Source of the DNA: a virus
IMG/VR virus record: IMGVR_UViG_3300030685_000016
Location: 1 to 64,000 of that record
Direction: 5' to 3' (one strand)
Length of the DNA: 64,000 bases
Shown: positions 1-64,000 of the stretch, piece after piece
Layout of the letters: every line of letters starts with the position of its first letter
Position numbering within the stretch: position 1 is the first letter of the stretch
Position numbers and translations under genes: made by a program
The notes under the pieces: model-generated
Seen by the model: only the letters and a program-made list of their open reading frames with translations
What the model was told of the DNA's origin: nothing
The model's database searches: none

Positions 1-280
1 AGTTAAATAAACAATAAATATTATTAATTGGTCTGTTTTTATTAATTCTATTAATAGTTACAGCAGGTTCTAAAATTTCACTTAACTGAATTCCATAATC
101 TGTAATTATAGAATTAAAAGTACTCAGTGATTGCTCACTAAGTACTTCTTGTGCTTCCATAACATTTGATACAGTTACCCCATGTTTATTAAATATGTCT
201 AGAATTTCTTGTTCAGTTTCTATTTTACGTTTAACTAAATCCTTAATAATCTTCTGTTGTTTTTCTATAGTACATGCCAT
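1..280 (-). CDS. Partial hypothetical protein at window edge
   Basis: The protein starts with ATG at 280 and reads MACTIEKQQK...; about 93 residues are visible and no stop is reached before the window edge, so the C-terminus lies outside. The visible part looks helical and charged. It follows the stop of the giant helicase-bearing gene by 15 nt in the same frame and is probably in the same late operon. In crAss-like phages large transcription or virion proteins are often found in this area, but this fragment shows no recognisable motif. Confidence 0.6.
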   Translation of the reverse strand, partial: MACTIEKQQKIIKDLVKRKIETEQEILDIFNKHGVTVSNVMEAQEVLSEQSLSTFNSIITDYGIQLSEILEPAVTINRINKNRPINNIYCLFN

Positions 281-295
281 AAATTTGTTCTTTTA

Positions 296-3200
296 TTAAC
301 ACTCAAAGAAATCTTCAAGTGATTCATTATTTTTATATTTTCCAAAATCAATTTGTAATTTATCTAAAACATAATTCATTAAATTAGATTCTATTCCAAC
401 ATCATGTTTTGGTGCTAGAAACTCATTCACTTTTATTACACTCAAGTCTTTAATATGATTTAAAAACTCTGATAAAGTTAAACTTTCAGATCCATCTATA
501 CTTGGGAAAACTTTAGTTTTCCATTTCTTTAATAATTCTTCAAATAAAGTATTATCATCTGCATTATCAGATTCTTTAACATCACTTAATTTGTCTTTAA
601 ATATACTAACTAATTTCTGAACTTCTGATAAATCATTATATCCAGGAATTGGAGTTAATATTTCACCTATTTGAGCAATTGCTACTTCCTTTGTAATTGG
701 CAAAATAGGTTTAACAACTTGTTGCATTTCAGTAAGTAATGCATCAGTTTTCTCCTCAGTTTTCTTAATTATAGTTTCTGGTTTTATAACACTACTTTTT
801 GTAGAAAGATCAATTAATAATCTTGGACCTTCTGGCATAATTGTAGTATATACATTATCAAAAACTAATGGACTTTCAACTCTTTCATATTTTTCAGGAC
901 CAGTTGAACCTTTTGCACTGACAATTGGTACATTAAAAAATATACTTCCATCCTGTGCTTTGTCAGATTCTTTTGCTTCTCAAACTGAAAAGATTTTTCC
1001 AAGAGTACTATTAATCTCTTTATAACGACCTCTAATTTCAGGTAAATACTTTTCATTAGAAGCAATTATTGCAGATTTTCTATATAACTCAAATATATTT
1101 CAGAAGTTTCTATACCATTGTGTATTAGTACTTCTAACCAATTTTAACAGTTCATCTCTTAATAATTTTCTGTCTAATGGCATATGTTTACTTTGAAAAT
1201 CTTCAACTGTTTTTAGAAGTGTTTCAATTACTAATCTTAATTTACTATCTTTTTCATTAGTAATAAGAGAAATAATATCCTTTTTCATAACATCTTTAAA
1301 GCTGTCTGTGTAAGCTTTTATAAACTCAGTTGATTCATCTTCACTAACCTTGCCTTGTTTAAAAAGTTTTATATATAGTTCAGAATTTTCTGTTGCAATT
1401 TCTATTAATTTATCTAATACTTGACTACCAGAAAACAAACTATCTCTAAGAGTTTCTGCTTGTTTTTGTGTATTAGAATTAGTTAATTTATCAATTAATA
1501 CTTCATCAATTACAATTTGTTTAATCTCTTTTATATATCTTCTTCTACTTTTTAACAGTATTAATTGTACTTGTTTTGGATCCTCTATGAAAGTAACTGC
1601 AGCATATGGTTTTCCTCTAAACTTTTTATATAATGATTCTAATCCTAAAATTTTCTTGCCTGGATTATATGGATCATCAACATCTTCATCCTTTCTTGGC
1701 TCTCCAAAATTGAATTTTTCTATTTCTTCAATAAATTTAGCTTTATTAGTAGAAAATAATTCATAATGAATTTCATTAGTAAATACTCCTCTGTTATAAA
1801 AACTAATTCCAGGAATTTTCGAAATTTCTGTTAAAGTTAATCTTTTTAATTTATTATAATTTATATCAGCACCTTGAGTAGTTATTCTTGTTGGACTGAT
1901 AATAGATATATCTTCAAATTTAACTTCAACCTCAGATTTTGCAGAGGTTAATAACTTTTCATAAGTTTTAATTGAATTAGAATCTTTTCCAAAAACTGCA
2001 GCAACAGTATCTAATGCACCAAAAGTAGCTAAATGTATGTAATAATCATTATTTGGAGAAATATTAACCTTTAAATATAAATTTACATGGTTATCATCAT
2101 TCTTCAGATGTTTACTAGAATTATCAACCATACCTTTTGCAAAAGGAGCATTAGCTAATTCATCGTATTTTGTATTGATTAATACTAACTTAGTAGAATA
2201 ATGATTCGGGATATATGCTTCAGTATTTGTAACTAATCTCATAATTTCATTATTAGCAGGTAATTTACCTTGCAAATTTCAGAAACTATATTTTAAACTT
2301 ACCAAAGAAGAAGTTAATTTATCAAACTCATCTTTTGATATTACTTTCTGATTTTCACCTAAGCCAAATATAAAAGATAATCCAGAATTTAAATTAGTTC
2401 TATCATTCTTTTCTAATAATACTTTATCACCATCTACAATAGTAAACTTAACATTAATATCATTATAAAATGTATGAAGCATAAACTTATTATCATCTGG
2501 TTTTGTTTTTAATTTATTATTTAAAACAACTTGTGGTTGGGGCACAACATGATTTACTTCATCATCTGGCTTACCAGATATAGAAACTTCAGGCGATATT
2601 TCATCAGCTTCTTCAATTACAGCATCCTTTTTGAATTTAAAATTATCATCAACTAATGAAAAATTTGGATCTAATAATTTTGTTAGTTTCTCAATTCTTT
2701 TTAATTTAGTTTCTTTAACTAAATCCTCATTTATTGGTGTAATAAAATTAGGAAAATCTTCTGCTGTTGAAATTAAATTCAATGTAGTAGAATCCAATGT
2801 ATTATTAATTGACTCATCATTTATTATAATAGATGCAGATTTTGATCTTGACATATATGTGTAAAGATTTCTTAATGCACCTAAAATATGATTACTTTTT
2901 ATTTGTGAAGTTTTAAAGATAAAATAATTAACTTCTGATCCCTGAATATTATCTTGAGTAAATAATTTCACATTATCCATGGAAATATTTGCTTTAGTTA
3001 ATTGTTCTTGTATATTTGGATTTAATGTTCCAGAATCAGTTAAAATTCCTATAACTGATTTTGGATTTTCCTTAATAATGTTAACTAATGCAGTTAACAC
3101 TTTAGTTGGAATTATTTTATCAGTTGTAATTAAATCACCACATAAAGTTTTATCATCTAGATAATATTTCAATAAAATTCCTTTATCAATAAATCCCATA

Positions 3201-6200
3201 ATCTTACTAGAATCTACTCTATAATCATTAAAGTGTTTAATACTTTTACGAACCAAGGAAGAAACATAATCATTATCTTCTCTTTTCTGTGAATTTTCGG
3301 CTCTAACAACTAAATTTATAAAGGGTGTAAAAATTCCAGAAACCCTGTCAACATTAAAACTTGCTCCAAAGAATTTTGCACCATTTTGTGATTGATCTCC
3401 AGCTCCTACAATTTTAATTAATTTTCCCTCAGCTCAGGCTTTCTTAGCAATTTCATTAATTACTCCTAATTCTAAAGCAGTGAAATGTGTTACTTCATCA
3501 ATAAATAATAAATCTGGAAGATTTGTAACAGATTCTTTAATAGTAATTTTATCTGCATTTAATATGATGGAATTACCACTTTGAACAGTTACATATTGAG
3601 ATTTGTCTTTATTACTATTTATATCATTAATTATTTCACTAATTCCTAGTTTATCAAATAATGTACTTTTATTATACTTATTTATTGTAAATTGTTTTGT
3701 ATCTATACCTTCTAAAACATTTGTTTCTAATAAATCAGCTTGATCTAATTTTGGTCCAGCCAACCAAATAGTTAAATTAGGATTATTATTCATCAGGAAT
3801 GTAATAAGTGATTTAAAAATAACACTTGTTTTTCCTGTTCCTGCATTTCCTAATACATATGAAATAAAATCCGTTGTAACTAAATCTGGATCAGTAGTTA
3901 ATTTTACAATTGCTGAGAATAATTCAGGATTTACTGTTGAAGCATATAAGATTTCAGCTGCTAATTCTTGAGAATAGAATGGGACTTTGTTAAATCCTTC
4001 CATCTTTGCTTGTGCAAGAAACTTATTATTAACATCCTTTGGATTTAACACCATTGTAGAAGCCAGAATTCAAACAAAATCTGTTCTACTTAGTTCTTTT
4101 ACATCTTTAGTAATTTCGTCAGTACCATCAATATTATAAATTGAATCAATATTATTTTTAAATAATAAATCATTATCCGTTAAAATCTGCGTAAATAATT
4201 GAATTAATTCTGTATTATTTAAATTTAAATCTTTTACGTACTGATAAATTGCTGATCTTATGTTTAATAACTGTCCTTCTTTATCATCTAGATTTGTTAA
4301 CAAATCTGTAAGATCTGGAAGTGTAGGTTTTTCTTTAAAAATAACTGGTTTACGAAGAATTTCTTTTAATTCTTTTATAACCAAATTAGATGTAGCTGTT
4401 CTTGTAAGTTCAGATTCATTATATATTTTTCCTGAGTTTGATTTAGATAATTCTTTTAATGTCTCCAATTTAACTTTAATTCTGGCCAAATCTTTAAGCA
4501 TTAATGCTGCAATATCAGATGGAACTGTTTTTAAACTTGTTGTTGGTGAAGTGATTTTATTTCTTTCTAAAAATTTCTGTCTTGTAACAATAAATCCAGA
4601 TGGATGTTCAAAATCAACTTCTGTTAAACTTGTTCCTTCTACAACACTTTCTAATAATGAAATCATATCAATCGCATTACTTATTTGTGTTGTTCTTATA
4701 CCTTCTATCAGATAATTTGAGATATTAGATGTTTGAAATAATGAAAGTTCTTCATTTTTTAAGATATCAAAAATTGACAATTTTTTAATACCTGATGAGG
4801 TTAGCAAAGGTACAATTTTTTCTGAAAGAAAATCATAGATAGAGTTTGAAATGAACTGATTTTTATTATCAGTGATTTCTTTTAATTCTGTTAATGTATT
4901 AAAATAATCTTTATTAGTATTTTTAAAATTTTTGAAATCATGTAAAATTCCTAATAAATCTCCAACAGAATCTAATAGTTCTATATGATCTAATGAAATA
5001 TATTTAGGTAAATTATATTTCTGTAAAACAGTTTCCAAATCCTCTGTATCAGAACTTAATTCATTTTGTATTTTTTCTAAATCTCCCAGAATTTTATCAG
5101 AATTTTCAATTAAATCTAATAATTCAACATTAGTTAATTGAAGTTCTTTAAAATAATTTGCTTTTATATAAGATAATTTAGTATCTAATCTTTGTTCTAT
5201 TAGTATTACTAATTCTCTATCTAAATTTTTAGATTGTTTAATCTCTTTAACAATTTCTTCTAATCCATAGTCATTGATTTGAAAGAATTGTGGAGTTTTT
5301 ACAGCGAATTCTAATTTATTTTTAAGAGTCTGATATTTATTTAGTTTATTTTTAATTGAATTAAAATAATCAAGAAATGATTCTAATATACTTGTTAGAT
5401 TAAATATATCATCATTATTAATTAACTCTTTTATATCATTATTTTTATAATAATTATTAAATAATGTAATAACTGAAAGAAGGGCTTCATATTTCTCTGT
5501 ATTTGATAAATCATTTACTGACTTACCTAAAACTTTTGCCTTGTTAGCATATAAATCTTTAATAGAGGAAACATTTGTTGAGATATTTGGTGTATTTGTT
5601 AGAAAATCAATATCTGCATCAGTTAACTGTAAATCAGCTTGTTCTGTTTTTAAATTTAAATTATTTGTTATAATTTGATTTTGTGCAGTTTCTGTTTGTT
5701 CATAAGGCATCAAATTTACTTTTAATTTCTTATCATCCAATTCTTTCATCTGTTTTTCTATGTCAACTTTCTGAATTGAATCTGCAGAATCTAATTGAGT
5801 AATTAATTGATTAATTTGTTGATCTATTTGTTGATCATATTCTACTACCTTTGCATTAAAAGTATTTAATAATACATCATAATCAATAGCTTCTGATGGT
5901 AAATATGAGGCAATTGTACTGATAAAATTGTCAATAAATTCCTTCTTAGTTGTTCCACTTTCTGCATTAACAACTTGATTTAATTCTGCTTCTGTTAATT
6001 TCTTCCCAGTTTCATAATTAATCAGAACATCATGGTCTATTACTTTTTTAGCAACATTAGTTTTTATAACATCTCAACTAACAATCTTTTTACCAATTTT
6101 TTGTTCAATGTTATTTACAGTCGCTCTGAATTGCTCCAGATTAGCTTCACGATGTTCAGGATCCATATTCCACAATTCTAATTGACGAGAAATATCTAAT

Positions 6201-8995
6201 AATCCTTTAAAAGTTTTGTCCCTTTCATAACTATATCCATTAGTCATATATTCAACTAGTTTTGGATTAAAGTCTAGTTCTAATTGTTTATATGCTTCAG
6301 TTGCAACTCCTAAATATTTCTTAAAATCAGTATTTTCTTTATATTTTTTAAATTCATCATCAATTCTTTTTTGAGTTACACCAAATCCTTCTGGTTCTAA
6401 GTCATGATAATTCTTTCCATAAGTAATTTTAGTAAAAGTATCTTTATCAATTACAACTCATTTATCACTTATTTGTTTATTTAAATACATAGACATTTGA
6501 TCGAAATATTTTTCAGCAGTGTTGCCATCTAACATTTCTTTTACTTGTTTTTCATAAATTGAACTTTCTTCTTTCAATTTTTGAATTTGCTTAGTATTTT
6601 TTAATGTATCGGTTTCAGATTGTTTTAATTTCTCAATTTCTAATACAATATCATGAATTTTATTAATTTTTTCTGTATAATCAGATAAAATAATTCCTTC
6701 AATTCCTATAGTTTTTCCTTCTTCTTTAGATTTTTTAAGAGAATCAAGAATTAAAGAATCTAACATTGTTTTTCTAATAACCTCATCATCAGATTCTCCA
6801 AGTCCTGTTGAATTAAAAATTCCATCAAGTCTTTGAATTATTCTAATTGTTTCATCAGCTACTACATCTGCTTGTGAATAATTTTTATTCAAATTAGACA
6901 TTGTACTATCTCCAACATTATCCCCAATATTTGTTATTACATTATTTTCTACATCAGCTCCTTCTGGAGTAATGTATTTATTCCCTAATTTCTTCCTTTG
7001 TTTATTAACTGCTGCTATGATTTCCTCTGTATGACCATCTGCAATTAATTGATATAAATCTTTCTTAGTATCCTGTGTTAATGCAACACTATTCTTTGGA
7101 TCTAACAATGGTTCAATAACTGAGCGTTGATACTCAAACATTGCACCACCAATTACACCACCAACTAAATTAGATAAATATTTTTGAAATCCCTGAGCAC
7201 TAAATGTGTCATCCCAAGTATTCATAGAACCTTTTTTCTCAGTTCATCCTAAATAAGACATTAAATCCACAACTCCAGTAGACATATCCTGAACAGCTTG
7301 TTCGGTTACTTCTTCAACACCTTCAATTACTGCATTTTTTCACATATTCTCTCCAATAATAGATGGAGTTGTAAAAATATCCTCGATTGTGTTTTTAAAT
7401 TTTGAAACTACTCCTGCGAGTTGAAATTTACCTTTTGCCATATTAGTTTCAGTTGCTTTAAAACCAGTTTGTATTTCCTCCATATATGGTAGAACTGCTT
7501 TACGTAACATAGCTTTATTAGTTTCTTCAGTATATCCTGTACTTTTATCCAAAAACCAATGACCCATTCTATTATTCATCATGATTCCATACTGTCCAGC
7601 TGCAGCTAATAAAGTAGCAAAACCTGCACTTCTTTTATCATAACCACCAGTAATTGCCTGACCATAAATATCACTAGTTGTAGACATTGCCATATATCCT
7701 AAAGATAATCCCATAGATAAAGCACTTTGTGCTTTTTCAAATGATTTAAGTTGAGGAAGTTTTTCCATAGCTGCCTTAGCCATTACTTCAGATTGTTCTG
7801 CTGTAATAGTTCCAGTTATTTTTGCAAAATCTACTTCTTGCCCAATTTTTGTTGCTAATTCACTTTGTTTTTCAAGTAGTGCTAATTCTTTAGATCTCAT
7901 AAAAATCTTTGATAAACTAGCTGCAGCTCTTTGCTCATATAATTGGGAAAATATAGAACTAACCATTGTACCCATTTGCTCCACTGATAAAGCAGATTTA
8001 CTTCCTTCCTCAGATACTGACTGTTGGACAAATTTTGCCATATAATTTTCTGCAGAGGTAGCTAATCCACCCATAGCATCAGCTTTTTCTCCTAATAACA
8101 TTCCTTCTAAGGATTTGTAGAAAGTAGGTAAAATAGAGGCCATTGTAACAGCTGCTCTAATTCCTCCATAAACTGTTCCTACTCCAGGTATTAAAAATGG
8201 GGCAATTTCTGCTGCAACTTTTACACCTATTCCTGCAAGTGATTTATCTTTTTCATCTGCATCAAAAACATTATACTTATCAGCTAATGTTCCATCAGTA
8301 GTTAATATATCATTTGGATTAACAACTATTTTACCATAAATCTCACCATCACCAAGTTTTTCAATAAAATAATTTCCATCTTTGTCTACTTTTCATTCAC
8401 CTTTTTGGTGTTTTATAGCTTTTTGGCTTAATGGATCAAAATGAGTTCCATCTTCATTATAAGTTGCATATACTAAAGTATCCCCAAATAATTTCTGAAG
8501 AACACCTAAATCATTTACACTTTCTGTTGACCATGAATCAGTTTTAGGATCATATAATTTATTCTGTTGTGCAAGTTGTTTTTGTGTAAAATCGTTTTCA
8601 GTAATACTGTTTATTCCAGTTCTACTAAATAATTGTTTAGATGGATTAAAATCCTTCTCAAATTCAACATCAATTTTAAAAGTGTTTGCATTTTTTGGTC
8701 TAGAAACATCAAATGGACTGTAATATACAGTATTTATATCTTTTAAATACTCATCATCAGTCATTTGATAATAATGACTCTTTGCTAAATTATAAAAATC
8801 ATTAAATTTTATATCATCAAATTTTCCATCTGCAGTTTTAAACTGATTCTGAATAAACGGACTTTGTTTATATTCATCTTGAGTTAACAAGGATGTGTTA
8901 TCAGGATTGATATTTACTGATAACATATCCTGAGTTGTGGCAGTTGGACTACTTAATGTAGCAACTAATATATCATTAGGTTTTCTAATTTCCAT
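296..8995 (-). CDS. Giant virion/cargo-type protein with SF1 helicase domain (TGA=Trp)
   Basis: One continuous 2,899-residue protein when TGA is read as Trp. In-frame TGA codons include those at 980, 1100, 2279, 3434, 4070, 6074, 6458, 7244, 7340 and 8393; the terminal stop is TAA at 296-298. The N-terminal third has hydrophobic Gly/Ala-rich stretches (e.g. around IPGVGTVYGGI and NLVGGVIGGAMF) that could insert in a membrane. A superfamily 1 (UvrD/RecD-like) helicase domain lies at about residues 1690-2065: Walker A GNAGTGKT (about 1716-1723), Walker B LLFIDEVTHF, motif III GAGDQSQ (about 1864-1870) and an arginine-finger motif YTYMSRSK (about 2049). Motif III lies just after a TGA-encoded Trp. 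The rest is long coiled-coil-rich sequence. crAss-like phages are known to carry giant virion-associated proteins; the injected-cargo role here is inferred. Confidence 0.85.
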
Positions 8996-9004
8996 AATTT
9001 AAAA

Positions 9005-10876
9005 TTAATTAAGTACTTGTGCATTACCATTTACTGATTGTACTGCAGGTGTTGTATTTAAATTGTATTGAACATCACTATTTTTAGTAGCTTTAACTGT
9101 TGGACCTCTTCCATTAAAACTATCTACAATAACATTAGAGGCAGGTCTATAAGGAATTGCAATCATCCCTTTATAATAATTACCAAATCAACCTTCATTT
9201 GGTTTTGTAGATTTAATTTTAGTTCCAATCTTTTCTGATCAAGTTTTATCTAGATCTGGCATAATTGCTTTCTCTTCATCTGAAGTTAACTTAGTTACTC
9301 AAGGATTATCTTTTCCTAAAGCAGTTCCATCATTTGTATAACCATAAAATACTAAAAATGGTTTAATATGACTATTATCCATAATTACTTTAGTATTTAT
9401 TCCATTTTTAGTTTCTTCACCAATTTTGATATCAAAATTATGATCTTTAAAAAATCTAGTTGCTTCACTAGTAGATCATTTATCCTTATTTGATTCATAT
9501 GTAGCATAAATCTCTTTAAAGATTTTAAATGCATTATAATCAGGTCTTCCATTATCATCAACTGGCATATAAACCTTTGCTGCATCTTTTCCATCATAAA
9601 CCACATTTTTAAAATCATATGATTCTAATGATTTATTTCCAAAAGAAGCATTATCAAAATCTAAAAATTGATTATAACCAATATTTGCTATATTTTGAAC
9701 TGATGTCATAGGAATTGTTTCATCATTGGGTGTCATTAATGGAAATACTCCACCAATTGCTCCTTTAAGTAAAACTCCAAGTTTTGCATCATTAAAAGCA
9801 AATGTTAAATTCTTACTCATTAATTTATCATTATGAGACATCTGGAAATTATTCATTGGCTTATCACTTTGACCTGAAGAACCATCACCAATTTTTACAG
9901 GTTTAACTTTTTCAGAATGTGAATCATTAGCACTATTACTAATCATATTCATTAACATAGATCCTGGTGTATCACCACTTAAAGCAGCTATTACGGATAG
10001 TTTATTTTGTGCCTTTTCACCCATAGCTTCCCAAATATATTTTAATCCCTTTTCAACTCTTCCTCTTTGTGAACTGTTATTCTGTTCAACGGATACATAA
10101 TCACTATTTACATCTGTAAGTGAATTTAATTTTTGTAATTGTTCAAATTCTTCTTTTGTTGGAGTTGGACCTTTAATGTTTATTCTAGAAGCATTCATCT
10201 GATGTTGAATCTCATTCCATTGTGCTTTACTATAAACTTTATCAGATATTTCTGTATCAGTTCCAAAATCCTTTACTAATTTAAGAACATCATCCTTAAT
10301 TGTTTTTAAACTAACTGCATCATTTGCAACATTAAAAATATCATTTCTTCCAACTAAATTTGGATTTAATCTTCTTTCGTTTAATAAATCCTGAACTGTT
10401 AATAATTGTTGTGTATTTTTATTTTTTTGATAATCAGCTAAGGTAACTCCTTTAACTGTCCCCACTTTATCCTTAACAAATAATTCTCCTCTACTACCAA
10501 CTGCAACTTCACTTAATGTACCTTGTTTTGAGGCTTCATTTACTGATTGTGTTCATGCATCTTTATTTTCTCTTAATGCATTTAAAGTTCCAATTAATTT
10601 TATAGAACTTAATCTATTTTTAGGTTGTAAATAAGGATTTGTTTCAGAACCTTCTAACTTTGCAAGTTCAGATGTAAATTGATTTACTTCATTCGTTAAA
10701 CCAACATCTTTTTTTATCATTTCTTTATAAAGAGCATCATCTAAAATAGATGATCCAGAATTATCTGAATCATCTTTTTTAGAAGTTGTTGGCATTTGAG
10801 GAGTTGGACTTGAAGGTATATAAGGAGTAAAAGCTACAAATCCACCTCCTTGTTGCAGTTTTGGTATAAATTTCAT
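9005..10876 (-). CDS. Virion-associated protein with N-terminal QQGG motif
   Basis: A 623-residue protein once TGA at 9476 and 10553 is read as Trp; the stop is TAA. It starts MKFIPKLQQGGGF, a basic/aromatic stretch followed by Gln-Gly-Gly that recurs in several neighbouring proteins. The rest is polar and helical with no recognised enzyme motif. Its stop lies 9 nt before the giant gene, and its ATG overlaps the upstream stop by one base (TAATG), which suggests translational coupling. Probably a minor virion or cargo protein, judging by position only. Confidence 0.75.
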
Positions 10877-13800
10877 TATTTAAATACTTTTATTAGTGAT
10901 TTTTGTAAAAGTTCATTATCTAAAAAAATAGATTTATAAAACATTTCCAATTCTTTTTGACTTTTTTCATGTTCATTTCTTATTTTTGCCAATTCTATTC
11001 TATTATCTTGTGACATACTTCCTCCTTTTTTATAATAAGGAGAATAAGATTGTACCACAGCCTGTTGTTTTAAAATAGGTGAAGTATATTGTTCCATTAA
11101 TGTATTTCCATATTTTATTTTGTCTAATAAAGCTTTAGCATAAGCAGATTTTTCAAAAGTCATATTAGGATCAACATTTTTTGAACTTTTCATATCTTCT
11201 GTAAATTTATCACGATATAATTGTTCAATCTCAGGAGAAGATAATTTTGCTAAATATTTCTGCATACTAATAAGATTTGGATCATTAATTTTCTGTCGTA
11301 AATCAAATGTAGCTTTTTTCTGTTGCCACATTGGTCAAGTCATTGCTTCTGATTTAAGTAAAGTATTTCTTGCAGTTGTGTCAGCCATAGTTTTATTTGC
11401 CATGACTAAAGACATATTTTTTTCAGCATTAGATGATGCAGATTTATTAGCATTTATAATTTGAAGATTTCTCTGTCCAATTTGAGTATTCATAGATAAT
11501 TCCTGTCCTTTTATAGCATCATTTCTTTGAATATCTGCTTGTTGTGCTCTTGATGTTATATCTGCATTTTTAGCATTAGCTTGTAATCTTGCACTAATTC
11601 CTTTTCCTCAATCATTAGTATTTTCTGCAATGTTTTTACCAATATTATTATTAATTCTATTTTGTTGTTCTGCTATAATAGTATTTGGTGTACTAGTACG
11701 CATATAAACTAATGGACTTGTTTGTAATATTGGAAATTTAGATGCAGCAGTTAATTGATTCTTTAAAATGTTTTTATTACCAACCATTGTATTTACAAAT
11801 TGTGCTAAATTCACAAATCGTGTTGGATCAATGTATGGTTTTGATGTATATGGAATTTCTGCAGGAGGATTAAGTCCATCTGTATCTAATGTTGTAGTAT
11901 TAGGTGCTGGTGTTGTTGGTGCAGATGTGTTAATATTAGCAACTTTAGGAGTCATAGGACTTGAAATTAATCCAGATGAAACAGTAGGTTTCCCTATTAA
12001 ATTTGAAACAAAATTATGTACTGTTCCAATTTTTTTATCAACCAATAAACGTTGAACATCAGAAGCATTTTTTACTTGATAAGTTCCCTTATTAGCTAAA
12101 ATTTGTTTATTTAAATCTGATCCATATTTATTAAATCAATTATCATCAATAGATTTTTGATAATCTAACCAAGGTTTATTATATTCCTGAGTTTTTGAAT
12201 CAAACCTAAAATCATTTCCAAATTGTTCCATAGTTCTGAATGGAATTTTTCCTGCATTTTGCATTTTTAATATTCCTCCTTCAGATTTTTTCTCTACTTT
12301 CTTTTTAGAAGTAACTTTATTAACTTTTTCCACTTTTTCTTTAGAAGTTTTTGGTTTAGTAGTTGTTTTAACAACTTCTTTTTCTTCAGTTGGATTTACA
12401 ACTACTTTAGTTTTTTCTATTTCAGGAGTTTTTACTGGAAGCTTTTCTTTTAAACTTTGTAGTTTTTCCACAGCAGATTTTTCATCTGTCACAACTCCTT
12501 CACCTAAGTGTTTTCTAGCTAATTTATAATCATTAAAATCTGTGCCTCTATCTCCAGTAACTAATTTTGGTTCAGTTCCAAGAGTTCATTTTCCAGTAGA
12601 TTGTCCATAACTATGAGTTAAATTCTTTGTATCAATTTGTGTTAACTCTTCTGGAGTTAAATCCCTTCCATGAGTTTCTTTATAAGCAGAACTTATTTTA
12701 TTTTTTAAATTATTTAAACTTGCTTCAGCTTGTTCTTTAGTTGGCTCAGTACCTTTACCTATTAATGATTTTCCTCTTTCAATTAAAGATTTAGATGGTT
12801 CAGCATCAGGTTTAATAATTCCTTTTACTTGTCCTGTATCAATAAGTTTTCCTTCAGAATCCAAAAGATTAAAGGCAGTTTTATCATTTGTAACACTTGC
12901 TCTTTCAGCTTGGTTAGTAATAGCTTTCATTCTTCCAGCATTTGCTTTTAAAACATTTGCAAAAGATATACCCATTACTACTTTTTTCCAATCCTCAGGA
13001 TTAGTATTTTTAACACCATCCTCTTTTCAATCTTTATAAATGTTAACTCCTCCAGAAATTGCCTGTTGTCCAGCAAATGCACCTAATCCATATTTTCCGG
13101 CTGTTGCAACTTTTGCAAAATTAGTTGTTGTAGCTTTTTTAGCTAAGTTTCCTAAAGTTTGACTGCCTATGATTTTAGTAGTTGCTCCTTTTAATGTCTC
13201 AGCTGCTGCAATATGAGAATCAAGTGCTTGTGAAGCTAATTTCATAGTTTCTTCAATTGGTTTTCCTTCACCAACTAATTTAGTAGCTAATTCAATTGCT
13301 TCAGCAGTAGGTTTTTCGGTTTTTAATAATGCAGATGCTCCTTTAGCTTCTTCTAAGGTATTAAAACCTGCTTTTGTTAAAGTACCAACGGCCTCTAATT
13401 CTTTAGTTCCTTCTATACCTTTACTAATTGCTTCAGCTGTTTTTGTAAGTTTAGCAATCTTAGTTGCATCCATTCCTACTTGTCCAGCTTTTATTAAGGA
13501 TTTAACTCCACCTAATCCGAAGAATGATAATGCCACAAAAGCAGCATCTAGACCTAAATCTAATTTATGATTTAATAAACCATTTGCTCCTTCTTCATGT
13601 AAAATCTTACCAATATCTGCTCCCATGACAACTCCTGCTCCAATAGAACCTGTTGGTCCTGGAACAAATGATGCACCTAATCCTGCAATACCTGCAACAT
13701 CATAAGCGGTACTTGTAGTATCTTGTCCTGCAAATGTTCTTGCATCTGTTTTATTTACAACTGAAGATGGTTCTCCTTTAAGTATTTCTGCTAAAGTATT

Positions 13801-14700
13801 TTCAGGATTTTCCTGAGATGGTACTACATTCTCTCCTACTACTGGAAGTACTGTTGCTATTGGATGTGCTAAATCATACTCTCCTTGAATTTGTTTTTTT
13901 CTTTCGTCAGATAATAAAAATCCATTAGGATTAGAACCTGTTCTATTTAATACATCAACTAAACTATTTCATGTATTATCATCAATTGGTTTAGTAAAAT
14001 CAATTTTATCAGTTATAGCTTTTATAGCTTGAGCATGTTCAGTTCCTGTAAATTTATCAATTCCTTTATTTGTTTCATAATCTTTTAAATAATCCTCAGC
14101 ATTTTCTTTAGAATATTTAGCAACTTTTTGTTTGATTACATCATCAGTTGTTCATGATTTTAATGCTGTATCACGAGATGCATCATTACCACCAAAAACA
14201 GTCCCTGTCATATAATCCTCTAAAGATCTAAAAGATTTATCTAATGCATATCTTGGAATAGTTACCTGAGGATTTACATTTTGTGATGATGTTTTTCAAT
14301 CATTATATATTGATGCAACTAAAGAATTATATTTCTTTCTTGTAGAATTTTCTTCACCATAATTACTTCTATCAGGATTGCCAGTATAGGATCCAAATAA
14401 ATTTTTATTAATTGCATCTCTACTTCCACCTCATTCTGCTTTTTGTAATTCTGGATCAGTTATTTTGGAACTATCAATACTATATTCGTGTTTAACAGGA
14501 TCATAAGCATATATATCATTAAAATTACTTAGTTGTGATAATTTTAAGAACTGAGCAGCGGTGTCTCTAGCTTCTCTTTCACCTTTACTAGTAAAATTTG
14601 TACTATCTAATCGTTTTGTCAGATAATCTGCAAAACTTTGTCCTTGTGAAGATATTCCTTCAGTTCATCCACCCGCTTTTAATTTTTTGACTAGTGCCAT
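10876..14700 (-). CDS. Large virion/cargo protein with Ala/Gly-rich membrane segments
   Basis: A 1,274-residue protein in one frame when TGA is Trp; TGA codons at 11335 and 11608, and many between 13.9 and 14.7 kb. It starts MALVKKLKAGGW, again with a basic-GG motif near the N-terminus, and has further GG motifs (YYKKGGSM, KKSEGGILKMQ). A Gly/Ala-rich hydrophobic region around VPGPTGSIGAGVVMGADIG, followed by FVALSFFGLGG, could enter membranes. A Lys/Thr/Pro-rich linker lies around 12.3-12.5 kb. No catalytic motif was found. Proposed as an injected or internal virion protein because of these segments and its place between other structural genes. Confidence 0.75.
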
Positions 14701-14724
14701 GTTTTTACGATTTTTAAATTAAAC

Positions 14725-14752
14725 AATAAAAGGGAGACAGATCTCCCTGCTT
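14725..14752 (-). terminator. Rho-independent terminator
   Basis: On the minus strand GGGAGA-TCTG-TCTCCC (14732-14747) is a perfect 6-bp stem with a 4-nt loop, followed by TTTTATT. It lies just downstream of the small Gln/Gly-rich gene and upstream of the 1,274-residue gene. A second outer pairing (AAAAGGGA with TCCCTTTT) is also possible. Confidence 0.75.
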
Positions 14753-14767
14753 CCCTTTTAAGGTAGG

Positions 14768-15049
14768 CTATCGTCTGCCTATTAATACTAACTTACCTCC
14801 TTGACGTTGATAGGTTGGCTGTCCCTGGGCTTCTTGACCTTGTTGACCTTGTTGAGCAGCTCCTTGTAATAGTTGCATAATCATCTGTGCCAAAGCTGCA
14901 GCAGCCTCTGGTCCTAACTGTTGAACAATTTGTGTAGCCATTTGAGCTAATTGTTCTTGTGGATTACCTTGTCCACCTTGTCCACCTTGTGCTCCTTGTT
15001 CTGAAGCTGCAGGTGCTTCTCCACCTACTTGAAATTTTCTTACTTTCAT
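14768..15049 (-). CDS. Small Gln/Gly/Ala-rich virion-type protein
   Basis: 93 residues, start ATG at 15049, TAG stop. It begins MKVRKFQVGGEAP, the recurrent K-x-Q-x-GG motif. A Gly/Gln-rich stretch follows, then an amphipathic Gln/Ala helix (LAQMATQIVQQLG...ALAQMIMQLL) and a C-terminal RQGGKLVLIGRR with a second GG. No Trp. It is directly followed by a terminator, so it ends a transcription unit. Function unknown; composition and the GG motif link it to the neighbouring virion proteins. Confidence 0.75.
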   Translation of the reverse strand: MKVRKFQVGGEAPAASEQGAQGGQGGQGNPQEQLAQMATQIVQQLGPEAAAALAQMIMQLLQGAAQQGQQGQEAQGQPTYQRQGGKLVLIGRR

Positions 15050-15054
15050 TTTAA

Positions 15055-15648
15055 TTACTGATTTTTTGATTGTACATACTCAGGGTTATTAGTTTCCTGA
15101 ACTTTTAAAAATTTAAATACTCTCTTTCCTAGATTCTTATAATCATTCTCATTATTCGTCGTTGCAGCTTTCTTTGCAAACTTAATTAATATCTTTGTAT
15201 TAGCCCGAGAAAAAATTCTCTCTTCACCTTCTAATTCCATTTGAATTTCTCCACCTGAATTTAACACTAACATTTTATCTGGTTTAAGTTGTTTATGTTT
15301 TGGTTGAAACTCTAATTCATCTCCCACTTTAATACCAGAATTTTCATTAACTTCTAGTACATAATATGCATCTTGTTCTGTAAGGAGTTCTTCTGATAAT
15401 GGTACTCCATGTTGAACAGAGAGTACATTTAATTCATCACTTATAAAAACAATATCTAATGGAATTTTAGTATCTTTCATTCATATTCCATTTCCTTCCA
15501 TCATATCATCTTCTGAAAAAAGAAATAACATTCCTTCATCAGGAGCCAATTCAGTTTTTTCTTGTAATCCTTGCTCTTTATCTTCATCAGTTTGAGCAAG
15601 TTCTACTTTATAATATTTTCCCCCAATTAAAATATTTACTTTTTCCAT
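15055..15648 (-). CDS. DUF192 domain protein with C-terminal GEERIFSR segment
   Basis: 197 residues from ATG at 15648. Residues about 5-110 match DUF192: EQGLQ near the start, then FLFSEDD...GIWMKDTKIPLDIVFI and a later YVLEVNENSGIKVGD. The invariant Trp before MKDT is encoded by TGA at 15481, which is strong evidence for TGA=Trp. The C-terminal part carries LNSGGEIQME followed by EGEERIFSRANTKIL, a segment that looks like a separate module. The molecular function of DUF192 is not established. It overlaps the next upstream gene by 13 nt, so it sits in a tight operon of virion-type genes. Confidence 0.85.
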
Positions 15649-15887
15649 TCTGATAAAATATTTGAAATAACTTCTTTATAGTTCTGTACTAATACCCCGC
15701 CTTCTTTATGTTTTCATTTTTTTGCATTTTGTGCAAAAATTGCTCTTTTTCTTGTAAGAGAATTACTACTGTGTGTAAGAGTTTCTGTAGATTTACCTGT
15801 TCTTTCCTTTAAGGCAGTAAATTTTCCCTTATTTGCAGGATTAATATGTATACTTGTTCCTTCTTTAGCTTTTATTATATATTTCAT
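15636..15887 (-). CDS. Small basic conserved-looking protein
   Basis: 83 residues, ATG at 15887, TAA stop at 15636, overlapping the DUF192 gene start. It reads MKYIIKAKEGTSIHINPANKG..., then SLTRKRAIFAQNAKKWKHKEGG and a short tail. One Trp is TGA (in HKEGG-proximal KWKH) and one is TGG (SEWKK). It is too short for shape-based assignment. From memory, similar Lys/Arg-rich proteins with RAIFAQNAKKWKH-like ends occur near virion genes of crAss-like phages; role unknown. Confidence 0.7.
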
Positions 15888-15888
15888 A

Positions 15889-17241
15889 TTATATAGTATT
15901 AATAAGATTTGTATTATCCTGAGTATTCTCTAATAGTTCTTCTGTAACAAATTTACCACATTCAATACAAATTTGATCTTTTTCTTTTGGATCTTCTGTA
16001 TCATTAAACTGTGTAAAAAATTCTTCCATTTTATCGGTTGCTTCTTTGTGAAATATAATCTCATTCTTTTCAATTTCAGCATGTTGCTCTATTTTACCAT
16101 CTTCCACTGTAATCACTGGAATTCCCTTATTTGTAACTGCACTTCCTAAATCTCCATCATAATGATTTAAATTTTTATGTAATGCACCTTCGGGAATTAC
16201 ATTCATTTTTCCACCAATAGCATATTTAATAACCTCACCATCCATTGCTTGTCCTTCTTGAGCTTTAAATATTTTTTTCTTAACCTTATTCTTAAGATTT
16301 CTTAATTTTGCAGGATTAATCTTTGTTCCTAATTTTCCTGAGACAATTTGATTTTTATATGAATTGTTTAATCCAGAAGTTAATGCCTGTCTATTTTTTG
16401 AATTGATATCTTGCATAGAATTCATACCTGCTAAGGTATTATTTTTATCTAAATCAATTGCATTAGATTTTAAAGCATTAGTTGTATTTATTTTTTCTAT
16501 AGCAGCTCTTTTATTTGCTAATAATCCTTTTTTATTTCCAAATAATTTACTTATAAAATTAGTTACTCCCCCAATTTCTGTTGAAGCAATAGTTCTCTCT
16601 GCACTATATCCTTTTGTAACTTTAGCAGCTAAATCTGTATCAGAACCTTCTACTTTAGTTTTTGCTACTGCATTTAAAATTTTTAAAGGCAATAATGCAG
16701 TACTTCCTAAAGTTGAATTCATAATTTTATCACCGGTATTACTTGCATTATTAATTCCACCACCTATAGCATTAATACCTTTGTTTAATAATCCTGCAGC
16801 TTTCATTGTTCCACCAATAATAGTTCCATAACCTGGAATTGCTGATGCAGCATTTGCTGCCATATCTCATCCTGCATCAATTCCACCTGTTAATGGATCA
16901 TCTTGAGTTTTATCTGGAATCAATGAGGATAATAAATTGATTCCTTGTCCTACCAATGCTCCTTTTTGTTCTTTACCTATTCCTTTTCAAGAACTTTGTA
17001 AAGTACTCCCAAGACTCTTTTCAGTATTAGTTTCCCCATATTGATTTTTTTCTCATTGGGTAGAACCTATTGCAGGTGTTGGTATAAATTTTTGTATCAT
17101 TTGGTTAAATGAATTTTCTTTAGAGAAATTTTGAAATATTCCAGGAATTCTATTTATTTTAGAATTACCTGGAGTATTAAAATTAAGAACTGAATCAGAA
17201 GGAAATTCCTCTCATTTTCCTGTATATTGGTTAATTGGCAT
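15889..17241 (-). CDS. Virion protein with IPEGALH module
   Basis: 450 residues once TGA (16867, 16987, 17053, 17212) is Trp. The N-terminal half is low-complexity, followed by a Gly/Ala-rich membrane-like region (ASAIPGYGTIIGGTMKAAGLL). The C-terminal ~150 residues contain KFQ/GG-type motifs (FKAQEGQ, KYAIGGKMNVIPEGALH), then VTNKGIPVITVEDG and AEIEKNEIIFHKEATDKMEE. This IPEGALH...AEIE-EEIIF arrangement is, to my recollection, common in virion proteins of Bacteroidetes phages. Proposed internal or tail-associated virion protein; the membrane segment fits ejection but that is inference. Confidence 0.78.
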
Positions 17242-17252
17242 CGTAGTTAATT

Positions 17253-20200
17253 TTATGCATAACTAATTGTAAATAAAGTTCTTAAGGCATTAATAATAGA
17301 ATGTTTCTTTCCATCATATTTTACTCTTATTTTTATATATTTGTCTCTTATTCTCATTTCACTGATTTTTGAAAATCTTATTTCACCATCTTTTAAATAA
17401 GCATATCTTATTTTAATTGGCTGAATTTGTATATCTCAGGAATCTTCTACATAATGCATATTACCCTTAGTTCTACCATAATTTACAAAATCCTTTCCAT
17501 CTTGATTTGATAAAACTCTATCTTCTCCATTTCATGTATCATTTACTAATACAGTATCAGAAGTAAAATCTTCTCAAGCAATTGTGTCTAATAGACTTAC
17601 TGTTTTATCTTTAAGAACAAACGGTAATTTTAAAAATTTAAATGTTGAATAATCGGATGGATTAATTCAAGTTGGGACTGGAAATTCTGGATGATCTATT
17701 AAAATTTGTGAAATAAAGTTAGATAATAAATATCTATACCCATTTAAAACTTTATCTAAAGATGATTGATATAATACAGTATTAATCTTATATGAACCAT
17801 TTGATTCTAATGTATAAATAAAATCATCTTTTAATACTGGTGTATAAATTCCATCAATACTTGTAATACTATAATTATAAAGAGGTTCATCATTTAATCA
17901 ACTAATAACTTCTTTATAAGAATGTCAATCATATCCTTCTCCTACAATTTCAAAATTAAAAGAATCTGGTTTTGATTTATTTGAAATAATTTTTAAATTA
18001 TCAAATATTTTCTGAACTCCAGGAACTGCAGCCACAACAAATTCAAATTCGAATGGATGTTGTTCTTCATATCATACTGTATGTTTTATATTTGCAACCT
18101 CATCGGCAGTTCCTGCAAATCCATGTTTATATAATTTATTCTCTCCCTTTGAATGAATTTTAGTATTTGCAAAAGTATAAAAAATATTATTAATATTTTC
18201 CGAAAATTCCGGAAATCATGTATTTCTAGTTACTCAATGGTTTAAAAGCTCATTTCAACATAAATGTCATTGTTGTTTATTATAACTAAAAACAAATAAT
18301 ACATCTTGCTTAAAGGCATTATAATGAGATTTAATACTATAATTTTCAGGTTTATTTAAAACATCTGTAACTCTTAAATTTATATTATCATTTAAAAATT
18401 TCTGAATTTTCATATCTGAAATAGTTTCAAACTTATTTCCATTGGTTCTTCAAATTCTTTTACCAATAGTATCTAAACCATAAATATATTTAGGTGTAAA
18501 AACTATTGAATTAGCTCAAGTTGTTCCAAAAGTATTAGATAATACCTTTGGATTTTTTGGTAATACAGTTTCAGTATTAATATAAACATTTTCACCCTGA
18601 GCATTCATCATCATAGCACGTTCATTAACTGGAATCATTAAAACCCCATGTTCCATAACTGCTATCAATGTTCCATACCATTCTACTAAAGAAACTAGGG
18701 CACCATACTCCATTGTATAGTCTTGAAAATTCTGAGCCTTAAATACTCTATTGCCATTTTTAAATGCACCTTCTCTAAGTAATTCTGAATAGTAAATTCT
18801 ATTTGTAAAATTAGTTTTAATAAATGGAACATCTGGAATTTCAAAGTAATATCTATCTGATAATGAATGATTTATTCCATTGTTCATAACAGTAGACTCT
18901 GGTAATTTATTAGTAATTTTTGCTTCTTGTAATGGATGAAAACTGCGTTTCATTTTATGTATTGCCTCTTCTTGTGGTCTAGAAAAATCAATATCTCTCA
19001 TTGCAAGATTTATATTGCTACAAATTTTAAATGTTACTCAATGTCCTAAACCTACTGCATTTACATCTGGTCTATTAATCTTTTCAGAACCAAATGTTCC
19101 ATTAGCTTCTGAATATTTTTTGAATTTTTTACCATCTGGTAAACATAATCAGCTTAATGCAACCGAACCATCAGTTTTCTCATCAAGTCCACCATATGTA
19201 AATAAAGATAATAATTTTTTATATTCAAATTCAGTTCCTCCTGGTAAAGTACTTATTTCACCAGTACTATCTCCATTATTTGCCCTAATTAATCCCTGCA
19301 AAGCTCCCCCATTATTTATTGATATATGTTTAGAAGTTCTAACTTTAAAGTTCTTATATCAAGTATAAGGATCAACTATTTGATTATTTGTTGGTAATTC
19401 TGGATCTATAAAATTTCATAAGACTCTATGTGTATATGTGCTTATAAAACAATCCCCTCTATAATGAGTTGGAGATCCTCATTGCCCAATTTTATCTCAT
19501 GTTAGTCTGTCACCAATTGCCATGAATGGAGAAGAATCATTATATCTAATTCTAAAATAATTTTTTCAATTACTGAAATCATAATCTTTTTGAAATATAT
19601 TATAATGTTGTCCAAAGATAAGATTATTTGCACTACTTCCAAGAAAAGTATTAAATCCTCCTCTTATTTTTGTTGTACTATCTGATCATGTATTTTCTGA
19701 TGCAGTTGTTTTATCTAATGAATTAATATTACCTAAAATTGGATCTTCAAATTTTCAAGCAATTGTTGGATCACCAGCTTTAGAACAAAATTTACTATTA
19801 TCACCATTATTAATCAATTCAATTTCTGGTTCAACTAATAATAAATTTGTTGTAATAGTATCAGATGAAATGACATTATCCTTAATTAAATCTCCTAAGT
19901 TAAATAATGTTTGAGTATTTGCTCCATCATTAAAAATCTTTCCACCAGAACTATATTTAAACTTCTTTAAAATAAATTCTGAGGAATTAAAATAATTATT
20001 AAATATATCAGTTCTTACACAAGCCTCTGGACATAATAAGGCATTATTCTGTATATCTACAGGTTGTACCTCAAATAAACTCCTTCCTAAAATTGGATAA
20101 TTATGTAAATCTTTCTTTAAAAATGATTCTGAGAAAAATTTTCTTTGATTAGTTCCATTATTATTATATTGTCCAAAAATAATAGGAGTATATGATTTCT

Positions 20201-21659
20201 TAGTTGTTGCAATTCCAACTGCTTGTGTCAATAACGTAGGAATTCTTTTTTGCCTAACAAAGAAAAATCCTTTAGTTAAATCCCTTAATCCATAAGCCCC
20301 AGTAATTTTATTTTGATTTACTATATCATCCTGAAATTTAAATTTAAGTCCTATTGGTTTAATACTGTCTGCTCCATTAAAAACACTTTGATCTGAATTA
20401 ATTTTAAAAACTCCTTTAATATTTTCTAAATTTCCATCAATTCTTGAATTAGATTTTTCTAAAATAAAATCCTCACCAAAATTTAATTCATCCCCTCTCT
20501 CATAGTTATCAAATACAGTTATACTTGTAAGTTCTTTAATACCTCTTATATTGAATACTGGAGATAATGTATAATCTGGTAAAATATAAATAATTCCAAA
20601 ACGATATATATCTTCATCTCAATAACCTAATTTATAATAAATATTTTTTGTATTATAATATTCATAACCAATATCAGGATTATTTTCTGTATAAGAAGCA
20701 CTTAAGTTTCCAATAGTTTCATCATATGACAATTCTGGAGTAATAAACAAACTATATTTTTCTAAAATTTTAAATAGTTCATAACTTTTAGTAATATTTC
20801 CAACAAAAGTTAAATTTTGACAATTTGTATTAGTCTCTGCTGAATCAAAATTAGCATATTGAATATTTATTTCAGAATTATCTATTTCAACATGATTTTC
20901 AAAACCTGTAATAGTCAATTCTGTAGAAATTCCTCTGATTTTAAATTTATCAGTAATTTTATAACTTTTTAATTGATCTATTAAATTATTTCCTGAATGT
21001 TTAGTATAATAAATATTAATATAATCATAGGCTAAATCAAGATTATTAATTTGGAATTTAATAACTTTATCACTAACTTCATCCATTTGTCCTCCTCTTA
21101 TAGAAGATGGATGATTTACTGCCCCAATATGACAAACAACTTTACCTGATTCAGATATAAAATCTGATTCATTTCCATCACTGTCAGCTAATTTAAAATA
21201 AAAATTATAACTCCCCACTGGTAAATTACCTCCACTTTCAATACCTTTAAAATCTAATGTTATTATTGATCTAACAGTTTTAACTAATCCTGCTTCAATT
21301 TTGAAATTTTCTTCAGTATATATATTGGTATCTAAATTTCCTTTTCTATCCCCAATTTTATAAGTATTTGAATCTACTAAATAAAATCTAGAATTTATTA
21401 TCTTTAATGGATTCTTTTTATCATTAATTATTAAATTTACTGAATCATCATATGAAGGTTCTGTATCTATAATTAAAGGTGAGTTAATATCAATACCTGC
21501 AGAGAATGCATTTAAAGATAAACTTACTAAGTCTATGGTTCCATCAGTTGTTAAAACCTTTAAATTTTGTAAAGGTTTATATTGATATAGTAATTTTCCA
21601 TCTTCAGGAAAAGCATGTATCGTATTATTTATTTGTATTGATATTAATGGTAAACTCAT
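17253..21659 (-). CDS. Large tail/baseplate-like structural protein
   Basis: 1,468 residues in one frame with TGA=Trp; TGA codons are especially dense in 17.2-19.8 kb. Start ATG at 21659, stop TAA at 17253 (a second TAA follows at 17247). The sequence is beta-rich, with a segment around GSYNFYFKLADSDGNESDFI that resembles fibronectin-like folds and a nearby SSIRGGQMD. No enzyme motif is visible. It follows the stabilization-type protein in the tail block, so a tail hub, baseplate or muzzle role is likely but not shown. Confidence 0.78.
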
Positions 21660-21669
21660 TATTTATAAT

Positions 21670-23712
21670 TTAGTAATTGCTGCAGGCTGTATTTTCAAAA
21701 CAATTTTGTCCACTTGCATAAGTGTCAATCGGTAATAACATATATAATCCATTATATGAAAAAGTTGGTTCAGATAAAGAACAAATTCCAAGCATTAATT
21801 TTCCATCTTGATTACTTATATTATCAAATTGATTAAAAGGAGCTGTAATTTCATGAATTTCATTTGGAGGTAAATATGAAATACATAATGGATAATTATT
21901 TGAATAAAGTATATCTAAAGGTATTAGTATAGTTCAGCATATTCCCAATCCACTATTAGGATCAGTAGTTGTTGGTATTTCTTGACAATATTGAGAAGGA
22001 GCTAAAACTATTTGCTGTTGAAATAATTGAAGAATATATTCATCAATATTAGTATTTAATGGTTCAACTATTAAAGCTTTATTATTTTCCCCAATTGTAA
22101 AATAATTAATAATTGTTGGTGTTCCAAAAGCTTCTGCGTATGAATTATTTAAACCATTAAGTAAAAATATATATGCATTACTTATATCTGTAACTTTTAA
22201 TTCATAATCTAAGAATTCTCCATTATTATTTTGTAGTCAATATTCTTGATATAACATATTTCCATTAATACAAATATCATTCTGTGGAATAAATTTTATA
22301 TTATCATAACTTGTATTTATTAGAATAGATCCATGAATTGTATATTTATCTAAAAATTCTTTAGGTAAATCATCTTCTGTATATTCATCACTAAAGCCTT
22401 CTAATGAAAGAATAGGTGTTATAACATATTCTAATAGTTTGTTATTATAATTTGTTCCACTAATATTATAAATAATGTAAGATGCTAAATTATCTGTAAA
22501 CTCCACATTTCATTCATCATATATTTCTGTAGATTTATCTAAATATATTTTAACTTTGGCTTTAGTTATTTTAACATCTCCAGTTACTAAATTAATAGAT
22601 TTTTGAGCAATTCCTTGTAAAGTTAAACTAAATGAATAATAATTTTGTGGAACTAATGTTTCAGTAGTAAATTCATCAGTCGTTAATTCCTCAGTAGTGG
22701 TTGGATCAGTTGTAGATAATACATCAGTAGTAGTTGGTAATACAGTAGTTAGTAATATTGGGATATGAGGATCTCCAACAAATTCTGAAAGATTAATTGT
22801 TGGAACATCAATAACTTTAAATATCTTTAAATCTTCTATTTCTAATGATAAAGCTAATTTTCCTTTATATTGAGAAGGACAGTAATATCTAAAATTATTA
22901 TCATTAAATCAATATTCTCCAACATTAATCTGAAAATTTTTATAATGGTTATACTTTAATCAAATATCTTGAGTTAAATCTAAATATCCATTATTTAATT
23001 GATGATATAATTTTACTCTATAAAATTTAGGAACAAAAGTAATTTCTGAATAATCTACAATACCTTGTGAAATATTTTCAGTATGTATAGTTAAACTATT
23101 ATTAAAAATAATATATCTTCCTGTTTTAAAATCAGTTGTATTAATAACACTATATTTATATAGATCTGGAGTTACAATGGTTCCATAATAACTTTTACTA
23201 TCAGAAGCTTCTGGTGAAGGATAACTTCCAAATTCTATTATTCCAAACCTATTATTATAATCCTCTTCCGTACCAATGATATCTCAATACTTATTAGATT
23301 CTTCTGGTAATTTAGGTAAAGTATTATTAAAATAATCTTTTCTCTGATAAAAAATTTTAATATCGGATCATACTGGCTTTGAATATACTAAATCATCTTT
23401 TATATATGAAACACTTTGATTTCATTCTAGTATATTATTAATATTTATATCTGGTAATTTTCGTGAAGCTATATATAAAACTCCACCAAATTCTTTCATT
23501 CCTAATGGTTGAAATCCTTCAGTTAAGTGAACGACTCCATCTACTGTTTGTATTGGAGCATTACCTGCATCATTTTGTAGACTTAATTCATCACCATTAA
23601 AAGTGATAAAAGTTGCATTTACTGCATCTGTTAGGACATTATTAGGAGTTGTAAGGGGATTTAAGTCAAATACAAGCCCTTTATCAAAAGTATTAACTGA
23701 TTCCTTTTTCAT
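21670..23712 (-). CDS. crAss-type tail stabilization protein
   Basis: 680 residues with TGA=Trp. The N-terminus is the most recognisable part: NTFDKGLVFDLNPLTTPNNV, NATFITFNGDELSLQNDAGN and then GFQPLGMKEFGGVLYIASR. This pattern is typical of the conserved crAss-like protein annotated as stabilization protein, part of the tail or portal-proximal structure. A Thr-rich stretch (22.68-22.76 kb; TTVLPTTTDVLSTTDPTTT) interrupts the middle, resembling the mucin-like linkers of the 40-47 kb adhesins. The start overlaps the upstream gene end by 20 nt. Confidence 0.85.
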
Positions 23713-24724
23713 ATTCTTTTATTAATTCTTGTCATGTTTTATTTGAAGGAATAAATTTTAAATCTCTTACTTCTCCTAAATATTCTAAATTTCTTAATTT
23801 TAATTTTGGTGCCCAAAAAGCCCAACCTTTAAAAGTATCTCTTTTAAATCTAAATATATATAAATGATTTGATTTATATCTTAATTCTTCCTGAATTTTT
23901 CTTGGTATGATATTTACAAAATGAGTAATTTTTCTTGCAACTTTATTTGTTTCACATCATTCCTGAAAAAGTCTATCATTTAAACCAATATAATAATATC
24001 CATCAAAATCCTTTCTTTCTCATTGTGCAATTTTTCTTAGCTTCTTATCTCTTCTAATACTATATTGTTTTATTTGATAAGGTATATTTAAAGATAAAGC
24101 CCCAATATATGCAACACAATCAATATATTTTTTGGTATTAATAGAAATAGCACATCCATATTTTATTGAAGAATACATTCTTCTAAATCCATGCATTAAA
24201 ATCTTTTTTAATTCTTTTAATGTTAATTCTGTGAATTTTTCATGGACTTCTGGTAAAATATCATTTATGGTCAAATCTTTTATTGTATAAAATTTTTCTC
24301 CTGAATTTATTTTATCCAAAAATTTCTGTTTTAAGGCACCTCCGAGATACACAGGATAAGATTTTTGATATGCCTTAGCCTTGTAATAGTACTTGATAAA
24401 ATAACCCGTAAAATCAGATTCTACAAAATCAATTTCAGAAAAACGACCACATTGTCTTTGTTTCACAAACTGATCTTCTAGAACAATTTCAAAATCAAGA
24501 TAACCCTCAACAGAATATGGGATCAAAAATCTTACTTTTTCATCAATCATTTTATTAATAATTAATCCAAAACAGTATTTAAATGGATCAGCTACTGCAT
24601 CAGCATAACTATTGGTAGATCCATATAATTTAATAAATCATGCTCATTTTTTATCAGTTACTTTATTTGTTGGATTTGTATATAACTCTTCACAAGTTAG
24701 TCCATGATTAAAAAATATTCTCAT
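23693..24724 (-). CDS. Structural (tail/connector region) protein
   Basis: 343 residues. I use ATG at 24724 rather than the internal ATG at 24550, because the frame is open upstream with TGA=Trp (DKKWAWFIKL) and that ATG overlaps the previous stop as TAATG. The sequence is basic and mixed alpha/beta, without a recognised motif, ending WQELIKEYEKGIS. It lies between ring-like proteins and the stabilization protein, so it probably belongs to the neck or tail. Confidence 0.75.
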
Positions 24725-25428
24725 TAACGAACAGGCTTATAACTCTTTCCAAATCGTTTTCTATCCCAAGAACTGGATACATTAAGTATCTCATCCATTT
24801 CGTTTTGATTAATATATTCTGGAATTCTTGCTTGAGAACACAAACTTTTTCATTTTTGTTCTAATATTTGAGCTAATTGCATTAAATTTCTATCTCTTGA
24901 AACTAATGCATTTTTAAAAGTATTTGTATATGCAAGAAAAGCTGATATTGCATCTAATTCTTTTACATTTAAATAAGGTAAACCTTCTTCATCTGCAATT
25001 ACTCCTTTATATAAAATATGTACACTACGAAAGTTATCAGATAAAAATATTTTTTGTCCTTCTTGTCTATATTTAATATATTTACCAGAAGAATATAATG
25101 TTCCAGTATTATATTTTCTAGATTCAATATAACTCTCAATTCATCCACTTTGTGAATTTCCTGGTAATAATTGATTAGAAGTTTTTTGATAATCTTCATA
25201 ATCTGCTGTAACTGCCTCAATTATATCTACATTACATGGAAGATCTACATAATAATTTCCAGATAAATCTTTAATAGGTTCTGTTATATATTTATATAAT
25301 CTTGTTTGTTTATTTCCTATTCTATCTCATCCAATTAAACCAATTGATTCAAATTCATCTGGATTAAGTTCTAATCCATATAACTCCCTAGCTTGTGTGT
25401 AAGCTGTATTAAAATTATAACTTGTCAT
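24724..25428 (-). CDS. Ring/connector-like structural protein
   Basis: 234 residues from ATG at 25428 (MTSYNFNTAYTQARELYGLELNP...) to TAA at 24724, with several TGA-encoded Trp (e.g. IGWDRIGN and SGWIESY). Predicted mostly helical. It fits the size and position of crAss ring (head-tail connector) proteins downstream of the capsid gene, but I cannot assign which ring. Confidence 0.75.
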
Positions 25429-25430
25429 TA

Positions 25431-26099
25431 TTAACGTGGTGTTTGATCATTGGGGTGAGGTTGTGCTACTAAACTTCTATAATATCTAATTTTCTTTTCA
25501 GTTAATCTCTTTTTAACCTCGGCAGAAATAAAAGATAAATTATCTACTTCTTCTGAAGTACAACATTTATATTCTGCTAACTGTCTTGGATCTTTAAAAA
25601 TTGCAATAACCGAAACTTTTTTTAACATAGGTGCATTATAAATTCATGCATCATACATATTATGATCATTTGGGGTAGGTTCTACATAAACATATGGTTT
25701 ATCAAATCCTCTTCTTAGATATTTATGATACTGAAAGGCAGTATTAGTATATATCTTTAATTGTATTTCTCTATCTATTGATCCAATAAACTCAATTGCC
25801 TCACTTTGAAGATCATTAATCGTCTGAGGCATTTCAAAGTGTAATTGTGGAGTAGTAAATGAATCTGTACTACAGGGACATTTATCCAAAGATTCACAAT
25901 TCACATCAATACAATTAATTGACATTAATAAATCATTTCTTGGGACAAGATTTTTTAAAGAATATTCTTTTATAACCTGTAATCTTTCATCTACTATATC
26001 ATCCATTAATTGATCAAGTGAGATACTAGGTGTTCCTGTAAGTCCACTTAATCCACCTACTATATCATTGTATATTGCGGAAGCTAATTTTCTTATCAT
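25431..26099 (-). CDS. Ring/connector-like structural protein
   Basis: 222 residues. With the standard code this would be two pieces (25644-26099 and 25431-25628); they are one frame joined by a TGA Trp at 25644 (MYDAWIYNAPM). The centre has NCIDVNCESLDKCPCST, a Cys cluster that might bind metal or form disulfides. It belongs to the connector block between the auxiliary capsid-type gene and the stabilization protein; the exact role is inferred from order. Confidence 0.75.
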
Positions 26100-26114
26100 A
26101 TATAATTTCTTAAA

Positions 26115-26145
26115 CTAAAAAAGGCGACGGTATATCCGCCGCCTT
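26115..26145 (-). terminator. Rho-independent terminator
   Basis: On the minus strand AAGGCGGCGG-ATATA-CCGTCGCCTT is a 10-bp stem (one G-U pair) followed by TTTTTT. It sits just after the Ig-like structural gene and before the ring-protein genes. It is the most GC-rich hairpin in this stretch. Confidence 0.85.
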
Positions 26146-26168
26146 AATTAGACCATATTTATTTAAAA

Positions 26169-27269
26169 CTAAGCTTGAACTGTATAAGTAATGCTTGCAG
26201 TATTACCAACTGCATCAGTAACAGTAACAATTGCTGCACCTGTTCCTGTAACTCCATCAGTAGTAACTAATCCAGTAGCATTAACAGTTGCTCTTGTAGG
26301 TTGATCAGATACAAATGTAATTGCTCCAATTGCACCAGTAACAACCATTTGATCTGCAGTATTATCTGAAGTATCTAATGTAGCTGTTGTAGTAACAACT
26401 GCGGTTAATTTATAAGGTGTTGTTAAAGATAATTTATCTAATTCAGTTTCAAAATCAGAGACAAGATCCGCTTTTACCCAAAATACATGAGTTGTAATTG
26501 ATGTTGCACCAGAAACAATTCCATCTTGTCCATCTTTAGTTTTAGAATAACGAAGTGTATATTCTGTATAATTACCTCCAAGAATTGGACGTTCTTCTTT
26601 ACTAATACCAAAAGCACGAACATTTTCAGCAGTTGGAAGAACAACTTGTCTCATCATCCATGCATCATCACCAAAAGCAATAATTCCATTAGTAGTAACA
26701 GCACCAGTAGCTATTGTAGTAAACTCTGGTTGAATAATACTATTTGGAGAAGCAACTTCAATTGAAGCAGTAATTGCTGCAAATCTTTGAGATGTGTCTT
26801 TAGCTGTTAATGTAATTTCAGCTGAATTTGCTGAAGCAATTATATAACTATGTCCAAATCTATTTTTTAAGGTATTTAAAGCAGAAACTAAAGAAGCAGC
26901 ATCATTAGCTGCATTATTTGTTGCTAAAATTTCAACTGTAACTGGTTTTTTGAAATCTAAAGAATAGTTTACATATTCTGATAGTGTTGATTGAGAAAGT
27001 TTAAGATCAATATTTAATCTTAAAATAAGTCCAGCAGCAACTTGAGTAATTGTAATCTTTGCAACCTCTTTAACACCAGCTTGGTAAGGTCTTTTATGTA
27101 AAGCAACAATATTTGCTTTTTTGAAGGTACCTACTTTTGCAACGAAAAGTTGAGTAGCAGAACCAACATATTTATCTACAGCGGCACCATTGCTGTCAAG
27201 CAAAGCATTACCATCATAATCTACCGCATATTGCGAATTAATAACATTAGTTGTCGTAAATTGATACAT
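26169..27269 (-). CDS. Structural protein with C-terminal Ig-like domain
   Basis: 366 residues, TAG stop. The N-terminal ~270 residues form a beta-rich domain starting MYQFTTTNVINSQYAVDYDG. The C-terminal ~80 residues (TLDTSDNTADQMVVTGAIG... PTRATVNATGLVTTDG...AIVTVTDAVGNTASITYTV) resemble a bacterial Ig-like (Big_2) repeat of the kind found on capsid and tail surfaces. Its two Trp are both TGG. It is followed by a strong terminator, which fits high expression. Auxiliary capsid or tail-tube-like protein is the likely role; the choice is uncertain. Confidence 0.78.
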   Translation of the reverse strand: MYQFTTTNVINSQYAVDYDGNALLDSNGAAVDKYVGSATQLFVAKVGTFKKANIVALHKRPYQAGVKEVAKITITQVAAGLILRLNIDLKLSQSTLSEYVNYSLDFKKPVTVEILATNNAANDAASLVSALNTLKNRFGHSYIIASANSAEITLTAKDTSQRFAAITASIEVASPNSIIQPEFTTIATGAVTTNGIIAFGDDAWMMRQVVLPTAENVRAFGISKEERPILGGNYTEYTLRYSKTKDGQDGIVSGATSITTHVFWVKADLVSDFETELDKLSLTTPYKLTAVVTTTATLDTSDNTADQMVVTGAIGAITFVSDQPTRATVNATGLVTTDGVTGTGAAIVTVTDAVGNTASITYTVQA

Positions 27270-27305
27270 GTTATAAAATATTTATTTTTTTATTTAAAGA
27301 GTTAT

Positions 27306-28154
27306 CTATTTCTTGTGTGCTTGAGGTTGTTCTTGTTGAGGAGAAGCTATTGATTGATTAATTGGAATATGACTTTGTAATCTAGGATCACTTGCATTTT
27401 CCATTAATAAATGAATAAGTTCATTAACAATTTCCTGGGCAACATAATCTGGAAATTCTAATAATTGTGAGGTATCTTCTACTGCATCTACTTCTTCTTG
27501 TGTAAGACGAATAAATTGTGGTGCTCTTAAATAATCCACATAAACTTTTGAAAGTTTAAATATTGCATCATCTTTTCCATAACGAATCTCCATTCTAACT
27601 TTAGATCTATTACCATATCTATATTCTGCAGTTTTTTGAACCAGATCTCCAGGAGTACCTTGAGTATAGTTAACATCTGTAGGTTTAGTAGAAATAGGAT
27701 TAAGTATGTCTGTATTTACATTATTAATATAATAATATGGATTTTTATATGAAGGCCTCATATAATAATTATGTAATAATTGGGATAACATATCAGCAGT
27801 AGCACGTTTTGCTCCTTGCTGCCATTGCATTCCTGCATTATAACATTTATATTGTTTTTGAACAGTATATTCTACTATACAATTCAAAATATGTAAATAA
27901 TCATCTGGTAAATCAACGTCATAGGTTTTATCAAATAAATCTGATGCTGCCCATTCTGTTGCAGGAACTGGTACTAAAACCACTGATCCTTTTAAAACTC
28001 TTAAATCATCTGTTTTTTGTTGATTTACATCATAAGCGTTGTAAGCTTTATTGATGAACTGGTTCACAGCTTTATTTGCAAAATAATTATAATCCTCAAG
28101 CAAAAGACTCGGGGCTTCTCTTTTATTCAATTCAATTAAAGCAGCTTCGAACAT
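27306..28154 (-). CDS. crAss-type ring/connector protein
   Basis: 282 residues, TAG stop. The N-terminal APSLLLEDYNYFANKAVNQF and YDVNQQKTDDLRVLK segments match my recollection of the conserved crAss-like head-tail connector (ring) protein. The C-terminus is Gln/Pro-rich (SPQQEQPQAHKK). Both Trp are TGG. It lies two genes downstream of MCP in the usual crAss order. Confidence 0.78.
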   Translation of the reverse strand: MFEAALIELNKREAPSLLLEDYNYFANKAVNQFINKAYNAYDVNQQKTDDLRVLKGSVVLVPVPATEWAASDLFDKTYDVDLPDDYLHILNCIVEYTVQKQYKCYNAGMQWQQGAKRATADMLSQLLHNYYMRPSYKNPYYYINNVNTDILNPISTKPTDVNYTQGTPGDLVQKTAEYRYGNRSKVRMEIRYGKDDAIFKLSKVYVDYLRAPQFIRLTQEEVDAVEDTSQLLEFPDYVAQEIVNELIHLLMENASDPRLQSHIPINQSIASPQQEQPQAHKK

Positions 28155-28213
28155 TTGTTTTGCTGTGATGGTAGTAAATTATTAGAAAATTAATTTATAA
28201 AATTAATTTATGG

Positions 28214-29119
28214 TTATTTTTTATTAACAGGGCCCCCTTTAGGTTTTAAAGGCACACCTTCTACTAAATTAGATATATCATCTTCGAGTCCGGCACCTTC
28301 CTCAGCAATTTCTTTTTTAGTCATTAACTCAGGATAAGTCTCTCTTTTAATCGAATCTGTTAATTTCTTATATCGAATATCTCTTAAAAATGTAATTGTT
28401 GCTTCTATTGATCCGCCAAGCATTTTATCATCATATTTATAAATACCATCAGAACGTCTAATGACCCCTCTTTCAACAGAATCTAAAATAAATAAATGCA
28501 TTTTCCAATCCTCACCTTCATAAAGTTCAATAATTTTTTTAGGTGTCTTAGCAGCAATTTCTAATAAATAATCTAATACATCTGCAGGTACTGCGTTTTG
28601 TAAATTTCTTCCCAATACTCTAGCTTTTTTCACTCTTTCTTGTTCTGAATCTTCATAGATATATCTTTCAGCTGTGAAAATAACTTGTTTTTTATTAACC
28701 TTAGCTTTTGTGACTTCTCCTGGTCTTTCAACATATAAATCAGCTACACCATATCTTTTAGCTCCACCATCTATAATTAAATTTCCTTGATCATCACGTT
28801 GATATCTATCTTTTGCAATCCAGTTACAATTTTCAATGGCTTCTCAGTGGGCTTTATCTACAATATCATCTAAATCAAATCTTGTTCCATCAACAATTTG
28901 AAAAACTTTATCTGCTGGAACAAAATGTTTTTTACCTTTACTCATTTGATCAATATCATCTTCTGATAAAATCATCTCAGTATTATCAACAGGACCTTTT
29001 ACTGGTTTAACACAATCAGGAAGTCTTCCTGTTCTAGGATTAGGACATGGTTGTATATAATATATTTGATTTACTTTACCATACACACTTCTTAGAAGTA
29101 TTTCATTACTCATATTCAC
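28214..29119 (-). CDS. Conserved structural-region protein
   Basis: 301 residues; TGA at 28844 encodes Trp in DKAHWEAIENCNW (the second Trp is TGG). The N-terminus MNMSNEILLRSVYGKVNQIYY is followed by a Pro/Cys-rich stretch and a helical C-terminal half ending PKGGPVNKK. The gene directly follows the MCP terminator. No enzyme motif. Likely a head or connector protein by position only. Confidence 0.75.
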
Positions 29120-29165
29120 TTTTATTTTTTATATTTACGTATATAATCTAATTAATATTTATCTA

Positions 29166-29195
29166 AATAAAGGAGGAATTGCTTCCTCCTTTATT
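29166..29195 (-). terminator. Hairpin after the major capsid gene
   Basis: AATAAAGGAGGAA and TTCCTCCTTTATT form a perfect 13-bp stem with a 4-nt loop, placed 10 nt after the MCP stop. The T-run after the stem is short (TTTAG), so it may act as an attenuator or mRNA 3'-end stabiliser rather than a full terminator. Confidence 0.75.
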
Positions 29196-29205
29196 ATCTA
29201 TTTTT

Positions 29206-30636
29206 CTAAACTTCTTCAGCAATGAAGGATTTGTAAGGTGCAAAAGCAGCCAATCCTGCATAACCAGCAACGATTAATTTAGATCCAGCAACTGGAGAAC
29301 TAACAATACCACTTGTGATACCATCAATTCCACCTACTCCAGGATATTTAGAAGTAACAAATTCTGCACCAGCTAAAGTAAATCCAGCGATTGCAGGTTG
29401 ATTTGTACTCATATCAGGAGTCATGTCTAAACAAATTCCATAAGCTTTTGTTGGGTATTCTTTTGATAAAGCACGGTCTACCATGAATGTAACTTGATTA
29501 CCTGCAATTTGATATGTAGTAAAAGTTCCACCTACTTTAATAGGATTATCCACTTTCATCATAGCATTTGAATCTCTAGAATATAACATAGTAGGAGTAG
29601 ATCCCCATAATTTTAACCAATCACCAAGAGTTGTATTGATTTGTCCCCAGAATCTATCATTAATAACAAATGTATAGTTATTACCTGTTGGATTAACAGC
29701 TTTTTGATTCATTTGCTCCATTATAGTATTAATAACATTAATATTTAATTTTGCAAATTTGAATTTAGAGGCAAATCTTTCAATTTGTGGAACAAGACCA
29801 TCACCAGCAATTAATGGACGACCATCTTCTGTTAAAACAGTAGATTTTCCATTAACATCCATTGTGGTTTTTTGCCACAATAAAGCGTTGTTTTTCACTG
29901 TATTGAAGTTATCCAATAAGTCTTTTTCCATTTTGTTCAATTTGAACAATTTTTCTTTCATTTCACCAGTACCATCACCTTGGGCAATTTTAATAAACTG
30001 ATCTTCCATCTGTGCATAACGTGCAGAGTAAGAAATATCATTTCTATGCTCAGTTATCCATTGACGATGTTTTTCAATATTACTTTGGTATTTAGTAAAT
30101 CCTTCCTCATGATATTCAGGTTGAATATTTGCTAAGAAACGAGTAGTCATTCCTAATTGACAAGCTGATGCATCTAATATTGCTGAATAATCAGCATCAA
30201 TTAATTGTACTGTATAAACCCAAAAGTTATCAGCTTGTCTTTCTGGAGTTGCTTTTACAATACATTGTTGACGAGAGCCGTCAATTTTAAAGGTATCATA
30301 TTTCTCATAGTATCTTTCTTTAAAATACATGGTAATATCTGCACCAATAGCACCTGTTCCACTTGGAGCAGCTGCAAATTCAACACGTTTAACAAACTCA
30401 ACATCAATTTCCCATTCTATCATGAGAGAATTTATTGGCTGAAATTTATTAGCAGTTTTTGAATTATAATAAATATTCATTAAACCTTCAGTAAGGAATG
30501 TGGCAGTATTTTGAGTATTCATTCTTGCCATAACTCCCATCATCTTTGGTCTAGTTCCTAAAAATTTGTAGAAATCTTCATAAGTTCTACTGTGTGCCAT
30601 TTCTGGCTTTACGTTAACGTAACTTGCTACAATCAT
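29206..30636 (-). CDS. Major capsid protein (HK97 fold, crAss type)
   Basis: 476 residues, TAG stop. The N-terminus (KPEMAHSRTYEDFYKFLGTR) and the middle (FLTEGLMNIYYN, NSLMIEWEIDVEF) match crAss-like MCP; the C-terminal half has the long beta-rich A-domain typical of HK97-fold capsids. It follows the scaffold gene by 10 nt. All seven Trp are TGG although neighbouring genes use TGA. A strong hairpin follows the gene, which fits high-level expression. Confidence 0.93.
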   Translation of the reverse strand: MIVASYVNVKPEMAHSRTYEDFYKFLGTRPKMMGVMARMNTQNTATFLTEGLMNIYYNSKTANKFQPINSLMIEWEIDVEFVKRVEFAAAPSGTGAIGADITMYFKERYYEKYDTFKIDGSRQQCIVKATPERQADNFWVYTVQLIDADYSAILDASACQLGMTTRFLANIQPEYHEEGFTKYQSNIEKHRQWITEHRNDISYSARYAQMEDQFIKIAQGDGTGEMKEKLFKLNKMEKDLLDNFNTVKNNALLWQKTTMDVNGKSTVLTEDGRPLIAGDGLVPQIERFASKFKFAKLNINVINTIMEQMNQKAVNPTGNNYTFVINDRFWGQINTTLGDWLKLWGSTPTMLYSRDSNAMMKVDNPIKVGGTFTTYQIAGNQVTFMVDRALSKEYPTKAYGICLDMTPDMSTNQPAIAGFTLAGAEFVTSKYPGVGGIDGITSGIVSSPVAGSKLIVAGYAGLAAFAPYKSFIAEEV

Positions 30637-30646
30637 TTTTTAAATC

Positions 30647-31621
30647 TTAAAATAAGTCGTGTATATTTTCTTTTCTTTTTGATGCGTTTTGCACAACGAC
30701 ATTAGGCTTAACTGGTTTTTTTAATTTTGCTATCTCTGCTTCGTAAGCATTTTTTATCGCATCAAAGGCTTCCTTGCCATAACGCAAATACCAAGCAGCT
30801 TCGTAAAGTTTTACTGGGTTATTTAAATCTTTATAAAAATTACTTAATCCTTTATCATCTAATTCTAACAAATAAGATAAAGTCTCATTCTTATCTTCAT
30901 CTTCAAGATCAATTCCATGAAACTCATTTATTTTAGTAGCAATATCAACCATTTGATCCGCAAATTGATTGTATTCCTGTTCTCTAAGTTGCTCAGCTTC
31001 TTGAGCCTGAGTAAGTTTATATTGATCTTCAAGAATTTTATATTCTCCTCTTAATTTTGTAACTTTTTTATTAAAAATCTCTGGATTTTGTAATTCTTTT
31101 TCAAGTTCAGCAACTAATTCCTCATCTGTTAATTCAAATTTATTTTTTAAATCTAAAAGAAATAACTCTTGATCATCATATGCGTCTATATCATATGTTG
31201 CCTCAGTTTGTTTTCCTAATTCTGTATAAATTGAATCTTTAAATTGTTGTAAGAAAGTTTCAACTGTTAAATTATTTGATCTTAAATGGTTTAGTAATAA
31301 TATTTCTTCTTCAGCTAAATCAGGAGTAGTTACTTCATCTTCATTTCTTGCATTTAAAATCTCTAGTTGTTCTTCTTTAGTTAATCCGTAAAAGTCAACT
31401 TCTTGTTCTTGATCTTTTTCATCTAATATTTTAATTTTTGCATTACTTATTCCTCTTGATTTTAAGAGTTCATCTAATAATGTGGGCTCTTTAGAAGAAG
31501 AACCTTCTTCTTCTAATAAAAAGTTATCATCATTTAAATTTTCACCTATAATAGGTTCATCATTTACTCCCTCAGTCCCAGAATTTTCATCAAAAAGGTC
31601 ATCAAATTCTTCCATTGTCAT
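30647..31621 (-). CDS. Acidic coiled-coil capsid scaffolding-type protein
   Basis: 324 residues, very acidic at the N-terminus (MEEFDDLFDENSGTEG) and Glu/Lys-rich coiled coil in the middle (EELVAELEKELQNPE, RGEYKILEDQYKLTQ), ending KRKENIHDLF. Position directly upstream of MCP, composition and size fit a scaffolding protein. One Trp, TGG. A TAnnTTTG promoter lies about 85 nt upstream. Confidence 0.78.
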   Translation of the reverse strand: MTMEEFDDLFDENSGTEGVNDEPIIGENLNDDNFLLEEEGSSSKEPTLLDELLKSRGISNAKIKILDEKDQEQEVDFYGLTKEEQLEILNARNEDEVTTPDLAEEEILLLNHLRSNNLTVETFLQQFKDSIYTELGKQTEATYDIDAYDDQELFLLDLKNKFELTDEELVAELEKELQNPEIFNKKVTKLRGEYKILEDQYKLTQAQEAEQLREQEYNQFADQMVDIATKINEFHGIDLEDEDKNETLSYLLELDDKGLSNFYKDLNNPVKLYEAAWYLRYGKEAFDAIKNAYEAEIAKLKKPVKPNVVVQNASKRKENIHDLF

Positions 31622-31705
31622 TAAACATTAATTCATTATATATTTTTTTATCTATATTAATTTATTTTTATTTTTTATGAAATAATTAAAATTAATTTAT
31701 AGTCA

Positions 31706-31713
31706 CAAAAGTA
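31706..31713 (-). promoter_or_regulatory. Bacteroidetes-type -7 element for the scaffold-MCP operon
   Basis: Minus-strand octamer TACTTTTG fits the Bacteroidetes primary-sigma -7 consensus TAnnTTTG. It gives a leader of roughly 75-80 nt before the scaffold ATG. No clear -33 TTTG is visible; the upstream DNA is poly-T-like. An AT-only imperfect inverted repeat (31723-31768) lies just upstream. Confidence 0.5.
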
Positions 31714-31722
31714 ACACGAAAA

Positions 31723-31768
31723 TACTTATAAAATATATAAATATTTAAAAATTTATATTTTATAAGTA
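31723..31768. repeat. AT-only near-perfect inverted repeat
   Basis: TACTTATAAAATATATAAAT (31723-31742) and ATTTATATTTTATAAGTA (31751-31768) are inverted copies with one 2-nt insertion and an 8-nt loop. It lies between the holin-like gene's TAG stop and the scaffold promoter. It could end the upstream transcript or act as a regulatory site. Confidence 0.6.
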
Positions 31769-31793
31769 TAATTCATTATTAATAGTTTTTTTA

Positions 31794-32009
31794 CTATTCT
31801 TTTGTTAATTTTGCAGAGAAACCTACAGCAGCAGCAGCAACTAATACGTATTTGCAAATATCTAAAATTATTTGAGGCAATTGAAGACTTAAAGTAGTGT
31901 TTAATGTTCAAACACTTAAAGCACTTCCCCCAAATGCAAAAGCTAAATTTTTAATTTTTACTCAAAAGATTGGACTTTTTGTTTTTCAGCGTTCAATTAA
32001 TTCTTTCAT
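31794..32009 (-). CDS. Small two-TM protein, holin candidate (TGA=Trp)
   Basis: 71 residues: MKELIERW...SPIFWVKIKNLAFAFGGSALSVW, then LNTTLSLQLPQIILDICKYVLVAAAAVGFSAKLTKE. Two hydrophobic segments joined by a short polar turn and a charged C-terminus are the usual holin shape. The three Trp are TGA and the stop is TAG, so this short gene alone shows TGA read-through together with TAG termination. The next upstream gene encodes an HExxH membrane protein. Holin is inferred from topology only. Confidence 0.65.
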
Positions 32010-32011
32010 AT

Positions 32012-32383
32012 TTATTTTCTTCACATTTGAAATAATTTTCTTGTTTTAAGGTAGTTAAGATTATTTTCATTCTCGTAACATTCTCTTTCAAGTGCTCCTC
32101 TATCTGTTTTATTAAAAGCACAATCTATAAGATCTACTCAATAAAATGCACTTAAGGCAAGAGCTAAGATTAATCATGTATTTATTAATCCAGAACCAAA
32201 TATCAATATTTTTATTAATAACAATATTAACCCAATTGATAAAAATTCAATATATTGTCTACCATGGATATTCTCATGATTAATTACTATAGGTACAAGT
32301 GGCTCTTTATAGAATAAACAGGGCCATATGGTAATATATTTATAATTACCAAAAGGTATTAACTTATTTGGAATTTTTATCAT
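32012..32383 (-). CDS. Small membrane protein with HExxH motif
   Basis: 123 residues with TGA=Trp (32021, 32138, 32174). PIVINHENIHGRQYIEF contains the zinc-peptidase-like HENIH motif with a following RQ, then a hydrophobic segment FLSIGLILLLIKILIFG and a second LILALALSAFYW. The C-terminal ERECYENENNLNYLKTRKLF resembles the tail of Bacteroidetes HExxH-type membrane proteins. It overlaps the next upstream gene's end. Function unknown; HExxH supports a metalloprotease activity but no partner is shown. Confidence 0.65.
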
Positions 32384-32664
32384 TTTAAACCATCAATAAA
32401 TTGATTGGCTTCATCAATAGCATAACCTTCCCATTCTTTAACTTCAGCTTCTGCTTCTTGAATCATTCTACCAATGAATTCTACTCCATTTTTGTAGATA
32501 AATCTTAACATTGCTGATACAGCCAATGGTGAAGCATCTTCAACAATAAATTGATTAACAGCACCACCTTCAGTATATACTACTTGGGTTATTGTTAATT
32601 TAGCAATAGCTTTAATAGCTTCTAATTCTGCTTGTTTTTCTTTGTACTCGTCTATTTTACTCAT
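32377..32664 (-). CDS. Small helical hypothetical protein ending TGA-TAA
   Basis: 95 residues with TGA=Trp: MSKIDEYKEKQAELEAIKAIA...VVYTEGGAVNQF...AIDEANQFIDGLKW. In the standard code it would stop one codon earlier at the TGA at 32380. The TGA is directly followed by TAA, so both codes give nearly the same protein. It overlaps the HExxH gene start by 7 nt. Function unknown; mostly helical and acidic. Confidence 0.7.
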
Positions 32665-32675
32665 GATTTTAAATT

Positions 32676-34262
32676 TTAAAGAATTTGATTTATTAATTGT
32701 ATTTCGTCTGGTAAAAGAATTCTATTCCAGATTGTAAATTTTGATAATAATCCAGATATTGTATATGATAATGAATATCTGGAACCAATATACCAATTTT
32801 TTGTTCCAGATATTGGTGTACCTGCTGATTGATTTATATTTCCATATAAAATATTATTAATGTATATGTTAGTAATACCCAGTGATGTTGACGTTATTAG
32901 AACAGTATATGTGGTATTATAATTTAAATTTCCTCCGATTGCACTCGTTATGTTATTATCTCTTGTAACACTTAGTATACCACTAAAATATATATATAAA
33001 CTCCCATTATCAAATATAACTCCATTTGAATGCATTCTAAATTTAAAAGCAATTGTTAAATCTCCAGATAAATTATCAATTGGATTATATATAAGTCTAG
33101 CTGCTCCATTAAAATACATAGCACCAAGATTACTCTCTGGGGAGAGAATAAATGTAGTAGCAGAGTTGGTTGCTGTTAGGCTATTGGTCTTATCTACCCA
33201 TGTGGCAGATGTGAGACCTTCTGCGTTTAAATTCAATACACATCCAGCTTGAATTAATGATGCATTATCAATTGATAAATTAGAGACTCCAGACCAAACT
33301 GCATATGATAGCGAAGTCCCAACAGCTATAAATAAATCTATAAAAGTTCCATTTCCAGTATGCTGTGTATAACCCAATGAAGTATTAACTCCTACTGTAC
33401 CACTTACGTAATTTATACAATCAAATTTATTAATATATCTTTTATCAATAGTCATCAATCCAGCTTGTTGTAATGTGTTTCCAGCAGTTGTATTAGCTGT
33501 CCCACCAGATATTGTCCAACCAACCCCTTTAGACCATATTGTATCTGTTGCGAAATCTCCATTAACTACTAGATTAGCCCCAGTTGTTCCTATGATTCTG
33601 TCTATCCACTCAATGGGATACTCTGGCTTAGAGTAGTTTATAACTTGCTGAGATGTTAAAGCATAATTAAATACTCTGAACATATAAATAGAACCTTTAA
33701 AGTAACCAGCCCAAAATCTTCCAATATTATAATCAGTAGCTGTAATATTTACACTTGTACTTAATGAAATTAATACATGATCTCTTAGTATACCATCCAA
33801 ATAACAGTCAACATATGAGGATCTTGTAACTATGATTGAAAGTGAATGATTTACTCCAGAAATTATTGCAGAACTTGCATTAGGAAAATAAAGATTAATA
33901 TATGTAGTTGGTGTACCTAACTCAAATGTTAACTGTTTATTATAAATCCATAAACCAATTCCATCACTTCCAGTAGTTTGGCCAAATAAACCTTGATAAG
34001 ATAATGCTGTTTTATCTGAAACATTAAAATTTATTATAATAGAAAAATCATTAACACCAAATGGTGGTAATGAAGATATAATTGATTTTGAGTTTACTCC
34101 ATTACAATCTAATGCTCTCCTTCCATTACCTTTATTATCAAGAACTGGATAAACAGCAGTATTAGTGGGAATTGTTCCACTAACTAAATCTCTACCACCA
34201 CTCCATTCATCTAGGGGTGTGTGAAAAATCATTCCTTTTTGTAGTTCTGCTATTTGTCTCAT
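32676..34262 (-). CDS. LamG-like fibre/adhesin paralogue 1
   Basis: 528 residues. It starts MRQIAELQKGMIFHTPLDEWSGG and contains two concanavalin A/LamG-like beta-sandwich regions (about 60-190 and 370-520) joined by a carbohydrate-module-like middle (TIWSKGVGWTISGGTAN). The same skeleton, including WVDKT-SLTATNS and TIWNRIL, recurs in the next two genes. Likely a receptor-binding or head/tail fibre protein that binds surface glycans. All ten Trp are TGG. Its ATG overlaps the upstream stop as TAATG. Confidence 0.82.
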   Translation of the reverse strand: MRQIAELQKGMIFHTPLDEWSGGRDLVSGTIPTNTAVYPVLDNKGNGRRALDCNGVNSKSIISSLPPFGVNDFSIIINFNVSDKTALSYQGLFGQTTGSDGIGLWIYNKQLTFELGTPTTYINLYFPNASSAIISGVNHSLSIIVTRSSYVDCYLDGILRDHVLISLSTSVNITATDYNIGRFWAGYFKGSIYMFRVFNYALTSQQVINYSKPEYPIEWIDRIIGTTGANLVVNGDFATDTIWSKGVGWTISGGTANTTAGNTLQQAGLMTIDKRYINKFDCINYVSGTVGVNTSLGYTQHTGNGTFIDLFIAVGTSLSYAVWSGVSNLSIDNASLIQAGCVLNLNAEGLTSATWVDKTNSLTATNSATTFILSPESNLGAMYFNGAARLIYNPIDNLSGDLTIAFKFRMHSNGVIFDNGSLYIYFSGILSVTRDNNITSAIGGNLNYNTTYTVLITSTSLGITNIYINNILYGNINQSAGTPISGTKNWYIGSRYSLSYTISGLLSKFTIWNRILLPDEIQLINQIL

Positions 34263-35908
34263 TATTGATTAAGTATTGTTGTTGCTAATTGTATTTCATC
34301 TGTTGAAAGTATTCTATTCCAAATAGTTGGTTTAGATTGTTTTCCAATATAATTTATTGTATTATATTGTGATCCTCCAAAATACCATGATGTAACACTT
34401 AATGGAGTACCACAATTTGAGTTAGGAGTTCCTACTGATACACCATTAATATAAACGTTAGTTATTCCAGCAGATGTTGAAGTAATGATTAATATATATG
34501 TGGTATTGGGTTGTATTGTTGAAAAAGTAACCCATGTAGTAGCATCTCTCTTAACTTGTATTGCAGTTAATCCCGCGTATATACTTATACAAAATCCATT
34601 AGGTAAAGCCAAAACATATCCACTAGATAAATTTAGAATTGGAATAATTTTCATAGCAAATGTAATGTCCCCAGTTAATCCATTCATTCCAGTATAAGCA
34701 ATATTTGCCAAACCATTAAAATTAAAGGCTCCTAAATTACTTGTAGTAGGCATCTGAAATAATGTGGCACTATTAGTAGCAGTCAATGTGTTGGTCTTAT
34801 CAATCCATGTTCCAGAAGTTAATCCTTCAGAAGTGAGATCAAGAATTGAACCAACTTGAACACATGAAATATTATCAATTTGAATATTAAAATTATTTCT
34901 TCCATCAAATGCACAAAAACAAGTAGATAAATCAGAAAATCCTTTAGAATATATTCTAACAATACCAGTTCCAGATAATGTTTGTGCTCCTATATATGAT
35001 AATCCTGTCCAAAATCCATTAAATAAGCAAGTTCCTGAGTTAACTTTATATTTAAATGATAGTTTACATATTTTTCCAGTATCACCAACTGTTTTATTAA
35101 ATGTAATTCTTGGTCTTGTGGCACCAGTTCCTTGTGATGAAACCACTAATAATCCATCTTTAAGATCTGAGATTGGAGAATTTGTGTTAAGTGTCCAAGA
35201 CGATGTTTCACCACCATCAGATAATAATGTTCCAATAATTCCACTTTCAAAATCTCCACCAGAAATTGTTTCAGTTAATACTACTCTATCAGCATATTCT
35301 ATTGCATACTCTGGTTTTGAATAGTTAAGAATTTGTTGATATGATAAAGCATAATTAAAAATTCTACACATTGAGATAGTACCATCAAAATATCCACCAG
35401 TTCCAAATAATCTTGTTGATGCTACTGAATAGTCAAAAACATCAGAAAATGAACCACATGCAACATTGTTTATATAATATGTTCCAATTCCATTATTTCT
35501 TACATAAGATATAGCGTATTCTGTATTTGCTACTAATGCTACTATAGACTGAGTAACTTGTCCCACACCAATCTTGCTTGACTGAATAAAGCCTGTAGAT
35601 AGAATGTAAATTTGAAAAGCGTTACTTGCACCACCAATTATATTTCTTAACGACCCAATAGTATTTGTTTTTATCTTAACTGATACAGAAAAATCATTTG
35701 TACCAAAAGCTGGCATAGATGGTAGTGATACATATGAAGATGCACCATCTCCACTTAACCATCTTCTTCCATTTCCTTCATTATTAATAGTTGGATATGC
35801 AGCAGTAATAATACCAGTAGAACCTCCTACTAAATCACGAGCACCCATCCATTCATCAAATGGTGAGTGAAATATAAGTCCTCGTTGTAAATCTGATATT
35901 TGTCTCAT
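34262..35908 (-). CDS. LamG-like fibre/adhesin paralogue 2
   Basis: 548 residues, starting MRQISDLQRGLIFHSPFDEWMG. Same two LamG-like regions and middle module as its neighbours, ending PTIWNRILSTDEIQLATTIL. The three paralogues share start, domain order and end but differ strongly in the loops, as expected for receptor-binding diversification. All eight Trp are TGG. Translationally coupled to the next gene by TAATG. Confidence 0.82.
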   Translation of the reverse strand: MRQISDLQRGLIFHSPFDEWMGARDLVGGSTGIITAAYPTINNEGNGRRWLSGDGASSYVSLPSMPAFGTNDFSVSVKIKTNTIGSLRNIIGGASNAFQIYILSTGFIQSSKIGVGQVTQSIVALVANTEYAISYVRNNGIGTYYINNVACGSFSDVFDYSVASTRLFGTGGYFDGTISMCRIFNYALSYQQILNYSKPEYAIEYADRVVLTETISGGDFESGIIGTLLSDGGETSSWTLNTNSPISDLKDGLLVVSSQGTGATRPRITFNKTVGDTGKICKLSFKYKVNSGTCLFNGFWTGLSYIGAQTLSGTGIVRIYSKGFSDLSTCFCAFDGRNNFNIQIDNISCVQVGSILDLTSEGLTSGTWIDKTNTLTATNSATLFQMPTTSNLGAFNFNGLANIAYTGMNGLTGDITFAMKIIPILNLSSGYVLALPNGFCISIYAGLTAIQVKRDATTWVTFSTIQPNTTYILIITSTSAGITNVYINGVSVGTPNSNCGTPLSVTSWYFGGSQYNTINYIGKQSKPTIWNRILSTDEIQLATTILNQ

Positions 35909-35909
35909 A

Positions 35910-37508
35910 TTAGAAGGTTTGATTTATTAATGCAATTTGATCTGAAGATAAGATTGTATTCCAAATGGCAAGTTTATTCATTCTTCCATTGTAAAATCCA
36001 TTTCCAGCTTGTTGTGCTATATTTAAAGTTGATCCACCATCTACTGGAGTACCAGCAGCTTGATTTGCAGTTCCACTTAGAACTCCATTAATATAAAAAT
36101 TTGTTACACCATCAGACTTAGAAGTTATTAGAATAATATTTATGGTATTTAAATTAATACTATTATTTATTGAAGCAATGGTAGTTGAGCCAGCTCTACT
36201 AAATCCTAATCTCATAGTAGTTAGTATATTTATCCAACATTGAGTATTAGAAAATATATACCCAGTTGTAAGTATAGATATTGGATTAATTATAACTGCT
36301 ATTGTAATATCTCCAACTAATCCATTCATTCCATTATATACAATTTTTCCAGTACTTCCATTAAAATATGTAGTACCTAAATTGCTAGAACTTGGTAAAA
36401 TATATTGACATCCAGAATTAGTAGCAGTTAATGAATTAGTCTTATCTACCCAAGTAGATGTTCCCATACCTTCTGAATTTAAATCTAATACACACCCAAC
36501 TTGAATTAACGATAAATTACTAAAATCTGCATCAGTAGCACTTCCAGATCTTTTTATTGCAAGTGTTGAAGAAGCAGTAATTATGTATGAATAGGTTCCT
36601 GGAATTGCTAATATAGGTATAGTACTAATTCCACCATCAATAGCTAATTGACCTAATCTGTTGGCCAATAGTTGTATTGTTAACCTATATTTTTTATTAA
36701 TTAACCAAATAGCATCTTTATATATCTCTGCAATTGCTCCAGATGTGTTTATATTACAAATACCTCCAGAAATTGTTACATTACCAAGCTTTGACCAAAA
36801 ACCAGTGTCAGAAGAGAAATCTCTATCTGCTGAATTAGTAATTAATTCTGTTCCTATAGTACCTATAATCCTATCAGCATATTCAATAGCATATTCAGGT
36901 TTAATGTAATTAACTATTTGAGTTGGAGTTAGTGCATAATTGAAAATCCTTAACATAGATATTGATCCTGCAAATCTATTATTAGTAGCATCACCAGAAT
37001 TAATTCTATTAAAAGTAATTGCTGTACCGCCACTACCCATTGTGATTGTTTGGTGAAATATACCATCTATATATAATGAAATATTTCCTTTTCCATCTGC
37101 AACATAAGCAATAGTAACCCATGTGTTAATAATTGGAACATCAGAAAAATATCCATAAACGAGACTCTGATTTCTAAATGACCAGACATTTCCTACATAA
37201 TTAATATTAATACCATCATTATGGACTGAACTTCCTACGAGAAAACTCCAGCCTAATTTACTTGGATTAATTTTCAATATAATACTAAATGCGTCTGTGG
37301 CTGAAAACGTAATGCTTGGAAATGAGGTATAACTATAAATAGTATTGCTATAATCCAGCCACCTCCTCCCATTACCTTTATTATCTATTGTTGGATAAAT
37401 AGTAGTAGGTGTACCTATCGCTCCACTAACAAGATCACGAGTTCCACTCCATTCGTCCAATGGTGCGTAGAAAATAAGATTTTTTTCTAATTCTGCTAAT
37501 TGTCTCAT
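35910..37508 (-). CDS. LamG-like fibre/adhesin paralogue 3
   Basis: 532 residues from ATG at 37508. An upstream in-frame start at 37547 would add 13 residues, but the MRQLAELEKNLIFYAPLDEW start aligns exactly with the other two paralogues and follows the upstream stop by one base. Same LamG-like double domain. All ten Trp are TGG. Start and function assigned by comparison within the window. Confidence 0.82.
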   Translation of the reverse strand: MRQLAELEKNLIFYAPLDEWSGTRDLVSGAIGTPTTIYPTIDNKGNGRRWLDYSNTIYSYTSFPSITFSATDAFSIILKINPSKLGWSFLVGSSVHNDGININYVGNVWSFRNQSLVYGYFSDVPIINTWVTIAYVADGKGNISLYIDGIFHQTITMGSGGTAITFNRINSGDATNNRFAGSISMLRIFNYALTPTQIVNYIKPEYAIEYADRIIGTIGTELITNSADRDFSSDTGFWSKLGNVTISGGICNINTSGAIAEIYKDAIWLINKKYRLTIQLLANRLGQLAIDGGISTIPILAIPGTYSYIITASSTLAIKRSGSATDADFSNLSLIQVGCVLDLNSEGMGTSTWVDKTNSLTATNSGCQYILPSSSNLGTTYFNGSTGKIVYNGMNGLVGDITIAVIINPISILTTGYIFSNTQCWINILTTMRLGFSRAGSTTIASINNSINLNTINIILITSKSDGVTNFYINGVLSGTANQAAGTPVDGGSTLNIAQQAGNGFYNGRMNKLAIWNTILSSDQIALINQTF

Positions 37509-37509
37509 G

Positions 37510-38598
37510 TTATGATTTTGATATGATTCTCCAAGCTGAAGTAACACTATTCCATGCGAATCCTACATCTAATCTGACTCCTAGAACTGTAGTAGTAGGC
37601 AATGTTATCGTACCTGACGCTTCAAATTTTGCACCCCACGTAATTGCTCTTGCTGTACCATTATCAGTTATATCAAACCATAATTGATCTCCTTGTAATG
37701 GAGTACCAGTTAAATTAGTAGTCATTGATGTAATAGCCTGAGCTAATCCAGTAATATGTACTTGATCAGTAACATCAGTGTTAATAGTAGGAGTAGCTGA
37801 CTGAGTTACTGCTGGAGCACGTTGAGTTATTCTTTTATTAGTAAGTGTTTGTACAACCGTTAATCCTGCAATAGTATCAGTAGCTGGAAAGGTTAATGTT
37901 GAAGCATCTACACCAGCAAATGTTAAGCTATTAGAAACATTCAATTTTTTTCCAGTTGCTACAATTACTCCTTCATACCAGTAATTCCATGAAGCTATAC
38001 CAGTACCTCCAGCTACATTTATACACGTAAATGTAGCTGTTGATCCAGCAGCCATAATTATTAACTGATTACCACCAGAAGTGTTAACAGTTATAGCACC
38101 AGTTGAACTATTTGTAATCCAAAAAGATGCACCATTTCTTAAGGTAGTTACAACTGGTAAAACTAATGTTTGAATAAGTGTGCCAGTAAAAAATTGTTGA
38201 TATGCTGAAGATGAAGTTAACGTAGTTGTACCACTAGCTGTTGCTTGAGTAGTATAACCCTCTAAAAGATTAGTTACAGAAACTAATGGGTTATTAACAC
38301 TACCTGCACCATCAGATAATGCTGTTACTTTAAATAAGTCAACACCACCTACAGTTATTATAACACCATGCTCAGTTCCAGCAGGTGATAATGCATCTAC
38401 TGGAATATCAATAAACCTATTAACGCCAGCATTTCTAACATGAAATAATGCATTAATGCCAACTGGTTGTCCAAATGTTGTAACATTATCTTTTGATAAT
38501 TTAAATAAATTGGCAATATTTCCTGTATAATCTAAAGCAGTTTGCCATGTATCATTTGCATATGCAACTATAGTTGCTAAAAGTACTTTAGGTCTCAT
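37510..38598 (-). CDS. Beta-rich fibre/structural protein
   Basis: 362 residues: MRPKVLLATIVAYANDTWQTALDYTGN..., then a Thr/Ser/Gly-rich beta-helix-like body (TTTLTSSSAYQQFFTG, VSNSLTFAGVDASTLTFPATD) typical of phage fibres, ending AWNSVTSAWRIISKS. All eight Trp are TGG. It lies immediately upstream of the LamG triplet and could be a shared fibre shaft; inference. Confidence 0.72.
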   Translation of the reverse strand: MRPKVLLATIVAYANDTWQTALDYTGNIANLFKLSKDNVTTFGQPVGINALFHVRNAGVNRFIDIPVDALSPAGTEHGVIITVGGVDLFKVTALSDGAGSVNNPLVSVTNLLEGYTTQATASGTTTLTSSSAYQQFFTGTLIQTLVLPVVTTLRNGASFWITNSSTGAITVNTSGGNQLIIMAAGSTATFTCINVAGGTGIASWNYWYEGVIVATGKKLNVSNSLTFAGVDASTLTFPATDTIAGLTVVQTLTNKRITQRAPAVTQSATPTINTDVTDQVHITGLAQAITSMTTNLTGTPLQGDQLWFDITDNGTARAITWGAKFEASGTITLPTTTVLGVRLDVGFAWNSVTSAWRIISKS

Positions 38599-38599
38599 A

Positions 38600-39664
38600 T
38601 TAAATAGATTTACGTCTTATTTTAACAATACCTGTATTTGTACTTGAACCATATACAACTTTAATTCTAAATGCGTTACAGTTCATATTATCGAAATCCC
38701 AAGCAAATGTTCCATTTGTTGTAACAAAACTTGTAACCATTACATTGTTTTTTACATCATATCCATAAGCTTGTACTCAATCAGCTCCAGCAAGATCTTC
38801 ATCTTGTGTTATTTCTACAGTAATTGTTGCAGATGATGCATCAATTAATTTACCAGAAATTGACATATCAACAAAACCATTCATTGATAAACCTGTTGAT
38901 CCTGGATAATATACTGTACCTGCGCCTGTATTGGTTGCATCTACTCCTGATGTAAGTACAGAAAATGCAGAAGCTTTTATACTATCTGTTGGAATATCAA
39001 AACCTTTCTGTTGATAACATAAACCAATCTTATAACTAAGATCTGTTCCTAAAAAAACTGCTAAAGCAATTCCATTTTTTAAAACAGTAATCACATTGGC
39101 GGCAGCAGAAATTGAAATTCCTCCAACTCCATTTTCGTATAATGTCATTACATTAGAAGCATTTGTTACTCCTAAAGATCTAATAGATACATTACTACCA
39201 AGAGTTATAGATGTTCCACCTACTGTAAATCCTGATGCTGTAAGAGTTGATGCAGTTGTATATACAACAGAAAAATCTGTAGGACTCCAATGTGTTGCAG
39301 GTAAGTAACTGTGTGCATTTACCATTACATTTTGGGTTCCATTTGTATTATATGAAGGAGTAACACCATTAGGATCTACTTGTTGTACTGTAATAACTTT
39401 AGTTCCAGTGGTTCTTGCTGTATTAGCATTACTTCACACACTTTGTCATAAATATGACAAATATTTAAGAATACCAATCTCAGTTGCAGGAGTAGTATCT
39501 GTTGATCCATTTTTATCATCAGTAGTACTTCCTAGTGCAATAATTTCACCTTCTACGACTTTAGCGACATGTCTATTAACATAGGCATTACCAACAGCCT
39601 CAGTACAAGCTAACATACTTCCTATTAAATGGTTATCAATATCTGTTAAAAATTCTATAATCAT
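38600..39664 (-). CDS. Beta-rich structural protein (TGA=Trp)
   Basis: 354 residues with TGA at 38777, 39434 and 39446 read as Trp (SYLWQSVWSNAN...). The N-terminus MIIEFLTDIDNHLIGSMLACTEAV is followed by a beta-rich body (TLTASGFTVGGTSITLG, GNVITVLKNGIALAVF). First gene of the operon read into the LamG block, with a TAnnTTTG element about 87 nt upstream. Unlike the next gene it uses TGA, so the code boundary between them is sharp. Function unknown, probably a virion decoration or fibre component. Confidence 0.75.
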
Positions 39665-39750
39665 AATTTTTTTATTTTTAAATTTTTTAAATGGTATATC
39701 TATATATTTTTAATAGTTATAAATAAGAATATTTTTAATATTTTTATTAA

Positions 39751-39758
39751 CAAAAATA
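39751..39758 (-). promoter_or_regulatory. Bacteroidetes-type -7 element in 200-bp intergenic region
   Basis: Minus-strand TATTTTTG (TAnnTTTG) lies in the AT-rich 39665-39864 gap, which holds no gene. It would serve the fibre operon at 39664 with a leader of about 80 nt, the same spacing as at the scaffold-MCP operon. No clear -33 box. Confidence 0.4.
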
Positions 39759-39864
39759 AGTAAATTCTTTAAAATAAAATTCAATATTTTAAAAAATTAT
39801 TAATAAATAAGTATATCTTAATTAGACTTTATTATTTTTAATCTTAAAATATGCATAAATTTAT

Positions 39865-40950
39865 TTAAACTACATAATAACATCTAGCACCAGTTGTTAA
39901 TCCTGATCATTCTGATTCATCTTGTACTAATGGAATGAGATTATTATTATTATCTTTGGTTTCTGCTAAATGTTTTGCCAATCATACTTGATCTCCTATT
40001 TTTACTGTAGGATATTCCTTTCCATCATTACCAATATATGTGCCAGTATTTATTCCATTATCTTTTATTAATCGAATTGATATACCATAATGTACATTTA
40101 AAGCACTGTCTGTATAAGCACTTGCATTTGAATAATAACCTAGTTGTGATACATATAATATAGTTGGATCACCTATATTAAGTTCAGTACTAGTCCAAAT
40201 TTGAACTTGGGATCCGTATGCAAATTGAGAACCATTACTTCCTCTACTTGGAGAAGGTAAGAGATTAAATTCAAAATCATTTGTTGCAGCCGTATTTGGA
40301 GTAAGTCAATGAGTAGTACCAACTTCTTTTAAATGTCCCCCAGCAATTAGTGCACCACCAACATTAGCTAATAATATATCCACATCAGTTCGAGTAGGTA
40401 TATGTCATCCAGAATTTGCAATATTATTAATAGTTAATCCATTATATTGATATCCATATTCATCAACAATATGTGGTACATACTCAGTAGTTGTAAATTG
40501 AGTAGTTGAAACTGTTGTAGATTGGGTTGTAGAAACAGTAGTAGATAATGTAGTAGATAATGTAGTTGAAATAGTAACTTGCGTTGTAGCTTGGGTAGTT
40601 ATATTAGTAGTTGGTGCTAAAGTAGTTGGTAAAAGTGTAGTTTCTTCAGTAGTTTCTTCAGTAGTTAAAGATTCTGAAAAACAACCAGATTCATCTACAT
40701 ACTCCGCCTCATTTAAATAACATATATATCTAAAATCAATTCCATCTATTTGTAATTCAATATAATGTTTAAATGCTTCAAATCTGGTTTCATAATTAAT
40801 TTGAACCATTGTAGATAATACATTACTCGATATTGTAGGATAATAAACTCCATTAACTGTAAAAGAATCCTTACCATCATATGTTATTTTTATTGCATCA
40901 CTTATTATATTAAAAGTAAGTGACCTTTTTTTACCTGTATATTTATACAT
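39865..40950 (-). CDS. Adhesin-like protein with Thr-rich linker and Fib_succ_major domain
   Basis: 361 residues with TGA=Trp. An N-terminal ~95-residue beta domain is followed by a mucin-like Thr linker (TTEETTEETTLLPTTLAPTT..., 40.50-40.68 kb), then a C-terminal domain: YQYNGLTINNIANSGWHIPT...GGHLKEVGTTHW...FNLLPSPSRG...IWTSTE...YYSNASAYT...SIRLIKDN. This is the Fib_succ_major (FISUMP) pattern. The Trp of GWHIPT is TGA at 40405. Likely a surface-exposed receptor-binding or decoration protein. Confidence 0.85.
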
Positions 40951-40952
40951 AA

Positions 40953-41870
40953 TTAAAATATTAATTCCTTAAAATTCTTTTCAGTTTCTCTAATTTCTTT
41001 TACAAAATTGTATCCACAATTAGTATCAGATACTTTAATCTCTTGACCAAATGGACTTTTTACATTAAACTGTGCTTTATAAAAATGAATATCATCAACT
41101 TTTGTAATTCCTGCATTATGAAAAATATTTAATTTGTCTCATGAGGAAATCTCACTCGTTGCCCATGAAAAATCTAATTCTTTTACTACTTTAGTTTCAT
41201 GACCAAAATATCATGCATTTCATAAAAATGCTCACATACTTGCAGTTCATTTTTGTATAGGATGTTTAGGATTATATATATTTGAAGTTTCATTCATTAA
41301 TTTATAAAGATCCTCTGAATCATTATAACACTTATGTCAGTATTCTTCATTTGTTTTTTTAAGAATATATTGTGCTCCACCAGTATTTTTATCATTCTTT
41401 TCCACTAAAGTAGGATCAATTTTAACAATCTCACACATTCTTTTAAATAATTCAGGACTTTTACTTTTTATATAAGGAGAATGAAGATAGGATTGTGTAT
41501 TACTTAAATATCAAATTGCATCTCTATCATATTTTTCTAAATCCATCTTCTTTGTGAAAATAACATCAGGATCAGTATGAAAAATTGTTTCAGTTTCCAT
41601 AATATTACTAATCCTACAAAATTTTTCAAATAAATGTGGACTTAAAGAAACAGCATAACCTCTTTTTTCTCTTTCATCTTTAAATACATAAAATTCAGAT
41701 TTTAAATCTTTACTTCTAATAATTTTATTTAACTCTGGAGACACTTTATTAGTATATCCAAATAAATAAACTACGTCTTGTTCAATTCCCATTTTGCGAA
41801 AATTATTAATTTGAACAAGTGTCTGTCATAAGTAATATTTTGTATCAGGAATTGTTAAGATAAATTTCAT
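40953..41870 (-). CDS. Glycosyltransferase-like protein with DPD motif
   Basis: 305 residues with TGA=Trp (several Trp, e.g. IPDTKYYLWQTL and WAFLWNAW). HTDPDVIF at about 98-105 looks like the metal-binding DxD site of GT-A glycosyltransferases, preceded by an N-terminal alpha/beta region (MKFILTIPDTKYY, DVVYLFGYTNK). The start at 41870 is chosen because the frame is open and it abuts the upstream stop. It lies between Thr-rich adhesins and a methyltransferase, which suggests modification of those proteins or of surface glycans. Confidence 0.7.
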
Positions 41871-42482
41871 TTATGAACTATATAAATTAGACAAGTCAAA
41901 TAATAACATAGATTTATCATTATAATATGGATATGCTTCTCTGCAATCTTCATTTATAAGATATATTGGTTTTAGCTTAAATGGAAGTACTGTTAAATTA
42001 ATGGGATGTCATTGTCCATCTAAGATTGGATAATTAATCTGTTTAGAGGGAAAACTTGTTGCTAACAAATATTTACTTCCACTTTGTTGAATATTTTTTA
42101 TGGCTTTAATAACATTTTGTTCACTTAAATGACCTAAACAATCTCTTACAAAAACTAAATCTGCAATAGGTAATTGATCATTTATAATGTCTAAAGTTAA
42201 AAATTTTTTATTTGGGTATTTCCATCTATTTTGTAGTACAATATCTTCTACAATATCTGCCCCAGCATAACTTATAGTATCTAAATCTAAATTCTTCATC
42301 CAATTAAAATCTCCACAAGGAATGTCTAATATAGATTTTATATCATATTTTAAGAATAAAAATGGTAATTCCATTCTTAATTTTTTTGTTGCATCTAAAC
42401 TACTTCCAGTTCCACTTCTACTTTCACTTCCACCCCATTCATTACTTTCAAAAATATTTTTAAATTTCTCTGATAATTCCAT
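41871..42482 (-). CDS. Class I SAM-dependent methyltransferase
   Basis: 203 residues. Motif I ILDIPCGDFNWM (about 51-62) begins the SAM-binding Rossmann fold, followed by YAGADIVEDIV and a motif IV-like DLVFVRDCLGHL. TGA at 42009 encodes Trp in LDGQWHPINL. No substrate domain. In this glycosyltransferase cassette it may methylate a sugar or a protein; the substrate is unknown. Confidence 0.85.
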
Positions 42483-42486
42483 TTTC

Positions 42487-43449
42487 TTATTTATTTAAGT
42501 CTAAAAACTCAATTAACATTTTTTTATAATCTCTTTTTCATTGGGGTTCTAATTGAATATCTCCAACAATAATCTCTTTATTTAATCTCTGTTGTTCAAT
42601 AAACTTTTGATGTTCTATTAATACATTTAACTTTGATTGACTAGACATATGATAATTACCATCCCCTCAATTATAAATTCAACTAACTTCTTCATTAATA
42701 GGATTAGCTCTTACTATATTTTTGGATTCTTTTAATATTTTAGAAGTAAAAGTCATATCATATCCAAAATTTTCTTTGGCATGTTTTCCAACTTTTTCTC
42801 AAATATTTTTACTATAAACTATTCCAGAATTACCTAACGAACATAATTTCTCAATTTGATGTTTCATCATAAAGATTCCATTATTTCAATACATTAGATC
42901 AGTTCCTTCTATGAAATATTTATAAATATTATCTAAATGATTAGGTAAAGCTATATCATCATCATCTCATACTACAATTATTTCTCCAGAACACTGTTTT
43001 ACTGCAAAATTCTCTTTATCCCCAATAGTATCAAAAGTTTTATTCATATTAAAAATTTTAATCTGTGGATGTTTAAAGAATAATTTTTGTTGTGGATAAT
43101 CATTTACAATTATTAATTCTTTTGGCCCAATGTATTCTTGTTGTAAAAAAGATTGAATAGATTCTTCTAAAGATTCTACTCTACCATAAGTAATACATTT
43201 ACATGAAATTAATGGTAAAGTATTATCTAATTCTTTAAATAATGATAAATTATCATTTTCAGTAAGTTCTAATTTTTTTATTCCATTTCCAAAAGAGTAT
43301 TCTAATTCAAGATATTTAATTTGATTTGGCAATGGATCTCCAAATAGATAATTTCCAATTTTTATATTTATACTATCTGTATAAATATGTTGGGTAAGAA
43401 TGTCTTTAACATCCTTACCTCCATATTTTGCCTTTAATATCTTTAACAT
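42487..43449 (-). CDS. Family 2 glycosyltransferase
   Basis: 320 residues with TGA=Trp. An N-terminal ~80-residue extra region is followed by a GT2 domain from about 80: LISCKCITYGRVESLEESI...LIIVNDYP...GEIIVVWDDDDIALPNHL (metal-binding DDDD at about 162-165, the preceding Trp being TGA at 42967), then a C-terminal half with WNNGIFMMKH. Likely transfers a sugar to a phage or cell-surface acceptor. It borders the 657-residue Thr-rich protein. Confidence 0.88.
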
Positions 43450-43452
43450 ATA

Positions 43453-45426
43453 TTAAGGATTACTACAATCAGTTACAAAACTTATACTACCATAATTATC
43501 AGGTGTATTAACTACAGTTCCTGATTGTGCACATATATCTACAGCTGGATCTCCATATGAAATATTAAAACTAGATGTTCCTCCTCAACATGGTTCACAT
43601 TCAAAATAAGCTATCTGTCCTGGAGTTACACATGTAGCAGAATATAATGAACATGTTCCTAATGTAGTAGTTCCTTCTGTAGTAGTTTCAGTAGTTGTAT
43701 CTTCAGTAGTTGTGTTACCTGTTGTGTCCTCAGTAGTTGTTACTTCAGTAGTATTCTCAGTAGTTGTACCTTGAGTTGTTTCTTGTGGACAACCATCTCC
43801 CTCAATTTGTGTTAACCCAGTAATTAATGGATAACCTCATTGTTCATAAGAAGGAGTACTTGCACTATTAAATACAATATATATGGCAGAGCCATCAGTC
43901 ATTATTGGATAATTTATACCACTATGATTGATTTCATTCTCAGTAGCAGCACAATACCCATAAAGTTGATCACCTTCATTAAATGGGCAGGCACTTACTA
44001 CACTATAATAACCATAAGGTGTAGATGGTGTAGTTGTGTTTTCTGTCGTTATTTCCGTTGTAATAGGTAATGTTGTTGGTTGAGTTGTTGATTGAGTTGT
44101 TGATTGAGTAGTAATAGGTTGAGTTGTTTCTGTTGTAGTTTCTCCGGGACAATATTTTTGACCTGTTGAAATTACTGTTCCATTAACCCATTGATAATCT
44201 ATACTAGTTCATGCATCTGTTACTGAATATATTTCATTTGCAAATATGTAATAATCTCCATCAATATAAACTCTATCAAGAGAACTTAATTCCAAGGATG
44301 TATCTTCAATATGTTTATAATAATATCCATCATTAGGACATTTTACATAAAAAGTATAATAACTTCCTAAAACTGTACTTCCAGGTAATGTTGTTGGAGC
44401 TGTAGGAGGTATTGGAGTTGTAGGTGGAATAGTTGTTGTTGGTATAATAGTGGTTTGTTCTTCAGTAGTAGGTTCATCTGTAGTAGTTGCTAATGTATAA
44501 AAACTTAATTGATTTCCATAAGCTGTACCAGCACTATTTATTGCATAAGCCCTTACATAATATAATGTCTCAGAATATAATCCAGAGAGATAACTACTAA
44601 AACTTCCAGAACCAGATCCATCAATTGTTTTTGGATTACTAGTTGTTGGATTTTGACTTGTACTTCAACATATTCCTCTTACAGAAATTGATGCTCCACC
44701 ATTATTAGTTATATTTCCTCCAGAAAATGCATAAGAATCACTAATACCAGTAATTGAATTAGTACTAATAGTAGGTAATACCGCTGAACTATTTATGCTA
44801 AATTGTTGTCCATAAGATGTTCCTGAAGCGTTAATAGCATAAGCTCTAATATAATAAGTTATACCTGGAGTTAATCCAGTTATAATACTTGAATATATTC
44901 CAGTTCCAGATCCATTATTAGTTTTACTATTAGTAATTGTTGGATTTTGAGAAGTACTTCAACATACTCCTCTACTTGTAACAGTTCTATTTCCACTACT
45001 TATAACATTTCCACCACATTCTGCAGTACTTGCTCCAGTAATAGTAGGACTTAATGTTAACACAACAGGAGGTCCTAATGTTGTAGTAGGTGTAATAGTA
45101 GTAGGAATTAAAGTTGTAGGAATTAATGTAGTTGTTGGTCCAAGTGTTGTTGGATGACATTCTGCTCCATCTACTATTCCTTGTGGAATATTAGAAAGTT
45201 TATAACCAGGATTAGATTGATCTATAAATAAAATAAAATCATTATATCTTGTAGTATAATCTAAATTGGTATATAATTTTAATTCATCTGTTGTAATTAA
45301 AGGATATGATCGTCCTTGTATTGTAAAAGCATTTAGAAGATTTCATGTAGATACTGCAACTAATGCATCATCTATATATTTATTAACTTCTAATAAATAA
45401 CCTAATTTTTTTCCAGTATTCGCCAT
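43453..45426 (-). CDS. Thr-rich adhesin with two FN3-like repeats
   Basis: 657 residues with TGA=Trp. N-terminal domain YSLLE-type (LGYLLEVNKYIDDAL), a first Thr linker, then two FN3-like repeats with the Bacteroidetes signature RGVCWSTSQNPT (both Trp are TGA) and YYVRAYAIN-type ends. A third domain (GSYYTFYVKCPNDGYYYK) is separated by further Thr-rich mucin-like linkers, and the C-terminus is Cys-rich. About six of seven Trp are TGA. The Thr linkers are encoded by repetitive GTAGTTGT-like DNA, a likely slippage or recombination target. Confidence 0.85.
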
Positions 45427-45438
45427 TAATATTTATAT

Positions 45439-47280
45439 TTAAATTTCTATTATTGTAACAGTATTATTTGCTTGTAAGTATTGAATATCACCATCTGGTT
45501 GTCCCTCATTACAGGTCATTAATGCTGAGGGAACTGTTAAAGTAATTGTATTTTCTACTATACCATTAAATACACCATTAAATTCAACTGTTATACCCAA
45601 ATTTGTACATAATGGAATATTAATTAGTATAAGATTTGCACAATCATAAAAACAATTATTTCCAATTGTAGTTAAATTAGGAAAATCTAAACTTATTAAA
45701 CTTCCACAATTATAAAAACATCATTCTCCAGTAATAGTTAAATTAGGTAAAGTTACAGTATTAAGATAAATGCATCCACTATAATTGCGTGAACCAAAAC
45801 AATTATTTCCAGCAATAATAATACATCCAGCATTATCCTCAAATCCTCTTATGTTAATACCATAACCACCTACATCATCAAATAAATTATCTTTTAATAT
45901 AATATTAGATCCTCCATAAAGATTAACTACATTATCAATAACATTAACAGAAGTAAATGGAGTTCCATTAGTAGGTAAATCAAAAAATGTATTTCAATCA
46001 CTAACATTAGACGAACTACCAGAAATTAATAAATCTGCATAAGTAATATTAATAAGTGTAAGTTTTAATGATTGTTCTTCAACAGTTGTTGTTATAATTG
46101 TAGTAGTTGTAGTAGTTTCTTCTATAGTAGTTATAGTATCTATATATCTACTTCTTGCCCCACTTGTTAAATCATGTCATACTGTATTATCTTCAATTAT
46201 AGGAATAATGGAATGATCTCTATATTGTGTTTCTTTTAAATCTTCAGCCATTCACCATTGTGAATCTATTAATACACAATTATATCTACGTGAATCATTT
46301 CCTACATAAATTGCATGATTATCTAAAATTTCAATAGGAGTATCTACAATTAATCGGATTGAAAAACCACTATTTATTGAATAATTATGTCCTTTATTTA
46401 AAGAATTTGAATAGTCATTTAGGAAAATGTATGTTGGAATTCCATAATATAAAGTTGATATTCAAAATCATGTTGTATAACCCTTATAATAACACTCACC
46501 TGAATTATCTCTATATCCTCCTGGTTTTGCAGTAAATCCAAAATCATTTGTACTTCCTGAATCAGTAATTCAGTTTTCAGTACCTATTTCTTTTAATTTT
46601 CCCCCTGCAATTCCAATATCTCCTAAAAATGTTATTAAGGTATTAATCTCATTATTTGTTGGCACATGTGCATTTGAATTGGAAATATTTCTTTCATCTA
46701 ATATAGTATAGCCATTATATAAATATATATTATCATATTCATCTATAGTTGTTGATAAAGTAGTTCCTATTGTGGTTTCAGTACTAGTAGGTTCTGTTGT
46801 AGTTATAGTAGATTCTGTTGTAACTTCAGTTGTTGTTTCTTCAATAGTAGTCTCTTCAATAGTAGTCTCTTCTGTTGTAGGTATTTCTAAATATTGACAT
46901 ATTCAGGTTCTAAATATAGATATAAAAGAATTATGTGGAACTTTATATTGACACACAAATTCATTAATATTTGTATTATAAAATATGTATAAAATATGTT
47001 GACAAATATATTTATTAAATCTTGACGTGTATGATATTATTGGAATAGTAGTTGTTGTAGGAATTATTATATTTAATGCTTGACAAACAGAATTTACTCA
47101 TAAAGAATCATAAGATAATTTTGAAACATGTGTAGTAGTTGTATCAACAATAATCTGACATAAATACTCATTAAATTGAGAATAATAAGAAACTAATTCT
47201 TCTATTTGTTCACAACTAAAATCAGTAAATTTTACACAATATCTTTTAAAATCCAGTACTGGTGGACAAATATTACTCAT
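45439..47280 (-). CDS. Adhesin with Fib_succ_major and BspA-like LRR segments
   Basis: 613 residues with TGA=Trp; almost all Trp are TGA. A Cys-containing N-terminal part (YLCQIIVDTTTTH) is followed by a Thr linker (46.74-46.88 kb), a Fib_succ_major domain (HVPTNNEINTLITFLGDIG...GGKLKEIGTENW...SIRLIVD), a second Thr linker and BspA-type leucine-rich repeats (CFYNCGSLISLDFPNLTTIG, CFYDCANLILINIP). A TAA triplet at 45433 backs up the stop at 45439. Confidence 0.85.
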
Positions 47281-47419
47281 GTGGATAAATACTTTCTATA
47301 TATTTAATGAATCAAATTTTTTGTACAATAGATTCTCATTTAACAAATCTTCCAAATTTAGATAACTCTACTAAGTTTTCTACTTCATGTATTACATCTA
47401 ATTTAAGTTCATTAAGCAT
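47273..47419 (-). CDS. 48-residue protein between adhesin and next gene
   Basis: MLNELKLDVIHEVENLVELSKFG...WESIVQKIWFIKYIESIYPHE, with both Trp encoded by TGA (47336 and 47312), so it is invisible to a standard-code reading. It overlaps both neighbours by 7-8 nt. Helical and acidic; function unknown. Supported by frame, start and tight packing only. Confidence 0.6.
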
Positions 47420-48215
47420 GGCAATTACAGTTATTAGTTGTTGTAGTGACATATTCTTTACATACTGAACAAAATGATGCATCATATATTAATTTTGATG
47501 CCTTATAATATTGAAGTAATTCAACATAATATGTTACTGTATTAGTTATAGAAAAAATCATATCTCTTTTTCTACATAATTCTGTAAATTCATTGTTATT
47601 CTTAATACAAGTTGGATCAGTATATTTTGTTGCAAATTCTGCCAATATAAAATCTAAACATTTTAATAAATAACATTGACTAATAACATCTATTTTAGTT
47701 ATTAATACATTACTATTTGTTAGATTAAAAGTAGTAGTTAATAATGTATAGATATCAACAACTGTTTCTATTCCATTATTTACAGTATATACTTTTAGAT
47801 CTGATTTTACATAATAATTATGATTTGAAGAAATTGCTCTAGTTATATTTTTAATAGATTCTTTTGGAATACCAATTGAATATATTGAAAAATATCCATC
47901 TTCAGTTAATGAAGTTATTTGATTAATCCCTGCATTAAATACCAAAGTAGCAAAATCTTCTCCTGGAACATATGGAACCAATCTTCCAGTATTACTTGTA
48001 GAAGTTACATTTGTAAAAGTTCCGTTATGATTATTCTTAATTATATATGTAAAAAAGTATACATCATCAATATAATAATCTTTTAAAGCTGTAGGAGTAT
48101 CTACTCCTGGTTTTAGAAATCCACTAGGATTATCTGAACTCTTAAATTCTGTTGTATTATTAGTTTGAAGACTACAATTATTTAAAGAGCAAAAATCATT
48201 TTTAATTATTACCAT
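47412..48215 (-). CDS. Hypothetical protein of adhesin block
   Basis: 267 residues from ATG at 48215 (MVIIKNDFCSLNNCSLQTN). A slightly longer TTG start at 48230 is less likely. It is Cys- and Asn-rich, with beta-like segments and a C-terminal CKEYVTTTTNNCNCHA. It contains no Trp. It lies just downstream of the portal gene and may be a small fibre or capsid decoration protein; no domain recognised. Confidence 0.7.
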   Translation of the reverse strand: MVIIKNDFCSLNNCSLQTNNTTEFKSSDNPSGFLKPGVDTPTALKDYYIDDVYFFTYIIKNNHNGTFTNVTSTSNTGRLVPYVPGEDFATLVFNAGINQITSLTEDGYFSIYSIGIPKESIKNITRAISSNHNYYVKSDLKVYTVNNGIETVVDIYTLLTTTFNLTNSNVLITKIDVISQCYLLKCLDFILAEFATKYTDPTCIKNNNEFTELCRKRDMIFSITNTVTYYVELLQYYKASKLIYDASFCSVCKEYVTTTTNNCNCHA

Positions 48216-48217
48216 TT

Positions 48218-50443
48218 TTAATATTTTCAAGTACTGTTTTTAACCTCATCATTTCTATGATTTTCATCTAATAATTGTAGCCCTTCAAGTTGTACACCTT
48301 TCTTTTCTAACTCTAATTTCTCTTCGTTAAAACTATTTAAGGTTTTAGCTTGATACCATTTCAATTGTTTTTCAAATTCCAATCTATCTCTTTCAAGTTG
48401 TAACTTGTCTGCAGATAGTTTTTGAACTTCTTGTTGTAACTTTTGAGCTTCAGATGTTGTTTCTTTCAATTGTTTATCCAATTGTTCAACTTGCTGAGAT
48501 AATTGTCCAAGTTGATTATTTTCTTTTCTTTTCTTATTTAATGCTAATAAAACATCTTCTTTCATTCTTGTTAATCCTGAAGAAGTAATTACTTCCAGAA
48601 TAATTTCTGGATCAACATTTCCTGCTTTTATAAATTCAGAAGATAATTGTTTTATTGTTTCTTGTTCTTTCATTATTTCTGTAGTATCTGATACATGTAT
48701 ATCATAATCAGTTATTGTATAATGTTCTGGTAATGCAGTAAATACTTTATTTAATCTATCACCTAGAATTAATGTTCCAGAAATTCCTTTCTTATAAATA
48801 ATTTTAGCAAGGTTAAGAATATCAAGTAATATTTCTCTTGTCATTAAATCCATGACTTGATAATATTGTTTTGTAATAAAAAATGATTGTTGTACTCCAA
48901 CTTTAACATTTGTTACTGCATCTTTTTGTTCTATTCCTCCAAGTTTTTCTTTAAAAACTCCAGTAATAGTTGAACAAGTTTCTTCTACTCTTTGTATAGC
49001 TAATTCAATTGCCTGTATTGCATTTAATTTAACTGTATCATCATATCCACCAAAAGTTGTATTCATAGGAGGTAATCCTTCTTGAGAAGAATCTATAATT
49101 TTTATACCAGTTTTTCCATATGCTTTCCATTTCATTAATCTTTCAGTTAAATCTGATCCTAAAACTTTTGGTAAATATGCTATATCTAATCAATCACCAG
49201 TAGAACCTGATTCTGCAATAATATTATCTCTATAAAAATGTAATATATCAAATTTATCCTGTAAATTAGCTGTGCTTAAAATTAAAGACCAAGGATCTCC
49301 ATTTCTATCTGCATAAAACATTCCATTAATAGTTAGTGAACAATGTTTTGGATTATCAGCACTTCTAATTATATTTTTTGATAAACCTGTTGGAATAAAT
49401 ATATTAGTTCCAATACGAGTTCCTTCATATCTATTCATAATATATTCATTATTTTTATCCTTTTCAGATTTTAATCATTCTACTTCATATACAGGATATA
49501 CTCTAAAATACTTAGAAGTATTTCTTTCATAAGGTAATAGAGGTGTAACTTCAAATCCTCCTAAAATTCCATCAGAGATAGTATTTCCAGTAGTTGAATC
49601 ATAACTTCTTAGATAAGTTGTAGTAGAACCATCAATACTGAAATCTTCCATATCTTCTAATTTCTCTAAATCATCTGGAGTAAGTATATCTCCATATCTT
49701 GCAAAGATTTGATCTTTTGTAAGATATTCACGAGATACTGCTCTCATTGAATCTTTTAAATATGGTGATTCAGAATTTCTATCAATAAAAGTATTGATTG
49801 GATTTAGTACTTTTAATTGAACATTTTCCTTAGAATCAGATGCAAGTACTCTATAATAACATGTACCTGATACTAACATATCAGTTAATATTGTTTTTCT
49901 TTTATTAGTAAAATCAATGTTTCTTGATTGCATTGCTCAATCTATAATATTTTGTCCTGCAATTTCGTAATCAGATATGAAATTTCTTTCAGTTGCCTCT
50001 AATACTTTATCAAGTTCTTCCTGTATTTGTGAATCAGGAGTTCCTGGTTTTCCTTGTAAAGCAGAATAAATTTGATTTTGTAAATGTTGTTTCAATACAT
50101 TTACAATTTCAGAATTTATTTTTAATTGTTTATCTCTATGAATATTAGATAAAGTATCTTCATCTTTGCATGAAATTCTTGGAAGTAATGGTGTTGATAA
50201 ATATTCCCCAATTAAAACATCTACATGTTTTCTCACCAAAGGAATAAACTCTACTGATGTAGGTGTACCTATACCATAATTTTCTTCTAGATGCCTAAAT
50301 TGCTCAGGATCTCTTTTTCCATGATAATAATTATAGGCTTTAATTAATTGAGTTTTTTCATAAACTAACTCATTAATTGCTCTGTTAATATTATCAAGAA
50401 TTTCTTGTTCTTGTTCTTGTTTATTCTTTTTCTTTTGAGTCAT
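48218..50443 (-). CDS. Portal protein (crAss type; TGA=Trp)
   Basis: 741 residues in one frame with TGA=Trp. The N-terminal YEKTQLIKAYNYYHGKRDPE and VEFIPLVRKHVDVLIGEYLSTP, the middle RSADNPKHCSLTINGMFYADRNG and NAIQAIELAIQRVEETCSTI...VTNVKVGVQQSFF, and a C-terminal coiled coil (QLSQQVEQLDKQLKETTSEA) all fit crAss-like portals. It lies downstream of TerL. The stop is TAA at 48218 after W-K-Y; a standard-code reading would end at TGA 48227, three residues earlier. Confidence 0.88.
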
Positions 50444-50696
50444 TTGTTCTAATTACTTTATACATATCAGCTCTCATGTAATTTCTTGTTCTTATTTCTG
50501 CATAAATAAAATTTAAAAAACTTTCATCATTATCATAATCACATGTAATTGTTGTAGGAAACATATAACTAGGAATACCTATAATAAAAACATAACCTGG
50601 ATTAAGTTTCTTTACTTGCAATAATCCAATATACTCTGCTTTATAACAATTCTTTATATAATCAAGAATCACTTGCCTTAATTCTACTTCGTCCAT
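50421..50696 (-). CDS. Small helical protein between terminase and portal
   Basis: 91 residues from ATG at 50696 (MDEVELRQVILDYIKNC...); this start follows a purine-rich AAGAAG stretch. A longer start at 50744 is possible but would overlap TerL more. It overlaps the portal start by 23 nt and the TerL C-terminus by about 56 nt. No motif recognised. crAss-like phages often keep a small gene at this junction. Confidence 0.65.
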   Translation of the reverse strand: MDEVELRQVILDYIKNCYKAEYIGLLQVKKLNPGYVFIIGIPSYMFPTTITCDYDNDESFLNFIYAEIRTRNYMRADMYKVIRTNDSKEKE

Positions 50697-52755
50697 TTCT
50701 TTCTTCTTCAGTTTTAGGTATTTTACCTCAATGTTTATAACCATTTCTATCAGTAAATCATCCTATATCACTAAATGTTTTACCCTTTGGTTCTCTTTCT
50801 TCTGGTTTTTTAAAAGATAATTCCTCATCTCCTAATTCAGCCATTCCCATAGCTGCCACAATATCAAAGTCTTTCTTTTTCTCATCAGAATAGTTTAATA
50901 ATTGTTCAACCATTTCTCTAAATGCAATTGTATGAGAATAATCTAAACAAAAATCATATATCAATTCTCTATAGTGTGTAATTACTTTTAAAGTTGCAGG
51001 AGTTCCTCTCATTTGTGAATTACCTTTAGATACATCTGGCATAGTCGCACGTGGACGTTTCATTAATAATTCTATCATTTTTTTATCTCTAAAATAAGTA
51101 GAGATAGCTGTTCTAGTTGATTCTAAAACTGCTTGGCAACCATAATAAGTTAATAATTTTGCTGCATTATCATAAGCTTCTCTAGGATCTCTGGGTCTAT
51201 CTTTATATATTGCAACATACATTGGTTCAGATATTCCAAATACTCTTTTCTTAATTACTATACAGAAATCAGAAACAGTTTTATCATCTTGATTAGATGT
51301 ATCATCAGTTCCTATATCAATAGAGTCAATTCCTCCAACATATAAATTCTTATAGTCTAGTCCTGCTTCAGATAATAACGGATGTTCAATTATTAAAATC
51401 TTTCCATCACCTTCTTCTCTTCCTTCTCTTCATTTTACTCCAGTGGGATTATCTTTATCATCTCTCTGCCAAACTAAAGATCCAAAATGTGGTTTTGGAA
51501 CATCTTTATAAATATCAATCCTTGCCATTTGCTCTGCAAGTTCTTCTCTTGGAAACATATTATCACCTTGTTGGATTAATGCTTCCTCAATTGTAAAACA
51601 GAACTCTGCTTTAAAGATTAATAAACTTTTAGGGTTTGCAACCTTTGTTTTTCTAATCTCATTTCAATATTCTTCTGCTGCATCTCTATTACATCATCCT
51701 CTTTTGTCTACTAAACTTGCAACCATTCTAGTTGCAGGAATAAACATTCCAGTTAAAATATATTTTCTATCAGGAGTATAATTATGTCTAACCTTTAAAA
51801 TATTATAAACATCTGGTTTAAGAATTAAATCTCTCATTCCAGCTACAGCAGCTCCTTTATCTCCACCTGTACCCCAAGCAATTCGTATTCCAATTCTATC
51901 TCCTCCAAGTACAGTTACTAACGCTTCTGCTTGTAAGAATTTTTCAAGTAATATTTTATCAGCTCCGGCTTCTTCAAATAAAATTCTTTCAGTTCTATCT
52001 CCTCTGATTTTCTCAGCTGAGTCTACAACTAATCCTTCTATTTCAGACATATGCCCAGTTTCTCCACCATCTCTTAATTTCTTAGAAGCACGTTTATGCA
52101 TGGCAGAATTCTGAACCATTCTTACACGTTTAAATGCTCCTTCAGTTTCAGATGATAACCAATCTAATTGGAACCAGGCTTTAGCTAATAATGGTTTTAA
52201 TAATTTCTCAGAGAATGCAGATGCAACAACTCTATAATTTGGTGTTGTAATAAAAGGTCTAACACATAAACAAGCACCCATTTCGGAATAACCTAACGCA
52301 CGTGCTTTAAGAAGTCCCACATCCTTTCTTAATATTTCACACATTTCAACATAATGAAAAAACTCATACTGAAATACTAAAAATCTAGGAAAAGCCATTG
52401 TTCTACCTGAACCAGCTTTTGCATCTTTATCAGAATCTTTTAAGTGGTAAAAATTTAATCAAAAATAATTATCACCAGTGATTCTATATCCATTAATTTC
52501 ATAACCTTCTTTACATCTTTTAAATTTTTCATCCCAAAAATCACGATAACTTTTAGTTCCAACTATAGTTTTACTATATCTTCCAGTTTTAATTTTTGTA
52601 ATAGCATCAGGTCTAAATCAATCAGGATTAAAATCTAATCCTTTAGTATCATTAATAGGTCGATAACCAGTTATTTCATATGATAATTCTGGATCAAAAT
52701 ACTCAATTTTCTGATCTATTGGTATATCTCACTTAACTGTAAATTCCTTAATCAT
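50641..52755 (-). CDS. terL: Large terminase subunit (ATPase-nuclease)
   Basis: 704 residues with TGA=Trp. N-terminal packaging ATPase: Walker A-like LLKARALGYSE (about 148-158), Walker B RILFEEAGAD, and QLDWLSSETEGAFK. C-terminal RNase H-like nuclease: YVGGIDSIDIGTDDTSNQDD (about residue 475). Several Trp are TGA (e.g. KWDIPI, PDWFRP, NYFWLNF, EEYWNEI), so standard-code reading breaks it into several pieces. The stop TAA at 50641 lies inside the next small gene. It is preceded by a 191-residue gene that could be the small terminase. Confidence 0.92.
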
Positions 52756-53323
52756 ATGTTCCTGCCTCCATATTTCCTCTTAATCCATTAGAAGGCTCAA
52801 TCTCTTTCTTAACTTGTTGTTCTAACTCATTAAGTGTTACAATTAAATCTTTACACCCTTTTATTTCCGCAATTAAATCTTTAGATTTAAAAATTGGTTT
52901 TCCAGTTAATGGATCTCTTTCATTTAAATCTATATGATTTAAATAATATATCTGAGACTCTACAGCATTCATTGCACTCTTTAATAATCTTAAAGGAATA
53001 CTAGAATTCTGCAACTCATCATATTTTCTGCAAGCACTTCTAAATTCTGGATCATTGAATTGTTCATTTGTTAATCCAGAATCTTGTAATGCACCTTCAT
53101 GTCTATCTTGTTCAGGTATACTAAAATATGGACTTTCCCAATCAAAGAATAAATAAATATATTGAAACTCTTTAAATGCTCTTTCTTTATTTTTACCTAT
53201 TTTATCAGATTTTGTTTTGTTTCTTGTTAATTCCATTAATATAGCAAACTCTTTTATTGCTAAAATACCAATATCATTGAGTGCTACACATTCATTATCC
53301 TTATCATATTGAAAAAATTTCAT
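52748..53323 (-). CDS. Terminase-adjacent helical protein, TerS candidate
   Basis: 191 residues: MKFFQYDKDNECVALNDIGILAIKEF...RAFKEFQYIYLFFDWESPYF...DRHEGALQDSGLTNEQFNDPE. Helical, ends RGNMEAGTYD. It lies just upstream of TerL and overlaps its start by 8 nt, the usual place of a small terminase, but no DNA-binding motif was confirmed. One Trp (TGG). TAA stop. Confidence 0.65.
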   Translation of the reverse strand: MKFFQYDKDNECVALNDIGILAIKEFAILMELTRNKTKSDKIGKNKERAFKEFQYIYLFFDWESPYFSIPEQDRHEGALQDSGLTNEQFNDPEFRSACRKYDELQNSSIPLRLLKSAMNAVESQIYYLNHIDLNERDPLTGKPIFKSKDLIAEIKGCKDLIVTLNELEQQVKKEIEPSNGLRGNMEAGTYD

Positions 53324-53326
53324 ACA

Positions 53327-54598
53327 CTATTTTTTAGGTTTTACTTTAAAATTAGGTTTTGCTTTCTTTACTTTTTCTATAACTTGTTTATTTGAAATAT
53401 CAGGTTTCTTTGTTTCAAAATTAGGAACAAAACTTGGCTTTACTTTAGGTTTTACTTGTACTTGTTTAATAAAGTTTCCACCTTTCTTCATAAGATGTGG
53501 ATTTGTTGTTTTTCCAAAATTGGGTACCATTGTTTTTCCAACAAACTCAATAGGTCTTGTTTGAGTAATACCTGCTATTTCTTTTAAAGGAGTTTCTTGT
53601 TTTCTTGATGCAATATTTTTCATTCTTGCAATAAAATCTAAATTCTGTTCAGCAGTTCCTTTATAATTCTCTATTCCTAAAGTTTTTGCTAAAAGTTTTC
53701 TATCTACCATTCCATTATTTAATCCAATAGATTTTAAATAATCAACTATTGATGCATTAGGATTTGCTATACCTGTTGTGGCTGTTGTATCTGTTATAAT
53801 TGGTTTTACACCAGGTTTACTAACTATACCTTCAGGAACATTAATTGATCCATTTGTATTTTTAAATATATTATTTAAAATAGATGGATCTGTTCCATAA
53901 GAAATAACTTGTGTACCTGATTCATTTTCTTTTAATTTATTTAAAATTTCATTTGATCTAAATTGTGCTAGTGGGTCAGTCTGTAATCCTATATCTATTT
54001 TTGTATTAACTATATTTGCACCTTGAGTAGAAACTCTAGTATCATTTACTCTATTATTAAAAGCTTCTACTATCGGGGTAAGTAGATTAAGATTAGAATT
54101 TATAACTGCACCAGGTCTTCCATGATATATAGGTTTATCTAACCATTCAACAACCTTGGGATTCATTACAGCTTGTCCACCTGCTAATTTTTGAATTAAT
54201 CCACCAGATTCTTTTTTATCAACTTTTCCACCCTTACAATTACAAGCACATTTGGAAATCATTGTTCCCCCTTCAGCTTTAACTTCTATCATATTGCAAC
54301 CACAACCACATTTTTTAGGTGTTGCTTTTCCTTTTTTTAACTTTAATAAATACCCTCCCTTTTTAGCAGAGACTACTTCGTTATCTTCCTCATTAATTAC
54401 CTTATCAACAGTTCCATCTGGATCTTCTTCGTAATCAGAAAATAATTGTTGTGGATCCTTTTTTAGAATCAATTTTTTAATATGATCCTGAAGTTCTGGT
54501 TTCATATCTCCATTTTCGTCTAGGATATCTTCTTCTGTATAACCCCTTTTCTTTAAATAATTTATAGCGAAATTACTCACCAATTCTTCTTGATTCAT
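53327..54598 (-). CDS. GG-motif virion-type protein with Cys cluster
   Basis: 423 residues, TAG stop. N-terminal HTH-like acidic region (EELVSNFAINYLKKRGYTEEDI), then a Lys/Gly region with four GG motifs (AKKGGYLLKLKKG, VKAEGGTMIS, KESGGLIQKLAGGQAVMN) interleaved with a Cys cluster (CGCGCN, CACNCKGG) that may bind zinc. A long low-complexity middle ends in a Lys/Pro-rich tail with KKGGNFIKQVQVKPK. One Trp (TGG). It shares its GG signature with the 9-17 kb proteins. Confidence 0.7.
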   Translation of the reverse strand: MNQEELVSNFAINYLKKRGYTEEDILDENGDMKPELQDHIKKLILKKDPQQLFSDYEEDPDGTVDKVINEEDNEVVSAKKGGYLLKLKKGKATPKKCGCGCNMIEVKAEGGTMISKCACNCKGGKVDKKESGGLIQKLAGGQAVMNPKVVEWLDKPIYHGRPGAVINSNLNLLTPIVEAFNNRVNDTRVSTQGANIVNTKIDIGLQTDPLAQFRSNEILNKLKENESGTQVISYGTDPSILNNIFKNTNGSINVPEGIVSKPGVKPIITDTTATTGIANPNASIVDYLKSIGLNNGMVDRKLLAKTLGIENYKGTAEQNLDFIARMKNIASRKQETPLKEIAGITQTRPIEFVGKTMVPNFGKTTNPHLMKKGGNFIKQVQVKPKVKPSFVPNFETKKPDISNKQVIEKVKKAKPNFKVKPKK

Positions 54599-54633
54599 GT
54601 TTTTATAATTTTATTAAATAATCTTTTTAGTAA

Positions 54634-54855
54634 CTATAATTTTTGCAAATCCTTAGTATTATAAATTGCGTCTTGTAATTCTCCTGTGGTTGTAAACCAT
54701 CTACATAAGATTCCTTGAAAGAAATCACCATTAATATTTCCAGTTCTAATTGTCTTTGTTACTTTTTTAACAACAATCATGATTGGTTTGTTAGGTAACT
54801 TTTGACGTAAAGTAACCAAATCGCCAGGTAGAAAATATATTTTTTCATTATCCAT
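54634..54855 (-). CDS. DUF2158/YodC-like small protein
   Basis: 73 residues, TAG stop. FLPGDLVTLRQKLPNKPIMIVVKKV followed by CRWFTTTGELQDAIYNTKDLQKL matches the small SH3-like YodC/DUF2158 pattern (GD-V-L...P-M-V...C-WF...). Function in phages unknown. It overlaps the GroES-like gene by 8 nt. Trp is TGG. Confidence 0.8.
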   Translation of the reverse strand: MDNEKIYFLPGDLVTLRQKLPNKPIMIVVKKVTKTIRTGNINGDFFQGILCRWFTTTGELQDAIYNTKDLQKL

Positions 54856-55387
54856 TTTTAATTTTATTAAATCTTTCTGTTAATCCTTCATTTAATGCAC
54901 ACAATATTTGTGGTTCACTTGTTTGAATCCAACCTAATGATAGAAAAGGTACTGGATATACAGTTCTTGTATCATAAAACACATCATCATTAGTTTTTAA
55001 ATAATGACATTCTGGCCCAATCTCAATTACTTTAGCGCAACCTACAAAAGTTTTTAACGTATCTTTCTCTCCAGAATCTGGATTATTAAAAGATCCATTA
55101 TACTCAACAATAATTCCTCCTTTACTCGCAAGTTTCCTATAAGGATTTTCAGGATAAGGTAATAATATTACTTTATTACCTAAAGGAATTAATTCAAGTT
55201 TTTCTAATTTCTTATCTAATTCTTCTTGTTTTTGTAAAGCAAGTTCACGATATAGTTTACCTGCTTCTTCTAAATCTTTTTCAGCTTTAATTTCTTCCAC
55301 TTGTTTTTTTAATGGACTTTCTGGAATAATTAATTTGTTTTTACCTGAAAAGTAAAATTTTGATTCTTGTTCTTCTTTTAAACTCAT
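54848..55387 (-). CDS. GroES-like co-chaperonin
   Basis: 179 residues: a ~60-residue helical N-terminal extension, then a Cpn10-like domain LELIPLGNKVILLPYPENPYRK...SKGGIIVEYNGSFNN...GCAKVIEIGPECHYLKTNDDVFYD. The mobile-loop region and conserved KVIEIG / DDVFYD fit GroES. Probably interacts with host GroEL to fold virion proteins; the family function is known, the interaction is inferred. Trp is TGG. Confidence 0.78.
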   Translation of the reverse strand: MSLKEEQESKFYFSGKNKLIIPESPLKKQVEEIKAEKDLEEAGKLYRELALQKQEELDKKLEKLELIPLGNKVILLPYPENPYRKLASKGGIIVEYNGSFNNPDSGEKDTLKTFVGCAKVIEIGPECHYLKTNDDVFYDTRTVYPVPFLSLGWIQTSEPQILCALNEGLTERFNKIKNG

Positions 55388-55422
55388 TTTCTAATTTTCT
55401 TATTAACATTTACATTTATCTT

Positions 55423-55698
55423 CTACCATTTTTTAGCTGGGCAGTGAGCTTCTGGTACTCTTGTTTTTGAACCTAATACACATCCACATCCTCTATAAAA
55501 TCCTATTTTACCTACTTCTGAAGTTTCTCCAGTAATAGGATTTAGATATAGACTTTCATTACAAAGTTCTCCAAAAATACTATGTATTTTTAATAATGGA
55601 CAGCCATTTCTACAAACTGCAATTCTTGTTTTAAATAATGTCTCTTGTAAATTCAAAGCATTATTTACAGATCCCTCAATTATTTGACTAAATGACAT
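55423..55698 (-). CDS. Cys-rich small protein
   Basis: 91 residues from ATG at 55698, chosen because it is preceded by AGGAGGAA at a suitable distance; an upstream in-frame ATG at 55743 has no such site. Sequence MSFSQIIEGSVNNALNLQETLF...CRNGCPLLKIHSIFGELC...GFYRGCGCVLGSKTRV...CPAKKW; seven Cys suggest one or two zinc sites. TAG stop. Overlaps the spanin-like gene by 19 nt. Trp is TGG. Confidence 0.7.
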   Translation of the reverse strand: MSFSQIIEGSVNNALNLQETLFKTRIAVCRNGCPLLKIHSIFGELCNESLYLNPITGETSEVGKIGFYRGCGCVLGSKTRVPEAHCPAKKW

Positions 55699-56114
55699 AA
55701 TATAATTCCTCCTATAAATCCAGTACCTATAAAATAGGGCCACTTTCTTATTTTATTTTTATATTTAATTATATCTTTATTTAATTGAATATTTACATCA
55801 GATAATAATTTAGTTTCTTTATCTTTTGTATTAATTATAATATCTTTATTATTATTAACAATATTATAATCTTCTGTTGTTTTCTTTAAAGATTTAATTA
55901 TCTTTTCATCTAAGTTATATAAGTTCTCATATTCTTCTAATGTTGTAATATAAGTTCTTAAATTTCTAATTTCTTGTTTCTTAAATTGATAAGAAACTAT
56001 TGTATCGTTAGTAATACTATCTTGATATATTACTCACTTTTGTGAGGACTGAGTCCATCCACATAGCGTGGTCAATAGCACCAGCATTATAGATAGTGTT
56101 AATTTTCTTATCAT
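55680..56114 (-). CDS. Secreted coiled-coil protein, o-spanin/Rz1-like candidate (TGA=Trp)
   Basis: 144 residues in a different frame from the gene it overlaps. The start MIRKLTLSIMLVLLTTLCGW looks like a signal peptide, possibly with a lipobox-like TLC; then coiled coil (LRTYITTLEEYENLYNLDEKII) and a C-terminal hydrophobic segment YFIGTGFIGGIILCHLVK. A Trp near the N-terminus (QKWVIY) is TGA. It overlaps the Rz-like gene by 98 nt, as in Rz/Rz1 spanin pairs. It is longer than classical Rz1 and has a C-terminal TM, so spanin assignment is tentative. Confidence 0.6.
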
Positions 56115-56388
56115 AATGATTTATTATTTTTTCCTTCACATGTTCCATTGAATCTACTTGTATTTCTAATCTTTTTATATTATTCATAAAATAAGTATTC
56201 TCTTTATTTAATGAATCTACTTTTAATTCATATTTTTCTATTATTGCATCTATTTTTGCTTCACTTTTCTTTGTGTAGTAAATAGATATAGTAGATATTC
56301 CTAGCCATAAAAATGCAACTATTAAAATACTTGCTAAGATTATTCCTACTTTAGAATATAATTTTTTCTCTTGATCGCTTAAAATCAT
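56017..56388 (-). CDS. Inner-membrane coiled-coil protein, i-spanin/Rz-like candidate
   Basis: 123 residues, TAG stop. N-terminal transmembrane segment GIILASILIVAFLWLGISTI, then a periplasmic-type coiled coil (AKIDAIIEKYELKVDSLNKEN, MEHVKEKIINHYDKK). This is the usual i-spanin design. Overlaps the next gene by 38 nt. Trp are TGG. Partnership with the overlapping secreted protein is inferred from arrangement. Confidence 0.65.
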   Translation of the reverse strand: MILSDQEKKLYSKVGIILASILIVAFLWLGISTISIYYTKKSEAKIDAIIEKYELKVDSLNKENTYFMNNIKRLEIQVDSMEHVKEKIINHYDKKINTIYNAGAIDHAMWMDSVLTKVSNISR

Positions 56389-57280
56389 CGTGCTCTAATT
56401 GTTTTTTATAATATGCTAACATTCTTTCAACATCGTTTTTAATATATTCACATTCATAAGTCTCACAATTATCGTCGTGATCATAATGAATAAGCATTAA
56501 TAATTTAATATTAAATTCAGGATTAATTTTTTGAATCATCCAAGCATATGTACTTAATTGTAAAGTATAATGCCAGAAATTACAATCCTGAATATTATTT
56601 AATGGATACATTAAGGTTGAACTCTTTTTCATCTTTCTATCAAAATAAGACTTGGTCTCAATTTTTTTATTAGTCTTAAAATCAAGAATATATACATCCT
56701 TATCATCAACAATAACTAAGTCTGCTTGCCCAGCTAATCTAAGCTTTCCATCGTCAGATATTCTTGATAATAAAATCTCAGGATAAATTCCTTTTTCTCC
56801 TATTTTTAATTTATTAGATGTATCAGGATTAAACTTTCCACCTAATTTTAAATGTTGAAATGATTCCGTTTTTCCACCTAATAATTCCAACTCTCTTGCT
56901 TTATGTATTGCTGTTCCTCTAACGCAAGATTCATCTCTTTTTCTAGCCCATTCAGTTAATAATTCTGTTTTTGCAAAATCAAACTGATCTTTTGGAACAT
57001 TGAAAAAAGTTAAATAAGTATCATTGAATTTCTTCGTATCTAATAAAGCATTCTTAACTTCTTTAAATCTAGTTTCTCCAACTAATCCTTCTAATGTTTT
57101 ATACGCAGACCAAAATTCTTCATCAAATGTAGCAAATTTATGTATAAGTGTAGTAACTGAAATACAATCCTGATTACTATCTTTTGTCCAATATTTATGT
57201 AAATCATCATTATACTTAACTGCTTGATCTTCTTTATCAACAATTAATTTTGTATAATCAATTAAATTATTTTTATTCAT
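56351..57280 (-). CDS. PD-(D/E)XK family nuclease (Cas4/AddB-like)
   Basis: 309 residues. GTAIHKARELE (about 125), then RLAGQADLVIVDDKDVYILDFKTNKKIE with the PD-(D/E)XK core (D...D-K), and a QLSTYAWMI helix: the hallmarks of the RecB/Cas4-like exonuclease fold. All five Trp are TGG. Probably acts in DNA recombination or processing; related nucleases are common in crAss-like phages. Confidence 0.85.
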   Translation of the reverse strand: MNKNNLIDYTKLIVDKEDQAVKYNDDLHKYWTKDSNQDCISVTTLIHKFATFDEEFWSAYKTLEGLVGETRFKEVKNALLDTKKFNDTYLTFFNVPKDQFDFAKTELLTEWARKRDESCVRGTAIHKARELELLGGKTESFQHLKLGGKFNPDTSNKLKIGEKGIYPEILLSRISDDGKLRLAGQADLVIVDDKDVYILDFKTNKKIETKSYFDRKMKKSSTLMYPLNNIQDCNFWHYTLQLSTYAWMIQKINPEFNIKLLMLIHYDHDDNCETYECEYIKNDVERMLAYYKKQLEHDDFKRSREKIIF

Positions 57281-57307
57281 ATATCATTTTCATTTATTCC
57301 TATTATT

Positions 57308-58039
57308 CTAAAATGGTCATTTTAACCATTTCTTTTCATGTAATTTGTTATCTAAATTATCAAAGTTCCACATAGAACTTATAATTTGTGCAGCCTTGGC
57401 AACCTCATGTAAAGAATCTTTTTTACATAATATTTTTTCATGTATTGTAGTTGCAACTATAAATCCAACTACTTCATCTACACCATGTATTGCATAAAAT
57501 ATGGCAGACTTAACATTATTAGGTTCCATAAATGCATATAATACTGGATATTCTTCTTTAACTTCCTTTAAATCTTCAATAAATATATATCCGTCTTTTT
57601 CTAATTGAGTTAAAAATTTAGCAATTAATGATAAATTTATTCTTTGATACTGTAAAGCCACTGGTGAAGTACCTGTTGAAGTAACCTCTGCTGCTGCAGA
57701 AGCAAACAAAAAAGGCAATCCTGCTAAGTTAGAAGTACCATTAGAATATTCAAATACTAAAGCTCTATCTGCACAAGCATTTATTGCTACGTCTTGTAAT
57801 AATACAATTACTTCTTCAGAAAATTGTTTTCTCAATCTATTACCCACTTTATGAGTTTCTTTTTCTATTTGTACTCTTCTAGCAATCTTTTCATCTATAG
57901 CTTGGCCTGATGAACTTCAAGAAAAAATTATAAACCCTATTAAAGCTAAGGGTAATGCAGCTGCAAGTAAAAACAATATAACTGCCCAAATTCCTTCTTG
58001 TTGTAATAAATACATTAAAAATTTAACTAATGCCTCCAT
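57308..58039 (-). CDS. Membrane-anchored GAF-like protein
   Basis: 243 residues from ATG at 58039: MEALVKFLMYLLQQEGIWAV, a transmembrane segment (AVILFLLAAALPLALIGFII), a short coiled coil and a C-terminal GAF-like alpha/beta domain (VAINACADRALVFEYSNGT, KSAIFYAIHG, EVVGFIVATTIHEKIL). TGA gives Trp after the TM (FSW) and three codons before the end (KWLK-W-PF); the stop is TAG. Role unknown; may sense a ligand or act at the membrane. Confidence 0.7.
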
Positions 58040-58083
58040 TTATTTTTGGATTTTTAAAATTAACTACTCTAAATTATTTTATG

Positions 58084-58091
58084 CAAAGTTA
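58084..58091 (-). promoter_or_regulatory. Bacteroidetes-type -7 element
   Basis: Minus-strand TAACTTTG (TAnnTTTG) upstream of the membrane GAF-like gene, giving a leader of about 40 nt. An AT-only inverted repeat lies just upstream. Confidence 0.5.
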
Positions 58092-58107
58092 TGAATAATT
58101 ATCAGAT

Positions 58108-58140
58108 AAAATTATAAATCTTTTAAAAATTTATAATTTT
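58108..58140. repeat. Perfect 12-bp AT inverted repeat
   Basis: AAAATTATAAAT (58108-58119) and ATTTATAATTTT (58129-58140) with a 9-nt spacer, upstream of a TAnnTTTG element. The decamer TATAAATCTT inside it also occurs at 60464-60473. Possible operator or phage-specific promoter element. Confidence 0.5.
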
Positions 58141-58180
58141 AAACTAAATATACTTTAAACATTAACATTATCATATCAAT

Positions 58181-58211
58181 AAAAATAGGAGACAATTATC
58201 TTGCCTCCTAT
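58181..58211 (-). terminator. Rho-independent terminator after phoH
   Basis: Minus-strand ATAGGAG ... CTCCTAT 7-bp stem with a 13-nt loop followed by TTTTT, 4 nt after the TAG stop of phoH. It separates the early block from the membrane GAF-like gene. Confidence 0.75.
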
Positions 58212-58214
58212 GAT

Positions 58215-58898
58215 CTAAATTCCATTATCCCGAAGTAATGTAAGTATTTGTGGTATAAGAGGGTTTCTCACACAATCTTCATCAGCAAATTCTACTGTTC
58301 CAATAAGATTTGTTTCTTTAAAAATTTCAAACATAGTTGTTAGACATGAATCTTTAGGATTTTTCTTATCTATTTGTTCTATATCTCCAAGGAAAATATA
58401 TTTAGAATTTTCTCCTATACGAGTCATAATAGTTTTAAATGTATGATCTGTAATATTCTGTGATTCATCTACAATAACTATAGAGTTGTCAATACTTAGT
58501 CCCCTAATAAATGCAATTGGTAATACTTCTACTACACCTTCTTTCATTAATTTTTTGCAAGTATCCTTACCACATAGTTTATCAATATTCCATGTATAAG
58601 ACATCATAAATGGTTCCATTTTATCTTCTGCAGAACCAGGTAAAAATCCTAGTTCTTCCTGTGGAATAGTAGTGATTGATTTAATCAATACTATTTTTTT
58701 ATACCTTTCTCCTAATAAATTTAAAGCAGTAGCTAATGCGCAATAAGTTTTTCCTGTTCCAGATGATCCAATTGCTATAACTACTTCTTTTCGTTTAATT
58801 AGGTTTACCATTTCACCTTGTTTAATAGTTCTTGGTATAAAATTCTGTACTAAATTCGGCTGTTTCTCGGGTAGCTCGTCTCTTTTTCCTCTTCCCAT
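58215..58898 (-). CDS. phoH: PhoH-like ATPase
   Basis: 227 residues, TAG stop. Walker A IGSSGTGKT (43-51) and Walker B IVIVDESQN (about 140-148), with VLIKSITTIPQEELGFLPGS between and GDIEQID after, all typical of PhoH, a P-loop ATPase common in phages whose exact role is unsettled. Its only Trp is TGG. Flanked by terminators on both sides. Part of the standard-code block. Confidence 0.9.
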   Translation of the reverse strand: MGRGKRDELPEKQPNLVQNFIPRTIKQGEMVNLIKRKEVVIAIGSSGTGKTYCALATALNLLGERYKKIVLIKSITTIPQEELGFLPGSAEDKMEPFMMSYTWNIDKLCGKDTCKKLMKEGVVEVLPIAFIRGLSIDNSIVIVDESQNITDHTFKTIMTRIGENSKYIFLGDIEQIDKKNPKDSCLTTMFEIFKETNLIGTVEFADEDCVRNPLIPQILTLLRDNGI

Positions 58899-58913
58899 AT
58901 TTAATTTTTAGTT

Positions 58914-58944
58914 AATAAAAAACCCATTGTTATTACAATGGGTT
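58914..58944 (-). terminator. Rho-independent terminator
   Basis: Minus-strand AACCCATTG-TAATAA-CAATGGGTT is a perfect 9-bp stem with a 6-nt loop, followed by TTTTATT. It ends the transcript coming from the tRNA/HNH/HTH genes before phoH. Confidence 0.85.
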
Positions 58945-59022
58945 GAGTTATATTAGTTGATGTGAGATTAATTTTCCGAAATTATTATAAATTTTCCTAT
59001 TTGTCACATACCTTATAACTTC

Positions 59023-59202
59023 TTACCATTTAGGTTTTAATTTTCCATAATTTGGAACTACATCACCAATTAATTCTGGAGCATAGTTTTTTAACACCTC
59101 TTTTATATATTTTTTAGATGGATTACCTAAAGCTAATTGTATAGCGTGATATGTTAATCCCTCTTTTCTTAATTCTATTATTCTTTCTTCTTGTTCATTC
59201 AT
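59023..59202 (-). CDS. Small HTH-type DNA-binding protein
   Basis: 59 residues from ATG at 59202 (MNEQEERIIELRKEGLTYHAIQLALGNPSKKYIKEVLKNYAPEL...), chosen because an upstream start would overlap the previous gene and adds an unrelated N-terminus. EERIIELRKEGLTYHAIQLALG...KYIKEVL looks like a helix-turn-helix. Ends in the terminator region. Possible early regulator; Trp is TGG. Confidence 0.65.
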   Translation of the reverse strand: MNEQEERIIELRKEGLTYHAIQLALGNPSKKYIKEVLKNYAPELIGDVVPNYGKLKPKW

Positions 59203-59204
59203 AA

Positions 59205-59420
59205 TTAAAATCTTGTTGGAATACATCCAGATTCCACAATATCCCATTTATAAAAAGATCCATCTGGAAATTTAAACTCTTTTAATTTATCAATTATTTC
59301 TTGATTATCAATTCTTAATTTTAAATACTCATTTACTTGAACATAAAATGCTGGCATATCAATTACTCTTACAAGTGGAAACCGTGCACTCATTTTATAT
59401 ATTTCATTAAATTTTTCCAT
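59205..59420 (-). CDS. Small hypothetical early protein
   Basis: 71 residues: MEKFNEIYKMSARFPLVRVIDMPAFYV...LRIDNQEIIDKLKEF...SFYKWDIVESGCIPTRF. Overlaps the HNH gene by one base (TAATG) and precedes the HTH gene closely. Trp is TGG. Function not recognised. Confidence 0.7.
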   Translation of the reverse strand: MEKFNEIYKMSARFPLVRVIDMPAFYVQVNEYLKLRIDNQEIIDKLKEFKFPDGSFYKWDIVESGCIPTRF

Positions 59421-59968
59421 TACTTTCTATACTTAGCTCTTGCAGAGTCCTTATTCTTAGATTTAAATGTATCTAATTGAGAATCACAGTTTGGGCAGAT
59501 TAATCTTAAATTAGTTCTCTCATTATTGTCTGCATTTCCATCAATATGATCTAAAATAAAAACTAAATTTTCACCATTCCACATATCCTCCATCTTACAT
59601 ATAGAACATTTATGATTCTGTTCTTCTAAAAAATGTTTTTTATAATGCTGCATATTTTTTTGACCATATGCAATAGAATTATCTAACTGATATTCTTGAT
59701 AATGTTTTTTACTTTGATATTCTCCTCTACAACTTATAGAACAACACTCTGTTCTACCTCCTCTACCATCTTTTGCTGGTTTAAATTCTTTGCCACAATT
59801 TGGGCATATTTCGTTAAGAATTTTGTTTTTTCTATTAGGTACATCAATACCTAATTTTAATGCCCATTGTTTAATTGTTTTATCCGAAACCCCAAACATT
59901 TTTCCTAATGTAGTATAAGGTAACTTATCTACTATTAATAATTGTTCTAATTCCTCTTTTGTTGTCAT
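59420..59968 (-). CDS. HNH endonuclease with N-terminal HTH
   Basis: 182 residues. N-terminal HTH (KLPYTTLGKMFGVSDKTIKQWALKLG), a zinc ribbon (CPNCGKEF...CCSISC), and an HNH domain with a second zinc site (KCSICKMED, LDHIDGNADNNERTNLRLICPNC). This layout matches phage homing-type HNH endonucleases. Both Trp are TGG. It lies right after the UCA tRNA, inside the standard-code block. Confidence 0.88.
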   Translation of the reverse strand: MTTKEELEQLLIVDKLPYTTLGKMFGVSDKTIKQWALKLGIDVPNRKNKILNEICPNCGKEFKPAKDGRGGRTECCSISCRGEYQSKKHYQEYQLDNSIAYGQKNMQHYKKHFLEEQNHKCSICKMEDMWNGENLVFILDHIDGNADNNERTNLRLICPNCDSQLDTFKSKNKDSARAKYRK

Positions 59969-59974
59969 TTATCA

Positions 59975-60006
59975 TTTTACATTTACACTTACACTTACAC
60001 TTACAT
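59975..60006. repeat. TTACAC-type hexamer tandem repeat
   Basis: About five consecutive hexamers TTACAT/TTACAC lie between the HNH start and the 3' end of the UCA tRNA. On the minus strand this is GTGTAA repeats in the tRNA 3' trailer. It may be a slippage site, a processing spacer or chance; no gene covers it. Confidence 0.6.
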
Positions 60007-60008
60007 TG

Positions 60009-60081
60009 CGCCTTCACTTCGATTCGAACGAAGATCTAATAATTTTGAAGATTATTGTTTTAGCCGTTAAACTACGAAGAC
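60009..60081 (-). tRNA. tRNA with anticodon UCA (opal-decoding, probably tRNA-Trp)
   Basis: A complete 73-nt cloverleaf. Acceptor GTCTTCG pairs with TGAAGGC (two G-U pairs); D stem GTTT/AAAC; anticodon stem ATAAT/ATTAT with loop CTTCAAA, so positions 34-36 are TCA; 5-nt variable region; T stem CTTCG/CGAAG with loop TTCGAAT. The discriminator is G73, as in bacterial tRNA-Trp, and CCA is not encoded. UCA reads UGA codons. No Sec-type long acceptor or variable arm is present. It lies 15 nt downstream of a small early gene with a TACCTTTG promoter, so it is probably made early. Charging with Trp is inferred from G73 and from Trp at TGA sites in conserved motifs. Confidence 0.93.
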
Positions 60082-60096
60082 ATTTCTTTATATATT

Positions 60097-60312
60097 TTAA
60101 AATCTTCTTCGGGTAATTATATTTATACCTTCTAGAATGTCTTCTAGTTTACTTTTATCGCCATAATAATATAACCAACCCCTATCTGTTATTGTAGTAT
60201 CAAATACTTCTATATCATCTCCCTCAATTCTTACTGTCCAATTCTTTTTACACCATTCCTGGTCATTCGCATTGAATCTAAAACCGTGCTTTGTCAATAC
60301 TTCATCCATCAT
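60097..60312 (-). CDS. Small early protein upstream of the UCA tRNA
   Basis: 71 residues from the ATG at 60312 (MMDEVLTKHGFRFNANDQEWCKKNW...), which follows AAAGGA; a GTG start at 60333 would fall inside the promoter octamer. It reads TVRIEGDDIEVFD...GWLYYYG and ends IITRRRF. The three Trp are TGG. Only 15 nt separate it from the tRNA, so both probably come from the same early transcript. Function unknown. Confidence 0.7.
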   Translation of the reverse strand: MMDEVLTKHGFRFNANDQEWCKKNWTVRIEGDDIEVFDTTITDRGWLYYYGDKSKLEDILEGINIITRRRF

Positions 60313-60332
60313 TCCTTTATATTTTACATACA

Positions 60333-60340
60333 CAAAGGTA
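60333..60340 (-). promoter_or_regulatory. Bacteroidetes-type promoter TACCTTTG before the tRNA unit
   Basis: Minus-strand TACCTTTG fits TAnnTTTG and is identical to the element at 62836-62843. Transcription would start about 10 nt downstream, just before the AAAGGA/ATG of the small early gene, and run into the UCA tRNA. No clear -33 box. The host sigma factor is the likely reader. Confidence 0.55.
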
Positions 60341-60420
60341 ACAAATTTTTTTATAAAAAATCTTAAAATATAAAAAATATAAAAAATTTTACTTCTATAT
60401 ATTTTTAAACTTAATATTTC

Positions 60421-60473
60421 AAGATTTATAAAAGTTAATCCTTAAAAATTAATTCAATTCATTTATAAATCTT
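60421..60473. repeat. 12-bp inverted repeat in divergent intergenic region
   Basis: AAGATTTATAAA (60421-60432) and TTTATAAATCTT (60462-60473) are perfect inverted copies with a 29-nt spacer, inside the 220-bp AT-rich gap between the early minus-strand gene and the plus-strand transglycosylase. Its right arm shares TATAAATCTT with the repeat at 58108-58140. Candidate binding site. Confidence 0.5.
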
Positions 60474-60522
60474 ATCAATAAAAAAATTCATCAATTTTAT
60501 TTTTTATGTAAAATATAATCTT

Positions 60523-60530
60523 TAATTTTG
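60523..60530 (+). promoter_or_regulatory. Bacteroidetes-type -7 element for the transglycosylase gene
   Basis: Plus-strand TAATTTTG (TAnnTTTG) 25 nt before the ATG of the only large plus-strand gene. No clear -33 box. The leader would be about 17 nt. Confidence 0.4.
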
Positions 60531-60554
60531 TAAAATCAATAATCATTAAACAAC

Positions 60555-61520
60555 ATGGTAACTGAAATAAATTGAATTGAAAATAAACAAACTGGTAAAA
60601 AAATAAACTGGTTACAGAAAGGATATAAACTTCCATCTAAAATAGAACGTGCAAAACGTCAAATGGTAATAGAAAGTAATTTAGATTCACTTGCTACTTC
60701 ACCCAAAGGAGCTTATGGATGATTTCAGATGTTACCTGGTACTCATAATGATTATGTAAAAGAAACTGGAGATAGATCATCCTTTGGTCATTTATCTAAT
60801 TTTGATCAGGCTTTTAAAGAACGAAATTGATATATGGATAAACTTAATAATCTTGATTTTTTAAAAGATAAACCTGGAACTCCATTAGTAAAAGCAGCTA
60901 AAACTTATGCTACATATAATGCAGGTCCGGGTCCAATAGTAAATGCACTTAATGATGCTAAAGCTAGAGGAGAAGATATTTATAATAGTCTTGGCTGATT
61001 AAATGATATACCAGAAGAAAGTCGTAATTATGTAAATAAAATGTTTGGAAAAGATCCTACATTTGAACAAAAATATAAAGAGTCAAAGTCTAATCCTAAT
61101 GCTTCCTTTCTTAAGAAAATAAAATTTCAAGCAGGAGGATTATTTAATACTAATAAAACAGCATATGTTGATAGTGTATTAAATGCAAATAAACATTTGG
61201 ATTGAGTAAAAAGATTATTTGAAAATCATCCTATATCTATTCCAACTCCTAAAGATATATCCTCAGAAAAAGGAATGATGTCAACACATCTAATGTCTGA
61301 TAATAATGAAGGATATATGTTTCCAAGATTACAATTAATTAATGGTAAACTAACTGACTTAGGAAATAGAGCTGAAGATTATGCAAGGGATACTAATACT
61401 GGAATACAATTACCAAAAATACAAGGAACTTGATTGGCAAGAAATGGTTATAAACAAGGAACAGGAGTTTTAATAAAATATCAAAAAGGAAATAAATTAT
61501 TTTTAATTCCTAAAAACTAA
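60555..61520 (+). CDS. Lytic transglycosylase-like SLT domain protein (TGA=Trp)
   Basis: 321 residues when TGA is Trp; six of the seven Trp are TGA, so a standard-code reading misses the gene entirely. SLT-type core: VIESNLD with probable catalytic E40, SPKGAYGWFQMLPGT (W56 is TGA and sits in the normally conserved G-x-x-Q segment), and TYATYNAGPGPIV (about 119-129). The C-terminal half has FLKKIKFQAGGLF, the shared GG motif, then a second domain with PTPKDIS...GYMFPRLQLING. A peptidoglycan-cleaving virion or lysis protein; the GG motif and C-terminal domain hint at virion association. It is followed by a tiny open frame and a terminator. Confidence 0.88.
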
Positions 61521-61556
61521 ATAGATAATTAATTAATAATTTTAATAATTAAACAC

Positions 61557-61604
61557 ATGGCTTGTAAGACAAAACCCAAAGCTCCAGTTAAACCTAAGAA
61601 ATAG
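61557..61604 (+). CDS. Possible 15-residue Lys/Pro-rich peptide
   Basis: MACKTKPKAPVKPKK with TAG stop, between the transglycosylase and the terminator. No Shine-Dalgarno. It could be a true micro-protein or chance; composition (Lys/Pro, initial MAC) is non-random but the length is too short to judge. Confidence 0.3.
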   Translation: MACKTKPKAPVKPKK

Positions 61605-61612
61605 GTTAAACA

Positions 61613-61652
61613 AAAATCCCATTATCTTCATTGATAATGGGATTTCTTTTTT
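61613..61652. terminator. Bidirectional terminator between convergent genes
   Basis: AAATCCCATTATC (61614-61626) and GATAATGGGATTT (61633-61645) form a perfect 13-bp stem with a 6-nt loop. The plus side runs into CTTTTTT and the minus side into TTTTTG, so it can end both the transglycosylase transcript and the HNH transcript (whose TAA stop lies in it). Confidence 0.9.
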
Positions 61653-61980
61653 ATAATCCAGATACATTCATATCATGTTTAACTTTTACTCTACTCTTTT
61701 TCCTTTTAATCTTCCTTTTCTTAGTCTTTCCACTTTTAAATATCCCATGTTCTAAACTATGACAACCTTTACATAATGTCACTAACCAAGAATTCGGTAC
61801 TTCCCACGGCATTCCATCACCATACTTCTTATGATGTACTTGTAATAACTTAGTGGCTCCACATTTTACACATCTATATCCATCCCTCTCTAATATCTCT
61901 TCTCTCTTCTTCAACCATTCTTCTCTAAGAAGAAGTTGAGCATACATCTTCTTCGTCATTTTCCATTGTTGGTTTACCAT
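61651..61980 (-). CDS. HNH endonuclease
   Basis: 109 residues from ATG at 61980 (MVNQQWKMTKKMYAQ...); starts at 61959 or 61992 are also possible, and a TTG at 62019 is less likely. HNH core: REEWLKKREEILERDGYRCVKCGATKLLQVHHKKYGDG...LVTLCKGCHSLEHG with two CxxC knuckles, then a Lys/Arg-rich tail (KKRKIKRKKSRVKVK). It overlaps the 45-residue gene. All Trp are TGG. Confidence 0.82.
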   Translation of the reverse strand: MVNQQWKMTKKMYAQLLLREEWLKKREEILERDGYRCVKCGATKLLQVHHKKYGDGMPWEVPNSWLVTLCKGCHSLEHGIFKSGKTKKRKIKRKKSRVKVKHDMNVSGL

Positions 61981-62062
61981 ACAATATAGCATCAGTAGTT
62001 GTTCTAACAAAATCTTCAAACAATTCCATCTCTACTTTACTAATCCATACTCCATTATTCAT
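61925..62062 (-). CDS. 45-residue acidic protein
   Basis: MNNGVWISKVEMELFEDFV...ILYGKPTMENDEEDVCSTSS, TAG stop, Trp TGG. Its ATG overlaps the upstream TAA as TAATG, which supports coupled translation. It overlaps the HNH gene in another frame. Function unknown. Confidence 0.5.
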   Translation of the reverse strand: MNNGVWISKVEMELFEDFVRTTTDAILYGKPTMENDEEDVCSTSS

Positions 62063-62814
62063 TATAATACAACCTCTACATATTTATTTGGATGCTTCAA
62101 TCTATCCAATTCTTCTTTAATCTGCTTATTTTCTTTTAAAACAATATCTAACTGCAATGCCATCGTATCAATTTTTAAATCTGTCTTATCTAATCTATCT
62201 TCATGATTCTGTAACTTAAATACAATCGCTTGTTCTAACTCATTTAAATGAAATATCTTCTCATTTATCATTAATCCAGTATCTTTATCTTTAACACCTG
62301 TCCTAATTATATCCAAATATCCCTTCTCTGCTAAACTCTTATTATGCTTCACAACTGTATTATAAGACAAATTAATAATCTCCGCTAACTTCGTATCTGT
62401 ATACGTAAGCTTTCCAAACCCCTCTAAATCCTTAAACATATATTGTTGAGTCGCAACTATATACGCCTTTTCATTAGCAGTTAGATTCTTCATTTCTAAA
62501 AACTCCAACGAGAACGGTTCAAAATTCTTATAAGGATTAAAATGATAAACATTTTTTCTCCCATCCTTTGTAACCTCAATATATCCCAATTCCTTTAAAG
62601 TCTTAATTGATTTCAACACCGTAGGTTTAGAACTACTCGATAACTCCATTATTGTTTCTATTGATGGAAAACACGTCTTCGTCACCTTATTCTGATGTTT
62701 CTTTATACATACATATATCAACAAATCCTTAGGTGATAAATCCGTACCTCTTGTCATATCATTTGGCAACTGAACATGCTGTAACGATTCTTTTTTCTGA
62801 TTTTCTTCTTCCAT
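62062..62814 (-). CDS. Two-winged-helix DNA-binding protein, Rep/regulator candidate
   Basis: 250 residues from ATG at 62814 (MEEENQKKESLQHV), chosen because the promoter octamer 62836-62843 covers any earlier start. First winged helix: LSPKDLLIYVCIKKH...CFPSIETIMELSSSSKPTVLKSIKTLKELGYIEV. Second: LTYTDTKLAEIINLSYNTVVKHNKSLAEKGYLDI. C-terminal coiled coil (ALQLDIVLKENKQIKEELD). No Trp. Paired wHTH domains next to iterons resemble plasmid-type replication initiators, but a transcription regulator is equally possible. Confidence 0.75.
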   Translation of the reverse strand: MEEENQKKESLQHVQLPNDMTRGTDLSPKDLLIYVCIKKHQNKVTKTCFPSIETIMELSSSSKPTVLKSIKTLKELGYIEVTKDGRKNVYHFNPYKNFEPFSLEFLEMKNLTANEKAYIVATQQYMFKDLEGFGKLTYTDTKLAEIINLSYNTVVKHNKSLAEKGYLDIIRTGVKDKDTGLMINEKIFHLNELEQAIVFKLQNHEDRLDKTDLKIDTMALQLDIVLKENKQIKEELDRLKHPNKYVEVVL

Positions 62815-62835
62815 ATTTTTAATTAATTTAATATA

Positions 62836-62843
62836 CAAAGGTA
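62836..62843 (-). promoter_or_regulatory. Promoter element TACCTTTG for the winged-helix gene
   Basis: Identical octamer to the one before the UCA tRNA unit; minus strand, 22 nt before the chosen ATG. It fits TAnnTTTG. Two early units sharing one exact element suggest joint early expression by host sigma. Confidence 0.5.
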
Positions 62844-62890
62844 AAGAAATTTTTTCATATTTTACCTATTTTATAAAAAGTTTTAAATCA

Positions 62891-62925
62891 CTTCCCACAA
62901 CTTCCCCACATTCCATTTTCCCACA
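62891..62925. repeat. Three TTCCCACA-type short repeats
   Basis: CTTCCCACA, CTTCCCCACA and TTTTCCCACA lie close together upstream of the winged-helix gene. They differ from the DnaA box TTATCCACA by about two bases. They could be low-affinity DnaA sites or part of the iteron-bearing region; weak evidence. Confidence 0.4.
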
Positions 62926-63003
62926 TTATCAATAGTCAATTTATAGAATTTCCCAATCTCAACATTATCATATTTCCTCATCTCCAAAAATTTTACTATT
63001 CCA

Positions 63004-63062
63004 TTTCAAAAAGTACCCGACACTTTTTCAAAATGTACCCCATAGGATTTCAAAAAGTACCC
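63004..63062. repeat. Three iteron-like direct repeats with exact 22-bp spacing
   Basis: TTTCAAAAAGTACCC at 63004 and 63048 and TTTCAAAATGTACCC at 63026 begin exactly 22 bp apart, about two helical turns, so all face the same side of DNA. They lie in the 367-bp gene-free stretch 62844-63210 together with C-rich short repeats, an AT-rich segment (about 63128-63156) and the palindrome ATTCGCGAAT (63165-63174). This is the layout of an iteron origin or an operator for the adjacent winged-helix protein. Confidence 0.75.
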
Positions 63063-63164
63063 TCTAACTATATATACTACATACTGAAAAAACTAAACTT
63101 AAAGGGGATTTCCTTTCCCACTTTTCCCCAAAAAATTTTTTTCTAAAAATTTTAAAGATTCGTG

Positions 63165-63174
63165 ATTCGCGAAT
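63165..63174. repeat. 10-bp palindrome ATTCGCGAAT
   Basis: Perfect palindrome, rare CG-containing sequence in a very AT-rich region, 100 bp from the iterons and 37 bp downstream of the end of the GIY-YIG gene. A related half ATTCGTGATTCG lies just before it. Possible binding site. Confidence 0.45.
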
Positions 63175-63210
63175 TGAGAATTTTAAGAAAATATGAAATT
63201 CTAATTTATC

Positions 63211-63870
63211 TTATTCTTTAAATTTCCAAATAAATCCATAGATAGTTTTTCTACTACTACCACAACATTCTCCAATTTTATTAGACTTAGTTTTTTGAAC
63301 TAATCCTTCAATAGATCTTGCAGCATCTGCAATTGAATTAAACTCCTCAATTAAATTATCCTCCAAATCATATTTCTGAACCTTCTTCTTTTTATCATTC
63401 TGTGATTCTGACAACTTCTTTTTAGTTTCTTCTGATTTAACATATCCAGTCCTTCCGAGAGATAAATTATCTAATTGTTCTTGAGTTTTAGGAATAGTTT
63501 TTAAATGTTCCTTCATCTCTTCTGTATGTTTATATCCAATATTACCTTCTCCTCCCTTATTTAGATTATACCCAAATTCAGACATATCTGTCTTATATAA
63601 TTTTATATATCTTTTTTCTAACTTATTCAACACCCTCTTAAGTTTTTCTTTATCTGGTGTTGGTTTAAATTTAATTATAACCTCATATCTAAAATTCTCA
63701 AATCCATATTTTCTAATAGCATTTCCAAAATACGTCTGACTTTTTATATCCTCATTTTTATGATGACTTTTTCTACTACTCTCATTAATCGTCTGTCCAA
63801 CATACCTCTTTCCACTTGGGGAAATATATACATAAATTAATCCAATTCTAAACTCCTTTACACTAACCAT
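63211..63870 (-). CDS. GIY-YIG homing endonuclease with NUMOD-type tail
   Basis: 219 residues. GIY-YIG core at the start: LIYVYISPSGKRYVGQTINES...HHKNED...YFGNAIRKYGFENFRYEVI, with R and E residues of the usual catalytic set; then NUMOD3-like YKHTEEMKEHLKT / GYVKSEETKKKLSES and a NUMOD1-like C-terminus (VQKYDLEDNLIEEFNSIADAARSI). SegA-like phage endonuclease. One Trp (TGG). Typical mobile selfish gene of phages. Confidence 0.9.
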   Translation of the reverse strand: MVSVKEFRIGLIYVYISPSGKRYVGQTINESSRKSHHKNEDIKSQTYFGNAIRKYGFENFRYEVIIKFKPTPDKEKLKRVLNKLEKRYIKLYKTDMSEFGYNLNKGGEGNIGYKHTEEMKEHLKTIPKTQEQLDNLSLGRTGYVKSEETKKKLSESQNDKKKKVQKYDLEDNLIEEFNSIADAARSIEGLVQKTKSNKIGECCGSSRKTIYGFIWKFKE

Positions 63871-63919
63871 AATTTCTAATTTTTAAATTTTTACTATATT
63901 TTATCTATTTTATCTGATA

Positions 63920-63927
63920 CAAATTTA
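63920..63927 (-). promoter_or_regulatory. TAAATTTG element before the GIY-YIG gene
   Basis: Minus-strand TAAATTTG (TAnnTTTG) about 50 nt before the GIY-YIG start. Nothing else is recognised in 63871-64000; any gene beyond it is cut by the window edge. Confidence 0.35.
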
Positions 63928-64000
63928 CAAAATAAATTTTATTAAAATTCTATAATACTATCCCATGTTAAATTAAAGACAAGAGACCATTCTAATTCCA

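Follow-up and report, generated by a model that had tools for sequence, protein, structure and literature searches.

A UCA tRNA that probably decodes UGA as tryptophan lies in a conserved cassette upstream of the terminase of a crAss-like phage

Introduction

Opal suppressor tRNAs and TGA-to-Trp recoding are already published for crAss-like phages in two reports. Yutin 2021 (PMC7886860) presents UGA and UAG suppressor tRNAs together with reassignment of TGA to Trp, mostly in late genes, and PMC12386605 presents zeta phages, including Lera, ct1yV3 and c815351, with TCA tRNAs and opal suppression. An earlier note on the DNA analyzed here, which stated that suppressor tRNAs are known in recoded phages of this kind, agrees with both. 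Sup-TCA occurs in 11 of 73 table-4 phages (PMC11210395), and code-4 phages have been described that encode RF1 and TrpRS together with a suppressor tRNA, for which control of late and lysis proteins was proposed (PMC10746230). Theta ribozymes, HDV-like elements at the tRNA 3′ end, are found at phage suppressor tRNAs that are nearly all amber (PMC10879173). The known hosts of Crassvirales are Bacteroidota that use the standard code (PMC10136315).

Here, we describe a tRNA gene with anticodon UCA in a stretch of 64,000 bases (the window) that spans positions 1-64000 of a virus record 172,188 bases long. Like the phages of Yutin 2021, Lera, ct1yV3 and c815351, this crAss-like phage of ~170 kb has numerous tRNAs, one of them with anticodon UCA, and TGA is probably read as Trp mostly in its late genes. 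A difference is that the UCA tRNA is found here outside the tRNA cluster, in a conserved cassette upstream of the terminase. The phage shares with the code-4 phages (PMC10746230) a suppressor tRNA that would read UGA as Trp, with a proposed role in late and lysis control, but neither the TrpRS nor a release factor of those phages was found in this record. As with the suppressor tRNAs associated with theta ribozymes (PMC10879173), the tRNA is proposed to switch the code; however, it is opal rather than amber, and no ribozyme was detected.

Results and Discussion

A UCA tRNA outside the tRNA cluster

The large terminase subunit (TerL), portal, major capsid and muzzle proteins all give profile matches of the crAss type, which places the phage in Crassvirales, and by this measure it is crAss-like. 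Neither the capsid nor the muzzle protein had a match when searched against the PDB. Record size and tRNA number fit the zeta group, for which the name Echekviridae is proposed among crAss-like phages. The plus strand between 72.6 and 113.6 kb holds all of the 28 further tRNA matches that exceed the Rfam cut-off in the record. This cluster, apart from which the UCA tRNA is located, includes a tRNA-Trp(CCA) of the same phage at 106996-107070. The plus-strand tRNA at 96527-96599 of the record (L011 12527-12601) would be a Leu tRNA by its anticodon, UAA, but is devoid of the long variable arm of tRNA-Leu.

The UCA tRNA gene is 73 nt long and occupies 60009-60081 on the minus strand, where the Rfam tRNA model (RF00005) scores 56.2 bits (E 4.3e-11). 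The earlier note had given these coordinates, which the Rfam match reproduces exactly, and had left out the strand. It had also described a complete cloverleaf, anticodon UCA and discriminator G73, all of which hold. The 7 acceptor, 4 D, 5 anticodon and 5 T pairs are formed without exception (21/21), leaving a 7-bp acceptor stem and a short variable loop. ARAGORN makes a single tRNA call in the window, at 60008-60081 on the minus strand with anticodon tca, and none when the window is dinucleotide-shuffled 60 times, while free-energy folding by itself is not distinctive (z -1.26). The anticodon (positions 34-36, placed by the ARAGORN position 34 and the parsed loop CUUCAAA) lies at 60046-60048. 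G73, at 60009, is followed by CAA, and CCA is therefore not encoded in the gene. Since the anticodon is UCA, the tRNA is expected to decode UGA. A full tRNA fold with UCA thus occurs in a phage with in-frame TGA in conserved genes, as in a phage opal suppressor tRNA.

Directly 3′ of the tRNA, before the next gene, are short GTAAGT-like tandem repeats (59975-60006, minus strand), and GAAAAT-like tandem repeats lie directly downstream of the tRNA in the relatives L071 and L091. The next gene, at 59420-59968 on the minus strand, is HNH-endonuclease-like by an HNH_3 match that is weak and falls short of the curated cut-off, and its homologue in the relative G003 (L055 12361-12903) is likewise downstream of the tRNA. 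A search for ribozymes, such as the HDV-like element, gave no match within 59300-60700 (E up to 10) or in the tested loci of relatives (E up to 1).

Two meanings of TGA in one genome

Most genes of the late minus-strand block are open only if TGA is sense. Outside three TGA-poor blocks, the late genes of the window contain 121 TGA versus 34 TGG, and this count, together with alignments of homologues, upholds the earlier claim that the late genes need TGA as a sense codon. Putative clients of the tRNA are the genes for TerL (50641-52755, minus strand; phrog_6681, E 2.8e-62) with nine sense TGA, the portal protein (48218-50443, minus strand; phrog_6547, E 1.4e-50) with four, and the muzzle protein (17253-21659, minus strand; Pfam crAss_MUZ, E 4.4e-20) with 23 TGA and a single TGG. 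A further candidate client is an endolysin-like lytic transglycosylase gene with six sense TGA (60555-61520, plus strand; Pfam SLT, E 8.7e-9), which is divergent from the tRNA cassette. Three giant ORFs at 155-172 kb have 22, 6 and 21 TGA.

The plus-strand block at 64-155 kb behaves differently from Mycoplasma, where a tRNA-Trp(UCA) serves NCBI code 4 and UGA is Trp genome-wide and not a stop. The phage tRNA shares with its Mycoplasma counterpart the UCA anticodon and, probably, the reading of UGA as Trp. Unlike in Mycoplasma, UGA is still a stop in the early genes: TGA terminates 24 of the 118 plus-strand ORFs, several of these stops overlapping the next start as ATGA, and Trp is encoded by 289 TGG. 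NCBI code 4 thus does not apply genome-wide. Since the ORFs of this set end at TGA by definition, lists of TGA-open ORFs were used to judge how rare sense TGA is; in the long plus-strand ORFs of these lists, most TGA are near the 3′ end or ahead of a likely start. Backup stops after the early TGA stops show no excess in the block (P 0.21). The TGA stops and the use of TGG for Trp suggest that the host probably terminates at UGA, and a host that uses UGA as a stop is the most likely case. UGA therefore has two meanings in one genome, divided largely between early and late genes. A few plus-strand ORFs have internal TGA, so the division is imperfect. The ORFs at 128650-129792 and 151987-152718 have four TGA each if TGA is sense, unlike their neighbors, and the endolysin-like gene at 60555-61520 is a further exception with several internal TGA.

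The residue at sense TGA

Window-TGA sites were aligned codon by codon with related contigs of <95% identity. The homologues have TGA at 65 of the 124 sites, Trp at 27, Tyr at 19, Phe at 4 and other states at 9. Conversely, at 133 window-TGG sites the homologues have Trp in 63 cases and TGA in 31. Trp makes up 0.5% of all aligned residues in this comparison. For TerL, the columns with TGA in any recoded relative were read in seven phage records and in the TAG-recoded L023, eight phages in all that lack sense TGA. These show Trp 25, Phe 22 and Tyr 20 times in 108 positions; against a 1.6% background, the nominal binomial P for Trp is ~1e-21, in phages that are related to each other. Arg is found at none of the 124 window-TGA sites and at 2 of the 108 TerL positions. 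The late genes thus have Trp at homologous TGA positions, as under NCBI code 4. The exchange between Trp and TGA, along with the enrichment of Trp at TGA sites, makes decoding of UGA as Trp by the phage tRNA well supported at the level of sequence comparison.

Identity of the tRNA and alternative explanations

The tRNA itself fits this reading in G73, A36 and its loop CUUCAAA, and has the combination of G73 with C35-A36 that marks tRNA-Trp. Pair 1-72 counts against Trp. The pair A1-U72 is usual in bacterial tRNA-Trp, though not strictly defining, and is present in the UCA tRNAs of the relatives G005 and G017; the window tRNA has G1-C72 instead, and pair 1-72 is G-U in both the G003 UCA tRNA and the tRNA-Trp(CCA) of the phage itself. 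Database matches of the UCA tRNAs are mixed, being mainly phage tRNA-Trp genes for G005, mainly phage tRNA-Arg genes for G003 and, for the tRNA of the window, nothing beyond 25 nt of a tRNA-Arg from a Cellulophaga phage (E 0.6). The two last results, and the Trp-or-Arg isotype call for the Lera TCA tRNA in PMC12386605, are what one might expect if the UCA tRNA derived from a tRNA-Arg(UCU) by a single U36A change and were still charged with Arg, making UGA an Arg codon. This is very improbable in view of the near absence of Arg at TGA sites and of base 20. A20 is an identity base for ArgRS; it is present in the matched tRNA-Arg, whereas the window tRNA has C20, and it is absent in 32 of 33 UCA tRNAs examined, 31 of which were retrieved with a pattern favoring Trp-like anticodon arms. 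An Arg ancestry with changed identity is possible. Trp as the identity, which the earlier note had put forward as an inference, is thus strengthened by the TGA/TGG exchange and the aromatic residues at TGA sites, as well as by G73, A36, the missing A20 and the tRNA-Trp relatives of the G005 tRNA; these sequence features point to Trp. Descent from one of the other tRNAs of this phage found no support, a crude alignment with free end gaps giving no convincing match. As for selenocysteine, suggested by the ARAGORN label SeC that is assigned from the anticodon, its probability is negligible: bacterial tRNA-Sec exceeds 90 nt and has an 8-bp acceptor stem and a long variable arm, which the structure of this 73-nt tRNA, with its 7-bp acceptor stem and short variable loop, contradicts, and TGA is frequent here in ordinary structural genes.

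Even with Trp at UGA, the code could be that of the host, shared by the phage, as in Mycoplasma, and many table-4 phages do infect Mycoplasma or Spiroplasma (PMC11210395). We regard this as very unlikely, given the plus-strand TGA stops, the ATGA overlaps and the TGG used for Trp there, and also given structural genes of the Crassvirales type, whose known hosts have the standard code (PMC10136315). It is improbable, too, that the tRNA serves mainly to disturb host termination or defense by readthrough, with the late TGA codons as a by-product, since TGA codons and the tRNA co-occur in relatives with TGA recoding, and it is in the late and lysis genes that the TGA codons are concentrated; such a disturbance could be an added effect rather than the main one.

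A conserved cassette of box, small ORF and tRNA

A small ORF of 71 aa (60097-60312, minus strand; leave-one-out HMM, E 9.7e-15) ends 15 nt before the tRNA and is its proposed cassette partner. Upstream of it, at 60333-60340 on the minus strand, is the box TACCTTTG, a proposed -7 element of a Bacteroidota-type promoter serving both ORF and tRNA, on the basis of the conservation of TAYCTTTG. The 15-nt gap after a small upstream gene and the TACCTTTG box had both been reported in the earlier note and are correct, the box being conserved as TAYCTTTG in five lineages with its promoter role a proposal; the early-looking character of the unit, also claimed there, fits the TGA-free minus-strand block around the tRNA and the promoter-like box. 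Across the whole window, enrichment is significant neither for TACCTTTG (6 found vs. 2.8 expected) nor for TAnnTTTG. In five lineages, the window included, the TAYCTTTG box is placed 246-313 nt upstream of the UCA tRNA, for which the nominal joint chance is ~2e-12 in lineages that are not independent.

All five lineages have an ORF of 66-72 aa between box and tRNA, so that the cassette of TAYCTTTG box, small ORF and UCA tRNA is conserved among them. Besides the window copy, members of the protein family were seen upstream of the UCA tRNA in L055, L057, L071 and L074, and leave-one-out profile searches recover each member with E values of 1e-14 to 1e-23. Neither Pfam nor PHROGs gives a significant match to the protein, and a search of annotated phage records gave none at all. 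Its predicted fold has a pLDDT of 84, and a fold search gave no match at E <=0.001, the best being uncharacterized phage proteins. In all five lineages, the UCA tRNA is 5-13 kb upstream of the terminase on the same strand.

Among TGA-recoded relatives, the UCA tRNA is present in G003, G005, G017, the single lineage G014/G023/G027 and, more distantly, G021, where it does not have this position relative to the terminase. It was not found in other TGA-recoded relatives, whose contigs are short fragments. The relative G011, recoded at TAG, carries a CUA rather than a UCA tRNA, and the small ORF was found in neither G011 nor G021. In TAG-recoded L023, the CUA tRNA (1430-1502, minus strand; G011 39764-39835) is ~8.5 kb from the terminase on the opposite strand. 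The contig L091 has two UCA tRNA calls; that at 7871-7943 is the cassette tRNA, and that at 184-259, with the odd loop AUUCAGC, may be a false call.

A proposed switch of the code

We consider it highly probable that the tRNA is an opal-decoding tRNA-Trp, made early together with the small protein and charged by the host, which competes with RF2 and so enables the TGA-rich late genes. The tRNA would be transcribed early with the small conserved protein from a host-type promoter, matured by host enzymes and charged by host TrpRS, and once charged would compete with host RF2 at UGA. Neither a TrpRS-type domain nor a release-factor domain was found in the phage record, which may be incomplete, and we therefore infer that the tRNA relies on the TrpRS of the host and competes with its RF2. 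In the plus-strand early block, most genes would need no UCA tRNA, because their Trp codons are TGG and TGA is usable as a stop. The late genes (terminase, portal, muzzle, giant proteins and endolysin) would give full-length products only with enough charged tRNA, and their dependence on it would link production of the virion and lysis proteins to the late stage of infection. Against this scheme, the early genes would have their TGA stops read through as infection proceeds, and these stops show no excess of backup stops.

With two meanings of UGA in one genome, and a separate, conserved cassette for the tRNA, the proposed control of late phage genes by a code switch becomes testable, and attention is drawn to a protein that accompanies the UCA tRNA. 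That this protein, so far found only beside the UCA tRNA, is itself part of the switch is a tentative suggestion that we think rather unlikely. If it were true, the cassette would be a two-part switch for opal reassignment, in which the protein might, for example, inhibit host RF2 or aid the tRNA. A limited literature search found no description of the cassette or its protein in the accessible parts of published work on crAss-like phages.

The capsid gene and the reassigned codon

The major capsid protein gene (29206-30636, minus strand; Pfam Crass_capsid, E 3.3e-12) has no TGA and seven TGG, whereas TGA/TGG in TerL of the window is 9/5. Capsid gene and TerL have 1/6 and 9/4, respectively, in G003, and 1/6 and 13/2 in G027. 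These three TGA-recoded capsid genes are not independent, since they are homologous and those of G003 and G027 share their single TGA. However, the avoidance spans two different codes, TGA=Trp and TAG=Gln: in the TAG-recoded G011, the ratio of TAG to CAR is 1 to 18 in the capsid gene and 17 to 11 in TerL. A limited literature search found no description of such avoidance in capsid genes. The capsid gene likely avoids the reassigned codon because a reassigned stop is decoded more slowly or leakily and this protein is the most abundant. Avoidance under both codes suggests that a reassigned stop carries a decoding cost, even for phages adapted to it.

The loci with capsid avoidance are 26169-31621 of the window, a neighborhood with 1 TGA and 14 TGG, and L112, L113 and L114. 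The four late-block genes at 32676-38598 (minus strand) have no TGA and 36 TGG, which could reflect recent acquisition or selection against TGA.
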